Part shown: positions 1-64,000 of the stretch, one piece after another
Layout: each line of letters begins with the position of its first letter
How positions within the stretch are numbered: the stretch's first letter is position 1
Origin: Pomacea canaliculata
Lineage: Eukaryota; Mollusca; Gastropoda; Architaenioglossa; Ampullariidae
Length of the DNA: 64,000 bases
NCBI RefSeq assembly: GCF_003073045.1
Contig: NC_037593.1
Coordinates: 18,280,725 to 18,344,724, forward strand
Direction of reading: 5' to 3'
Notes under the pieces: model-generated
Databases searched by the model: none
What the model was told of the DNA's origin: nothing
What the model saw: only the letters and a program-made list of their open reading frames with translations
Program-made: the position numbers and the translations under genes

Positions 1-42
1 CATGCACAAAGATTGTGTCAGGTCACGTGACGTCCCACGTAC

Positions 43-1643
43 AATCAGCAGTTGGGTCTGCACGTTCTGAGCGGCCGACAGAAGCCTGGCGATGGCGCCC
101 ACTTGATTGGAGTCGATGTACTGCTGTTTGGCCAGAGCGATGTCCAGCTCCTTGATGTCCTTAGTGTTCTCTGTATTCAGAGCCTCCACCTTGTCCATCG
201 TGGCTTCCAGATCACTCAGGCGCTTTTCAAGAATGTCCAGCTGCAAATACCACACGGAATGAATGTGTTTGTATGCGTGCATTCAACGCCTTGAAACTTC
301 CTACATAATGTTAACACAGTCAACTCCACTTTATTATTTGTGATAATGACCACCATAGCAACAACCACACGTTCCATTCTCTCCGACACGCACCTTCTTT
401 TCCAGATCGTCCAGCTGACTGTCCTGCAAGATGTTCTTCTCCTCCAAGCCCGGCAGGTCCACGACCGTCAGCTGCGTTATCTGCTTCGTCTGCAAACTTC
501 CTTGGGAGTCCAGGTTAGCCAAACTCTGGGCAGCTAAATCCAGTTGTGAATACAGGCCTGCAAGAAAGCAAAAGACGATTAACGCTTGTTCTCCATTGGT
601 TTCTGTGTACACGCCCACACATGGCATAACTGTCAACGTCTTGAATGCTCCTGAGGTCATGTACACACCATGGTAAGTCAGTGTAAAAGCGGAGACCAAA
701 TATCAACCTGGCAATCTTATGATTTCACATTCAATGACAGATGTGAGAGTGGAGAACTGACCAAACACTGGGAACTAAAGGACTCGTTATAAAGGAAGCG
801 CACAAGGATGTAGAGCATGACTCACTGTCAGCGGCGGCAAACAGTCTGTCCACTACATCATTCTCAGCTTCGTCCTCGAATCGTGATGGCGACTTGGCAG
901 CATAAGGCAGCTGTTCGTAAGGCTGCTTGTTGTAGCTGTTCACACACCACAATGAACTACTCAAACACTTGCACATCTTAAACAGCTAAGTCACGCACAC
1001 AACTGCAGGAAAACGGATTGACACGTGCGCTTACATACATCTACATACCTCAACCGCTCACCTTTACTATTCTGGTGTGTAACTTTAAGCTTCTAAAAGT
1101 AATTTTAACTAAAGAGATATCTAACAGTGCATGAAGTATATAATTATTTTGTCACCCCGACATAAAAAGTAAAATTTCTTAGGTTCAAATCTCGTACTCA
1201 CAGTTCATAATTACTATAAGAACAAAGCGCATTTGTGCCAACCAACCAACCTTATCGTCAACGAATAACCGCAGTAAATAATATTTACAGTAAGACTTTT
1301 TATTCGATGGTTAACACATGTCTGAAGTATCATATTTACTTGTACAACTGATTCTAAGTATAAACAAATCATCATACCCATCCCGTTGATATCCATTGTA
1401 AGAACCATCTTGGTATTGCGAGTTGTAGAGAGGGGGGTAGGGGCGCGCAGCAGGTCCTGAGAGTGTCTTGTAAGGTTCCGGCTTATAAGGGATGGGCTTG
1501 GTTGTTGTCGCTGGTGGCGGTGGTGGTGGCGGCGGTGGTCGGTTGAATGATGCTGGCGGTGACTGATAAGGGGGCACATGTCGTACAGCGGAGACCATGG
1601 TCGCCAGGACAAGACTGACGACGACAGTGATGATGGACGCCAT
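43..1643 (-). CDS. Secreted proline-rich, coiled-coil protein; possible H-type lectin paralogue (partial)
   Basis: Four coding exons are seen, in gene order 1643-1378, 935-826, 557-394 and 240 to about 43; the rest lies left of the window. All junctions are GT-AG and the phases agree (lengths 266, 110, 164 and about 198). The start ATG at 1643 opens a hydrophobic signal peptide (MASIITVVVSLVLATMVSA). A proline-rich segment with a run of nine prolines and Tyr/Pro repeats follows (about residues 20-90). The third and fourth exons encode heptad-rich coiled coil rich in Leu, Asp, Glu and Lys (residues 127 onward). The 164-nt exon has the same length and phase as the second exon of the lectin gene at 22521-24831, with aligned Leu, Ile, Asp-x-Pro and Asp positions. 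I infer a secreted oligomerising protein whose C-terminal domain, perhaps a lectin domain, is outside the window. The donor at 42/43 is a guess; reading through to base 1 is also open. Confidence 0.5.
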
Positions 1644-1732
1644 TGTGACAGACAACTCTCTCTGTAGGGTCAGGAAGCAACAGGATCTGAACTGCAGCCG
1701 CTGACACGACTCGGAAGAAGAAGTAGAGGTGG

Positions 1733-1739
1733 TTATATA
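1733..1739 (-). promoter_or_regulatory. TATA box of the left-edge secreted-protein gene
   Basis: On the minus strand the sequence TATATAA lies about 90 bases upstream of the ATG at 1643, a spacing that would put a start site near 1705 and give a short 5' untranslated leader. The lectin gene at 22521 has a similarly placed TATAAA, consistent with two tissue-restricted secretory genes built alike. Confidence 0.5.
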
Positions 1740-2079
1740 CCCACAATGGAGCCATAAAACAGCGATTTTTAGGGGAAGGGGAAACGAAACTTTGTAAAAA
1801 AAAAAGACCCCCGAATGTTTTACCTTTATTTTGTGTTCGGACTACATGGTAGATCAAAGGTTTGATTGATGTTATCAGCGTCCTTTAACGTTGTTCGCAT
1901 GTTATTTGCATTAACTTGTCTGTCGCTGCTACTAAGCGTACAGTCTGGATCACATCTTTATGTTAATGAGGGTCTTTCGTTGAGATGAATATCTTGTGGC
2001 AAAATCCGATCAGCATTTAGCAGTTTTTTCAGTGCCTCGTGCAAATCAGAAAAGAGGGTCGAGCTTATGTATGTACATG
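1740..2079. other. Intergenic, no feature seen
   Basis: Between the putative promoter of the left-edge gene and the first recognisable LINE sequence. I see no open frame, repeat or RNA signature here. Confidence 0.5.
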
Positions 2080-3880
2080 ACTACAAGAGACAAATAAGAA
2101 AGGAGCTTAAACTTTACCAGCGAAAAAAGGTACCCAAAGAACCCAAAGGTATTTTGGAACATTCTAGAGAAGTACAATAGTCATTAAAGAAAGCATGAAA
2201 TACAATATCCTGCAATAAATTCTTAGAACATTTTAAGGAGATAAAATATTTCTGTAATGATACAGTTGAGACCGAATGAATTTTTAAAATTCTTACAACC
2301 AAAGACTCTGACTCCATTCACAGCCCTCTTTAACCTCATTCTGGCAACATGTGATGCCATCACAGAATGGACAACAGGTATTATAACACCAGTTTTTTTA
2401 AGAACAAAGGAAAACAAAGTGATCCATATAACTACTTTGTCATCACAGTTCTTAGCTGCTTTGATAAACGTTTCACAAGTGCCGTTAATGAATGCTTAAA
2501 ACACCATTTGGAAGAAAAAAATCTCCTTGGGCAGGAACAACCAGACTTTTGACAAGGTTTAGCCACCCTTGACCACCTATTCCTTCTGCAAAGCATTCTT
2601 GAAATCTTACTAAGTAAAAAGAACCGTATCTTCTGCACATTTGTAGATTATCAAAAAGCTTTGAAGAAAATAGATAAAACCTGTCTGTGGAAAAAATTAT
2701 TAGATTATAGGGTTAGGGGGAGATTCATAAATATAATCAAAGATGTATACACAAAAGCAAAATCCTGTGTTGATCCATTAAAACCAGTTACAGTTCTTTA
2801 AAACTAGTTATGGTGTCAGGCAAGGGGAGCACCTATCTCCTGTACTGTTTACACTTTATCTCAATGACCTGAAAACACATCTCTTAGCAGACTCTGTAAG
2901 TGGTTTCCCAGAATTAGCCAGACTGTCACCAAATAACCTTATCCCTCATGAAAGTGATATGCTCCTTAAATTATTTATATTACTTTATGCAGATTTTATT
3001 ATTTATATGCAGATTACTGTATGTCATTTTCTATGAAACACCAGAAAACCTACAGAATGATTTAAAAAGTAGTGTGACAAGTGGAACCTGACAACCCAGA
3101 CAAAACTTAAATACTTGTAGTGTTATTTTCTAGAGGTAAGAAACCAACATTTACATATTATGAGGAGAAACTTTAAATAGTAGACTTTTTTCCTATCTTG
3201 AACTGAAATTGAATTATAATAACAAATTTCTTGTAGCATAAAAAGATTTATATGACATAGTCTCAAGAGCCATGTTTGCCCTACTAAAAAAAATGTAAAT
3301 AGTCACAACTACCACTAGATATACAACTTGATATGTTCGACAGAATTATCCTTCCTATACTTGCTTACATTGAAATATAGGCAACGGGAATTAGTCATAT
3401 TTGTGATAAACTACAGCAAAACTTTTACAAAACGATCCTCAAAGTAAGAAAGTCCATCCTATCTTGTATAGTGCTTTGAGAGTGTGGTCGCTTCCCTGTC
3501 ATAAATATTTAAGCATTGTAATATATTCTTGAACTTACATGAAACAAATATCCTTAAGGCTAGCTATATCAGCACTGTCAAGACAACACTGCAAGATCTT
3601 TGTCTAAGTGGAATATGAATAAGCCAGAATAACATAAACGTATCATGTGATTGGCTCAAGAAAAAAGTAGATAGGTCTCTTCAGGACCAGCATATCCAGA
3701 ACTGGATAGGAGAACTAGACTCCAAACAAATATATTTAAATTATAGAATGTTTTAAAAGTACTTTCTTACTAGAACCCTACTTAAAAATACTTCAAACCC
3801 AAGGGTTAGTTGGCCTTGGGGGAGGGATTTCTTGACCGTCTACCTTGACATCGAGCTACTGCATTTCTAAACACAGGAAA
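2080..3880 (+). mobile_element. Decayed non-LTR retrotransposon (LINE), reverse transcriptase region
   Basis: Translated pieces in several frames match the order of a CR1/Jockey-superfamily reverse transcriptase. A pre-finger segment (FWNILEKYNS, about 2140) is followed by the motif series of NKGKQSDPYNY, a TLLSC-like VITVLSCFDKRFTS, GQEQPDF, TLDHLFLLQSILE, FVDYQKALKKIDKTCLWKKLL and GVRQGEHLSPVLFTLYLNDL, then a YAD-like LLYADF (about 2990). Beyond it is a degraded C-terminal part. The frame is broken many times by stops and indels, so the copy is old and inactive. The 5' part with the endonuclease is missing, as is usual for LINE copies. The 3' end runs into a TGATGA simple-repeat tail. Confidence 0.5.
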
Positions 3881-3940
3881 AATGATGATGATGATTGATG
3901 ATGATGATTGATGATTATGATGATGATGACCACTACCAAA
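3881..3940 (+). repeat. TGATGA microsatellite tail of the LINE
   Basis: Repeats of ATGATG/TGATGA directly follow the degraded LINE 3' end, as in LINE families whose 3' ends terminate in a short tandem repeat rather than poly(A). Confidence 0.5.
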
Positions 3941-5682
3941 GGCAAGCTCAAAGCGTTTAAAATAAATACGCAGACATCTAGATATGTTTGATGTAGGCAT
4001 CATGTATGTATTTACTAAGTCACTCTCATTCTCTTTCTCTCACACCCACACAGAGTGTAGAGAAAACTGGGGAACGTGAAGAAAACCACCGACTGTTACA
4101 TCTACCGCAGGTTTCGCATCTGTTATTTTTAAAAGAACGCTTGCAGCATTTGATGGTATCTACATAATTACACAGGAAATGTCACAAAACTGATCACTGT
4201 TTGATCTCGACGCACACTTAATATTCTGCACACAATTAAACCAGCATTTCTTCTCACTCTTTGTCCATCTGTTTTTCTCTTTCACTCTCACAGAGAGAGT
4301 ACTTTTGTAAACATTTCAGGGTGACTAAACTAATGGAACATTGTGTCGTGGAGTGGTAGGCATGAGATGAATGAATATATCTTATTTTAGGTATTATACA
4401 TTTTCTTTGTTCTGACTTCGATAGCTAAAAGTTAAGCTGTATTTCCCCGTACTTTGAAAGTCGTGTAACCATCAAATAAACAGTTCGGCTCTCTCTCTCT
4501 CAATGGCGGGGGAAGAGAGCGAGAATTATTGCGCATGATAAATCTTTGTTAATCTTTTGAAGAAATTTTGTGTCGAAACTAACATTTGAACATCACTTTA
4601 AATTATCCCAGGCATTAGGAGAACAGAAAATGTCTACATCCCAATTCTCGATCTCCATTGCTAATACTTTATGCTGCCAGTCATAGTCTCTCTCTCTCAA
4701 GTATTACAACCAATAATGTACATATCACACTGCCATTAAAAATAGGGCAGTGTGGCTTCAATTATTTACATAAATAGTTACATAAATGCAGACTTTCCTA
4801 TATGGGAGCAAGCAATATGGAAATATTCATTCGATGTCGTGAGGCTGACTTGCTGATGGAGAATCAGACAGCTGAGATTAGGAACAAGCACAATGCTTTG
4901 TTGCTGATTTGTCTGACATGACTTTTGTCTGTCGTTAGCCTCTTATCACTCTTGAACCTATGAAGTTGACCAACTACTTGTTTTAGCAAGTCGTCTGTCG
5001 CGGGACACGTGCTGGCTCTCAACGGTCCCGAGTTCAGATCTAACAGGTCGGAAAGACATTAATGTGTCGTCAATAGGAACGCAAAATATATCAACAGAGA
5101 CTCGGGTCAACGGAGTTGAAATCGCTAGAAGACTGCTGGTATCGATGGAGTCACAATGCAGAGTAAAACTGCGTGAAAATTGTTAAAGCAAAGTGCTGAC
5201 TGTGTGATCTTCAAAAGAAACCGTTATGCAGAAAAGACCGGAAGTCTATGAAAAATCAGAAAGTCGCAGAAGAAAACCAAAGTTACTATTGCTGCTATTA
5301 CTATTTGTAGAACTTCTCCAGGAGGAAATTCGTGGTGAGGCCATACATACATCGCGCCTTCTTTAGTTCTGATATCTCACAGATGGAATAAAAGCTGAGC
5401 GAGACCACACAGGTGTCCATAGCTTAGGAGAGACGGTTGGTTTTCACTAGTATAACTGTCTTTATACACCTTCGCTGAACGCTTTGTGACTTAAGAAATG
5501 TTTTAATAACCCTTTTACCAAGCACTAAACAGTAATCCAGTAGCGACATTTTAATGTTGGTTTGAAATTTCGCCATCTGAATAAAATAATATTATGGTCT
5601 GGGAAGATCGAAATTGGCTTGGGGTGGCTTCCCTTTACTCCGCGGCCGTCCGAGTAGTCTACCTTGAAAGACAGAAAGTAAT
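3941..5682. other. Intergenic, no gene seen
   Basis: AT-rich DNA with short CT runs near 4490 and 4690 and no coding frame longer than noise. The last 100 bases presumably hold the 5' leader and promoter of the ABT1-like gene, but I see no clear TATA box. Confidence 0.5.
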
Positions 5683-7364
5683 ATGGAGTCTACGATGGAG
5701 TCGATATCAACAGAAGAGAAACATGCGTCAAACCAGAAAGATGAAGAGGGCAATGATGGGCAAAATGGCAAGAAGAAAAAGATGCGAATCCCAGGAATCG
5801 TATACATGAGTCGTGTACCTCAGTATATGAGCGTAAAAAAAGTTCGCGAAGTGCTTGGGGACCACGGGGAGTTGGGAAACGTGTTTCTTCAGCCAGACGG
5901 TAAATATCAGTAGGCTACATACCATGAAAAATGAAACTATTAATCAAATTACGAAAGATGAAGTTTAAAAAATCTGATAATTATTAGATCGATAATAAGA
6001 GCTGTGTAAGAGATCTCATATAGCATTCATAATCTAAGATGTAACAATAATACAGTGAATTTATATAGGGACATATCCAGGTCTCATAAAATAAGCTGAT
6101 ATCAGATCTGATAATCATGCTAAATTGCAGATAAAGCTCCATTCAGCAAGAAAGGTCGGCTTTTTACTGAAGGCTGGGTGGAATTTGCTGATAAGGTGGT
6201 AGCCAAGCAAGTTGCCCTTACATTGAACAACACACAGGTTAGTGTTACATGAGCAGTCATAGTTTCATCAAATTGTTTACAGTGGGTAATCATAAAATAA
6301 GTGAATTATAAAAGCGCTGTTTCAAGTCCCCACTCATGTACCTCATAGAAATTTTCGCAATGCATTGATAGGAAACATTTTATTATTATGTCACACAGCT
6401 GTTCATTTATTGTAGGCTTCATAGCTTTATGATTTGTCCCATGGTCCTTGTTTTCAGGCTTGCTCAGGCCAGTGCCAGTAGAATTGTCTGCTCACCCAGC
6501 AGGATTGAATGGGGGAAAGGGGTGTTGATGGGGAGGGGATTCCCCATGTTTTACCCTAAACAAACTGAGCCCCTTAAAGTTCACTTCCCTTGTTGAAGTT
6601 GTTTATAAGTGAAATGTATGTGGTAACGCACACAGTTACAACATGCATACAAGTGCATCATACATCCACATTTTTTCCATGTCACTAAGCATCTGGATTG
6701 AAATCTCTTGTGCAGGTTGGAGGAAAACGGAGTTACCCTTGGTATGCCGACATCTGGAATATAAAATATCTTCCAAAATTTCAATGGGCTCACCTAAATG
6801 AACGTCTTGCTTATGAGAGGGCTGTTCATGAACAGCGGCTTCGAACAGAAATTTCACAGGTAAATCAGTAGGCAAAAACAGTAACCCCTATTAAGAGTGA
6901 GAGTTTATGGAAAGGCATTGTGTTTCTTGTTGAACTGAATTGATGTAGACAGATCGGTGGGTTCTAATTTTGGAAAGAGTTCACTTACAGAAAATATTAA
7001 TCACATATGTTTCTGTTTGTTAAATTCTTATTTAAAACTTTTGCTTTCCTGTTAACAGGCAAAAAGAGAAGCTAACTTCCACATCCAGAATTTTGAGAAA
7101 AGCAGGAAGTTAAAAGACATGAATGAAAGGAAACGCAAGAAAGGAGAGGAGATGTTGGAAACAAAAGCATACAATGTGAAGCAGAGAGATACTGAAGATG
7201 AAATACTTTCAAAACAAAAGAAGATAACATCAAGCCAGACTAAACCTTCGAGGGGAGGAACAAAGAAAAGTGTACACAGACCAGATGGTCAGCATGCTGT
7301 TGGTGCTTTGTCCCTTGCAGCCAACAAAACTTTGTTACATAAATTGTTTGGTGGAGGAAGTTGA
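5683..7364 (+). CDS. ABT1: Activator of basal transcription 1 (ABT1/Esf2-like), RNA-binding ribosome biogenesis factor
   Basis: Four exons, 5683-5899, 6131-6237, 6716-6859 and 7059-7364, join in phase to give 257 residues, close to the usual length of animal ABT1. The N-terminus is acidic, then basic (GKKKKM). A single RRM follows: GIVYMSRVPQYMSVKKVRE gives the first strand and helix, LGNVFLQPD comes next, and the RNP1-like GRLFTEGWVEFADK sits on exon 2. After it comes the family's typical segment GGKRSYPWYADIWNIKYLPK and a helix starting WAHLNERLAYERAVHEQRLR. The C-terminal half is basic coiled coil ending in LLHKLFGGGS. Known role of the family: nucleolar protein associating with U3 snoRNP and needed for early 18S rRNA processing; also reported as a TBP cofactor. 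The start ATG is the first in frame after an upstream stop-containing leader. All introns are GT-AG. No breaks are seen, so the gene looks functional. Confidence 0.5.
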
Positions 7365-9374
7365 GACTGACAATTCAAGATGAGTGGTGTACATGTTCTA
7401 GAGTTCGATATCTTTGACAGTAACATCCTCAACTTTTTTCTGCAGTATAAACAAACTTGAAGTCTTCTTTTGTCTTCATCTGTGTGTACACAAGCATTAG
7501 TGTATACAAGTGCACCAGCATGCTTGCTTGCGTGCACACACACACACATCAAACTCATAAGCATACGAAGGAATCAGTACTAGCTTAAACAAACATATTT
7601 TTTATTCTTAAAGGGGCCAAAGGCAAAAGGTTTTACAACTTTGGGAGCTGTGTACACCCAAGGTGATAGGCATTTATTTTGGTGGATGGTTATCCTAGAT
7701 GTTTTGACTACAGCAAATAGAAATGAAAGACAAGACTGCTACCTGATCCTTTTAAAAACAAAATCGTTCTCATTGTTATTATCTTTTCAACACTCTTAAC
7801 TGAGCAAATGGTGTGAAGCCATGGACATTAAGTGTAAAGCTCACAACTAAAAAGCTTGGCCTCACACAATTGAAAGCAGTCTTCTTGAGCCAGCTCTAAT
7901 TTTAAAACTTGACGCCATGTGCTACACTTTCTTCTACAAAAGTAACAACACATATCCAAATCCATAAGAAGTTTAAGATCCCATCATATTGGTATTTACC
8001 TGAAGAATATAAAAATGGCCAAAAAAAAAAAAAAAACAGTTTTTGTATACCTTATATTTGTATGAACATAATAATTCCTTGCTTGCTATATTTTTAAAAA
8101 TTAAGTTTACTCTTTGTGAACCTAGCAGATATTTTACTTATCAAAGAACAGTAAAATGAATTGAAAAGTGTAACAATTTAAATAAATATTGAAGACTTTA
8201 AATAATTATAGAAGAAAATGTTATTTTATTATTGAAAACAAAGCCAAATTCAGTTTAGTTGTGACATAATGACAGAAGAGCAATTATTTAAGTTAACTAG
8301 AAATTGTAATCAATAGATTATCATAGCAAACATTTTAAGTAGCTCCACGCTGCATCTTCTGGCCTTTAAACCATCACGTGATCTATGCAAGCTGTAGTAA
8401 TACGTGAATTTTAAAATTCAGGAAGTTTCCTTCACACGTAAAGTTTTGATTTATCTAATGCATACATCTCATTCATCCTTTTTAGAAGGGAGGAAATTAT
8501 AAGAGGAGGCTAGGATGGGTTTAGAAAATGCAGAATTTTATTTTCAGAATAAGCATACTCAGCAAAATCACTGTGTACGCATGAATGTAGATTGCACATT
8601 TATATAAGGTTCTTATAATGATGAGTCAAAGATTTAAAATTTTCTGAAAGATTGTCATGTATGTAAATTACTAATCGCTAGTGACATACCATTTTAGACC
8701 ACTTACTTCAAAGTAATATTCTTAATTGAATGTAGTTTAAGAACCTGGAATAATTCCCAAATTTCATATCACTTGTACTTTAGATTGGAAAGTTAATATC
8801 ATTGACATAGTATTGAGGTCTATTTATAATTAGTGATTATGGCAAGATGGGTTTGTATTTAACATGGTTGGCTATTTTAGAATTAAATAAGCACAATACT
8901 TGATGTAAAAAAAATAAAACACTCTAACAATAAACTGGCAATATTTTTTGCAAAAAGCTAGATGTACAGGTTGTAAAATCTGCAAAACAAGAGTGATGAA
9001 AAAGGCAACAAAAAGCATAATACTGTGCATCGGAAAATGTGCATTCAATAACATGTATTTCAAAATGTTCGGAATACTTTCATTTGCTTGAATGCTTAAA
9101 AATGTTAAGTACTTTTGTATAACCTTGGAAAGTCCTTGAGCAAATGATCTATCGGGACACTATGCATTGCAACAATCAGCACCAAATGAAAAAATTTCAC
9201 ATCTGAATATTGCAGTGCCTGCTGACACAATAAAATCATAAAAAACAGAAAAGAAATACTGCATGAAGTGAAAAAACAACTTTCATCTCTCTACCCTTGC
9301 TTAAAATGTACAACTACACATAAATACAGAAAGACCATAGTATAAACTGCTACTGCAACCACAAAATATCAAAC
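7365..9374. other. 3' untranslated/intergenic AT-rich DNA
   Basis: It contains the ABT1-like 3' region, with an AATAAA at 8181-8186 as a possible polyadenylation signal. A TG-rich patch lies near 7530-7550 and an A-run at 8021-8036. No coding frame is supported. Confidence 0.5.
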
Positions 9375-9561
9375 ACAATGGGGTGGGGTGGGAGGATTGG
9401 TGTTTTACTCCCTGCCAGCAACTAAGGAAATTACACAGTGAGGCAGCCAGCCTGTAAAAAGACACCACATGCAGAGAAAGAACAGCACGTCCAAGACGAG
9501 AGCTGAACCCAGGACAACCAACCTTCACTGTATAGGTGACAGTTGCGCCACCAGACCACCC
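9375..9561 (-). mobile_element. tRNA-derived SINE
   Basis: On the minus strand the head reads GGGGTGGTCTGGTGGCGCAA, carrying a box A-like TGGCGCAACTG. About 45 bases on is a box B-like GGGTTCAGCTC. The body ends near GGAGTAAAACACCAATCC, a type of ending seen in molluscan tRNA-derived SINEs. It does not fold as an intact tRNA and carries a long unrelated body, so it is a retroposon rather than a tRNA gene. Confidence 0.5.
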
Positions 9562-12500
9562 CAAGCACACACTGAGGATCAACACATACCACAGAAACTA
9601 GCAAGCAGCAGACAAAAGATCAAGCTGCACTGAAGTACACTCCCTCTGAAGCCTCTTAAGGCAATAAAAATGAGATGAAGATTATGTCTATGAAAATGTT
9701 TTGTGAAATCTTTTCCACTATTTTATTAATAGTTAAATCAATACCGGTCAACTTTCTTGCATCAAAATCAAATTTTTCACGCCACCTTAACAGCAAATGT
9801 TAGCATATATGAATAAATGTGTAAGTGTAAATAAGTGCTTATTCCCCTATGAATAAGTGCAAGTGTTTATGTTTCATAACACACCCATTCAACTGCACAT
9901 CAATGCATCCACACACATGTACTTCTGACATTAAGAGACCCCTTAAGGATTCAAACATGCTCATAAAATACTGGCACTGTTTAAAAAGCAATGCATCAGC
10001 AGGAATAGCACAAATGTGTACAACATAATAACAAAGAGTCAAAATCACAGAGGGGAAATGAAATTCCTAAGATGACTAGATCAATTCAATTCATAATTTC
10101 AAAGATTCTTTTGAAAAAAATGCATAATGAAACTCACATACTTTTGTGAGTAACATGATAGATAAATCCCACAAGACTTCCAGGGTAGTATTAATAATAT
10201 ATGTAGAATTACCTATAAATTTGGGTTGTTTCTTTTTCCACAAAATTGATCCTCTCCTGCCTTTATAAGTTGTAGATGTGAACAGCAGTAGTTCACCTTT
10301 TTATTCAGGACATGCTCCTTGAATATAATTAGAAATCCTCCTTTATGTTCTTTTATAATGTATTTTACAAGGAGCACTTTGATATCACTATACAGCAAGT
10401 TCTCCACCATCCAGGAAATAAATGTAAGGTATAGCTGAAAGTCCCACTAAAACATTTCATCATCTATTAAAGTTTCATAATTATGCAACAACTTTTTGCT
10501 GTCTGTGCAATAAAGTTTTATCATTATGCAATGATTTTTGCCATTAACATGCTATAAACATTAACACTACTTAATCCTTAAGTCATCATCTTCTCAAAAC
10601 TATTTTCACACCTTCAGCAGTCAAAAAGGCGAATCATATTCTTAAATAATTAACTATCAGTCTTAGATTTTAGCCTTTGTCATTCACATTAAACAGTACT
10701 TAGTTAAAAGCAGTCCAAAAATAATCAATGTTACATTAAATGTAACCAAATGAAAAATGTATCTTATGAAAGCAAACGTATGTCTCATGCTAACCATCAG
10801 ATACAAAATCAACACATCAATAATCATTTGGCAAGGGGAAAATGAGACTGCATTTAGAAAAGCCAAACACACCAAGACAATACAAACTTTAAAATTTCAC
10901 ACAAAATGCATCAAGTTTGTCACAAAAAAAGAATGAGATCAACAACACCTTTAAAAAAAAGGCATAAAAAGGGATGCCTTTTGTTACAAAATAAGAATAC
11001 AAAACACAAAACTTGCACAACTCCAGGAAACTGAAAAAACATTTCCCTATAATGAATTAAAGTTAAAATAGTGACTCCAAATAAAAGATAGATTGACCAA
11101 AAGGATATTTGTAAAACCAGTATAAGATTATAAAAAAAAGTTTCAGTACATTTCTGTTAACCACACATACCGAGAAAGCATTAAGCAGTCCTCATCAACC
11201 TTATCACTCGGGAATTTCGGTCCTTCACTTTTACAACAGCATTCAGTTCGTTCTTCTTTCAAATAAGTGAAAGAAATCTAATAAAGATAAAGACACTTTA
11301 AGACTGAAGAACAGAAACGAACTTGATACCATATCTGACTCGCCCCTCACTCGTACAGTCGGTACAACCAATCTCTTGCTTCTATGCCACACCATTTGGG
11401 ATCTTCTAGAAGCACATGAGTATTCTCTGAAATGACTCCCCCCCCCCCCCTCCCAAGACATCCATCACTTTATCAAAGCAAGGAAGTGAAAGATTTTCAG
11501 CAACAACAAAAAATTGATATCGGCAAATGTCATGAAAACAGACAGCATATGTCTACAAAATGTCCTTGACTCTACAGAATTAGGTTTGAAATAAATAGTG
11601 GCTAGCCTTTTACTGCATTACAGTAAGCTTTCCTACATGAGAAAATTTACCTTTACCCAGATGCATACCCAACCCCTATCTCTCTCACACACCCAAACAA
11701 ACATGTGCATCTATGCATGTGTATGAGACAAAAGACTTAGCAAACACGTTTGCAGCATATCCAATAAGAACGTAGTAAATTACTTCATAGTATATAATAT
11801 TCATATACCAGATACCAGACTTCAAAACTTTTGATCTCCCTTCCACAGATTAATTAAGGCTTTGTGTACATTAATTCTGCTCTGCAAGTTATAAGATAAT
11901 TACTTGTGAACACTGCAGTGAACAATGATCACTGAAGAGAAAGAAAAAAGTGACGACCACAAATTTTTTCCCTTCCCAACAAACTGTCCACAATTATAAC
12001 CAGCAGACTGGTTGGCTCAATTCTAAAATTCTAAATTTTAATGTCAAACTTAAGCCCTTAGGCAGAATTTTGCTCACTTACCTATATGATATTCATAATT
12101 TGAGTGGTTTAAGGGGACCAGCAGAGACACAGATCTTTTAACACTCTGCCTGAGCAGGTCAGAAAAGTTAGGCAAGATTCTATGACCTCAAGCTAATAAG
12201 ATCATAAAATTAAATCATTCTGCTGCAACATAAGCAGAATTCTCTCTGTAAATAACAAACTAAACCCAGCATATCTGCAGTAATGGAAGAAAATCTAAAC
12301 AAGTGAACTATGTTAAAGTGAATACAGCTAAGCACCAAGTTTCTGGAACAAGAGATTACACTGAAAACCAGAACATTATACCACAACCATTTTTGGTGAT
12401 GTATCATCATGATGATGATGATGTAGTGCAAGCAACACTAGGCATTCTGCAAGACAAATCTGTTGCAATGTTTTGAGTCTCTAGATTCTGTAACAATAAA

Positions 12501-13084
12501 CATGAAGACCTTCTTATGAAAACATAAAAATTTGCTGCATTTTATATTCCTGTAACACCATTCACAATTATGTTCTCTGGGGTTTTTTTCAGTCTTAATG
12601 GCATATGTTCCAACAACATAGTCACAATGTTCCCATTTGTCTTGAGGTTTTGTATGAAACCACTGAGTACTTTCACATTGGCGAGTTCAGGTTTATCTGC
12701 CCCTCAGTCTTCAAGCACTTGCCACTTTAATGCAGCGAATAAATAAAATAAAAAAAATCATCCAAGTCCATCCATTTTTTACCTTCTATCTGCTTTTCTC
12801 CTTAACATACATATTGTACAGTTTTACAAACATTTTCATGTGAATGAATAATTGTACAAACTTCCTCAAACAAAGGACAGTCTTCAAGTAACAGCCTAAT
12901 ACTATAATCACTGCAAGCATGGAAAACTATGTGCTAGCCTCAGCTTTGAATGTTCCCGTCAAGCACCGATGAATAAATTAAAACAGTTGATATAAATGCT
13001 TTTTATATATTTATAAGCATTTACCAAAGAGATGCAAACCTATGGCACATATGATGAAAGACAAAAAATAAATAAAAACCAGGG
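9562..13084. other. AT-rich DNA downstream of the clavesin-like gene
   Basis: No coding frame is supported. On the minus strand this lies directly downstream of the clavesin-like stop codon and could be partly its 3' untranslated region. A C-run sits at 11439-11451 and a short GATGAT repeat near 12410-12424. Confidence 0.5.
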
Positions 13085-16000
13085 TCAGTCAATCAGAAAA
13101 AACTCTTCATCTAGGTATGTTCCCTTTTGTGTTTGGTCATTATCCCGATGTGAGAACTGGTCCATTGGAAATGTTTCTGAACGACTGGTAGGTGGTCTGA
13201 AAACAAACAATAAAAAAAATTATTACTTTACTTTCTTTGACCATCTACTTGTTATACTAGTATAAATCAATGTTTATAATCAATTACAGCACAGCAGAAT
13301 TAGCGCCTTTGTTGAGTGCTGCTCCCTGGGTATGATCGTGGTCCATGTCATTGTGGCCAGAGTAAATAATGATTTCTCCTGATTTTAGTCTTGTCTGGCC
13401 ACTTCCATTCCCCCTGATTTCGCATAACCCAGAAACCCTGATATTGTATTTTCTCATTTCACTTGCCACTTCAGCTGGCTTGCACTTTCGTAGAGGGTTC
13501 TGATGTTCCAGGTCCCTATCCTGGTTTTTCCCTGATCGTCAGAACATGAGTCGGTGAGCCAGCTTCCCTAAGGCTTTCACCAGAAAGCATCATAAGCTCT
13601 TCTAGAGAGGAATTTTCCCAACCAGGCCCCTGTTGTGGTACTGTTGCAGTTTCTGTAACAGCTTTTTTTTTTTTTTTAACATAAGCGGGTTGTTAGCCCA
13701 AAGCAAAACCCACAACCTGGAGGACCAGGTGCAACATTTTAGTCTGGCCTCTACCCTGACAGACTTGTTTGGCTTGGTTAGACCTGCCAGGAGCACAAGG
13801 GTCCTGCCAAAATAGCTCTGTGGATTGATGAGGCACTCAAGCCACCACACCACTACAAGGTAAGTTGCATCAATTGGTGGTGGCTTTGATTTACATATGC
13901 AATAATTATTATTAAGGCATACAGCAGTTAGCGTATAACAGTTAGATGAGTACTAGTCACAAAAGCAAACATTTCTAGGAACTGCTATAAGGAAAACAAA
14001 ACATGGTGGTGGGTGCAGGGAAGAGCACTGAAATGTGTTTAGAGAGAAAGATCAAAATGATTCAAATGTTATACAGCTGCTATATATTTACTGACAGATG
14101 TACAGTTTTTGACACATTCAGGATGTTAGGTTTTGCATTCCTATTTTGAAGAGATATCATGGAAGTAACAGATAAATAACAAATTAAAATGCTTAGGAGC
14201 AAAACCGCTCATAGCCAAATGAATTACTGCCTCTGGTCAGCAGGGTTAGTGATCCTGGTTGTTAGGAACTCAACTGTACCCAGGTGCATCCATCCTCTAC
14301 CACTTTGTAAGGCTCTCTAAAACAAACTCTACAATCTTTTCACTCCACCACACCCCCACCCACCCCCACCCACCCCATGGAGATGCAGAGAAAGTTGATA
14401 AGGCATCTGCATCAGGTTAAAAGAAAGAGTATTTACAAGGCAAACAGCTGACAAGAAAAGACTAAAAGCATGCTCTTAACCTAAGTGGCTGGCAGATATG
14501 CTAAAGTATCTAAAATGCAGACTAGTAACACACTTCAAGAAGAAGACCATCATTATTGTGCTACCTTACTTGTGAGGTGGTGGTGTACGACTAGGCCAGT
14601 AGATGTGCTGATCCCCAAAGCTGAATGTTTCATCACCAAGAAGAGTCTGGGCCCATGATTTATTATTGTAGGGTGCTTGTGTTCCCCCAAGCTCTGCAGG
14701 TAAAGCCTCCTTGCGGACTTGTTGATGAAGGGTTGTTAGATTGATGCCATGCATGATGATCTAAATAATAAAAAACAGCAGTGGTGTAATACCTCTTGGA
14801 AACTGCTTATCTTCCTCAAGAGCTTCATGTACATTACCATAAACATCACGCCTTGTGGATTTTTTTTATTATTGCCCACAAGTCTAACTCTACTGTGTAT
14901 AAAATAACATATTCATGTTATGTTCTACATATATATATTTAACATTCTGAGCATAATCCTTCCAAAAGGATAATCAGCACAAAGAGTGAAAAATAAATCA
15001 TCTTACAGAAGTATTGAAAGCTATGAGACTTGCTGGTTAGCCTGTTCAAATTTGGAGAAGAAGGTTGCTAGCACAAGGATGCCTGGCATGAGACTGAAAA
15101 GCACTTTCTGCCCAAAGAACTGCTAGGGTACCTGCTATGTTAGTTAAGGTACAAGGTGGTGAGGGAAGAGGATAATTCAAAAACTAGCAAAGCTGCCATT
15201 TAAACGAAATAATCACACCTAAGTCACTAGCCTCAACATTCCTATTTTACCAGTGGAGAGAAGAATAGCTATCAATCCAGCAATAAAAATAATGTGGCAA
15301 AGGAAATTCAAAAATGATGGTAAAGGAACTAGATAACAGGTGACTAACAAAGCAATACTTGAAAAATCAAAGAGATAAGAATAATAATAATAATAAATGT
15401 ATATAGCACATAATTAAATCATGCTAATGAAGGAGTGTACTTTCAGCACTTAAGACAAGTAGGAGGCATGGATAGAACATAAAGGATGGAAGGAGAAAGA
15501 ATTATGTGGACACATTATCAAAGAGAAACAGAAGACACGAAAAGGAATCAGGGTACAAACAGTAAGGATAAATAAATAAGATTAAGAAATACACAAAAGT
15601 ATATCTACGGCATAACGAATACAGATAAATATTAAAAGAAAAATCCCAGGTTAGAAAAAAGAAACAGTGCAATGTAACAGTTTGGCAACCATTACTGGAT
15701 GCCACCTCTGCAGACTTGGAAGGTCTTCTGGACCCAGCAGAAAGAAGAAAAAAACAAATGAAAAGGGGATCCACCTACAGTAACCAACACCTGTGGCATA
15801 GCAGCAACCATCTCCCCACACTTGCTCTACTCCCTTAACCCCTCACCCCTTTTATTCTTTCCCCCCATATACCCTAGGTCCCCATTCCCCTGTATACCCC
15901 AGGTCACCATTCCCCCATAGTCTAACAGCCTTGACAAGAAGATAAATATGAGAGTACAGCAATGGTTGTCCACTTACAGTTTGTCCACTTACAGTTTGCT

Positions 16001-18355
16001 GGCCTTACAGCATCTTGGGGAAGAGTGGGGGGGGATTAACTGATTAGAAGAAAATGCAATCACTAACATTTCACACACAATAACTGAAAGGTTATATGAG
16101 TACTTACACCTTTTAATAGCTAGTAGGTTGTAGTACCTTTACTTTTTCAAATGGAAAGATACAAATCAAAACAAGAAATATAAACCTTGTTGCGATTTTT
16201 TTCTTTCAAAAAGGGTCTCAGCATTTTAAAGATGGCCTCAATATACCACGGCTGGTTGACAAAATGAATAGCAGTAAACCTTGCAGGAAAGCAGTCCTGA
16301 AATAAATGTATACCAGCTCAGTTAAAAAAAATTGTTCTTAAAACTTTGAGTACATTTCTTCAAAAGAAAAAAACTTGAATTTTCTAAATACAAAAAAAGC
16401 AGTAAATGACATAACCACCCTACTGAGGATATGATTTATTACAGGTTTGCAAAACCTAACCTCTAAAACTTCTTCTGTAAGTTTTATTTTTCAACAGTGT
16501 TATTTTGTAGTAAACATTCAATGAGAAGGGAAAGATGTTTGGTACTGGACCACAAAAAGTAACTGGAAAAGTGAACTTCTACAAAACCCTTGTACCACAC
16601 TGTCTCTGAAGCTCACAAAATTCATAAACAGAAAAAGTCATATACTTTTTGCAGAATGTTTGTTCAGCGTTCAGCTCTATGACTTTGCTTAAACTGTCTC
16701 CAAACACGACAATAAATTTTTCAATTCTCCACATAGAAGCAATAGTTAATGCTTTCTAAAAATTTTAGAGGCTTTTGTGATATTGAATGCAGAGTAGTCA
16801 GAATTTTTTTAATTACCTGAAGAAAAATATACGCAACCATTCACAGCTATGCATACACACTAATACACCTAGATTCCTTACCTGTAAACCTTCAATCATG
16901 AGTTTTAAAATTCGAGGGTTCAGCCATGATGACTGCTTGAAAGTGAATTCACTCCAATCAACAATCACAAGAAATCCATTGATCTGTGTTGACTCATCGT
17001 CAATAAGTTTCTCGAGTGTCAGCAAAATTGCACGATATATTGCTGCCAGTCCATAGCGAGTATTGTCCCAGTTTGCAGAATACAAGACAATAATTCGACG
17101 TCCTCGATGATCTGTTCCTGGTAAAACACCAGGCAAACCATCTAAAAGAGCATCTTTGATTCCTGGCTCTGAAGCCTGAAATTTTTTGAAGAGATTCTTG
17201 TTTGTTTGACGATATTCAAAATAACGTGCAAAAAGTCGAAATGCCTCCTCAGAATTAAACTTACGAGCTCGAAGAAAACGCAGTAGGAAAGCATCATCAG
17301 AGCGCAAGAATTCTGCACAAACATTTTTTTTAAATATATAAAAACATGTACATCAAATGTTGTTGAAAGATGTTGAAATGTTAAGGCCTAAAATGGCTAT
17401 TTAAAATGAGATGCATACATGCTAAATAAAGCTTAAAAAGATTTCGTGTATCTCAAACAAATCATGAAAAAGAAGATTTAGAAGAATTCATGTTGTATTT
17501 TTTTCCTGAGTATCTCCTCACTCAAACTGTGCTCATGAGGCCAGTGAAGAGTCATAAAATCATGTCTTTCAAGTACTATGAGTATGAGATGATGAAAATA
17601 ACAAATGAAATTACAAATTTAAATAATAAAGCATGCAGCCATAAACAGTCCTATGGCTAGCTATGCCTTTACATTTTACACCAAAAAAATGAAACATAGT
17701 AAAAATGTTTACCACTTAAACAGAGAAAAGGCTTTTTTAAATCCAAGGAACATACTTTTAAAACAATAGAAATAAAACATTGTATCAGACTTCAATATTA
17801 AGATGGCTTATATTAAGGAAGCCAACATACAAATAGTATGTTGCACATAAAAGTGAAGCACGTTTTAAACATGTCCATTAGTGGGTTTACAGATGGTTTT
17901 CTTTCACTGACATCAATAGGTTAAAATTGTATACTTCAATATTTATACAAAATAAAACATGATATGCAATACAATTAGCCTTGGGTCTTTACTTCATCAT
18001 ATTGACAGATATTGTATCAGTGAACGAAAGATGGTATGTTGACTTCCTAGCAATAGAATGCCAAAAATACACAGGGTCTCCTGGTGAAGGACATGGATTC
18101 CATATGCTTTCTATGGGACCTATATGTTTTTGGCATTCTGTGCTGCTATGGCTTTAATTAAAAGTTAGAGCCAGTGTGTCAATATTACAATGGAATATCA
18201 ACAAAAGGAGATATTCACTTACCAATGTCTGGTCTTGAAGCCATCTGAGATCGAACTGCTGCTAGTGCAGCAGGCATGTTTTCAGGAATTTCATTCAGTT
18301 CTGCTCGAGCTCTAGCAGCAAGTGGTTCTGCAATTCCCCAGCCATATTCTGCCAT
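13085..18355 (-). CDS. CLVS: Clavesin-like CRAL-TRIO lipid-binding protein
   Basis: Five coding exons in gene order, 18355-18223, 17312-16882, 16296-16186, 14760-14570 and 13196-13085, join in phase into 325 residues, close to vertebrate clavesins. Residues about 30-90 form the CRAL-TRIO N-terminal helical part ([18 protein letters not shown], ending YFEYRQTN). The lipid-binding CRAL-TRIO fold follows, with [66 protein letters not shown] and LPAELGG. The C-terminus ends DEEFFLID, an acidic/hydrophobic tail like that of clavesins. Family role: binds PtdIns(3,5)P2 on clathrin-coated vesicles and controls endosome/lysosome morphology in neurons. The ATG at 18355 (MAEYGWG) was chosen because the upstream frame is a CA-rich repeat and an AG acceptor sits just before it, so an untranslated 5' exon is likely. 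The tail exon matters: reading on at 14568 meets a stop, but a good GTAAGG donor there joins to the 13196 exon. Confidence 0.5.
13270..13870 (-). mobile_element. 5' end of an RTE-like LINE inside a clavesin intron
   Basis: On the minus strand the segment begins with a leader containing GGGCTAACAACCCGCTTATG, an A-run and CTGTTACAGAAACT, followed by a degraded start of the endonuclease domain ([30 protein letters not shown]). These are the signature blocks of the apurinic endonuclease of RTE-type LINEs. The same leader and domain start occur at 63541-64000, so both are copies of one family. This copy has several stops and frame changes and is cut off after about 60 residues, in the reverse of the usual 5' truncation. 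Confidence 0.5.
14340..14378. repeat. C-rich simple repeat (CCACC/CACCC) in clavesin intron
   Basis: A run of CCACCCC-type units in the last long intron of the clavesin-like gene. Only low-complexity sequence is seen; no regulatory claim is made. Confidence 0.5.
18048..18148. mobile_element. Hairpin (MITE-like) element in clavesin intron 1
   Basis: The left arm TAGCAATAGAATGCCAAAAA and the right arm TTTTTGGCATTCTGTGCTGC, followed by TA, are imperfect inverted complements around a 50-bp centre. The outer ends are TA, as for a Tc1/mariner-type target, but no longer duplication is clear. It has no coding capacity and lies in the first coding intron. Confidence 0.5.
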
Positions 18356-19593
18356 GGTCACTGGTGCCAAGATAGTAGGTGTATGTGTGCGTGCTTTCTT
18401 TGCACAGGCACACATACGCACACATGCACACACTCTCACACCCCTGTTTAGTTGCTGATATTGTAAGTCTGTTCACTCTCAGTTCATGAGGCTTTCTGCA
18501 ACATATTTATAAGGACAATTAATCAAATAATTATCAAATGTGTTTTCCACATGATACCCATAATATAAATATGTTTACAATCTTTTGCTCCATAGTGAAA
18601 AGATTTAAAATGATATCAATATGAAAATACTGATAATAAAAATATTTTTAAGTTTAAAATATTAAAATGATAAACAAAGTTTGTTTTTAAGTTGCTGGCA
18701 TCATGTAAACACAAATGAAGTAATGACAGTTGTAATATTAAATTGTGTTAGATCCAAACCAAAAAAAATTGCAATTTATCTAAAACAAACTTATTTAGAA
18801 CTATTACTGTATGTATGCTGTATTCTGGCTGCTTTCTTCTGCTCTAATATGTAGTTATCTGGCTCGTGTTACTCAGAGTTGGGTGTTGTTAGAAATGCTG
18901 TATTAGCTCTTTGTCATGTTGCTGATGGTCTCGAGGTTGCAATATGCTGAAGTACGTATGTTTTAGATGTTTGCATCAAATGAAAGAAAATTTTTAATCT
19001 GCTAAACTCTAGTAATTTTATAAAACACGCTGTAATATTTCATTATTTTGCGAATGCAATCGAGAGAGGGAGTAAATGAAGAATTCGCATCTCATTATCA
19101 ACAATGCGATAGGATAAAACTCTTTAAGCGAGTATACTGTAGAGATATGCATGACGAAATAACATGAAAAAAACAAATACCGCCTTCTGAATCAAACCCA
19201 CATGCACAACTCATATACCTGTACGTGTAATATTCCTCCAGTAATGACTGCGAAAAAAACACCCTGCAAGTTCTTCGGCTCGAGCAGACACCTAAGGGAG
19301 GAAATGCAAATCGCAGAATTTTATATAAAGAATGTTTTCGAATAGCTAAAGAAATCCAATCACCCATTGAAATCAATATATTTGAGATATTTAAGAGACT
19401 TTAATGTATACTTATTAAAATTCTTGAATTATAGTTTCTTAATAAAGTCATTCAGATTTAAGCATAATGACAGATCCCACAGGATGAGTAGCGCATTGAG
19501 TTGTGTCCCGTTACGAGATTCGCTCCCTTGGGGTCCTACAGCAGATTGTTGTGTGCAGTGTACCTGGTCACACAGACTTGACAGATCATAGAA
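18356..19593. other. Upstream region of the clavesin-like gene
   Basis: This must hold the untranslated first exon and promoter of the clavesin-like gene, which I cannot place. A CA/TG-rich patch at 18379-18440 abuts the first coding exon. No other coding frame is supported. Confidence 0.5.
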
Positions 19594-19895
19594 CAGTGGT
19601 TCTTAACCTTTTTTGAGGTACCGAACCCACAAGTTTCATGTGCACATTCACCGAACCCTTCTTTAGTGTCATCACGAATTGCGGGTGTGTCTTGACCTCC
19701 GTGGCGGAGGCTCCGCCGAACCCCTGAGACCGACTCACCAAAAACGGGCAAACGGGTGTCAGTTTAAAAAAAACAATATATCATACAGATTTAAAGAAAT
19801 CCCTTTCTTAAGCTTAATTAATTGTTCTCCTCGCTGCGTCCAAATAGCGGGGACCGTACCATATCTTTGATGCGTGCACCGGTTGGCCAACACTG
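19594..19895. mobile_element. hAT-like non-autonomous element (tentative)
   Basis: The left end CAGTGGTTCTTAACC is a typical hAT terminal repeat. The right end, read on the minus strand, is CAGTGTTGGCCAACC, sharing CAGTG and AACC but differing in the middle. The body contains CCGAACCC twice. No matching 8-bp target duplication is visible, so the true right boundary is uncertain. Confidence 0.5.
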
Positions 19896-22412
19896 GGACC
19901 AAGCTATAGAAATTAATGCTCTAGCCATAAGAAGACTGTAATTGATTCTGTTTTTCTCTTCTCACTAACGAGCTGAGAAAGGATTTACACAGGTATCCAA
20001 AAGAGCATTGAACTGTAAGGTATTCGAGTTTACTTACCAAACTTGTTATTTACAAGCAGAGCACGTGTATGCAGAGATATTTCAAACATGGTAGATTGAT
20101 ACCTCCATTTGTTCATATTTAATGTCCCCTAGACCGATGGTAATCGGGTAGGAGTACTGATCAACTCCCAGGGGCCATTACTAAGGCAATAGTAAGTCTT
20201 TTCCCCAGGGCAAAATGGGGAACTCAAAGCGTTTTATTTTTGTAATTACAATGTGATGCTACACCCCTGGGACACTATTTTATATTTCTGTACCCCAGTT
20301 CATCTTTGCCACCGATTTGTAACTAAGGGCAATATAACATCTGTGGGTCTGAAAGTCACTTTATGTAACTTTGGAAACAAAAAGACGCTTGTCCCTGAGT
20401 TCTCCATGTTGCCCAGGGCAACAACTTACCCTCGTTTCATGACTACGGACCTAGGAAAAATAGTACAAATTTTATTATGTATTTATTTTGTGAACGTTAG
20501 ACAAGCGCCTGCCAGACTGCGACGCACGTGTTTCCACGTGATCTGTTTACTCTATACGTGATCGTTATTTGCACAATACTTTTCATATAAAGTAACTAAC
20601 AACAATGTGACTATAATTATGAAGGGAGCGCAGGGCAGGACACAAGTATAGATAAATACACATGCAATAGCCACCATCACAGAATACAGGAGGAATGATA
20701 GAACACATTTAGTGTTAGTTACATAGTAATTAACTCGGTAAGTATATCATTATTGGCAGATAATCGAGTCTCAAATTTAATACCGCACATGTCATTCCCA
20801 TTATGACAATAGAGTAATGCTCGGGTGGGGGAGGGCTATTTGGAACGGTGATTTAATAATTAAAAGAACTCGATCTTTATTAATTTTTCATTAATAAGAA
20901 AGAGTAGGTTCAATCTGTAAGTGTCGTTTACCTGCGCATTTTTAAAAATTATTTTTTCTGCTTGATGACGTCTAAGAATACTAAAAAACAAAACTTTTAA
21001 TACCAGCAGGCTGCCGGGTACTGACCTCTTGAAATGCTAGATTATCTAAAACTGCTGATGTAACAAAAGATACAGGTGACAGAACAACAAGCCTTCATGG
21101 CACTACAGTCGACAGATCATCCGATATAACAAAAGCAGCTTGCTTCTGAACTAGACGAGACCCCTAAGTTATTTTTTCCCCTTGGTGTGCGGATGTTGAG
21201 AATGCAGAATTGCCTTTACATCGTGTTTTTACATAATGAGACAGAATTTATAGGCACTTTGCATTTGCGAGATTTGCTCAGAGATAGTGGGCGCCGTGTG
21301 ATGGTTTGATAAACCTTTTCAAATCTCTTTATCAGCAGGGAATAAAAAGATACTTAATTAGCATTCCTCTCTCTCTCTCTTCCCTTGAAACAAAGATTAG
21401 ACGAAGAACTAGAAATGATAGTGGATGAATAGGTGTACGTTTTTATTCTCTCTCGAAAATTGGGGCTAACGGGAATTGATCTGTGAAGATGTGGAGGTGA
21501 ATGTGTTTAAGGAAGGCAGAGACAGAATGATGGGTCAGGGTGGGTATAGGGGTGGGAGGGAAGTACAAGGTATAGGGTGTGCAAGTGGATGGGACAACTT
21601 ACACTCTTTTTCTAATATGTCTCTTTTGTATAATTATATTATACTTCGGCAGCTTTTTAATGAATGTCATAGCATATTACAGCAGATTTTCTGGTTCCGA
21701 GAAAAGTGAGATTTCTAACACCTCACTCCCTAACAACCTCAAAAGGGCATGGGACGACCTTTACTTTTACCTTAAATTACAACAATACAAATAACAGAGT
21801 GAAAGAGAAAGATATGCACGACCTCTCTTTTCGTCTCCTTTCCTTCGTTTTTCTACAGATCTTGTAAGAATAATCAAATGATGGAAATCCTAATGGAAAT
21901 CTGTCAATTCTTTCATATGGCGATTTCAAAGTTCGGTTTCAGTTGTGATAAGACCCCTTCAGATGGGGCTGTAGTTGTTTGAATGTCTGCAACAAATATT
22001 ATCTTTAACCATGTGAAAAGTTGCCCAGCAACTTTCTCTTTCTCGCTTTGTGCGAGATGTAACTTGTAGTAAAATCGCCTGTCAAGTCTTACAGATAGAG
22101 AAGTTACGAAGAAGCTGGAACAGGTGAGACAAAGGTAAAGAGGAGACCGGCACAGTCACTGTCCAACGTCTTCACGTGAACGAAGGCAGGTGTCTGAGTG
22201 TCGCCCGACTCAGTATCAGTGAACATGCTGTGTGTCGTGTAGCAGCCAATAGGATGGCAGCTTTCGTCATCCATCAATCTTTTGAAAAGCCAATGGGGTA
22301 AACGTTTATCTATTATTAGCTTGATTTACACGATTCCTCCCCTACAGCCCGCCCCCTTTCCCCAATCCCACCTACCCTGACTCGTTAGCATTCTCATCAC
22401 GTGCATATCAGG
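19896..22412. other. Intergenic, no gene seen
   Basis: An open frame of about 100 codons at 20253-20561 has no recognisable domain, signal or splice partner. The part at 20150-20450 contains CCCAGGGGCCATTAC and CCCAGGGCAACAACT blocks that look like old repeat sequence. A CT microsatellite lies at 21366-21381. The last 200 bases should hold the lectin promoter. Confidence 0.5.
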
Positions 22413-22418
22413 TATAAA
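22413..22418 (+). promoter_or_regulatory. TATA box of the H-type lectin gene
   Basis: TATAAA lies 108 bases upstream of the ATG at 22521. A start site near 22440 would give an 80-base leader with no upstream ATG in frame. Confidence 0.5.
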
Positions 22419-22520
22419 TGTTGCGGTCCCCAGACAGTGTAAGTCGTGGCTAACGAGATCGCTGAAAGCATCTACTGCATCTCCACCAGCGACCTGACAA
22501 CCATCTTCGACCTGACCAAC

Positions 22521-24831
22521 ATGAAAGTTCTCGTTATCGCTGTTTTGGTGGCGGTAGCATCTGGAGGGTATGCTAGAAGAGTGAGGACATTTGGAAGACG
22601 TGACAGTCCCGTTAGGTACGGAGCAGGACAAACCTTCAAAGATGTAGTAGAGCTCTTGGAGGGTAAGTATACAAACAAATATAAAGTGATGTTGTATTTC
22701 AAGCAAGTTTAAAGTCGCTTGTTTTTGTTTGATCTGAAAACAAAATCGCACTAGAGAGAAAATATTAGTTTTGTCTTGTAACGCTATGAGCGATGAGTAC
22801 GAAAAATTTGGCAAATAAAATGGCCGCAGTCTTTAGCCAACATAACACAGCATGTTCGTGCGAACAATAGACGGAAAATGTGTGTGTGTGTGCGTGTGTG
22901 CGTGTGTTGCCTGTATGTATGTGTGTATGTGTCCTTCTATCGATGGACTCGTCTTCTTTGTCCCACCCACCTATCCACCCCACTGAGTTTCTTGTTTGTA
23001 GAAAGTTAATTCCTTTTAGCCAATAAAATTATTAGCTGTTGTTATCGTCTCCTAATAACACTCAGCTTACCTCAATTTTCTGTATCAAGAGTTGACTCGA
23101 GTCAAACAGGACCTGTACGAGGGCTTGGGTTCCTACGGAACTAATCTGAGGGTCAGCGAACAAAAGATTAACCGCATTTACCAGCGCGACATCCCAAGCA
23201 TCGTCCTCTCCAATAAACAGCAGGACGGGCTCATCACTCTGGCCAATGGGGAGGTAAGCTCCTAAGCTCGCTTACTACTCACCATTTCCAGTTTTATTTT
23301 CCTAACTTCCTCTCTACATTTTTCGTGTTCCACTCTCCCTCCCCGTTGTACAACAGTGTGGTTTTCTCTGTCACAGATCGACGACCTGTTAGCACAAGTC
23401 CGTTCCGCGCAAGACACAGCTGCGGCGACCCTGGTGACAGCAACTGAAACCTCCAACATCACGGAGGTCCTGGAGCAACAAGTATACGGCATCGCCTCCT
23501 GGAATGCAGAGCAAAGAGCCACCATCGACGGCATCAACATAACGGAGGTTACACAAGTCTTGCTGCAAGAGCTGAAGGACAGCATCTATCGTCTGAGGAC
23601 AACCCTGGCTGGCCTGGAAACCAGGACAAACACCGTTGATGTCTTCGTGCAAAGCAGACGATGTAAGTACAGGTGATCCTCACACAGAGAATTACTTGGA
23701 CGACAGTGTTAGCACACTGCGAACACCTCAGACACCCGAGCATAGGTGTTTGCAGTCTGTGAAAGACACTTAGGTATGAGACTGACCTACATGTACACTG
23801 CACTTTTTTCACCTGCATCCATGCTTTCACGAGTCCATCTTACACAAAAACATGAGCAAGTCTCTCATTTTATGATTTTGTCTTATCACCACCTTAGCTT
23901 TGTTCGGGAAATCTTTCGGTCTTCATTCTGCGTGTCTTTTAGAATGAACACTTCTTTGCTCTGTTAGGATCTGTGTGTGTGTGTGTGAAAACGAGTTAAC
24001 ATGCCATCTAGAATTAACAGTAGCTTTGGGGTTTGAGATAGGTTTAGGGTTAGGATTTAGGTTTGGGTTAGGGTTAGAATCAAGATTAAGATTTTCATGT
24101 AGGCTGTTATTTGGCATAGAATGATGGCCTGCATAAAACGATGGAAGTCAAAGGTTTGTTTGTCAGTATAAAAATAAATTCGTGGATAGGACGGAGGCAT
24201 AAGCTAACTGCCGCTAGCTATCTTTTCTATCTATACCACTACAGCTGAAGGTCTTGAGTATTGCAACGAAATGATGTTTATTCTCAATGTTGATTGTCTT
24301 ATTTCTGCAGGCGAGACCGGCTCTGTCCAGGTGTTTTTTGAATACGACAAAGACGAAGTAACAGTCCCCCAGACCTTCCTGTCAGCGTTTGACGAGAACC
24401 CAGAAGTCACCATTTCTCTGGACGGCTTCGCCGACAGTATCGATGACAAAGGCGAGTATCAGAAAAATAGGTACGACAACGATGGCAAAAACAACTACGA
24501 CAACAACTACGGCAAAAACAACTACAAGGATGGCAAAATCAACTACGACAACAACTACGGCAAAAACAACTACGACAACAACTACGGCAAAAACAACTAC
24601 GACAACAACTACGGCAAAAACAACTTCGACAAGGATGGCAAAATCAAGAACGACGTCCGATACAACGAGAAAGATGAGCTGGGCATCCGGGTGTCGGCGG
24701 AGCAGATAACCACCAGTGGATTCAACGCTCGCTTTAAAGGTTTCAGCGAAGGTCGTTTCGAGAACAGAGTAGCCACTGCCCGCTGGACGGCCTGCCAGAA
24801 CCTCAGCGTACGTCCACCTAGGAACGCTTAG
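22521..24831 (+). CDS. Secreted coiled-coil H-type lectin with repeat-interrupted lectin domain
   Basis: Four exons, 22521-22662, 23090-23253, 23377-23662 and 24311-24831, join in phase into 370 residues. The ATG at 22521 starts a clear signal peptide (MKVLVIAVLVAVASGGYARR). Residues about 48-197 are helical/coiled coil with Asn-linked sites (NIT twice). Residue 198, a Cys made across the last junction, opens the H-type lectin domain: CETGSVQVFFEYDK, VTVPQTFLSAFDENPEVTIS, then after an insertion IRVSAEQITTSGFNARFKGF and VATARWTACQ. This follows the strand order of Helix pomatia agglutinin. Residues about 245-320 are an extra low-complexity block of YDNNYGKNN and KDGKINYDN units between the strands. 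Family role: trimeric or hexameric GalNAc-type sugar binding in snail albumen-gland fluid and innate defence. The Trp-His pair of the known sugar site appears as Phe-Ser, so specificity may differ. The gene looks intact, with polyadenylation signal 25207-25212. Confidence 0.5.
22879..22934 (+). repeat. TG/TATG microsatellite in lectin intron 1
   Basis: Alternating TGTGTGTG and GTATGTATGTGTG units inside the first intron of the lectin gene. Nothing else is visible in this intron. Confidence 0.5.
24029..24086 (+). repeat. Telomere-like GGTTAG/TTAGGG degenerate repeat
   Basis: Within lectin intron 3, units such as GGTTTAGGGTTAGGATTTAG and GGGTTAGGGTTAGAATC follow one another. They resemble TTAGGG telomeric repeats with interruptions. 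A short interstitial tract is the simplest reading. Confidence 0.5.
24466..24660 (+). repeat. In-frame 27-bp/21-bp coding tandem repeat
   Basis: Four near-identical 27-bp units encode YDNNYGKNN. They are interspersed with 21-bp relatives encoding versions of (Y/F)(K/D)KDGKI. All units preserve the reading frame. The array lies within the last lectin exon and accounts for the whole extra block in the lectin domain. Confidence 0.5.
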
Positions 24832-25206
24832 TTTCATTGAATTAATCGTTCTTTGTGGATTCCCTCCGAGCTTTGGACACTGGCCTGATATATATATACT
24901 TAGTATGTAGTGAAATTACAATAACGCCACGACTTCTTGATTTTGGAAAAATAAATCAAGAACTAAAAAGCAAAAGATGCTAGTCGGTGGCTGTATCTTA
25001 AAGGATTGCGGTGTGTGCGCATTTTGTACATAGACTGAAGAACGTATTTATTCGCATTTCTCTCGCTGTACAGGCAGTACTATTATTCTTGAACATCGTC
25101 CTGTAAGACGGTGCTTTCATTCAAGTGTAAATCACGATGTCCAATATGTCTTCGCCTATTATGCTGTCAATTGTTTCTGATTTGTCCAAGAGATGCAAAA
25201 GGTGTA

Positions 25207-25212
25207 AATAAA
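25207..25212 (+). terminator. Polyadenylation signal of the lectin gene
   Basis: AATAAA about 375 bases after the lectin stop codon, the first well-placed signal downstream of the last exon. Confidence 0.5.
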
Positions 25213-27326
25213 AACATGAGCTGATGCCTTTCTCAGTGTTATAACTGTTATATGTGAGCGGTTGTGGCTCATTTATTTACTTCAAGATTATGGTATAATG
25301 CTGAGGTATAAGAACAAATGAATACGAGCTAACAGAGGGTGATTTAAGAACACAGACAAGAACTCCTGCTGGCTGCATAATACTACAAAGCTTCCGGTTT
25401 AGTCATATTCTTTTTTCTTTTTCTTCTGATCCTTTTTTTCGTTTTGTCTTTGTCTTTTGTTTTTGTTGTTTGTTTGTTTTTTTTTCGTTTGTTTTTTTTT
25501 TTTTTTGTTTTGTTTTTGTTTCGCTAAAACAAGATAGGCATTATCATCTCAGCTAAGAAAAGACGAAAAGCTGGTTGACAGCTTGGCTGGCTTACTAACC
25601 TATTGGTTGGCTACTTTTGATTGAAATGTCTTCTATGAGTGATTTTTACGGTGGAGAAGCAGTTTCAATGAATGACACAATCATCAAGCTTTTCTTCATC
25701 AAACATCGTTACCTTTTCTGGAAAGGAGGAAGGTGCCTGGTCACCTGATTGACAGAGATGACGACCGCTCATCCCGCCCACCCCCTCAACAAATAAACCA
25801 ACATCTCAAACAGTGCAGGCATCCATCCACAAGTACACGCTGTTCAAAATAAAGAAAGTAATCTTTAACGGGTTTACAATGTTTTATCACAGAAGTCGCC
25901 GTGTAATGAAACATTTAAGAAACAGTGTACAACAACAAGAAAATAGAATGAAACAACTTCAGAGTTAATATTGCATGGCGGCCCACTGGGCCAAAGAGCA
26001 TAATATTGTTGTGGTTACTTGTATGAAACAGTTGAATACTGATATAGGATAGGACAATGTACCACAGGGTTTGGTGGAATTTTATAGACACCAGGCTGGG
26101 CTTTAAATTGCCTTATTTCTTCACCAAGTGCATTCTTTTGAGCAGAAAGCTGAACTGCCAGCAGAGTCTGACCATTCTAAAAATTTGCAAAAAAGTTACC
26201 AATGTTCACCGGCAGATGTGACATTGGAAAAGGGAAAGTACTTGTCAAATGAAATGATATCCGCATCATAAACCATCTCATGTACTTGACTCGGCAGAAG
26301 CGTGTTTTATAACAAATGTTTGCATCGTCTTCGTCTTGGATTACTACATTCGTCAAAACAAAACAAAATAAAAAAAAAAAATCACATGAGTGTGTGTGTG
26401 TGTGTTTTCAATTTTCAATCTATGGATGACTGCACATGCGCATGTGTACAAACATGCACAACGACTTTCTGGAGGAAGATTTAACATCAACAGCATAATA
26501 TACGAACATACATATCTCTACAGGATTGCAGTCATGCTCACACATAAGAAGTTGTTTTGTCAGAGGCGAGAATTAGTGTTAACCGATACATAATGTATAC
26601 TCGTATATTTTTCATTTGATCTGTTATAAAGCTGCAATAGCTGTCTTCAAAATATATTTTAATTCGAATAACGGAAGTACTTTTTAAACACAAACACACC
26701 ACTGGCAACCTTGCCATTAGTCCAAGTGCGCTCTTCGTTTCGAAAACTTTTAATACTTTTGGTTAAGCGGATTGAGCCCGATTTCTCAAAGTTGTTTATT
26801 TGTTTAAAAATATCGAGACCACTCGACACGAAAGTGGACGGAACATCTTAATATTAACGACATCGAGAGGGTTTGATCACAGGAAGTCACAAATATGAAA
26901 ATAAACCTTTTTGTATACAAAATGTTACAAATATGCCATTCATAATAATGCTGTTTGAAAGATTGTTAAAATGAATGTGTTTTTTTTTAATTTTTAAATA
27001 TTTAAACGTTTTTGGCGGTGGTTTAATCAACTATTTCATTTGTCATAGCCGATCTTTAATTCAAGATCAGTATGATCCCAGTCATTCATTAGCTCGAGAA
27101 ACATTTCTTCAACTGCTATGAATTTTAAACTGTTATTTACATATTTCTAGCAGAGTAACCCTGTTATCTGCTTCTCCTTTCTCCCCCTCCCTCAATCTTT
27201 GAAACCTTCCGAGCTGATGTAAAAAGTGTGACAAAGGTTAATTAAGTACAAAATAAATGATAGTATACAGAGCATGGGAATGTCTCGCTGCATGTGTAAT
27301 GCAGATGACTTCTCAATGCCCGCAGG
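25213..27326. other. Intergenic, no gene seen
   Basis: A T-rich tract with TTTG units at 25410-25520 and a TG run at 26391-26406 are the only repeats noted. Short open frames here have no domain or splice support. Confidence 0.5.
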
Positions 27327-30300
27327 TCAGTTGGCCTGTTCCTGTATTCCCAAGCTGCGGACGCACTCGTTGACCGCACGTCGCGAGCCAGGTGTGTTCT
27401 GCAGGTAGGCCAGGTAGGTGGACGTCATGTGCTGCCGGCTGCCAGGTGGCACCTGGTCGATCTTGTCAAGGTCCAGACGATAGAAATCCTGTCGTGTGCG
27501 TTTGTAATCAGCCTCCACCTTCTGCTGAGCCTGAGAGCTGTACTTGGTCTTGAGCTCCTTCCTGCAGCAACAATGGGACAAGGTAAGGTGTGGATCATCG
27601 TCATTCTCGTCGTCGTCATCATCATCTGCACTCATTTTTCTTTTAGCTTTCTAACGAATGTTTAGGTTTTTTTTCTATCCAAGGGACCGGCACACACCCA
27701 CCTTAGCATGGGGACGTCACTGTAGTACAGCTGTCGTGTAGCGAGGTCTTTGGTTTCCAAGGTGACGATGGGAAACAGTGGCATCCGCTCATCGTCCTCT
27801 TTCCGCTCCTGCTTGTTTTTGTGCTCGTGTTGCTTGTGACCATGGTGTTTAGAACTGAGGGCAGAATAATGAGAAGTAAAGCAATCAAAGGCGGTGTGGC
27901 TCGCTGTTTCAAAGATGTGAGATTCGAAAATGTGCCGTTGCTAGGATACAGGTAGATGTGCTTCCCATTGTGTGTGTGTGTAAAAGAGAGAGACATTTAA
28001 AAAACCGGATTTTCTGTAGATTGTTTACCTCTTTTTGTGTTCGTGGATGGTGGTGTGCTGTGGGGAGATGGCCGGCAGGACGTCCTTATCCATGCAAAGG
28101 TCAACCCAAGGGTCACACAGGCCCTGTGCAGTGCGGCGGCTGGTGTGACCCATGAAGTGACCGTCACGCTGCAACATGGCGAATGTTAGCTTGAGATCAT
28201 CTTGTGTCATCTTGGATTGTCCCCGGTTGCAGCATATTGTTTCGTGAGTTACTTTACACAAGCAGTGGTGTCAACACCACAAACACAGAAAAAGGCAGGA
28301 GACGAGAAGACACATGTTCTGACAGAAATAAATTCATCCCCGAAAACAAATCGAGAGTCGCTAAGAGTGAGTGAGTAGATGGAGGCTCTTACGTAAACCT
28401 CACTTAAATGTTTCTGACAACACAAAATCAACACGGTGGAAACCATACAACAACATCGATAAAATACACTGACATATTAGTAGACATGATTTATATAGCT
28501 AGTGGTCTAGCGGTACTAAGAGTGTAAAACTATGATTAGAACTGGACACTATTACCTACCACATATCAACATTACTTCACAGAAGAGAATTATACTCTGT
28601 ATCCAGACAGAAACAGAAGGCAGGCAAGATAGATGGATAGGCAAATTTATACCTCTAGAACCGCAAGAAAAAAAAGTAAACAAGCTTTCGAAACTTATTT
28701 CTCCTTCACTAGTTATTGCCTGACTCGGTGTAAACTCACCAAGTTGATGAGAAAGCGAGGGGTGTGAGTGTCGTAGTATGGAGCCAAGGAGTTGAAAATG
28801 AACGGTGTGTTCTTCTTCCTGGCGAAAATCAAAATACGTTGAACAATATTTATGTTCACTCACTACTTACATGAAGTTTTCAGATCACACAGAGCAGGTG
28901 CTTTGTCAGGAATAGGGAGGTGTGTTGAGCAAATGTACATTGAGCATCAGAAAATTATAACAGCACATCGACAACCATATTCAGCACTTATTCCTTCTCT
29001 CCATCGACATATTTGTTATAAAATCTTGTAAAATACAATTAACAAAATAGAATAGTTTTTGTCAGAGACAAACCCTTTACGACTGAAATTTTGGAACAAA
29101 TGATATTTCTTTGCAGACTTTGCTTGTTGTCCCCATGAAGCGTCAATTACCTTGTTTTGGTAAACAACGGACAGACAACACAAACACATAGAGACAGAAC
29201 ACGAGACAATAAAGACAGACAGACCCAGGCTATGAACAGCTAAAAGTAGACAGACGACAGTGAAAACAATAATAAGCGAATTTTCACAAAATGTTTCAAG
29301 TTTTTGTCAGACGAAGAATATCAACATTCCTCTTACCTGGGAGGAGGAACTATTTTGGAAGACTCTTTTTTCAAGCTGTCCTCCAACCTCTTGAGCTCCT
29401 CCTTAAAGAACTCTCGCTGTCTGGCACGCCCGTCGGAGGTCTCTAGCAACAGAGATCACACGCACATCCAGGCTTTTACAAAAGTCAGTTAAAAACCAGT
29501 TCTGAAACAGTCCCCGCAAACATTACATTACCCATCGCTCATTACTTCACTAAGAAATGAAGCAGTTATTGCACCCTGCGACTTCTGCTCCGACTATTGT
29601 CACGACTACAGCTGTCGTTACAACAATAATGTGACTGCAAATGAGGACGAACGTTAGACTAACATGAGAACGAACGTTAGGCTAACATTAAAACGAACGT
29701 TAGGCTAACATTAAAACGAACGTTAGGCTAACATTAAGTCAAACGTTAGGCTAACATGAGAACGAACGTAAGGCTAACATGAGAACGAACGTTAGACTAA
29801 CATTAAAACGAACGTTAGGCTAACATTAAAACGAACGTTAGACTAACATTAAAACGAACGTTAGGCTAACATTAAAACGAACGTTAGACTAACATTAAAA
29901 CGAACGTTAGGCTAACATTAAAACGAACGTTAGGCTAACATTAAAACGAACGTTAGACTAACATGAGAACGAACGTTAGACTAACATTAAAACCAACGTT
30001 AGGCTAACACGAGAACGAACGTTAGACTAACATTAAAACGAACGTTAGACTAACATTAAAACGAACGTTAGACTAACATTAAAACGAACGTTAGACTAAC
30101 ATTAAAACGAACGTTAGACTAACATTAAAACGAACGTTAGACTAACATTAAAACGAACGTTAGACTAACATTAAAACCAACGTTAGGCTAACATTAAAAC
30201 GAACGTTAGACTAACATTAAAACGAACGTTAGACTAACATTAAAACCAACGTTAGGCTAACACGAGAACGAACGTTAGGCTAACACGAGAACGAACGTTA

Positions 30301-33300
30301 GGCTAACACGAGAACGAACGTTAGGCTAACAAATGAGAACAAAAGTTAGGCTAACAAAACAAGTGGTTAGAGCGGTGATCAGGACTTAACATTCATTGCT
30401 CGATAATCTGCCTTGGGTTTCGGAACTGTAACTCACGGAGGGAAAAAGCACGTGCAACTGTAAGATGTATGATGTACCCGTCAATTGACGTCAACGCGCT
30501 CGCTTGTGTACTCCTGCTGCTGTTGAAACATTCTCTTGAGTACATCAATACACTGCTGTGAGTAGGTTGGCTCACGTCCATACACAGTCTATACATTCCA
30601 CTACCTAGTGGAGGTCGAACCACGTCTACTCACATCCACACACTTTTAAGTAATGCAGGAAGGAAGGAAATGCTGGCAATCAGTAGCCAGTGCGCATGCA
30701 CCCTTTACCCGATCTTCTCCGATCTTACCCGATCTTGCTTGGGGTGTTTTAGTCTCATCACTGGAGTCTCCGAGCTCGCTTCCTTTGCCTTTTGTCGATT
30801 TTGTTCCTGTGGTAAGACAGTGAAATGTCCTGCATCAAAGTGGGTTTATCACATTTTCCGCATGCAGAACATTTTTCACTGTCCGTTTGACCTCCATGGA
30901 AAGAGAAAAAGGAGAAGAATGGTGAGATTGGTGACTACATGGTGTCAGCAACCAGGTGGGCATTGAACTCGCTCCTTTTTGAATGGTAGGGTGTGAAAAC
31001 GAGGCTAAACGTGGTGCACAAGGGTCATTCTGTCAGGCTTTTAATACTTTACCTATGAAATAATGGTCAGTGCTTGAAATGAGTGCTGGTCTTTGACCTA
31101 CAATGTTCCCACATCACAGACAAATGTAATAAGTAAATGGCTGTTGTTTCCGAGTTTGTGCCAGTAGCAATCCACGCCTACAGGAATCACAGATCTGAAT
31201 GTTTACTTCAAACAGAAAAGAACTGCAGAAGTGTGGACGGAAAGTTACTCAATTTAAACATTATTAAAAAAACAATACTGCGTTTTATAATTTAAAGGAA
31301 TTCTGCTAAGAGACAAAACCACATGGAAAGTTGTATTTTTTTTAAAGTTTATATTCAGCTCTTCTGGCTGCGAGTGCGCTTGCAAACATCCCATACACTC
31401 TTTAGAAATCAGATTTTTCTCCCTCCAAACAGGGAGCACTTAAGTGTCCTGCCAGCAATATTAGCTGAAGACACGATCTTATAAAGGTAAAGTGTTTGCG
31501 AGAGTTTATCTTAAGTGAACTCTGACACAAAAAAGAATTTTTGTGAGGAATGGCAAAGCCTCCAACCTGTCCACAGAGTCACTAAGCTCGATTCTTGTCT
31601 TTCTCTCTCCTCTTGATGGCGGATTTGTTATCGTCCTTTTTTTATAAGCAGTAAAGGAGACGAGAGTTTTATGTGTTGCAGGTGACAGGTGACTTAGATG
31701 TCTCCTTTACTTTGATTCTGAGTGAGATTACACAGCAGTAGTTTCTTTATCTACCTGCCAGCCCTGGCCTGTTGGGACACGATCCTCTACATATTCGTCC
31801 ACATACAAATCAGGTCCACAAATACCACCTCTACCCCATCGCACTCCACGATATTTTATGAATAGAAGGGATATAAAAGGATTATTAATATGAGTTTTGT
31901 TCGTGAATAGCCAGCAGAGCGGGTGGTTAAACTGTAATATAAACAACCCGCGGCGGGTGGTATCATCAGTAATGATGTCTGGTTGCTCGTACAATCCCGG
32001 ATTTGGCGGATATTTTTTCGGATATTTACGAGTACTAAGGTGACATCGTATGAAAAGCTGATCGTGACACGAGTCACACACCGACTGAAACCCTTTTCAA
32101 GATCGTAGTCGGAAAGAACGTGCAAAGATGGCAGCCTGTCCAATATTTTGCAACAGAGCAATTGTTATGACTTCGTTTTGTAATTTTTCTTCGTGAACCA
32201 GTTGAAGAAAAAAATGATTATTCAGATAATCATTTCTTCAATTAATTTTATTAAATGATATGTTATAGTGTGGGTGTGAGATACAGATGGTGATCGTCTT
32301 CATTATTACAGATCGTCTTCATTATTTTCAAGATGAGGATAATTTAAAATTTTATCTCCTTGTAATTGTAGGGAGAAGGGAGAAGAGTGGTTTAGTATCA
32401 AGGGGTTGGTTTATTCAAGAAGGATAGATAATCTCTTCCATCGCCTTTCATTTATTATTCAGGGACTTATTCACTGCTGACTGAACAGGAAGTCAAGCGC
32501 ACTAACCATGAAACCATGAATCATTGACACAATCTGTGCTGCTGTTAGGAAATTCTAGCTTTTACTGATACAACATTTACTGCAAGGAAGGCAGTCAATC
32601 CTCTCTTGACACAATATTTAAAAAGTTATTGTAATCGCAGCAGTTGAACCTTTGTTGCAATCTTTACTGCTATCATAACAGTTCCTTCTACTCTCAGTCC
32701 ATAGCAATTTATTTTCAAAGAGGTCTGATCATATATCTCGGGATGTCGTAAAGCGAGACAAATGATATCTCAAATCCTGAAAGGAGTCTTTGAACACGTT
32801 TAAGATAGCAAAAAATAAGTAAATTTATAAATATATCTTTAAAAATTATGAATTGACCTGCATGCAAAGGTCACCAGTATTTTTTTTCTTTTTTTGCTTG
32901 TTTGCTTTGAATGGCAATCGCAGTCACCTGACAGACAGGACGGGCGGCAAGTGTAGGTTGTGCGAGGTCGTCGCAATCGGCACGATGATTGGCTCTGGAC
33001 ATGCGCTGGTCCGTGATCAGTAACGCTTCTGCTGATTGGTCGACTGGCCTCTCTCTTGTGGAGACGACGAGTCGTCTGGGGCGTAGTATCTGTTGCTGCT
33101 GGGCTCGTCTTGGGCCGCGAGTTCTCCGTTGTTGATGATGTTGTCGTGTCTACGTCAGTCACCACAGAACTAGGTGCGAGGTGTTGGGATCTGGTGCTGC
33201 TGGTGGAGTTCGTGGGATCCTGTCGTCTTCTGACGGTGGGCTCGTCTCTTTGCCTTCGTCCTGACGGGGATCTCTTTGGAACTTTTTCGCGAGACCGTAC

Positions 33301-36300
33301 ATGCCTTTGTGCAAATTTCGTGTCTGAAGACCGTCCAGAGGATGCGACTCTGTCATTTTCAACTGAACACTGTTTCTGTGGCTCGGAACTAACCTGTGAT
33401 ACCTCAAGGGTGACCAGGTTTTCTGTCTCAGCCTTCGAATTTACCACCAAACCTTCTGACTGCAAGTCTCCATCAATGTTCCCCTCGTCCAGTTTCTGCT
33501 CATCCTTTAGTCGCTCTTCATCACAAGACTCGGCCGTCTCTTGTTCTCGCTGTATGTCATGGCCCTGATCTTCATCAGATTGAGTGGGATTCGCGAGTTC
33601 ATCCTCTTTCTTACCTTCAGTGTCGTGTTCCCCAATTCCCTGAACCTCCATGTTATCCTCCCCACACGTCTCTCTCAAAGGTGATTGCTGGCTGCCCTCA
33701 TTCTCAGTGCTTGATGCTAGGCATTCTTGTCCTTCGGCTGGTAGCGACTGTGATATCCCTTCACAGTTCTCTTCCATTTTGTCCTCCAAGTAGCTTTCTT
33801 GGTTTTCCTGCGTTGGAGAGGCCTCAGGCAACGCCTCATTCTGGCACTCTTCACCAACCATTCGCTCGGTCTCGTCTGGTTCAGGGTAGGAATCACCAGA
33901 TCCAGGTGTTGGTTCGGTGACTGTCTCACTTTCATAAATGTTTTGTGATTCTTCACACTGGAGTTTATTGTCTGTCTGCAGTGCCTCATTGTTTCTCTCT
34001 TGGATGTCTGCTGCATCCAACCCTTCAGACGACTGAACTTCGTTGGCAGAAACTCCCTGACCTCTGTTATCTTGCTCTACTTCCTTCTCTTCTGCGATCC
34101 CTGCGGAAACGCCTTCATCGTCTGCTTCTTGAAGTCTGCTCATGCCTTCTTGGCTTGAGCTGTCAACGACCCCTTCCCCTGTCTCTTCGTCAAAGATGGA
34201 CTGAGTGCCCAACTCTGGCGCATTAACTTCAGATGATTCTTCTACACAAATGTCTTCTCGAAGGCTTTCTGCTTCTTCTTGAAGAACTTCGGCTTTGTCG
34301 CCATCGTTGAAGTTTTCTGTCTGTACATCATTATCTTCTTCCTGGTTAGTTGGTATTTGCTCTTCTTGGTGAGGTTCTAATTGGATTTGGGCATTATCCT
34401 CTTCTTTGTGGGGTTCTGGCTGTATTTCGGCATTATCCTCTTCTTGATGGGTTTCTAATTGAATTTCGGCATTTTTGTCTTCTTCTTGAGGTTCTTCTGC
34501 ATTTATTTCGGCATTATCCTCTTCTTGATGTAATTCTGCCTGTATTTCGGCATTATCCTCTTCTTGTTGAGGTTCTTCGACCTGCATTTCGGCATTATCC
34601 TCTTTTTGTTGAGGTTTTTCTGCCTGTATTTCGGCATTATCCTCTTCTTGATGGGTTTCTAATTGGATTTCGGCATTGTTTTCTTCTTGTTGAGGTTCTT
34701 CTGCCTGAATTTCGGCATTATCCTCTTCTTGATGATTTTCTAATTGGATTTGGGAATTATCCTCTCCTTGGTGGGGTTCTGCCTGTATTTCGGCATTATT
34801 CTCTTCTTGTTGGGGTTCTTCTGCCTGTATTTCGGCATTATTCTCTTCTTGATTGGATTCTTCCTGCATATCTTCATTATTCTCTTCTTGTTGGGTTTCT
34901 TCTGCCTGTATTTCGGCATTGTTTTCTTCTTGATGGGGTTCTTCTCCCTGTATTTCGGCGTTATCCTCTTCTTGTTGGGGTTCTTCTGCCTGTATTTCGG
35001 CATTATCCTCTACTTCTTGAGGTTCTTCTCCCTGTATCTCGGCATTATCCTCTTCTTGATGGGGTTCTTCTCCCTGTATTTCGGCATTATCTTCTTCTTG
35101 ATGGGGTTCTAATTGGATTTCGGCATTAACCTCTTCTTGGTGGGATTCCTCCTGTATTTCGGCATTATTCTCTTCTTGTTGAGGTTCTTCTGCCTGTATT
35201 TCTGCATTATCCTCTTCTTTTTGAGTTTCTTCCTGTATTTCGGCATTATCCTTTTCTTGATGGGTTTCTGATTCCATTTCGGCATTCTCCTCTTCCTGGC
35301 GGGGTTCTGCATGTATTTCGGCATTATCGTCTTCTTTGTTAGGTTCTGGCTGTATTTCAGTATTATCCTCTTCTTGATAAGTTTCTAAGTGGATCTTGGC
35401 ATTATTCTCTACTTGGTGTGGTTCCTCTTCCTTGGGTCCTTCTATTAGGACGCTATCGTCCTGAACTCTCTCTGACTGAGTGTCCTTGTCTGTCTCACCA
35501 TCACCAGTCTCCTCCTCTTGGTGTGGCTCCTCTTGGTGTGCCTCAGAAGGAACGTCACTAGTCTCCTCCTCTTGGTGTGCCTCAGAAGGAACGTCACTAG
35601 TCTCCTCCTCTTGGTGTGCCTCAGAAGGAACGTCACCAGTCTCCTCCTCTTGGTGTGGCTCCTCTTGGTGTATCTCAGAAGGAACGTCACTAGTCTCCTC
35701 CTCTTGGTGTGTCTCAGAAGGAATGTCACCAGTCTCCTCCTTTTGGTGTGCCTCCTCTTGGTGTGTCTCAGAAGGAATGTCACCAGTCTCCTCCTCTTGG
35801 TGTGCCTCAGAAGGAATGTCACCAGTCTCCTCCTCTTGGTGTGTCTCAGAAGGAATGTCACCAGTCTCCTCCTTTTGGTGTGCCTCCTCTTGGTGTGTCT
35901 CAGAAGGAATGTCACCAGTCTCCTCCTCTTGGTGTGTCTCAGAAGGAACGTCACTAGTCTCCTCCTCTTGGTGTGTCTCAGAAGGAATGTCACCAGTCTC
36001 CTCCTTTTGGTGTGCCTCCTCTTGGTGTGTCTCAGAAGGAATGTCAGCAGTCTCCTCCTTTTGGTGTGCCTCCTCTTGGTGTGTCTCAGAAGGAATGTCA
36101 CCAGTCTCCTCCTCTTGGTGTGTCTCAGAAGGAACGTCACTAGTCTCCTCCTCTTGGTGTGTCTCAGAAGGAATGTCACCAGTCTCCTCCTTTTGGTGTG
36201 CCTCCTCTTGGTGTGTCTCAGAAGGAATGTCACCAGTCTCCTCCTCTTGGTGTGTCTCAGAAGGAATGTCAGCAGTCTCCTCCTTTTGGTGTGCCTCCTC

Positions 36301-39046
36301 TTGGTGTGTCTCAGAAGGAATGTCACCAGTCTCTCCTCTTGGTGTGTCTCAGAAGGAATGTCACCAGTCTCCTCCTCTTGGTGTGTCTCAGAAGGAATGT
36401 CACCAGTCTCCTCCTCTTGGTGTGTCTCAGAAGGAATGTCAGCAGTCTCCTCCTTTTGGTGTGCCTCCTCTTGGTGTGTCTCAGAAGGAATGTCACCAGT
36501 CTCCTCCTTTTGGTGTGCCTCCTCTTGGTGTGTCTCAGAAGGAATGTCACCAGTCTCCTCCTCTTGGTGTGTCTCAGAAGGAATGTCACCAGTCTCCTCC
36601 TCTTGGTGTGTCTCAGAAGGAATGTCACCAGTCTCCTCCTCTTGGTGTGTCTCAGAAGGAATGTCACCAGTCTCCTCCTTTTGGTGTGTCTCAGAAGGAA
36701 TGTCACCAGTCTCCTCCTCTTGGTGTGGCTCCTTTTGGTGTGTCTCAGAAGGAACGTCACCAGTCTCCTCGTCTGGGTGTAATTCTGCTTGTTCGTCGTG
36801 AAAACCGTCGCCGTGATGAGTTTCTCTCGACACTTTATCAACATTGTCTGGATGGTCGGATGTCTGGCCATCTTCTTGCACGAGTAGTTCACCTGCTACG
36901 TCTTGCCCTGCCTCACCTGACTCCTCGCCGTCTGCACCTGAACCGTCGGCATCAACAGCTTTCCTTTGGTCAGAAGTGGAAGATGCCTTATCTGCTTCAT
37001 CATCGATGTTCATGTCATTCGACAGCGGGTCTCCATTTGTATTGTCCACACCATCTAACAAGTGCGCTAGATCGGTAGATGAACGTTCTTGAGAGGCTTC
37101 TGCCGCTGGTTCTGCTGAAACAGGTGAGCAGGTTGTGGGGTTTTTTCTTTTCTTAGTTACAGGATGAGGGTTTGTTGACATCATCAGGAGCAAACAAGGG
37201 GTGAGTGCACTCAGCGTAATGCTTACTTTCCACGTGTAATCAGAGTGCAAATCGCGGTGAGCAGTCCAACCAAGACAACAAAAGAAATGAAGTGCGAGCG
37301 GTCGTGGGCTGCTGACAACGTTCACCGTGCATGCTGTGAGGTGCGAAGCTCTCTACACTACCATGCAAAGGTCACATCGGGGTCAAGGAGGTCACCGCAC
37401 TCCACTCACAAATGAACGCTCATGCAACTGTTGGTGAACAACTCTAGCGTTTTGGCCAGAATAGCCAGTATACTCAACCTGTTCTCCAACCATTCATAAT
37501 TTAAACCCTTCATAACATTTTTATAAATTTTACTCTGTTCTTTTGTCTTTGTCAGTCTGTACCTCTGACAAATATTTCATATACGTTTTTCAGTCTTTTT
37601 GTTTGTAGAGAAGTAAAGACCCTTTGAACACCAAAAGGTCATGCAACAAAACAGTTACGAGTATGTTTGATCATGATACATATTACTGAATTATACTTCG
37701 TGGGACGCATTAGACTGCCGGCCTGTCTCTGTTCGTTCCCTGGTACACGTGCACACACGCATAAAAGCAGTGAACAACACCAAGAGACCATTAGGTGAAA
37801 AAAACAATACAACACTTGTATCTGCTTGAACCAAAAATTAAGCCAACGTGACCTGTAAATGGCAACTGGGACAAACCCATGACAACTAGTGATAAATACA
37901 AAGTAACTACACGATGACATCAACTGAGGGAAGAAGTCAGGACTGACATGCCATTTTCGTGCAATTCTCGTGTAAATGAAAAAACTCATTTCAAGGGACT
38001 GCAGACGAGCTATGCATGAGTGAGTACTGAGTTGTTCTTGAAAAAAGAAAACTCAGGTGCTTCATCATTTAGTGTTATCGACGTGCGCAGTCTACAGGCT
38101 GTCTTCTACTTCTTGCTTACAGACAGCAGCTAGTCATTGGCATTACACACCTACTAGACTGTATTGTAACATCAACTAGTCTGTGTTATAACACCAGCTA
38201 GACTGCATTACACACCTACTAGACTGTATTATAACATCAACTAGTCTGTATTATATCAACTAGTCTGTCTTATAACACCAACTAGACTGCATTACACACC
38301 AGCTAGACATGTTACTAGTCTGCATTACACACCAGCTAGACGTCGGGCAACAACCACAAACAACAAAACCAAGCCATGCATTTTTTGTGAAGCAGTTTTC
38401 AAGACTAAAAGCACCACGAAGACAAAGTAATATAAAATATAGATTGTTGATTAGTGTCCTGTCACTTAGCTCTTTAAATATGTCTGCATATAACATTCTG
38501 CTATTAAAATAGTTTAAACAATAAGAGTAATGCTTTTTAAAACCATGGATGGAATGCATACAAACATGAATAAAAGTCTGTTTTTATTCCTACAGACAAT
38601 GCAAACCTGTTAATTGTAGCTTAGATAACAAAATACATAACACTAACATTGACATGATCATGATAACTGACTACTTGTGTTTTCAAAATTAACTGATTTA
38701 AATAAAATAAGTTTCAGATTATGTTTTAAGTCGGAATCTCAAGAAATCTTTACGATTCATGTAATATGACTAAAGCTAGAGCTGTTGGCAGGGTTAGGCT
38801 GAAAACTAATAAATAATTACCTGAGAGAAGGGGGCAATGCCCGCTACAGACTGAAAATAAAAAAATACACAAAACATGATTCACTCCAACGGTGTGTTTA
38901 CGTGACTGACCTTTGTCCTTGTCCTTGTCCTTGTCCTCGGTTCCCGCAGTTTTTTCTCCCTTTGGATCCTCTTTCGGGGAGTCGTCACCCTGATTGTCTT
39001 CCGCTTCCTGAACACAGTCAGACCGTGAAAACATCAGGCCATCCAT
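27327..39046 (-). CDS. Uncharacterised Lys/Asp-rich protein (282-residue short form)
   Basis: Six exons in gene order, 39046-38911, 29442-29337, 28818-28740, 28168-28029, 27854-27702 and 27561-27327, all bounded by GT-AG, join without a frame break into exactly 283 codons including the stop. The first exon is acidic/basic and ends in Lys-Asp repeats (EDKDKDKDK). Exon 2 is a charged helix (REFFKEELKRLEDSLKKE). The middle reads FNSLAPYYDTHTPRFLINL, then GHTSRRTAQGLCDPWVDLC. A His/Lys-rich linker (KHHGHKQHEHKNK) is followed by a C-terminal helical part, KVEADYKRTRQDFYRLDLDK and AYLQNTPGSRRAVNECV. No signal peptide or membrane segment is seen. I do not recognise the family. The conserved-looking middle and C-terminal parts argue for a real intracellular protein. 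The link between exon 1 and exon 2 spans 9.5 kb and rests on phase and splice sites only; the giant exon at 32928-37114 may be included in longer transcripts. Confidence 0.5.
29642..30355. repeat. 23-bp tandem (minisatellite) array, about 31 copies
   Basis: The consensus unit is ACGAACGTTAGRCTAAC followed by a six-base spacer (ATTAAA, ATGAGA or ACGAGA). GTTAG-R-CTAAC inside each unit is a perfect odd palindrome and AACGTT a second one. Units with A or G at the variable position are arranged in blocks, suggesting recent local amplification. The array lies upstream of exon 2 of the uncharacterised minus-strand gene, inside its long intron. Confidence 0.5.
30356..32927. other. Intron/intergenic DNA, one doubtful minus-strand open frame
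   Basis: Mostly AT-rich. On the minus strand, 32081-31728 stays open for 117 codons, with an acceptor-like TTTCAG just upstream. It reads KYRGVRWGRGGICGPDLYVD near its end. I recognise no family and see no downstream donor that joins it to the neighbouring exons, so it is not called as a gene. Confidence 0.5.
32928..37114 (-). CDS. Giant glutamate-rich repeat exon (about 1,395 codons)
   Basis: On the minus strand an acceptor (TTTCAG before 37114) and a donor (CTGTCAG/GTGACT at 32928) bound 4,187 bases that read almost entirely as one acidic protein. The segments in order are a Ser/Asp/Gly-rich head (about 37114-36790), array B of THQEEETGDIPSE units and array A of EEPQQEEDNAEIQ units. A non-repeat acidic part (34340-33450) is followed by a Ser/Arg/Thr-rich basic tail (REKVPKRSPSGRRQRDEP) ending CRPSCLS. 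Both borders are phase 1 and match exon 1 (39046-38911) and exon 2 (29442) of the flanking gene, so it could be a cassette exon. Alternatively it is a separate gene starting at ATG 37184 (MMSTNPHPVTKKRKN). One repeat unit near 36331 is a base short and shifts the frame; without that loss the exon fits perfectly. No known domain is seen; the function is unknown. Confidence 0.5.
34345..35435 (-). repeat. Coding tandem array A, EEPQQEEDNAEIQ-type units
   Basis: About 25 diverged units of 36-42 bp encode variants of (T/P)(H/Q)QEE(D/N)NAEIQ(A/L/G)EE. The reading frame stays open through all units. Divergence between units is much greater than in the neighbouring array B, so this array is older or evolves under less homogenisation. 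Confidence 0.5.
35505..36775 (-). repeat. Coding tandem array B, THQEEETGDIPSE units of 39 and 54 bp
   Basis: Nearly identical 39-bp units alternate irregularly with 54-bp units that carry an extra AHQKE block. Differences are mostly single substitutions (GDIPSE/SDVPSE, GD/AD). One unit starting at about 36321 has 38 bp. The high similarity points to recent expansion by unequal exchange or slippage. Confidence 0.5.
37185..38910. other. Intron DNA with a short degenerate repeat
   Basis: No coding frame is supported. On the minus strand 37190-37325 stays open upstream of the ATG at 37184, but it contains no convincing start. The only structured sequence is the CTAGTCTG/CTAGACTG repeat at 38150-38345. 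Confidence 0.5.
38150..38345. repeat. Degenerate tandem repeat with alternating CTAGACTG / CTAGTCTG
   Basis: Short units such as ACCTACTAGACTGTATTATA and ACATCAACTAGTCTG repeat about eight times with variable spacing. ACTAGT is itself palindromic, so the tract could form small cruciforms. It lies in the long first intron of the uncharacterised minus-strand gene. Confidence 0.5.
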
Positions 39047-40904
39047 TTTTGATTTAAAAACACTGCCTCTAAAAATAAACGATGTCACGAGGTCAAATGG
39101 CAAAGGTCACAAGGGCACCTCATGTCACTGACAACTCAATTAGCTCAAATGGTTGATGATAAAAAGCTTGGAGCGGCCTGCATGGATTCTTTCCATCACC
39201 CACTCATCGCTGATTACCTCCAAAAAAACAAATTTTACCATGACAACAGAGAAAGAAACTCGTTATTCGTGTGCATTATATTTGGACAGGAAGATTGCAG
39301 TTATTCCGGAGAGTGTGGAGAGAGCAAGGTCGGGTGGACGAGGTCAGGAGAGGAGAGAATACAGTGCGGGTAGGGGGAGACAGACATGGGGGACAAGAGA
39401 GGGACTACATCCTGCTGGTCATCATGCGGGCATCACACAGTCTACATTCCTGATGACTGCTGACGTACTGAGTGATGTGACGTTTCCAGGCCTATGACGT
39501 CATGCAGAGTCACGTGGTGTTTTCACGCGCCTGACTTCTTGTCTTTGTCACATTGTGCGAAACGTCCTCTGGCTGCTGGTCTTCAAGTCTTTACTTGCCT
39601 GTTACTCAGTCGGAAGCCATAACGGGTTAAGACCAGTGTGACCCCGGGTCGTGTAGTCTGGGAGCCACCCTGACAGCGTCCCTCCACCCACGTCAACCCC
39701 CACTTTCACATCCTCCTGACAAGGCTTGACGAGGGGCTCTGTACCACGACCTGTGAGGACGTGTTTATCTACGCGTGGCTCCACGGTTCATTAACCTCTT
39801 TGTTGCCCTTCATTCACTTTTTTTTTAAAGGTAGATGTCAGTGGGGTGTGTTCGATACCCCCAAGGTCTATAAACATTCCATCAGTATTTCAAATGATGA
39901 TATTGGTAAAGAAAATTGTGGGAGATCCAAACAATAAAAGATCATTATTTCCTGCTGGTCTGCATAGCGCCATTTTTGTGAAGGAACAAAGTCACGTGGC
40001 ACCTATGTGTGTGTGTAGAGTGAGTGAGCAGGCAAGAGAGGATACGTGTGTGTACACGTGCAAGTCCCTCTGTACTCGTGCATCTGCCTGCGTTTGTACG
40101 TGTCAGAGACATCATCATTCAGGACAGAAGCTTGTTCCGCATCTTGCACACCTGAGCAGGACTTTGGGTTTGTTCCTGTCCACATTACCTGGAGTCCAGC
40201 GATGCATGCAGAAAGCTGAGATGTTAATTAAGTCTAATGGACATCGCAGACAGCGGCAGATGCTAATGAGGCGAGAGGAATTTTCGAGCACACCACGGAC
40301 AGCTAGAAAGACTGGAGAGAAGGAGAGAGGAAAAAATACACAGAGACAAGAACATACAAACGCGTGCATGTACACGCAAGGACAGCCAGACAGATGGACA
40401 GACAGACAGAAAGAGATGAGAGAAATCTGTTTTAATGCATTGATTAATATTGTTCTGTCGGTGGAGATGAGGTCGTATTAAAAAAAAGGATCGATTAAAT
40501 TCCTTCTCATTCAAACCCTTGCCCAAGCCCTTCATCATTACCTTAAATACCCGGTTAAAAAAGCAAAAAAAAAAAATTATAATAATAAAATAAAAATAAA
40601 ATAAAATGCTGACGCAGTTTAAGCAAAAGACATAAACGAAATGATTATGGCGAAGAAACCCTGAAATTAGAAATTTGATTTAAACTTGAGTCGACTACTT
40701 TTTTTTTTTCTTTCGCATTTTACAGCTGATGTGCTTCCCTCCACACGCATTTGCGCCAGTGTGTGTGTTGCTCCGTCAGAGGAAGACAAACAGTGAAGAA
40801 CAAACAACAGGCAATACAGACAACTATTGCTTTAAACGATCTTCTGTTGACAACCGCCTTCTGCCAAACATTGGGTGGCGAAAGGAAAATATGTTGTGTG
40901 TGGA
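39047..40904. other. Upstream region of the uncharacterised gene, no further gene seen
   Basis: A 211-codon open stretch at 39846-40481 on the plus strand is composed largely of TG/CA and GA-rich low-complexity sequence. It has no domain and is not supported. The bases just right of 39046 should hold the 5' leader and promoter of the minus-strand gene. Confidence 0.5.
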
Positions 40905-41030
40905 AAGCAGGCTTCACTGGGTGCCGGGTGGCTGAGGTTTCCGCCAGCGCCTCACGTCGCTGATCAAAGAACTCACCTTGGACAGGTGCAGGATCGATTC
41001 CCCCGAGTTCGCGCATCGACACCGACCACA
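40905..41030 (+). mobile_element. tRNA-related SINE
   Basis: A box A-like GGTGGCTGAGGTTT is followed about 55 bases later by a box B-like GGATCGATTCCCCCGAG, close to the tRNA consensus. The intervening sequence cannot form a proper anticodon arm, so it is a SINE head rather than a tRNA gene. It differs from the SINEs at 9375 and 47008. Confidence 0.5.
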
Positions 41031-41682
41031 TTAAACCACAAGCAGGAAAAAAGCACAGGTGTGCATACCCGATCACACATACACGCGCGCGTACACACAC
41101 ACATAGAGTATTCCCAGCTCGCACACTCACACGATCATCTCAAGGATCCACTGAGAATTTCAAATACCTGAAGAGTTCTAATCACCTGCACATTCAAGAC
41201 AACATAAAGCCAGGGGTTTGTTTTCTCTTTTCTTTTGTCCTTTCCCTCCCGAGCTCCCCCGTGTGATTTATGTTGGGTACAAACAGTAATTTACAACTCG
41301 TACACCTCTCAAAGCTCGCAGGTGTTTGTCCCACTGAGTGAGAAAAGGAAGTGTACCCGACAGATCATTGTCTAACTTAGAATTCTTCAGTTTTGTCGTT
41401 GCGGACGTATTCATTATAATAATGTTACAAATAATGGAAGAGAAGGACGGTTGTGCCTGTCGTTAGCCCTGACACTGCTGTGTCCTCACCTGCTAGCGGC
41501 AATCGTGTCGGGTACTACACGAGACTATCCACCCGGATATCTCACCCTGACAAAATGCTTCTTATCCGGATAGTATCTCACTGACAGAATGAAGACAAAG
41601 TGGCAGTTAGATTTTCTTTCTTTCTTGCGTGGTCTTAGTCATACCCGACCTTCTAAAAATATTCACTCAATATTTCATTTAT

Positions 41683-41713
<31 letters not shown>

Positions 41714-42700
41714 AACAGTGTAGCGCCATGTCAGTTGTAGGTCTGCATATTTCTATCCCCACACCCAGGGTGTGCTATCTCCTCAATACACTAACAGTCA
41801 CTCTGTTGAGGGTGGCAGCTACTTGAATGTCCCAGAGAGAGAGAGATAGGTGGGAGTGTCATTTGACCTGTATGCAAACACACAGCCAAGCAACGAGTCC
41901 TGTCCTTCCCCCACACACTTCCCCCCTACACTTGTGACTTTATTATGTCGCCCTCCCTCTAGTCCTCGACAAACAAACGCTCCCCTGTTATAAGCACAAA
42001 GTTCCCTAGATTACTGACCCCAAATCTTTGATGAGAAAAAATAATGTCAGGCTAACGGTTGTTCTTCTCTAAGTGATCTCTCCTACCCCACCTCTAACAA
42101 TTCCTCCTCTCCCTTGTCTGTGTGTGCGGGAAAGAGAGAAAAGGAATGGGAGGAATAAACTTTACAGTTTCTAAACCAATCATTAAAATTTGACATTATT
42201 GTCAGACCACCTTAATTAATGTGATCCTTAAAAGGTCAGTTTGAACACGACCAAAGCTCTCTGCTCCTGACAGAGTTCGGTCGGCACCAGTTCTGCTACA
42301 GGTCAACTCAAACTGTTGTTCACCTTCTCACGTGCAATCAGGACGTAAACAGGAAATCGTTACGTCTAACGAGTCTTTAGAAAAGGTTCAGCAATGTCGA
42401 GTATAATTATACTTCCCTCTATAACTGTACTTCACTCACTACTTATCATGTAGTCTGTTGACTTTATTATCAGAATACTTTAGACAGACAGACAAGGGGA
42501 GAGAGACAAGCTTATGAGAGAGGTTTTCAAATACGAATTATTTGGTTGCCATGCGACTACCTTCGTGGCCCGCAATAAAACTGAAAATTTGAATGAACGA
42601 TCCTTATACCTATTTGAGTTCATTTACTCTCGAGAAAAGGTTTTCTACTCAACTTTTTTTTGAGTGCCAAGACTGAGTGTCTGCCTGTTACGACTGTCGG
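41031..42700. other. Intergenic, no gene seen
   Basis: CT and CA microsatellites at 41683-41713 and a GA run at 41835-41846 are seen. No coding frame is supported. Confidence 0.5.
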
Positions 42701-44206
42701 CGATAAATGATTAACGATGAGTCGTCTAGAGAACTGGTGGCGGGCCCGTTACACTGTGACGACAGTTAGCGTGCAGGGACTGTGTTAGCGGGGATTTACC
42801 TGAGGACTGACCTCACCAGGTGTAGTCTGGGAGGCTGTTAGCGTGAAGTAACTGTACTAACTGTGCTAACCAGTCCTTGCTAACGGACTGTACTCTTAAC
42901 ACTGACCTGGCGCTCTTCATCCGCCATCTTATCGTGCCGACGACGTTGTCAGCAGCAGACGACCACGACGACTCGTCAGACGACGTGAGCGACACCACGA
43001 GGACGAAGAGGGGCGTCGTGAGAGAGAGAGAGAGGGAGGAAGTGTGTGTATGGAAGTGGGGGAGGGTGTTGGTGGTGGTGGTGGTGGTGGTGGTGGTGGT
43101 GGCAGCTAGGGACCACAGTCGTTGTAAGGTTCCAGACGTCGTTCCTGTGTTTTGCAGACGACGGGACGATCGAGTTCTTGCTCAGGTAAAATCACTCCGC
43201 TGTTCCCCCCTCGCCGTGCCGACTGCGTCAGACATAATAAGCGTCTCCCCGTCGCTGTGGAGACCAGCGTCGGCCTACGGACCTTTTGTTAGGTGAGTTG
43301 TGATTGGTCGACTTTCGGCAAAGCCGGCGACGCTGTCGAACCGGTGAACCGGACTGAGGAGTCTCAGTGTGTAGGGACACTCACATCGACTGGGTTATAT
43401 CCGGGTGTTGCAAAAGCCGTAACTCTACCCCGTGACACCAGCTAATTATTATGTCAGTCGGCGTGCTCTTGTCAGGGTGTGCACCCGACGTACCCAGCAA
43501 ACCGCCGGCAGTGGTGTGTTTGGATGGCAGACGTTCGCAATCATCGACAGGTCATGGAAGTAAACGTGTTTAGGTAACACACGCACGGATAGAACTAACA
43601 GACAGATAACAATCAGGTGTAGCTACTAATCAATGCAGGTGAAGATCGTTGAATTACCTGATGTAACGATTAATCCATGCTGCAACGATACATTGAGTTA
43701 CCTGATGTAACTACTGATTATTGCAGGCGTTGATCTATGAGGTACCCAAGGTACTTGGCACACCGTGTCTATAAAAGTTCGGATTCCGTGTCATGTACAT
43801 ACGACGGTGAGAGTTGGGGGTGGCTGGGGTGGCTGGGGTGAGTTGAGGGTGGCTTGGGGTGAGTTGAGGGTGGCTGGGGTAGCTGGGGTGAGGAGGGGAT
43901 AGTTGTCAATGTTCCTGTCAGTCGCCTCCCTCTCTGGCCAGGTGCCATCCCCTCCACTAGTCACAGCAGCCACGGCGCGAGGTCCGCTGGGATGTCACGT
44001 GCCACGCACCGCGACTCCAGGCTACATCGTGTGCGTGATGGAGCGAACTTCCGCCTATAGCTGCACTGAGTGGGAACAACGACTAAGTGATGACACTGGC
44101 TGAAAGGTAATATTCACCGGAAATCTTGGTCGGTGACTGAATGGAAGCACTTATTGAGTAATAGCATTAACTACATGGAAACACCGATTCAGTAATAATA
44201 CTGACA
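42701..44206. other. CpG- and G-rich region, possible promoter or first exon
   Basis: The stretch 42900-43350 is unusually rich in CG dinucleotides and CGACGAC-type repeats compared with the AT-rich surroundings, and carries a GGT repeat at 43071-43101. A 139-codon plus-strand frame at 42877-43296 crosses the simple repeat and has no recognisable domain. It could be the promoter or first exon of a gene whose other exons I cannot identify. Confidence 0.5.
43804..43900 (+). repeat. G-rich minisatellite (GGTGGCTGGGGTGAGTT units)
   Basis: Units of GGTGGCTGGGGT and GAGTTGAGGGTGGC repeat, giving many closely spaced runs of three or four G. The plus strand could form G-quadruplexes. It sits just right of the CpG-rich patch. 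Confidence 0.5.
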
Positions 44207-45718
44207 CAGTCACGTCCAAGCACAAACCAAACAAAACGACATGCATTACTCTTCATCTTTAATTTCACAAGAGCATGGCATGAGGAATGTAACTTTCTCC
44301 TTCTGTCGTAGTTACCTCCTCTGATGCTACAGTCTTTCATTTCTGCTAGATAGAGAGAGTTCTCTCCCCTTCTTCCTTTTTGAGGGGTGGGGTGGGGGTA
44401 TGGGTCTGACACGGGAACGAACCAAAGACATTCTTCTTCAAAATCGACATTAACTCGACATTTATTAATTAATTTATTTAATGTTTATGTCTTCGCTATT
44501 AATTTATAAATTTGAGTGGCATTTATTCGATCTTAATATAATTGTTTAATTATTTGACAGTAAGCTTATATAATAATCATATAAAATAATTATATAAAAC
44601 AAAACATAAAATGTACAGGTAAGCTGACATAAACACGTTTTTTCTCTCGGTATAACCACTCACCACTCACCCTGTCACACGCGCGCGCATGCGCTGTCAA
44701 GCATACACGCTCACACACGTATAACACAGTCTCCCTATCCACATTCAGCCACACTTCTAACAATCTCTTTGTACCAATTAATTTGGAGACCAAAGCGAGC
44801 CAGATGTCAGGATGTACAAATGATAGATTTCCAGCTGATGCTCATTCAAGTGTGTACAGAGTTAAATCTCGGTAAAAGATTGGTCAAGAATGTCTTTCTT
44901 TGGGTCCAGTCGATGTTTCAGCTCCTCCTTCTCCACTGAAAGGGGGGAAAACACTCATTTAAACAGAAAAGAGAAACGTTGAAACAAGTTTTTCTGAGGG
45001 TCCTGGCAGTGGTTAAATATTCAGTCAGGTGTTTGTGTGTGTGTATGTGTGTGTGAGAGAGAGAGAAAAAAAAAATTTGTTTAAGCTAGATTTCATTTAC
45101 AACTCTTGGCTTAGGTCCCAGTAAGACCCACAAGGCATGTTAGCTGTCATGAAAGCCAGTCCCGCGGATTTTATGTTCACCATTTTACCCGACAATAACT
45201 AACTGTTTCTGTAAAGTTCAAGAAACGCAACCGATATACTGTAATCTGGGGAATCGCTATTAGTGCGCATGACCAGAAGACGCTAACCTGACTTCCGGAA
45301 ACACAAAAAGATCATGACCAGACAGAAGAAGAGGCGAACGAGAAGGAAGAGAGAAAAAGACAACAATGAACAGGACGAAGAGCCAGGGACAGATAATCCT
45401 TACGGAAGTAAGCCTGACGAGGGAAGTTGTAGTGGACCATGAGGAAGATGACGACCCCAACGATGATCAGCACAAGGATGCCAAAGACGATACCCAGCCA
45501 CCACAGATTGAATGCTGCCTGCTGCACGGGCTCTGCCTCTGGGGGAAGGAAATCCAAAGCATATATTTCTTGGTAAAAGCTTATTTTTAGAATAGTATGT
45601 GACAATATTTGTAAATTATTTACGAGTCAGACTGTCCGGAAAAGTTATTTATTTAGCAAAGACATTTGCGCGGACACACATACACACGCACGTATAAAAT
45701 ACAAAGGGTGTATGCATA
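44207..45718. repeat. Source copy of a segmental duplication (partner 62256-63531)
   Basis: From CACAGTCACGTCCAAGCACA to the GTGTATGCAT block, this interval is collinear with 62256-63531 at high identity, in the same orientation. It covers the 3' untranslated region, the tail exon and the membrane-helix exon of the Ig gene. An AT-rich block of about 200 bases (about 44404-44615) is present here and absent from the partner. Confidence 0.5.
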
Positions 45719-48700
45719 GCCGCTCACCAGGCGAGACATGCTCAAGATGAACGATCACGTCGACCATCAGCGGGTCCTCGTAGACGTGGTGGTAGACGAT
45801 GCAGCGGTAGGTCCCCAGGGCCTTCAGTACGTCGTCGGTGGTGTTGGCGTCGATGCGAAGTCGAGCGGACTCGCCGTACACACTGTAGCTGAAGGGAGGC
45901 TGCTGCAGCTGCGTCTCCGTGAGGTTCGTGCCGTTGAGCTGCCACGCGAACTGATGAGGGCAGCAGGGGTCAGAGGTCGCCACCACACTGAGCTCTACCG
46001 GCTGGCCTGTCTTGATGGCCACGGTCCGATTCGGTTTGAATTTTATCGTCATCGGCTCTGAGGAAGAGGAAGAATAAGAGAAGAGGGGAAAGATTTCGTG
46101 GAATTTGAGAGACGTTATGATGATATGTTGACCGGACCTTCATTTGCTTCCACACTTACCGATGACTTTGAGGTACCCGTCCCAGAAGGCGTAACCTCGC
46201 TGATTCGTGACGTTGCACTGAATACCCCGGGTGCTGTTGTCAGTCAACCCACGAAACGTCACCCTTTTCTTGTCGGGGCTAAGCGTGTACTCACTGGGGT
46301 GGACTTCTGTTTGGAATGAAGACGAATTAATGTCAACCACGATTATGACAATGAGGATGACGGAGAAAAATACAAGATGACATTCTTTGTTGTAAGTGGC
46401 ATCATCCAGACAAGTTTTAAAGTGCTTACTCTATTTCTCTTTTTCTATTCTTTTTTCTTTTTTATTAAATAACTACAATATTCAACATTATATTAACTAT
46501 TATACCACAGACTTTTCATTCAACGACACTTTTTATTCTTAAAAACATTCATTCGGTATAAAAGGAGAAATAGAGGTAGGACTTCTCTTTGTATACAGTA
46601 AACGTTTAAATTATTTTTTTTTAATTTATTTATTTATTTATTTTTGTAATATTAACACACATTTGCTCACTAGCTGACACTCACAACTGTCACTGACTAC
46701 CCTCACCGCATTCTCTCTCACACACACACACAGCTCATGCGCAGACATACACAAGCACACGCACACACATACACTCATCCACACACACACACACGCACAC
46801 ACACTTACCTGTTTCAAGTGATCGTGCGTTGATGAACCACTTCGGGGGAGGTAACGGGAACTCTCCAGGTGCCTCCGTAGCGTCACAAACGAAAGTAGCG
46901 TCCCCTCCTCTCGGTGCCAGCACGTTGGACTGGTTTCTGACGAACATGGGTGGGGCTGTCGGTACAAAGCAAGTTGTCCCATTATCTCCCTTGCCCCTCT
47001 ATCTGTAGTGGGGTGGATAGTCTAGTGATTACACCAGAGGCCTACCTACCCGAGAGAGCGCAGACTGAGCGGTTCAATACCCGTCTGACGCTGCCAACTC
47101 CCTCAACAACGCATAGAAAAAAACTTGACCTCACCCTCCGTGCCTCGTCTAACAGGGCCATCACCACTGAGTGTAAGCACATCTTGTGTTATTGATAATC
47201 TTGAGGTTAAATGATCAAGAAATAGAACGAACAGGATAACGTACAGACGTACTACGTCATTGACGGAAAACACTACGGCCTGAAGCGGGTGACTTCACAT
47301 TTCTCCCTCTCTTTTCTCAAACAGTGACACCTCCTTATGTCTTTTTGTCAGTCATTTTATACTTTGTTCCGTAGTCTTTAATTCGGCTATTTAACCCCTG
47401 ATGACATCTTAATTAGCTGAGCATCGCCGCGACTGGATTCTAACTAATTAAAACCGGCATTTGTCTTAAAAGTGAGAAAGTTCGCGAGAAAGATTCCGTT
47501 TAATGTTCTCCTCTCTCTCTTTCTCTCTCTCTCTCACGCACACAGGATGTAATTTCACGATCAGCAGCTAATTAGCCTCATTCACAACATGAAACTGTTT
47601 GCCGTACATGTGACGTTGAGAAAGACAAATGCACCGTCGCCACCCAAACTGTTGTCAGCGTGACACCGGAAACTGCCTTCATCCTCCGTGGTTACCGACT
47701 GGATGCGCAGCCTCCGGCCAAAGTCGGTGATGGTTGTCCTGCTGGAGTTTCCTATCACCCGGTCTGTCTTGTCAAACCACTTGAGAGTTGCATCAGGGCT
47801 GTATCAACGAGACATAAAAATAAATACAAACTCGGTTTTATTTTGGATATACGGTGTATTTCTCTAACCACGCATAAAATCAAAGCAAAGAAGTCATGCA
47901 CGTGAGTTAACTAACTCGCCTGCTCCACCTTCGCACGTGTTTATCTAAATGTTGCCACTTACTTCGCTGCAAAAATACACTCCATGATCGCTTCTTTGCC
48001 TACGTCCACTTCCAAGTACCTAGTAGAGCTCAGCAGCTTGGGAGACGAATATTGGTTCTCACCTGTCATAGAAAAACATAATTGGAGAAAAGGACTCTCT
48101 CTCTCTCCCCTCTTTCTTCCCTGTTTCTGTTTCGAGTCAGTGTTAGTTTTCTCGGTCCCTAGCAACATTTCCACCTTGATACATCGTCTGTCCCAAGTCA
48201 CTCTACCACCTAGACAAACTAAATTGATATAATCACAGACGGTATGAACTGCATGCTACTAAACTAATTAATTAACTGAATGTTTACTTAGGGGTCAGAC
48301 CTGACGATCAGCAAGATTATGATGAATTAACTAGAAAACCTTATTTTATATTATCTAGTAGCAACAATGTATTACAAAGAAATACTTTCGATAATTTCGA
48401 CTAAAAACAACAAAAACTGTCTTTAAAATATACTTCTTTTGTCAAATATAAGTATCGGAAATAAGTATCCCTAATGGTCATATCAATGAAAATATATAGC
48501 AGTCTGTTAAAAAAAACAGTCGGAATTTCTCAGCAAGTGAAATGGGCGATAAAATTGTTAGAGAAAACTGAAATGGCAGAAAGTTAATGAAAGTGAAACT
48601 CGGTGATCATAGGACAGTGAGAGTATTCATGAGTCAGAGGCAGTGAGAGTATTCATGAGTCACAGACATTGAGAGTATTCATTAGTCACAGACATTGAGA

Positions 48701-49192
48701 GTATTCATGAGCAGTATTTCACTTAGCTTACCTGACTGAAGTGGCTTGACCGTAAGAGTGGCCATCTTGCTTCCCAGGGTAATGGTCGACTGGTCCACGG
48801 AGTTAACGGCACAAACATAGAAACGGTCTGCTTTATCGTCAGCCGCTTCGAGTCTAGTGATGTACAGTGTGCCTGGGAAACCCATGAATATATATAATTA
48901 CAGGCTAGTGATGTACAGTGTACCTGGGACACGAATATACTATTTAATGCGCGCACACACACTCACATACACACCATTGACGTCCACGTAGATTCTCGAG
49001 TCCTTCTTGATCTGCACTTGGCTGCCATCGTTATTGGGCTTGTCCCTGATCTGTGTGTACCAGTCGATCGTTCCAGGAGGATCGAAGAACGGTTTGTAGA
49101 AACACGGAATGCTTATGCCCTGCCCCACCTTGCCAGTCAGATTCGCGGTTGCTAGGACATTGAAAGGATTGTCCACTGTGGCCAACACACAT

Positions 49193-49234
<42 letters not shown>

Positions 49235-52200
49235 AAATATATTTAGCAAAACAAGGATGCTTACCACGAAAGTTATAAAAATCTGTCATGCTTCTTTCGT
49301 AAGTTTAATATCGTGTATATTATTTCAGTTGGCCTCTAATTTCCAGTGTGTGTGTGTGTGTGTTGGAAATGTCGAGACAGTGTCACTACATGTCTACATA
49401 CATGTCTTTTATCTCCCTCACCTATCGGTCGGACGTCGAGGACTTCTGACAAAGAGGTTCCATGCACGTTGGTGGCACTGCACTGGTAGTACCCTCGTTC
49501 TCTCTCACCCATTTTCTGGATGAGCGCAGAGCCGTTAGGATACGCCAAGAAGTAGTTCTTGGGGGTGTCCGCTCCATTGAACGTCCATTGATAGCTGCAA
49601 GGAGACACAAGACGTCTGCCATGACTGAGGTTAGAGTGGTCATTGCTGCAGATGCTACTTACAGAAATAAGCATGTTGTCTGCACTGCGTCACTGCCAGA
49701 AAGAAGAGTAGGCGAGACCAAAGTGGTCATTGGAACACATTGGTTGTTGTTGTTGTTGTTGTTGTTGTTTGTTGCTGCTGTTGTTGTTTGCTTGTTGTTG
49801 TTGCTGCTGTTGTTGTTTGCTGTTGTTGTCGTCGCTGTTGTTTGTTGTTATTTGTTGTTGCTGCTGCTGTTGTTGTTATTTGTTGCTGTTGTTGTTGTTT
49901 GTTGCTGCTGTTGTTTTTGTTGTTTGCTTGTTGTTGTTGCTGCTGTTGTTTGTTGTTGCTGTTGTTGTTGTTGTTTGTTGTTGTTGCTGTTGTTGTTGTT
50001 TAGGGATGCAAAGAAATGTGTGCTCAAACTCTAACAAAAAAGTTTTTTTTTTTGCTCACACAGGACACATCTGTTATCTACAGCACATGTTATTCGTCGG
50101 TTAGTCGTCACGAAGAGAGAGAGAGGTACACAGAGACAGACAGAGCGAAAGAGAAAGATGGACGTCAGACGGGTCAGGCAGTGTCGCTACGGACACAGCT
50201 TTCAGAAATCCTCAGAAACACGATCAGATCAGCTTCCGAGCGTTCTGCAAGAGCCTGCTCCTCCAGCGCTTCACCGTACGGCCAGACCATTGCAGGCTCG
50301 CAGACTGGAACAAAACCTTGAATGATGTTCTCAGGCTCCTTCCGACAGGGGCTGTGAATATTTTCAAATGAGGGTCTAGCGTCTAAGGACTCACGTGGGA
50401 GCAGGAAAGCCGGTGGCGATGCAGGTCAGGGGGACAGGGCTGTCTTTCTTGGCGTAGATCACGGTCCTCGTCCTGGGCGTCGTGACGTGCGGCGGCTCCC
50501 ACAGGTGCAGGAGGCTGGGGTCGTCCAGCGTCACGTTGGGGTCCCACGCACTGCGCCTTGCGCGCAACGGTCCGGAACTACGCGAGCAGACGACGGCATT
50601 GTCGTCTGAAAGTCAAAGGTCAGATAGAGTGTTTAATAAACAAGGGGGCAGTCTGTTTCTGAAACTCTACGTTGAGTCAGGCCTGACGAGAGGGAGGGGC
50701 AGGAAGGGATGGTGTAGCCGGGTCCGCGGCTGTGGGGGAGGCCCGGCATTATTCGTAGTTTTTGTTTAAATAAATAAAAGTAAAACGAAGAAAAAAGAGT
50801 AATAAAGCTACACTTCAAAGAACGCTATAAAGTACAGGCTTCACCACTACTAGAGTTACAGCTACCTACAATAATTACACCCAAATCTATGATGACTGTG
50901 ATATCACACATTAAGGTGAAGGATATAAACCTTGTATTGTCTTTATATTTCGTGTCTTTAATCTGTCTAGTTTTTCACGTCCACTGGGGACATTTTCCCA
51001 AATAGTTTGATTATTTTTGCTTCATTTGCCCTCATCACCTGACCACTCACGTGTAGAATGTTCATCTCATGCAGTGTTGTACATCCTACCTGTGTACACT
51101 GTTACTAACGTTTGTTGTCTGTATTAAGTTACTAAACGGAATGTACATATTTTGTTTATATATATATATTTTTTTTTGTTTGCTTATTTCTTCGTCGTCT
51201 TGATTTTTTTCAAGTTGAACTCGTGTTTACTATTGAAAGCATCCCTGTGCTTTCATCCCAAGGGCAGACACAAAAAGGTTCGACAACAAAAGTCTTCGGG
51301 GTTCTCTAACTATTCATGGTTTTATTGAATGTTCATGGCAATAATGTCATGTCAAAAGTACTTTTCTTCACATCGGGACTCTGATGCAAGTGTATTTGTA
51401 CTATTGTACTTGTTTGCCCTATCAGGCCAGCATCAAACAACCGCCGAAGCCTAGAGTATACTTACACACTGGCATAGTTTGTGAGCAGGAAGACAAATGT
51501 ATTAATCTTTGGCTTTCTGAGAATAAGCATGTCCTGCTCTTGACATCCTTGTGCCATTGTCCTCATGTCAATTGGAAACAAGATGTTTAACAGATCCTGG
51601 TAGTGATTACTTTATATGTTGGAGATAGGTTTTATAGTAGATGATCAGAAATACAGACTTGAATGAAAAGCAGTAGTGTGTGAAGGTGTGTTGATCATAT
51701 TGTAGTATACAACTGAATGTGGGGTGAGGATGGAGTGGAGACAAGTCTTGCCACCTTTAAGCTTTACTGAAAAGAAACTATTTTTCTGTCCCATGTGAAC
51801 TATGATTTATAATTGCAAATAATTTTATAACTGTTGCTGCAGCAGTGATGATCCTGATCTCTTGTAAGTGAAGTCACTGGGTGCAGTATGACATATTACA
51901 CTGTTTGCTAGTTAAGAATTTTACAAATTTTTTACATTCTGGATGACTTTCAAGAAATATTTGTAAGGAACCCTTACCAGAGAGACTAACTTTTTGTCTT
52001 CATGGGAGTGGGATGAACTTTTGACTTCACCTGTCATATCTACTCCATACATTTTGACTGCATTTGCTTAGGTCCTACTTGTATACTCCAGGAAGTGTGT
52101 TGAATGAAGGAAGCATAGTATACAATTTGTTCAGCTGAAATATGATTCTACTGACTACCATTTGTTTCTATGGCATGCATTGTTATGATGTCACAGAAAT

Positions 52201-54696
52201 AAACTGTTAATTTAAAAAAAAATTCGGGGTTGTGAGAACTTTGAGAACTGTGCCAGCCGAAGCCTCGTATGGATGAAACCAAGACCGTTATAATTCTTCG
52301 ATTTAAAAAACATCCATCTTTCAAAGCTATCGAGAAAGATGTAATCAAAACTAAACGAGAAAATGACTATAACCGTAAGAAAATAAGACGGGGAATAGCG
52401 GGGAAAGTTTACTCGCTGAGAAAAGTAGAATCCCTCCTACATCGTGTTTACCAAACCAACAAAATCGTTTCGTACATTTCCATATTCACTGTCCTACAGG
52501 AAAATTTGTTTCTAGAATCTGTCTAATGATTCTTCTATCCACAGATGTTATTTTTATCTTTCCTTTCGCTCAGAGGTCTCATAAATATATTTTTAAAATG
52601 TAACCCTAAAATGAATATTAGATAATTAACGGTAAATGATTTCCTGTGAGTTTGTGGCTTATATAATTATATATTATATTATTCATATCTATTAGACAAG
52701 TGTCTTGACACTTACCTTGAATGGAAAGAAGTAACAAGAAAATCAGCCACCACAGCTCCCTCCTGAAAAACAAACAGGTTGGAGATACAGTCACAACCCG
52801 AATAGGCACGTACTCCATGTCTGACGGTGGGTGTATGATATTATAATGGAGCTGAACAGTTTCTATGGTGACGGTGATCCCACCCGACTATAAGGACCTC
52901 GTAGTGCTTGTGGTGACGTGCACCTGGTGTCCACACATCTACTGTACTGACAGTCGTACACAACTACAGCATGCAAGTATGTTAAGCACATTATCATCGT
53001 TTGTCACGTTCGTTTGCGGATGTTATTAAGTGTTGTTACACAAAGTCGTTTCTTATCAGTATAATTTATCACTATACTTTGTCGATAAGAAACGACTTTG
53101 TATAAGAACACTTAATAATATCCGCACAACAAACGCGACAAACGGTGCAGTTCTCAAGGTTTGTGTGTCATGAAGCAACATGTAATCGTATACATCTTAT
53201 TTAAAACATCAGAAACAAGAAAAAAGACAACCCACCAGTTTCAGTGACACACTAGTATTAAACATCCTTCTTTTAAGAATGCATGTATTTTTATTTACAA
53301 ACTATAAAATTCGGAAGTTTTCATTATTCACTCAAGAGTAAACGTATAGTGACTATGTTATCACGTATCATTGTCTATCTCAATTAATTAAACAAAGGTC
53401 TACCCAGGGGATGAAAATTTGAAAATACTCAAACTTTATGACTTTGTCGATGACTGTGATGCTCTGGTCATTAGTAAACCATCTTGTGGTTCTATGCTTT
53501 TCAAAGAAGTAGTAAGGAATGAACTAAACTAAAAACTAAACCATCTGACATTTACTATTAACATAAAAAATACCAAAACAATGTGTGCCACGTTGTGTAA
53601 TATCTGTAAAAGCCTTTTTCTAGTGCACCACGTGACTTCTAACACTAAATCATAATTAGATAATTAGATTTGTTTCTACTTGCTGTTATAACTTAAGTGG
53701 TCCTTACATTCCTTTTGACATATTTGAAACAAGGTGTCATGGATTTCTACTGTATTTCAAACATGATACTTTTTAAAGGCTTTAAAATATTAATTGAAAG
53801 CATTTGGGTAAAGAACGGATCACTATTAATACGATTTGCTTGTATAGAACGGAAGAACGGATGAGTAGCTAATGTTTCAAGTGTTGCCCAAACGTCTGGG
53901 TGACCATACTCACATTTTTTTCTGAAACACACGGCAGTCAAAACTTCCAGAAAAGAAGATTCCAGAACATGAGCACAAGCGCTCGTCCAAAACCTGTAAC
54001 AGCGCCCTCTACGTCTGACTTCCGTCCGTTAGAACTGTGCTCTGTTCCATAGACCAGCACGACTATCCAACGATTTCTTCTTCCAGACTGGCGTCAGTTA
54101 TCAAAAGTTATGTTCTACTAGTTTGTTTTGCTGTTGTTTGTTTGTGGCTGATCTGTTAGTCTTACACGTTGCTTATGAGGCAAGATTTTTAAACATGCCA
54201 AACTGTGCTGCCCTCTGTTAAAGGCTAACCTGAGCACAAACTTCTTATAAAATAAGCTTCTCTGTTTACAATTGCCAAAATCCAAAATATGAGCCGGTCA
54301 TTCAATATCATTGCTGGTCGACATGTGCTTTAAAGTTGTCAAAAGGCAGACGACTATCGTTTTCACGTGGACATTAAAAGAAAATAAATTAAAATGTAAT
54401 TTAAATTAACTTTTTGTGGCAGACAGACAACACTGGCTTCACAGAAATGTTATGCTGTCTGTATGACTCTAGCTGGTCTTTAACCACTGGAAGGTTACAT
54501 TACTGAACCACTGAAGAGCGCATGCGCAGGTCACCCACGACAGCACACAATGCCTCCATTCTCAGGAGTTTCGCATCCTCTTGACATTTGACCCCACACA
54601 CAGGCCTGGCAAGTTCCGAGTCGAATGAATATTGGTTGACAGCAGTGCGAGTGTAATGTGACGAACGTACTCTTACCTTGCATGCGCACGACACAT
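44862..54696 (-). CDS. Five-Ig-domain membrane protein with L1/neuroglian-type tail
   Basis: Thirteen exons in gene order: 54696-54677, 52762-52716, 50605-50395, 49594-49422, 49175-48975, 48872-48732, 48062-47963, 47798-47608, 46955-46809, 46306-46160, 46057-45728, 45538-45404 and 44935-44862. All are GT-AG and phases agree, giving 638 residues. Signal peptide is about 1-22 (RRELWWLIFLLLLSIQ). Ig domains lie near 55-148, 151-262, 270-360, 362-458 and 461-565, with Cys partners such as LTCIATGF/YYQCSATN and FVCDATE/IQCNVTN; the fifth has an atypical CC pair. The membrane helix (LWWLGIVFGILVLIIVGVVI) is near 582-604. The 34-residue tail YFLEKEELKHRLDPKKDILD resembles the juxtamembrane part of L1-family proteins but stops before the ankyrin-binding FIGQY region. 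Fibronectin repeats are absent. Probable role: cell adhesion or hemolin-like recognition at the cell surface. Exon 1 (20 coding bases) is the least certain part. Confidence 0.5.
47008..47150 (+). mobile_element. tRNA-derived SINE in Ig-gene intron
   Basis: The head GGGGTGGATAGTCTAGTGAT has a box A-like start, and GAGCGGTTCAATACCCGTC about 45 bases on gives a good box B. An A-run (AGAAAAAAA) follows near 47115. It lies between exons 47798-47608 and 46955-46809 in the antisense orientation to the gene. Confidence 0.5.
48615..48716. repeat. 26-bp tandem repeat, nearly four copies
   Basis: The unit is close to CAGTGAGAGTATTCATGAGT plus six more bases, repeated 3.7 times just downstream of exon 48872-48732 in gene sense. 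Intronic, no coding role. Confidence 0.5.
48854..48930. repeat. 51-bp local duplication copying a 3' splice site
   Basis: CTAGTGATGTACAGTGTGCC (48854 onward) is repeated as CTAGTGATGTACAGTGTACC (48904 onward). In gene sense this duplicates the acceptor and first codons of exon 48872-48732 at 48923. The upstream copy is in frame by 51 bases but meets a stop after eight codons, so the downstream acceptor must be used for a full protein. Confidence 0.5.
49190..49230. repeat. AC microsatellite
   Basis: About 18 CA units directly upstream, in gene sense, of the acceptor of exon 49175-48975, so they form part of its pyrimidine-rich splice context (TG on the gene strand). Confidence 0.5.
49740..50003. 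repeat. GTT/GCT trinucleotide array, 264 bp
   Basis: Almost pure GTT with interspersed GCT, ATT and GTC triplets and 7-base TTTGTTG interruptions. It lies in the intron between exons 50605-50395 and 49594-49422 of the Ig gene; on the gene strand it is CAA/CAG-type. All frames stay open across it, which produces spurious Val/Cys/Leu open frames. Confidence 0.5.
50606..52715. other. Long intron of the Ig gene
   Basis: It contains a possible retroposed segment ending in poly(A) at about 52222. Otherwise no coding frame is supported; the 85-codon plus frame at 52269-52526 shows no domain. Confidence 0.5.
51250..52222 (+). mobile_element. Possible retroposed 3' end with poly(A) tail (tentative)
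   Basis: At the right end the sequence reads AATAAACTGTTAATTTAAAA followed by more A, that is, a polyadenylation signal about 10 bases before an A-run in the middle of an intron. Composition left of it looks like an untranslated region. No coding part, clear left border or target duplication could be found. Confidence 0.5.
52998..53144. mobile_element. Foldback (long inverted repeat) element, 147 bp
   Basis: Arms of about 60 bases, beginning CGTTTGTC and ending GACAAACG, are near-perfect reverse complements. For example AAAGTCGTTTCTTATC is mirrored by GATAAGAAACGACTTT, around a 25-base centre. The element is non-coding and lies in the first intron of the Ig gene. It could be a MITE; a transcribed copy would fold into one long hairpin. 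Confidence 0.5.
53145..54676. other. First intron of the Ig gene
   Basis: AT-rich, with no repeat or coding frame that I can support apart from the foldback element just left of it. Confidence 0.5.
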
Positions 54697-56374
54697 CGCT
54701 CGACGAGCCCCCGCAGATGACGATGACGATGAAGAGATTTGTAGGTGGATCGCAAGAGGCACAAGTTGAGAGGAATGTCACTAAGAGAGTTATAAAGAAG
54801 ATGGCGGAGAGGACAGTAGTTTTCCCGCTCACTCGGCCATTTTTAGAGCAAGGTCATTTCTCATATATATATATATGACGTTTTGTCTTTATAAATGACG
54901 TCTTTTCTGCTTCAAGTGACGTGGAACAAATGACGCACACAAGACGTCAGACACATGACGCCATTCGTACATGAAACAATACGAGAGCTACACAACTCAC
55001 TACACTGAGAAGGACAGAAGGGACCAGCGAACGTACAAACTAACATGCTACTCGTTAGATGACCCGTGACAAAATGTGTTGCATGACCCGTGCTAGAAAG
55101 ATGTTGCATGACTTTCTGTCCTTTTTCTGTCATTACTTTATTTATTATTGATTTTTTTCATTCATTTTTTTCATTCTGTACTTTATTAATATTTACGCAT
55201 GTACAACACCCAGACTTGTGTCGTTCCCAGGACTGAGCTACTCAAGAGGATGGGATGTGGGGTGATGGGGACATAGATTCATGATTCCAGGCACTAGAGT
55301 TCATCCGAATTGTTTTCACGTGGACATCGCGACCTGTCGTCTACACACCACGAGTGAGTTGTTTCAGCAAATCAAATCTGCAAAAGGCGCAGTTAACTCC
55401 AGGCTTTGCCATCCCCAAATCGGATACGGAAGTGACGTTGTTTCCGAGTAGTCGTGTCTCCGGTCACGGGAGAGCAATGAAAGAAGTGCTGTCAACGTTG
55501 TTCTCACAGACACCGTGTGTTAGGAAAGATAATATTTCCCTCAGCTTTCGACAGTAATCTTCTTATACATGGTCTGACATTCTGTAGATGGTATCTGTTT
55601 ATTATGTGTGTGTGTGTGTTTCATCTCCTGTTCACTGTTGTTCACACAATCGAGGGTCGGCCAATCATCAACAATTCAGGCCTTCAATCTATTTAGATAA
55701 TCAGTTTCATAGAAACATCCTGCTCCACACACTTTTACTATTTTTTGTTAACTAAAATTGATTTAAATAAGTTTCTAATTTTGCCTCGTTAGAGAGTTTT
55801 AAGTCTGAGAAACATGTTGTGAAACAAGTGTAGACTTCCTGTGGAGTCGGGTTTTGCGACACGTGCTGTATAAGTTGGAACTAGAGCATATTAATAAAAC
55901 GTTTGAGCGAAAATAAGAGAATATTGGCATGACAGAATAAAAGGATGTGAACAGTAACATAGAACTTCGGTGTGGAAACTCCATGATTCAATATGGGAGT
56001 CGCTGACGATAAGCATCTAAGTCGAACCTTCTTGGAAGTAGACATTTTAAAGATCCTGGCATACTAACGAGGTCGTGTCCCTTTCTTCTTGAAGTAGGAC
56101 GCAACCTTAAATAAGTGTTCACATCCTTCTCGTGAACTGTCATTGCAAGCATTCACTACTTACTGCGAATTACGAGCTATAAATGAATCCCACGATTTAC
56201 CTTTACTGTAGAGTACTCACAAATAGCGGCATTCGTCAGCCGCTTCAAAGGCGTTTTCAAGAAACTTTTTGCAACAGGAAATTGTAAGAAGAAATAACTC
56301 TTTTTTAACAGAAAAAATCAGTGAGTGATATCCTAACCTGTTCACTTGTTTTGTTCCCTTGAAACGCGGTAAAC
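54697..56374. other. Upstream region of the Ig gene, no other gene seen
   Basis: 54697-54840 should be its 5' leader; an (AT)n run lies at 54860-54876. A TG run sits at 55603-55620. No other coding frame is supported. Any N-terminal exons (THAP/zinc-finger part) of the transposase remnant to the right are not recognisable here. Confidence 0.5.
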
Positions 56375-57796
56375 TTGCACAGCAGGAGCCCAAAAGCATA
56401 TGATACTCTAAGAAATACAGGTATACTTCGCCTTCCAGGTGAATCTACCCTTAGAGATTATACAAATTTTTATCGTCCAAAGCCTGGTTTTCGAAAGAAC
56501 TTGCTGGATGATTTGAAGAAAAAAGCAGAGAGTTTATTAGATCATCAACGCTTTGTCGTCTTGTTGCATGACGAAATGACAATTAAATGTGAGCTAGTTT
56601 TTGATAAACGTTCAGGGGAACTTGTTGGGTTCGTTGGTAGTCATGATGAACAGGCATCAACCCCTGCCACCCATGCATTAGTATTTTACATTGTAGGCTT
56701 AACTACAAATATCAGTAGAAGCATTGGTTTCTTTGGCACACAATCAGTTACTGCAGATGCTTTGTTTACACTTGTTTGGCTGGCAGTTGGTCTTGTTGAG
56801 GAAGCAGGGTTTAAAGTGATATCATCCACAAGTGATAAGGCCTCACCAAATCAAAGGCTCTATGAAATGCATGGCAGTTGTGCAGATGTTTGCTATAAAA
56901 CAATAAATCTGTTTGCCAGAGAGAGAGAGATATTTTTTTCCTAACGTTCCTCACTTACTCAAAACAGTGAGAAACTATATAATTCTGGATCAGGTAGGCA
57001 GACACGCTATCTTTGGTTAAAGGGTCAACATCTGCTTTGGAAGCATGTCATTGATATATTTAACAGAGATGCATCTAGTCAGCTGTACAGAACTAAACTT
57101 ACTTATGAGCATGTATATCTGACACCTACTTCTATCATGAATGTTAGATTGCCAAGCCAGGTGCTTAGTTGCAGTGTGGGAAAAGTGATGCTTGAATATG
57201 GCATCCCTGAGTTCCATGAAGCAGCAAAATTCATTCTCAAAATGGATCGCTTTTTTGACTGTTTAAATGTCCGTTCAGCAGAAGAAGGTACTTGCAAGCG
57301 AAAGCCAGATCTGTTGCCTTACAGGGACATAAATGATGGGAGGTTTGCCTTTCTGGAAAGTTTCCATGAGTTCTTAATTCACTGGCAGCAGTCTGTGATA
57401 ACTCGAACTGGTGTGTTCAGCAAAGCTGAACGTTCAAAGATGTTTTTGACGCATCAGACATTCAGAGGTTTGTGCATGACTATAAAGGCCTTTCCAGAAG
57501 TCACACGGTACCTCCTTCAGAGTGGTGTTCAGTTTGTTCTTAGTAAAAAATTTTGCCAAGATCCTCTTGAAACATACTTTGGGAGGCAGCGAAGCTTGGG
57601 GCACAGATCTGAAAACCGCAGCTTATGGATGTTTGGCTATAATGATAACAAACTGAGAATAGGAAGGTCTTTATCATTGACAATTCAACCCCAAGGCAAT
57701 TGTACAAAAAGACAAGCAGATCAGACTAAGGCAGTAGTCATCAGCACTAGCCCACTAAAAAAAATTAAAAGACAGACAAAAGCTTCTGAGGACTGA
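56375..57796 (+). pseudogene. P-element/THAP9-type DNA transposase remnant
   Basis: Two blocks, 56375-56944 and 57137-57796, with weaker coding between them, match the order of P-superfamily transposases. The first has LRLPGESTLRDYTNFY, a LLHDEMTIKCELVFDKRSGE block near the first catalytic acidic residues, SVTADALFTLVWLAV and STSDKASPN. The second has VLSCSVGKVMLEYG, FFDCLNVRS, FLTHQTFRGLCMTIK and the C-terminal CQDPLETYFGRQRSLGHRSE followed by FGYNDNKLR. The protein frame shifts near 56935 and back before 57050, and the N-terminal THAP DNA-binding part is missing, so it cannot be active as it stands. No terminal inverted repeats were located. Known role of the family: cut-and-paste DNA transposition. 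Confidence 0.5.
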
Positions 57797-59084
57797 CTCA
57801 TTTACAAATGATGCTTAGTGTTAAAGATTCTTCAATAGCTAAAATTTTATGTAAATATGGTGGAAGGAAGATAAAATGATTCACTTAAAATAAACTGCAT
57901 TGTGAGACACATATATTTTGTGTCAACTGGTTAAAACCACCTACAGTAGCTAAGCTTAAGTATGGATGGAAAAAGTAGGCCTTGTTTCATTACTAAGAGG
58001 GTGTATTTGTTGAGATCTGTCTAGGAGAAATCCAACCACTGATGTTTTTTAATAATGAAAATTGGTTAATGTCCTTTAACACTAATTGAATGAACCTTGT
58101 GTCAAATAGTTTTATTTCCCAATGTTAATGATCATGTTTACATACAATATATTTTCTTCCTTTCATTCACTGATAAGGATAACCTTAGTTTACATTTTAA
58201 AACTGTTGACTGCAACAATTGAAAGAACTGTTTAAAAGATGTGTTTAAACAATTAATAAGTGACCTCTGATTTTGTGCAAGAAAAATACCTCACTTGCTT
58301 GTCCTCATCCTTTGGTTTGTTGAAATTTAATGAGAGTAGCAGTTCAGCAATAAATGTTTTACCCTTAACATATAATTTATTAACTAGCAGTATGAAGTCC
58401 TGAATGTGTACTACATACTACATATTTCTTTGAGAAAATCAATGTACTTGCGACCTTGAACTGCATAGGATTTCTTTACCCATTTTTGTTGTGCCTCCAC
58501 ATAGAGCTGCCTGAAATGTTATTTCTGGAATTGTCCTTGGGGATGAGTAAATTTGCATAATGTTACTTCACCAAGGGTAGCAATTAGTGGATAAGAATGA
58601 GGTACTATGTCCCTTTGTTACAGATTCCTATCTATATTTTTGTATGCTTAAATGAGCAATAAAAATGTTCAATTATAAGACAGTTATCTATATTGAATTG
58701 AGCATGCATGAATTTCAGTGACAAAGTGAATAACATCCATGGAATCAACACTTCACATCAATTTTTATTTTATATACATGCATTATGTAAAACTCAAACT
58801 TTTATAATGCTCAAGATTGCAATGCTTTTCGGCTGCTCCAATTAAGATTACCAAAACAGTTCGGTTAGCTTTTATACAAAAAGCTTTGCATGGGGATCCA
58901 TTATACATAACATTAGGATCAATATTATTCTTGCACATATGTAAATAAAGATGATAGAAATTTAACAAGGGATATACATATATTGTGTCAACTTAGTGTA
59001 TATTAATTTTGTGATGGCAATTTAAATTCACATGGGTTTAGGGAGAGACAATAAAATTACCATCTTCATACCTTTAATAACAAT
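57797..59084. other. Intergenic or transposon 3' flank, no gene seen
   Basis: AT-rich, with no coding frame, repeat or terminal inverted repeat that I could pair with the left flank of the P-type element. Confidence 0.5.
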
Positions 59085-59945
59085 ACCAACCAACTTTATT
59101 AGTCCCAATGGGCAATTTAAATGGGAGGTGTGCTCTGTTTCCAATATATATTTAAAAAATATCATTCCCATGCACACCTACACATCACACTCACACACAC
59201 ACCGCTGACAGAGTAGCTTGACTGCTGGTGGCACAAAAGATTTCAGATGCCTATTGCTTTTGCATACTGGCATGCATTGCGTTTACCTGAACTTAATGAA
59301 ACAAATTCTCCCTCTAGCACATGTTCAGGTATTGACAGAATGCGGGAAGCTTTCCTAACTAGTTGCTGGTCACAGAAGGAATTCAAGTCCCTCGATCTGT
59401 TTGATACCAATTATCTTGGAACAGATGTTGACAATGTTATTCAAACTGTTCCTATCATGAACAGATAAATTATGAAACCAGCATACAAATGAAAAGGATA
59501 AAAGACTCTCAATAAAAGACTGCTACAAACGGCCTAAAATTGCTTGGCTGACTGAAAAACTGTTTAACTTCAGCAAAAGGTACATTCTTTGCTGGCCACG
59601 TTTGACAATGTGTTCAGTGTTTAGAGTCCATTTAAGCTGGCAATCAAAAACAGTTCCCAGGTATCTGAAGGAGGTAACAGTTTCAATACGTTTGCTATGT
59701 ATCACACTGGGAGCAACAAAATCATCTTTAAATCTCCTAAAATCTATATTCAGTTCTTTTGTTTTGTCTGCATTTAACTCAAGAAAGTTCTCATCGCACC
59801 ACTGTACAAAGTCTGTTAAAGCATTATCATGATCTTTCTTACGTTCTTGTAAAAGAGTCAATAATGCAGTGTCATCAGAAAACTTAATGAGGAAGCTATT
59901 CTCCTCCATACTTCTGCAGCTGTCAATATACATGATAAACAATGA
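59085..59945 (-). mobile_element. Rex1/CR1-like LINE, 5'-truncated
   Basis: On the minus strand 59942-59523 encodes the back half of a reverse transcriptase: FSDDTALLTLL (the FADD-like catalytic motif), DFVQWCDENFLELNADKTKE, then FRYLGTVFDCQLKW and KRGQQRMYLLLKLNSF. Downstream, past one stop and a frame change, come LSFSFVCWFHNLSVHDRNSL and IVNICSKIIGIKQ, typical of Rex1-type C-termini. The 3' end near 59090 reads CCCATTGGGACTAATAAAG in sense, the usual Rex1/CR1-like terminus. The copy lacks its 5' two thirds, as normal for LINE insertions. Confidence 0.5.
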
Positions 59946-60185
59946 TAATTCCTATCATACCAAATGTCCTTGCAAATGTCATTTTCCAATCAAAGCAAAG
60001 TAGTATGAAAAGGCATTAGCACATAAAAAAAATGGGCAGTCAATAACATAAATCAGTAAGCAGTTGATATGTTTGCAAAAAAACTATTAAAGTGACATCA
60101 TTTAAAACTAGTGTAGATCATTGACCCATATTCTGAAAATTAAACCCCCAGTTACACATTTGACCTAGTTGCCTTCAAACCTTTT

Positions 60186-61978
60186 CTAAGTCCCTTCTGT
60201 TTTTTTGGTTGAGGTATGTCTTGACAGTTTAAAATTTTCCATAAACTTCTTGCACTCATGGTGTGCCCGGACCATAAAATACGATTCAACAATCATAAAT
60301 AAAATATTCTCTTTTATTTTCTGTGATGCTAAGATGCTATACATTTGCTCATATAAGCAAGTGCTAACTGACTCTGCTTGACAACAATTGGTATAATATA
60401 AATCGAAGGACAAAGTCTGCATCTGTCCATCAAAGCATTGTCTAAAAATAGACTCTAGCTTTAGAAAAATCTCAAGCACAGGAGGTTTTAATTTTGTAAG
60501 ACCCCCTCTGTCCAGAATTTGAGTCAATGATCTATCAGAAGGTTCAGAAGCTGTGTCATGTTCAGGTATTAGTTCTTTTATACATAATAAAATGTCTTCT
60601 TTTTCAGTATGAGACAATTTTAGTGCTTATCTCTTAACACTATGTAGCACATAGCCTGCAATATACTCAACAATGTCTATTTCTTCCTCAGTGACCTCAC
60701 TTACACTGGTTGCGTGATTGCTTAATGGCAAGTTATAGTTCTTGTTTACCATAAATTCAAACACCTTCAGGCAGACCCATGTAGATGCAGGTGATGGGAT
60801 GTGCCTTTCTACATCCTTACAATGATTGACAAATTCCCTGTTGAAAATGGAGTAAGCCTTTTCTTTGGCCGCAGTTTTGAACCTGCCCTTCTCCACTAAA
60901 CACTGATTATGGAATTGTAAATCCTGAAGAAGTGCAGGTCCTGAAAAAGTAGAAATATACAATGAGATCTCATTTGAAATAAATTCAGAACAGTTTACTG
61001 CAACCGCATTAGTAATATATGAAGAGTGCATTTAAAAGACAAAAATAAAGTTGAACTAACCATAACTGAATGTAGGATCAATACCATTCACATCATATAT
61101 CATTTTCTAGATAAAAATGCACTATGAATATACATAAGAAAAATATTGCTCCAGCATACATTCAGTATTTGCTTCAAACTGCTGCTATTTTCTAACTATA
61201 TATATATATGTTAATACTGTACTCAAAAGAGTGTAAAACTTTACAGCCTGTGCTTACCACCTATATTACGGATTATCTCCTTTACGCTGTCGGATATGCA
61301 GTCATCTGTCAGCAAGGCATTGCAGGACTCTTGCAAGATCTCCAAGCAGACCTTACGAAACAAATTACAATTACTCAAAATTTGTCTCCAAGTGTAAGTA
61401 AAAAAAGCATCGCCTATAGATAATGGAAGACAATAACCACTTTTCTAACTAAGCTCTATTTTTATCTAGGGCTGAAAGGTGCCAAAACGATTTACCAACT
61501 TGTGAATATTTAGTTAACTATTTAAATAAATGCAGTGGCAGATAACAATTAAAAGCGCATAAATTTCACTCACCCCACTGCAACTATTAGCGGTAGATGA
61601 GGGAACGTCGACTTTTTCTTCGCCACCCATTTCAAGTACACCATCGTCCTGATAACACAACGCACCATAAGAATGTGTTTAAAATATTCAGTAATAGAAT
61701 AAATGGAGTTTAAGGCACTTACCTTAGATTCCTAGTCTGAATTAATTTTGAATAAAAGATAAATTCACCACGAACCACCCTCTGTAAGCACTCAGAAAAA
61801 CAATGAGAGCGAGAACTTGCTGACAACTTCTTGACTCTAAAATAAATACAAATACTACGATACAACGCTCTGTTTAAGTGCATATATTTTACATTATGAT
61901 TCATATACTAAATATATATATATATTGATCAGAGACTATACTTACTGAGAGGATTTCTTCGATATCAAAGGATTCCAT
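60186..61978 (-). pseudogene. Transposase-derived gene or pseudogene, multi-exon
   Basis: In gene order a short first exon starts at ATG 61978 (MESFDIEEILS, donor at 61946) and joins in phase to 61648-61574 (DDGVLEMGGEEKVDVPSS). Further exon-like blocks are near 61430-61255 (ILQESCNALLTDDCISDSVK) and 60950-60627, the last opening after TTTTTCAG and containing FNREFVNHCKDVERH and IDIVEYIAGYVLHSVKR. In the same frame, after one TAA at about 60625, coding resumes to 60186 with LTQILDRGGLTKLKP and YFMVRAHHECKKFME. The YIAGYV, RGGL and RxHHxCK blocks recall C-terminal parts of P/hAT-like transposases, but I cannot name the family. Splice phases around 61250-61060 do not all fit. A domesticated gene with one stop, or a decaying element, are both possible. 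Confidence 0.5.
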
Positions 61979-62255
61979 GATGATCGCAGATCAAAACAAA
62001 GCGACTGGATTGCCTATACCCCACCTACTCTTCCCCCCCCCCCCCCGCGCGGACTCGAGTTGAGTCAACGCTTTCCCACTGCCAGCGCCTCGAGTTGGCT
62101 GTCCATAGGGTACAACGTCTATGATGGCACTGAGTGGTGATAGATCTAATAGTGGTGAGTGCTAATCAGTGGATTTTTGAAAGACAAGTACTAGTGAGGC
62201 TGGAACACACACAGTTACAACCTCTACTATGCTCATATAAGCAAGCACGTACGGT
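61979..62255. other. Upstream of the transposase-derived gene
   Basis: A C-run of 16 at 62031-62046 followed by CGCGCGGACTCGAG and further CG-rich bases could be its promoter. No coding frame is supported. Confidence 0.5.
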
Positions 62256-63531
62256 CACAGTCACGTCCAAGCACAAACCAAACAAAACGATATGACTACT
62301 CTTCATCTTTAATTTCACAAGGGCATGGCAGGAGGAATGTGGAGCTTAACTTTCTCCTTCTGTCGTAGTTACCTCATCTAATGCTTCAGTCTTTCATTTC
62401 TGCTGGATAGAGAGAGTTCTCTCCCCTTCTTCCTTTTTGTCTGTGTGTGTGTGTGGGGGGGGGTCAGGGGGGATGGGTTTGCAGGCAAGCTGACATAAAC
62501 ACACGTATTTTAATCTCGGTATAAGCACTCACATGCACTCCCCTTGGCACACGCGCGCGCATGCGCTGTCAAGCATCCACGTTCACACGTCTAACACAGT
62601 CTCCCTATCCACACTTCTAGCAATCTCTTTGTACCAATTAATTTGGAGATCAAACCACGCCAGATGTCAGCATGTACATTTCCAGTTGAAGCTGATTCAA
62701 GCGTGTACAGAGTTAAATCTCGGTAAAAGATTGGTCAAGAATGTCTTTCTTTGGGTCCAGTCGATGTTTTAGCTCCTCCTTCTCGAATGAAAAGGGGGGG
62801 GGGGGGAACACGCATTTAAACAGAAAACAGAAGCGTTGAAACAAACTTTTCTGAGGGTCCTGGCAGTGGTTAAATATTCAGTCGGGTGTTTGTGTGTGTG
62901 TGTGTGAGAGAGAGAGAGAAAATGCACACGTGTGTTTAAGCTAGATTTCATGTACAACGCTTGGCTTAGGTCCCAGTAAGACCCAGTTTCGCGGATTTCA
63001 TGTTCACCATTTTAACCGACAATAACTAACTGGCTCTGTAAAATTCAAGAAACGCAACCGATATACTGTAATCCGGCAAATTGCTATTAGTGCGTATAAT
63101 CAGAAGACGCTAACCTGACTTCCGGAAACACAAAAAGATCATGACCAGACAGAAGAAGAGGCGAACGAGAAGGAAGAGAGAAAGAGACAACAATGAACAG
63201 GAGGAAGAGCCAGGGACAGATAATCCTTACGGAAGTAAGCCTGACGAGGGAAGTTGTAGTGGACCATGAGGAAGATGACGACCCCAACGATGATCAATAT
63301 AAGGATGACAAAGACGATACCGAGCCACCACAGATGGATGGCTGCCTGCTGCACGGGCTCTGCTTATGGGGGGAAATACAAAGCATATATTTTCTGATAA
63401 AAACTTATTTTTAGAATAGTATGTGGCAATATTTGTAAATTATTTACGAGTCAGACTGTCCGGAAAAGTTATCTATTTAGCAAAGACATTTGCGCGGACA
63501 CACACACACACACACGTATAAATACAATGGG
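62256..63531 (-). pseudogene. Partial duplicate of the Ig-gene 3' end, splice-damaged
   Basis: It is collinear with 44207-45718. The membrane-helix exon copy (about 63365-63231) still encodes LWWLGIVFVILILIIVGVVI and YNFPRQAYF, and the tail exon copy (62786-62713) keeps KEELKHRLDPKKDILDQSFT. However the acceptor AG before each exon has become AT (CCCCCAG to CCCCCAT; TTTCAG to TTTCAT), while the donor after the helix exon is kept. The copy ends where a LINE begins. Either upstream exons continue beyond the window and this is a decayed tandem paralogue, or only the 3' end was copied. Confidence 0.5.
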
Positions 63532-64000
63532 TGTATGCATGGACCCCTGTGGGACCCCGGGGTATGCTTGCCTAGCAAGCATTGCAAGAATAGGGTCCCT
63601 GCCATCCAGCCAGGCATGTCGTAAGAGGCGACTAAGGTGGACACCTCACCTAGAGGTAAAATAGGTTGTGGTAGGGCTAACAACCCCACCATGTAAAAAA
63701 AATCCTGTTACAGAAACTAAAACCAGAGAACTCGTCACAGATGGCGAAGGTAATGAAGCACACCAGGAGACTGGACTAATGACGGACGACAGCCAAACCC
63801 GAAAGGGAGCTGGCGCCCCGACAGCGGATTTACTGAAGCCGAGGCAGAAGTTGAGGGTGGGGTGCTGGAACGTCCAGACCTTGTACCAGACTGGCAGGAT
63901 GCTCCAATTAGTCAAGGAGTTTGACAACTACAACTTGGACATCCTGGGAGTCAGTGAGGTCAGATGGACCGGCACGGGAAAGAGGAGACTAGCGTCAGGA
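63532..64000 (+). mobile_element. 5' end of an RTE-like LINE, running off the window
   Basis: A leader starting near GACCCCTGTGGGACCCCGGG contains GGCATGTCGTAAGAGGCGAC, GGGCTAACAACCCCACCATG and CCTGTTACAGAAACT. An open frame from ATG 63779 follows and stays open to the window edge. It encodes the start of the apurinic endonuclease domain: RVGCWNVQTLYQTG, NYNLDILGVSEVRWTG. No break is seen in the visible part, unlike the copy at 13270-13870, so this is the younger of the two. Confidence 0.5.

Follow-up and report, generated by a model that had tools for sequence, protein, structure and literature searches.

The H-type lectin fold is a six-stranded beta-sandwich. Among proteins of known structure, the H_lectin domain of the gene described here is shared with the Helix pomatia agglutinin (HPA; 2ccv, 2cgy and 2ce6) and the Helix aspersa agglutinin (4q56), and the galactose-binding lectin 3wmp and the H-type domains of discoidin (2w94, 2vm9) are relatives of HPA, whose ligand-binding residues have been characterised (PMC11377244). 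Five genes with H-type lectin domains are reported for Aplysia (PMC9334734) and 12 H-type lectin transcripts for Arion (PMC4795696), while the HREPs are summarised as combining Ig-like and H-type lectin domains (PMC8878817). In the summaries of the work on Aplysia, Arion and other lophotrochozoan H-type lectins, which we compared by description only, no domain split by a repeat is mentioned, nor was a repeat-split H-type lectin found in the titles and abstract openings among the literature matches listed.

The window analysed here, a stretch of 64,000 nucleotides taken as a whole, contains a gene whose predicted product is, as far as its sequence tells, a divergent member of the H-type lectin family. 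This protein and HPA have strands that can be aligned, and they share a Gly-Phe pair and a Trp in the last strand. It differs from HPA in a 68-residue repeat array that occupies one loop, in leaving 13 or 15 residues of the HPA N-terminal loop unmatched (depending on which of two alignments is used, with residues 20-26 unmatched in both), in keeping none of the three HPA cysteine positions, and in a long N-terminal helical stretch that the 101-residue HPA chains do not have. The lectin protein can also be aligned with the 3wmp fragment, over the same strands, but the fragment has the short loop LDVDNSNN in place of the array. In contrast to the HREPs, which by their summary carry an Ig-like domain, no Ig-like domain was found in the lectin protein among Pfam matches up to E 10.

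Gene model and predicted protein

The gene model spans 22521-24831 on the forward strand, and its four exons, joined across three GT/AG introns with the frame kept, encode 370 residues (Table 1). As the initial annotation had it, the array lies in frame within one exon; exon 4 is open to its stop, in agreement with the gene model. The N terminus, MKVLVIAVLVAVASGGYA, is signal-peptide-like as judged by eye, and the gene product is probably secreted. The hydropathy of residues 36-195 has a helical periodicity (shuffle p 0.0055 at 3.5 residues and 0.0005 at 3.6, nine periods having been tried), and on this ground we call that part of the protein a putative stalk. The "secreted oligomer" of the initial annotation is consistent with the signal-like start and the helical stretch, and the protein is probably oligomeric, a view that also draws on analogy. 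Two cysteines (198, 359) and three N-glycosylation sequons (129, 156, 361) are present. A tblastn search for paralogues in the window, with the whole protein and E up to 1, returned only the gene's own locus, in three stretches.

Table 1. Coordinates of the lectin gene, its repeat array and flanking sequence motifs in the window.
Feature	Position	Strand	Remarks
TATAAA, possible TATA box	22413..22418	+	108 bases 5' of ATG; pattern match within 22200-22521
Exon 1	22521..22662	+	ATG, residues 1-47 and first base of codon 48; GT donor, gene model
Exon 2	23090..23253	+	helical stretch begins; AG acceptor, GT donor, in frame
Exon 3	23377..23662	+	remainder of helical stretch; AG acceptor, GT donor, in frame
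Exon 4	24311..24831	+	H_lectin domain (PF09458) with repeat array, and stop; AG acceptor, open to stop
Repeat array, residues 245-312	24451..24654	+	Asn/Tyr/Lys/Asp/Gly-rich, 68 residues
Exact 27-base unit 1 (YDNNYGKNN, residue 260)	24496..24522	+	
Exact 27-base units 2-4 (residues 276, 285, 294)	24544..24624	+	contiguous
AATAAA, possible poly(A) signal	24950..24955	+	another at 25207; pattern match within 24832-25400

Domain identity

The unaltered 370-residue protein matches PF09458 (H_lectin) with 25.5 bits (E 1.5e-5; curated cut-off 24), the best stretch being residues 316-358, C-terminal to the array; two further Pfam matches (E 0.14 and 0.37) are under their own cut-offs. Once the array is removed, the score becomes 30.5 bits (E 4e-7) and the alignment covers profile positions 2-66 of 67; HPA itself scores 66.6 bits. 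As controls we used nine composites in which the first half of the domain was shuffled, and all nine scored 20.2-23.7 bits, with alignments that start at profile positions 14-28 and never before 14. Because the controls reach only these values against 30.5 bits, the first half contributes about 9 bits when in its correct place, and because the match extends over profile positions 2-66 whereas the controls score lower and start later, we take both halves to be one H_lectin domain.

These results bear out the initial annotation in its central claim, that an H-type lectin domain is split by an in-frame repeat, and the profile search of the two halves, whose failure it would have counted as a refutation, yields a joint match. 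Its statement that the fold is recognisable on both sides holds for the two sides taken together and not for each one singly: scanned alone, the part N-terminal to the array has no match in Pfam, and the part C-terminal to it reaches 21.4 bits, below the cut-off of 24, and the pairwise score against HPA is at chance level, with 224 of 2,000 shuffles equally good. A search of PDB chains with the full protein gave a single insignificant match, to a tyrosyl-tRNA synthetase (E 1.9) and within the stalk, and the domain minus the array gave none. The single-sequence AlphaFold2 model of exon 4 (residues 199-370) has a pLDDT of 31.8, with values under 50 at all 172 residues, and lends the domain assignment no support. 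Further afield, the HPA/3wmp alignment as query produced 53 pattern matches in prokaryote contigs and 65 in viral contigs, none of which was confirmed in either set, and HPA as query had no match in phages.

The repeat array

The four YDNNYGKNN units and their KDGK relatives were described correctly from the start. The four units are the same in 27 of 27 bases; a seven-residue unit follows the first of them, diverged units lie at either edge of the array, and two units, the one at residue 269 and the final one, contain the KDGK relatives. Tandem Repeats Finder reports 24476-24632 (period 27, score 230) and 24476-24654 (period 48, score 239). When the residues of the 68-residue insert were shuffled 5,000 times, no 9-mer ever recurred, as against the four copies observed, and all seven Gly-Lys pairs of the array are written with the same codons. 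The insert had been put at 76 residues, which is close to the total excess over the H_lectin family of about 78; this total adds to the 68 residues of the array as bounded here about 10 extra loop residues, seen when the protein with the array removed places 75 residues on 65 profile positions.

Of the 68 residues, 22 are Asn, 11 Tyr, 11 Lys, 10 Asp and 8 Gly. This hydrophilic composition (GRAVY -2.5), with a charge near neutral (12 K+R vs 11 D+E), suggests that the array is disordered, and the "flexible" spacer of the initial annotation is consistent with the same figures. No known repeat family was recovered for the array, either among Pfam families up to E 10 or among PDB chains up to E 1. 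Other open frames run across the array on both strands, and were set aside as a likely by-product of repeat composition.

Repetitive DNA also occurs elsewhere in the window. At 32842-37352 on the reverse strand, overlapping open frames of 1169 and 635 codons encode a Glu-rich repeat protein with SETHQEEETGDIP-type units, and the DNA beneath them has repeats with periods of 39-132. The 635-codon frame scores 27.9 against the Pfam family Atadenovirus Fibre_HD (cut-off 26), with no single stretch passing, which is probably a low-complexity effect. At 29647-30356, a satellite-like array repeats a unit of 23 bp 30.8 times, with 92% matches.

Position of the array and ligand-site residues

In the alignment with HPA and 3wmp, the array sits between two HPA strands, of which one ends near residue 51 and the other begins near residue 62. 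Arg63, Trp83, His84 and Tyr89 of HPA, which we take to be its GalNAc-binding residues, are faced by Gly, Phe, Ser and Glu respectively; an Arg is found two residues beyond the Gly, and matching it with Arg63 would require a two-residue gap. The Phe-Ser that had been noted in place of Trp-His does stand opposite Trp83-His84, but in a different loop from the array, and not in the array loop to which it had been assigned. With different residues at the positions of Trp83, His84 and Tyr89, and with no clear conservation of Arg63, HPA-like GalNAc binding by the lectin protein is doubtful, and a different ligand, or no ligand, is possible.

Origin and possible role of the array

The open gene model, the joint domain match from both sides, the position of the array and the base identity of its four units are the observations from which we argue. 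On balance we favour, with moderate confidence, an intact gene for a stalked H-type lectin in which a minisatellite within a loop has expanded recently, the resulting arm being tolerated as a passive or weakly selected spacer. According to this proposal, the 27-bp minisatellite would have grown in frame in the loop that precedes the strand with the position of HPA Arg63. Since the middle units are identical and the edge units diverged, the expansion would have proceeded by replication slippage or unequal exchange, and was probably recent; alternatively, gene conversion could keep the units identical. The product would be a long hydrophilic Asn/Tyr-rich arm, probably disordered, near the presumed sugar site, and we propose that the beta-sandwich may tolerate it in a surface loop because that loop is anchored at both ends. 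The likeliest role for such an arm would be that of a spacer, passive or under weak selection, next to the presumed ligand site. If it is neutral, the arm provides a gauge of the insertion size that this fold tolerates.

A selected functional arm is a rather less likely explanation. The array would in that case act as a Tyr/Asn-rich sticker, whose tyrosines may be modified or cross-linked, and would bind the lectin into mucus, glue, the egg coat or the shell matrix. Tyrosine is indeed enriched, with 11 of 68 residues in the array against nine of 302 in the rest of the protein, and the summaries of several reports place other H-lectins among the raised adhesion-related genes of the semislug foot (PMC11178922), in snail mucus (PMC10475054), in a snail shell proteome (PMC6368272) and in the perivitelline fluid of Helix (PMC4795696). 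An adhesive or matrix role is possible because of this composition and of the places where other H-lectins were reported. However, the cited reports are on other proteins, and the mucus in which H-type lectins were found is of the protective, not the adhesive, kind (PMC10475054). Should selection keep the arm, a compact lectin domain would have acquired an element for spacing or matrix binding through the growth of a repeat within one of its loops and not through the shuffling of domains, and the number of repeats would offer a natural dose series. A further step, which we regard as improbable, would be a length-tunable Tyr/Asn-rich arm beside the ligand site: the number of repeats would differ from individual to individual or from species to species, and would determine how far a secreted oligomer reaches, how it cross-links or which sugar it prefers.

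We attach an equally small probability to the array being missing from the real protein, or altered in it, through an assembly error in the identical copies or through splicing out. Identical tandem copies are prone to assembly error, and in-frame GT-AG pairs that span the array do exist, but the frame is unbroken across array and domain. Among the pairs listed, read by eye, the acceptors at 24633-24678, which would spare most of the second half of the domain, are without a pyrimidine tract, and the more pyrimidine-rich acceptor at 24746 would delete a conserved strand as well; a cryptic intron spanning the array was judged unlikely from the quality of these acceptors. Least probable is that the array serves as a degenerate DxDG-type calcium-binding repeat: it has two D-x-D-G motifs, a number that 74 of 10,000 shuffles reach, but both are in edge units, may be mutual copies and are absent from the four exact units, three DG pairs arise in 882 of 10,000 shuffles, the array matches no Pfam family or PDB chain, and the strict EF-hand loop pattern of 13 residues has no match in the whole lectin protein.

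Other features of the window

A possible second secreted protein is encoded at 1-1643 on the reverse strand and extends beyond the window edge; it has a signal-like start, a Pro-rich and then a Tyr/Gly/Asp-containing stretch, and helical-looking exons, and a Pfam scan of its open frames at 337-702 and 1314-1841 (E up to 0.01) gave no match. Ig-like matches at 45648-46139 and 49339-49689 on the reverse strand, all below the curated cut-offs, are perhaps exons of one gene. Together with the CRAL-TRIO match given below and the introns, they are in keeping with an animal genome, though they do not point to a gastropod in particular. Two adjoining frames at 56363-57793 on the forward strand match TNP-like transposase domains above the cut-off, one with 104.1 and the other with 38.8 bits; they are parted by a stop, and probably represent a decayed transposon. 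At 16816-17352 on the reverse strand, the N-terminal part and the core of a CRAL-TRIO domain are matched above cut-off.
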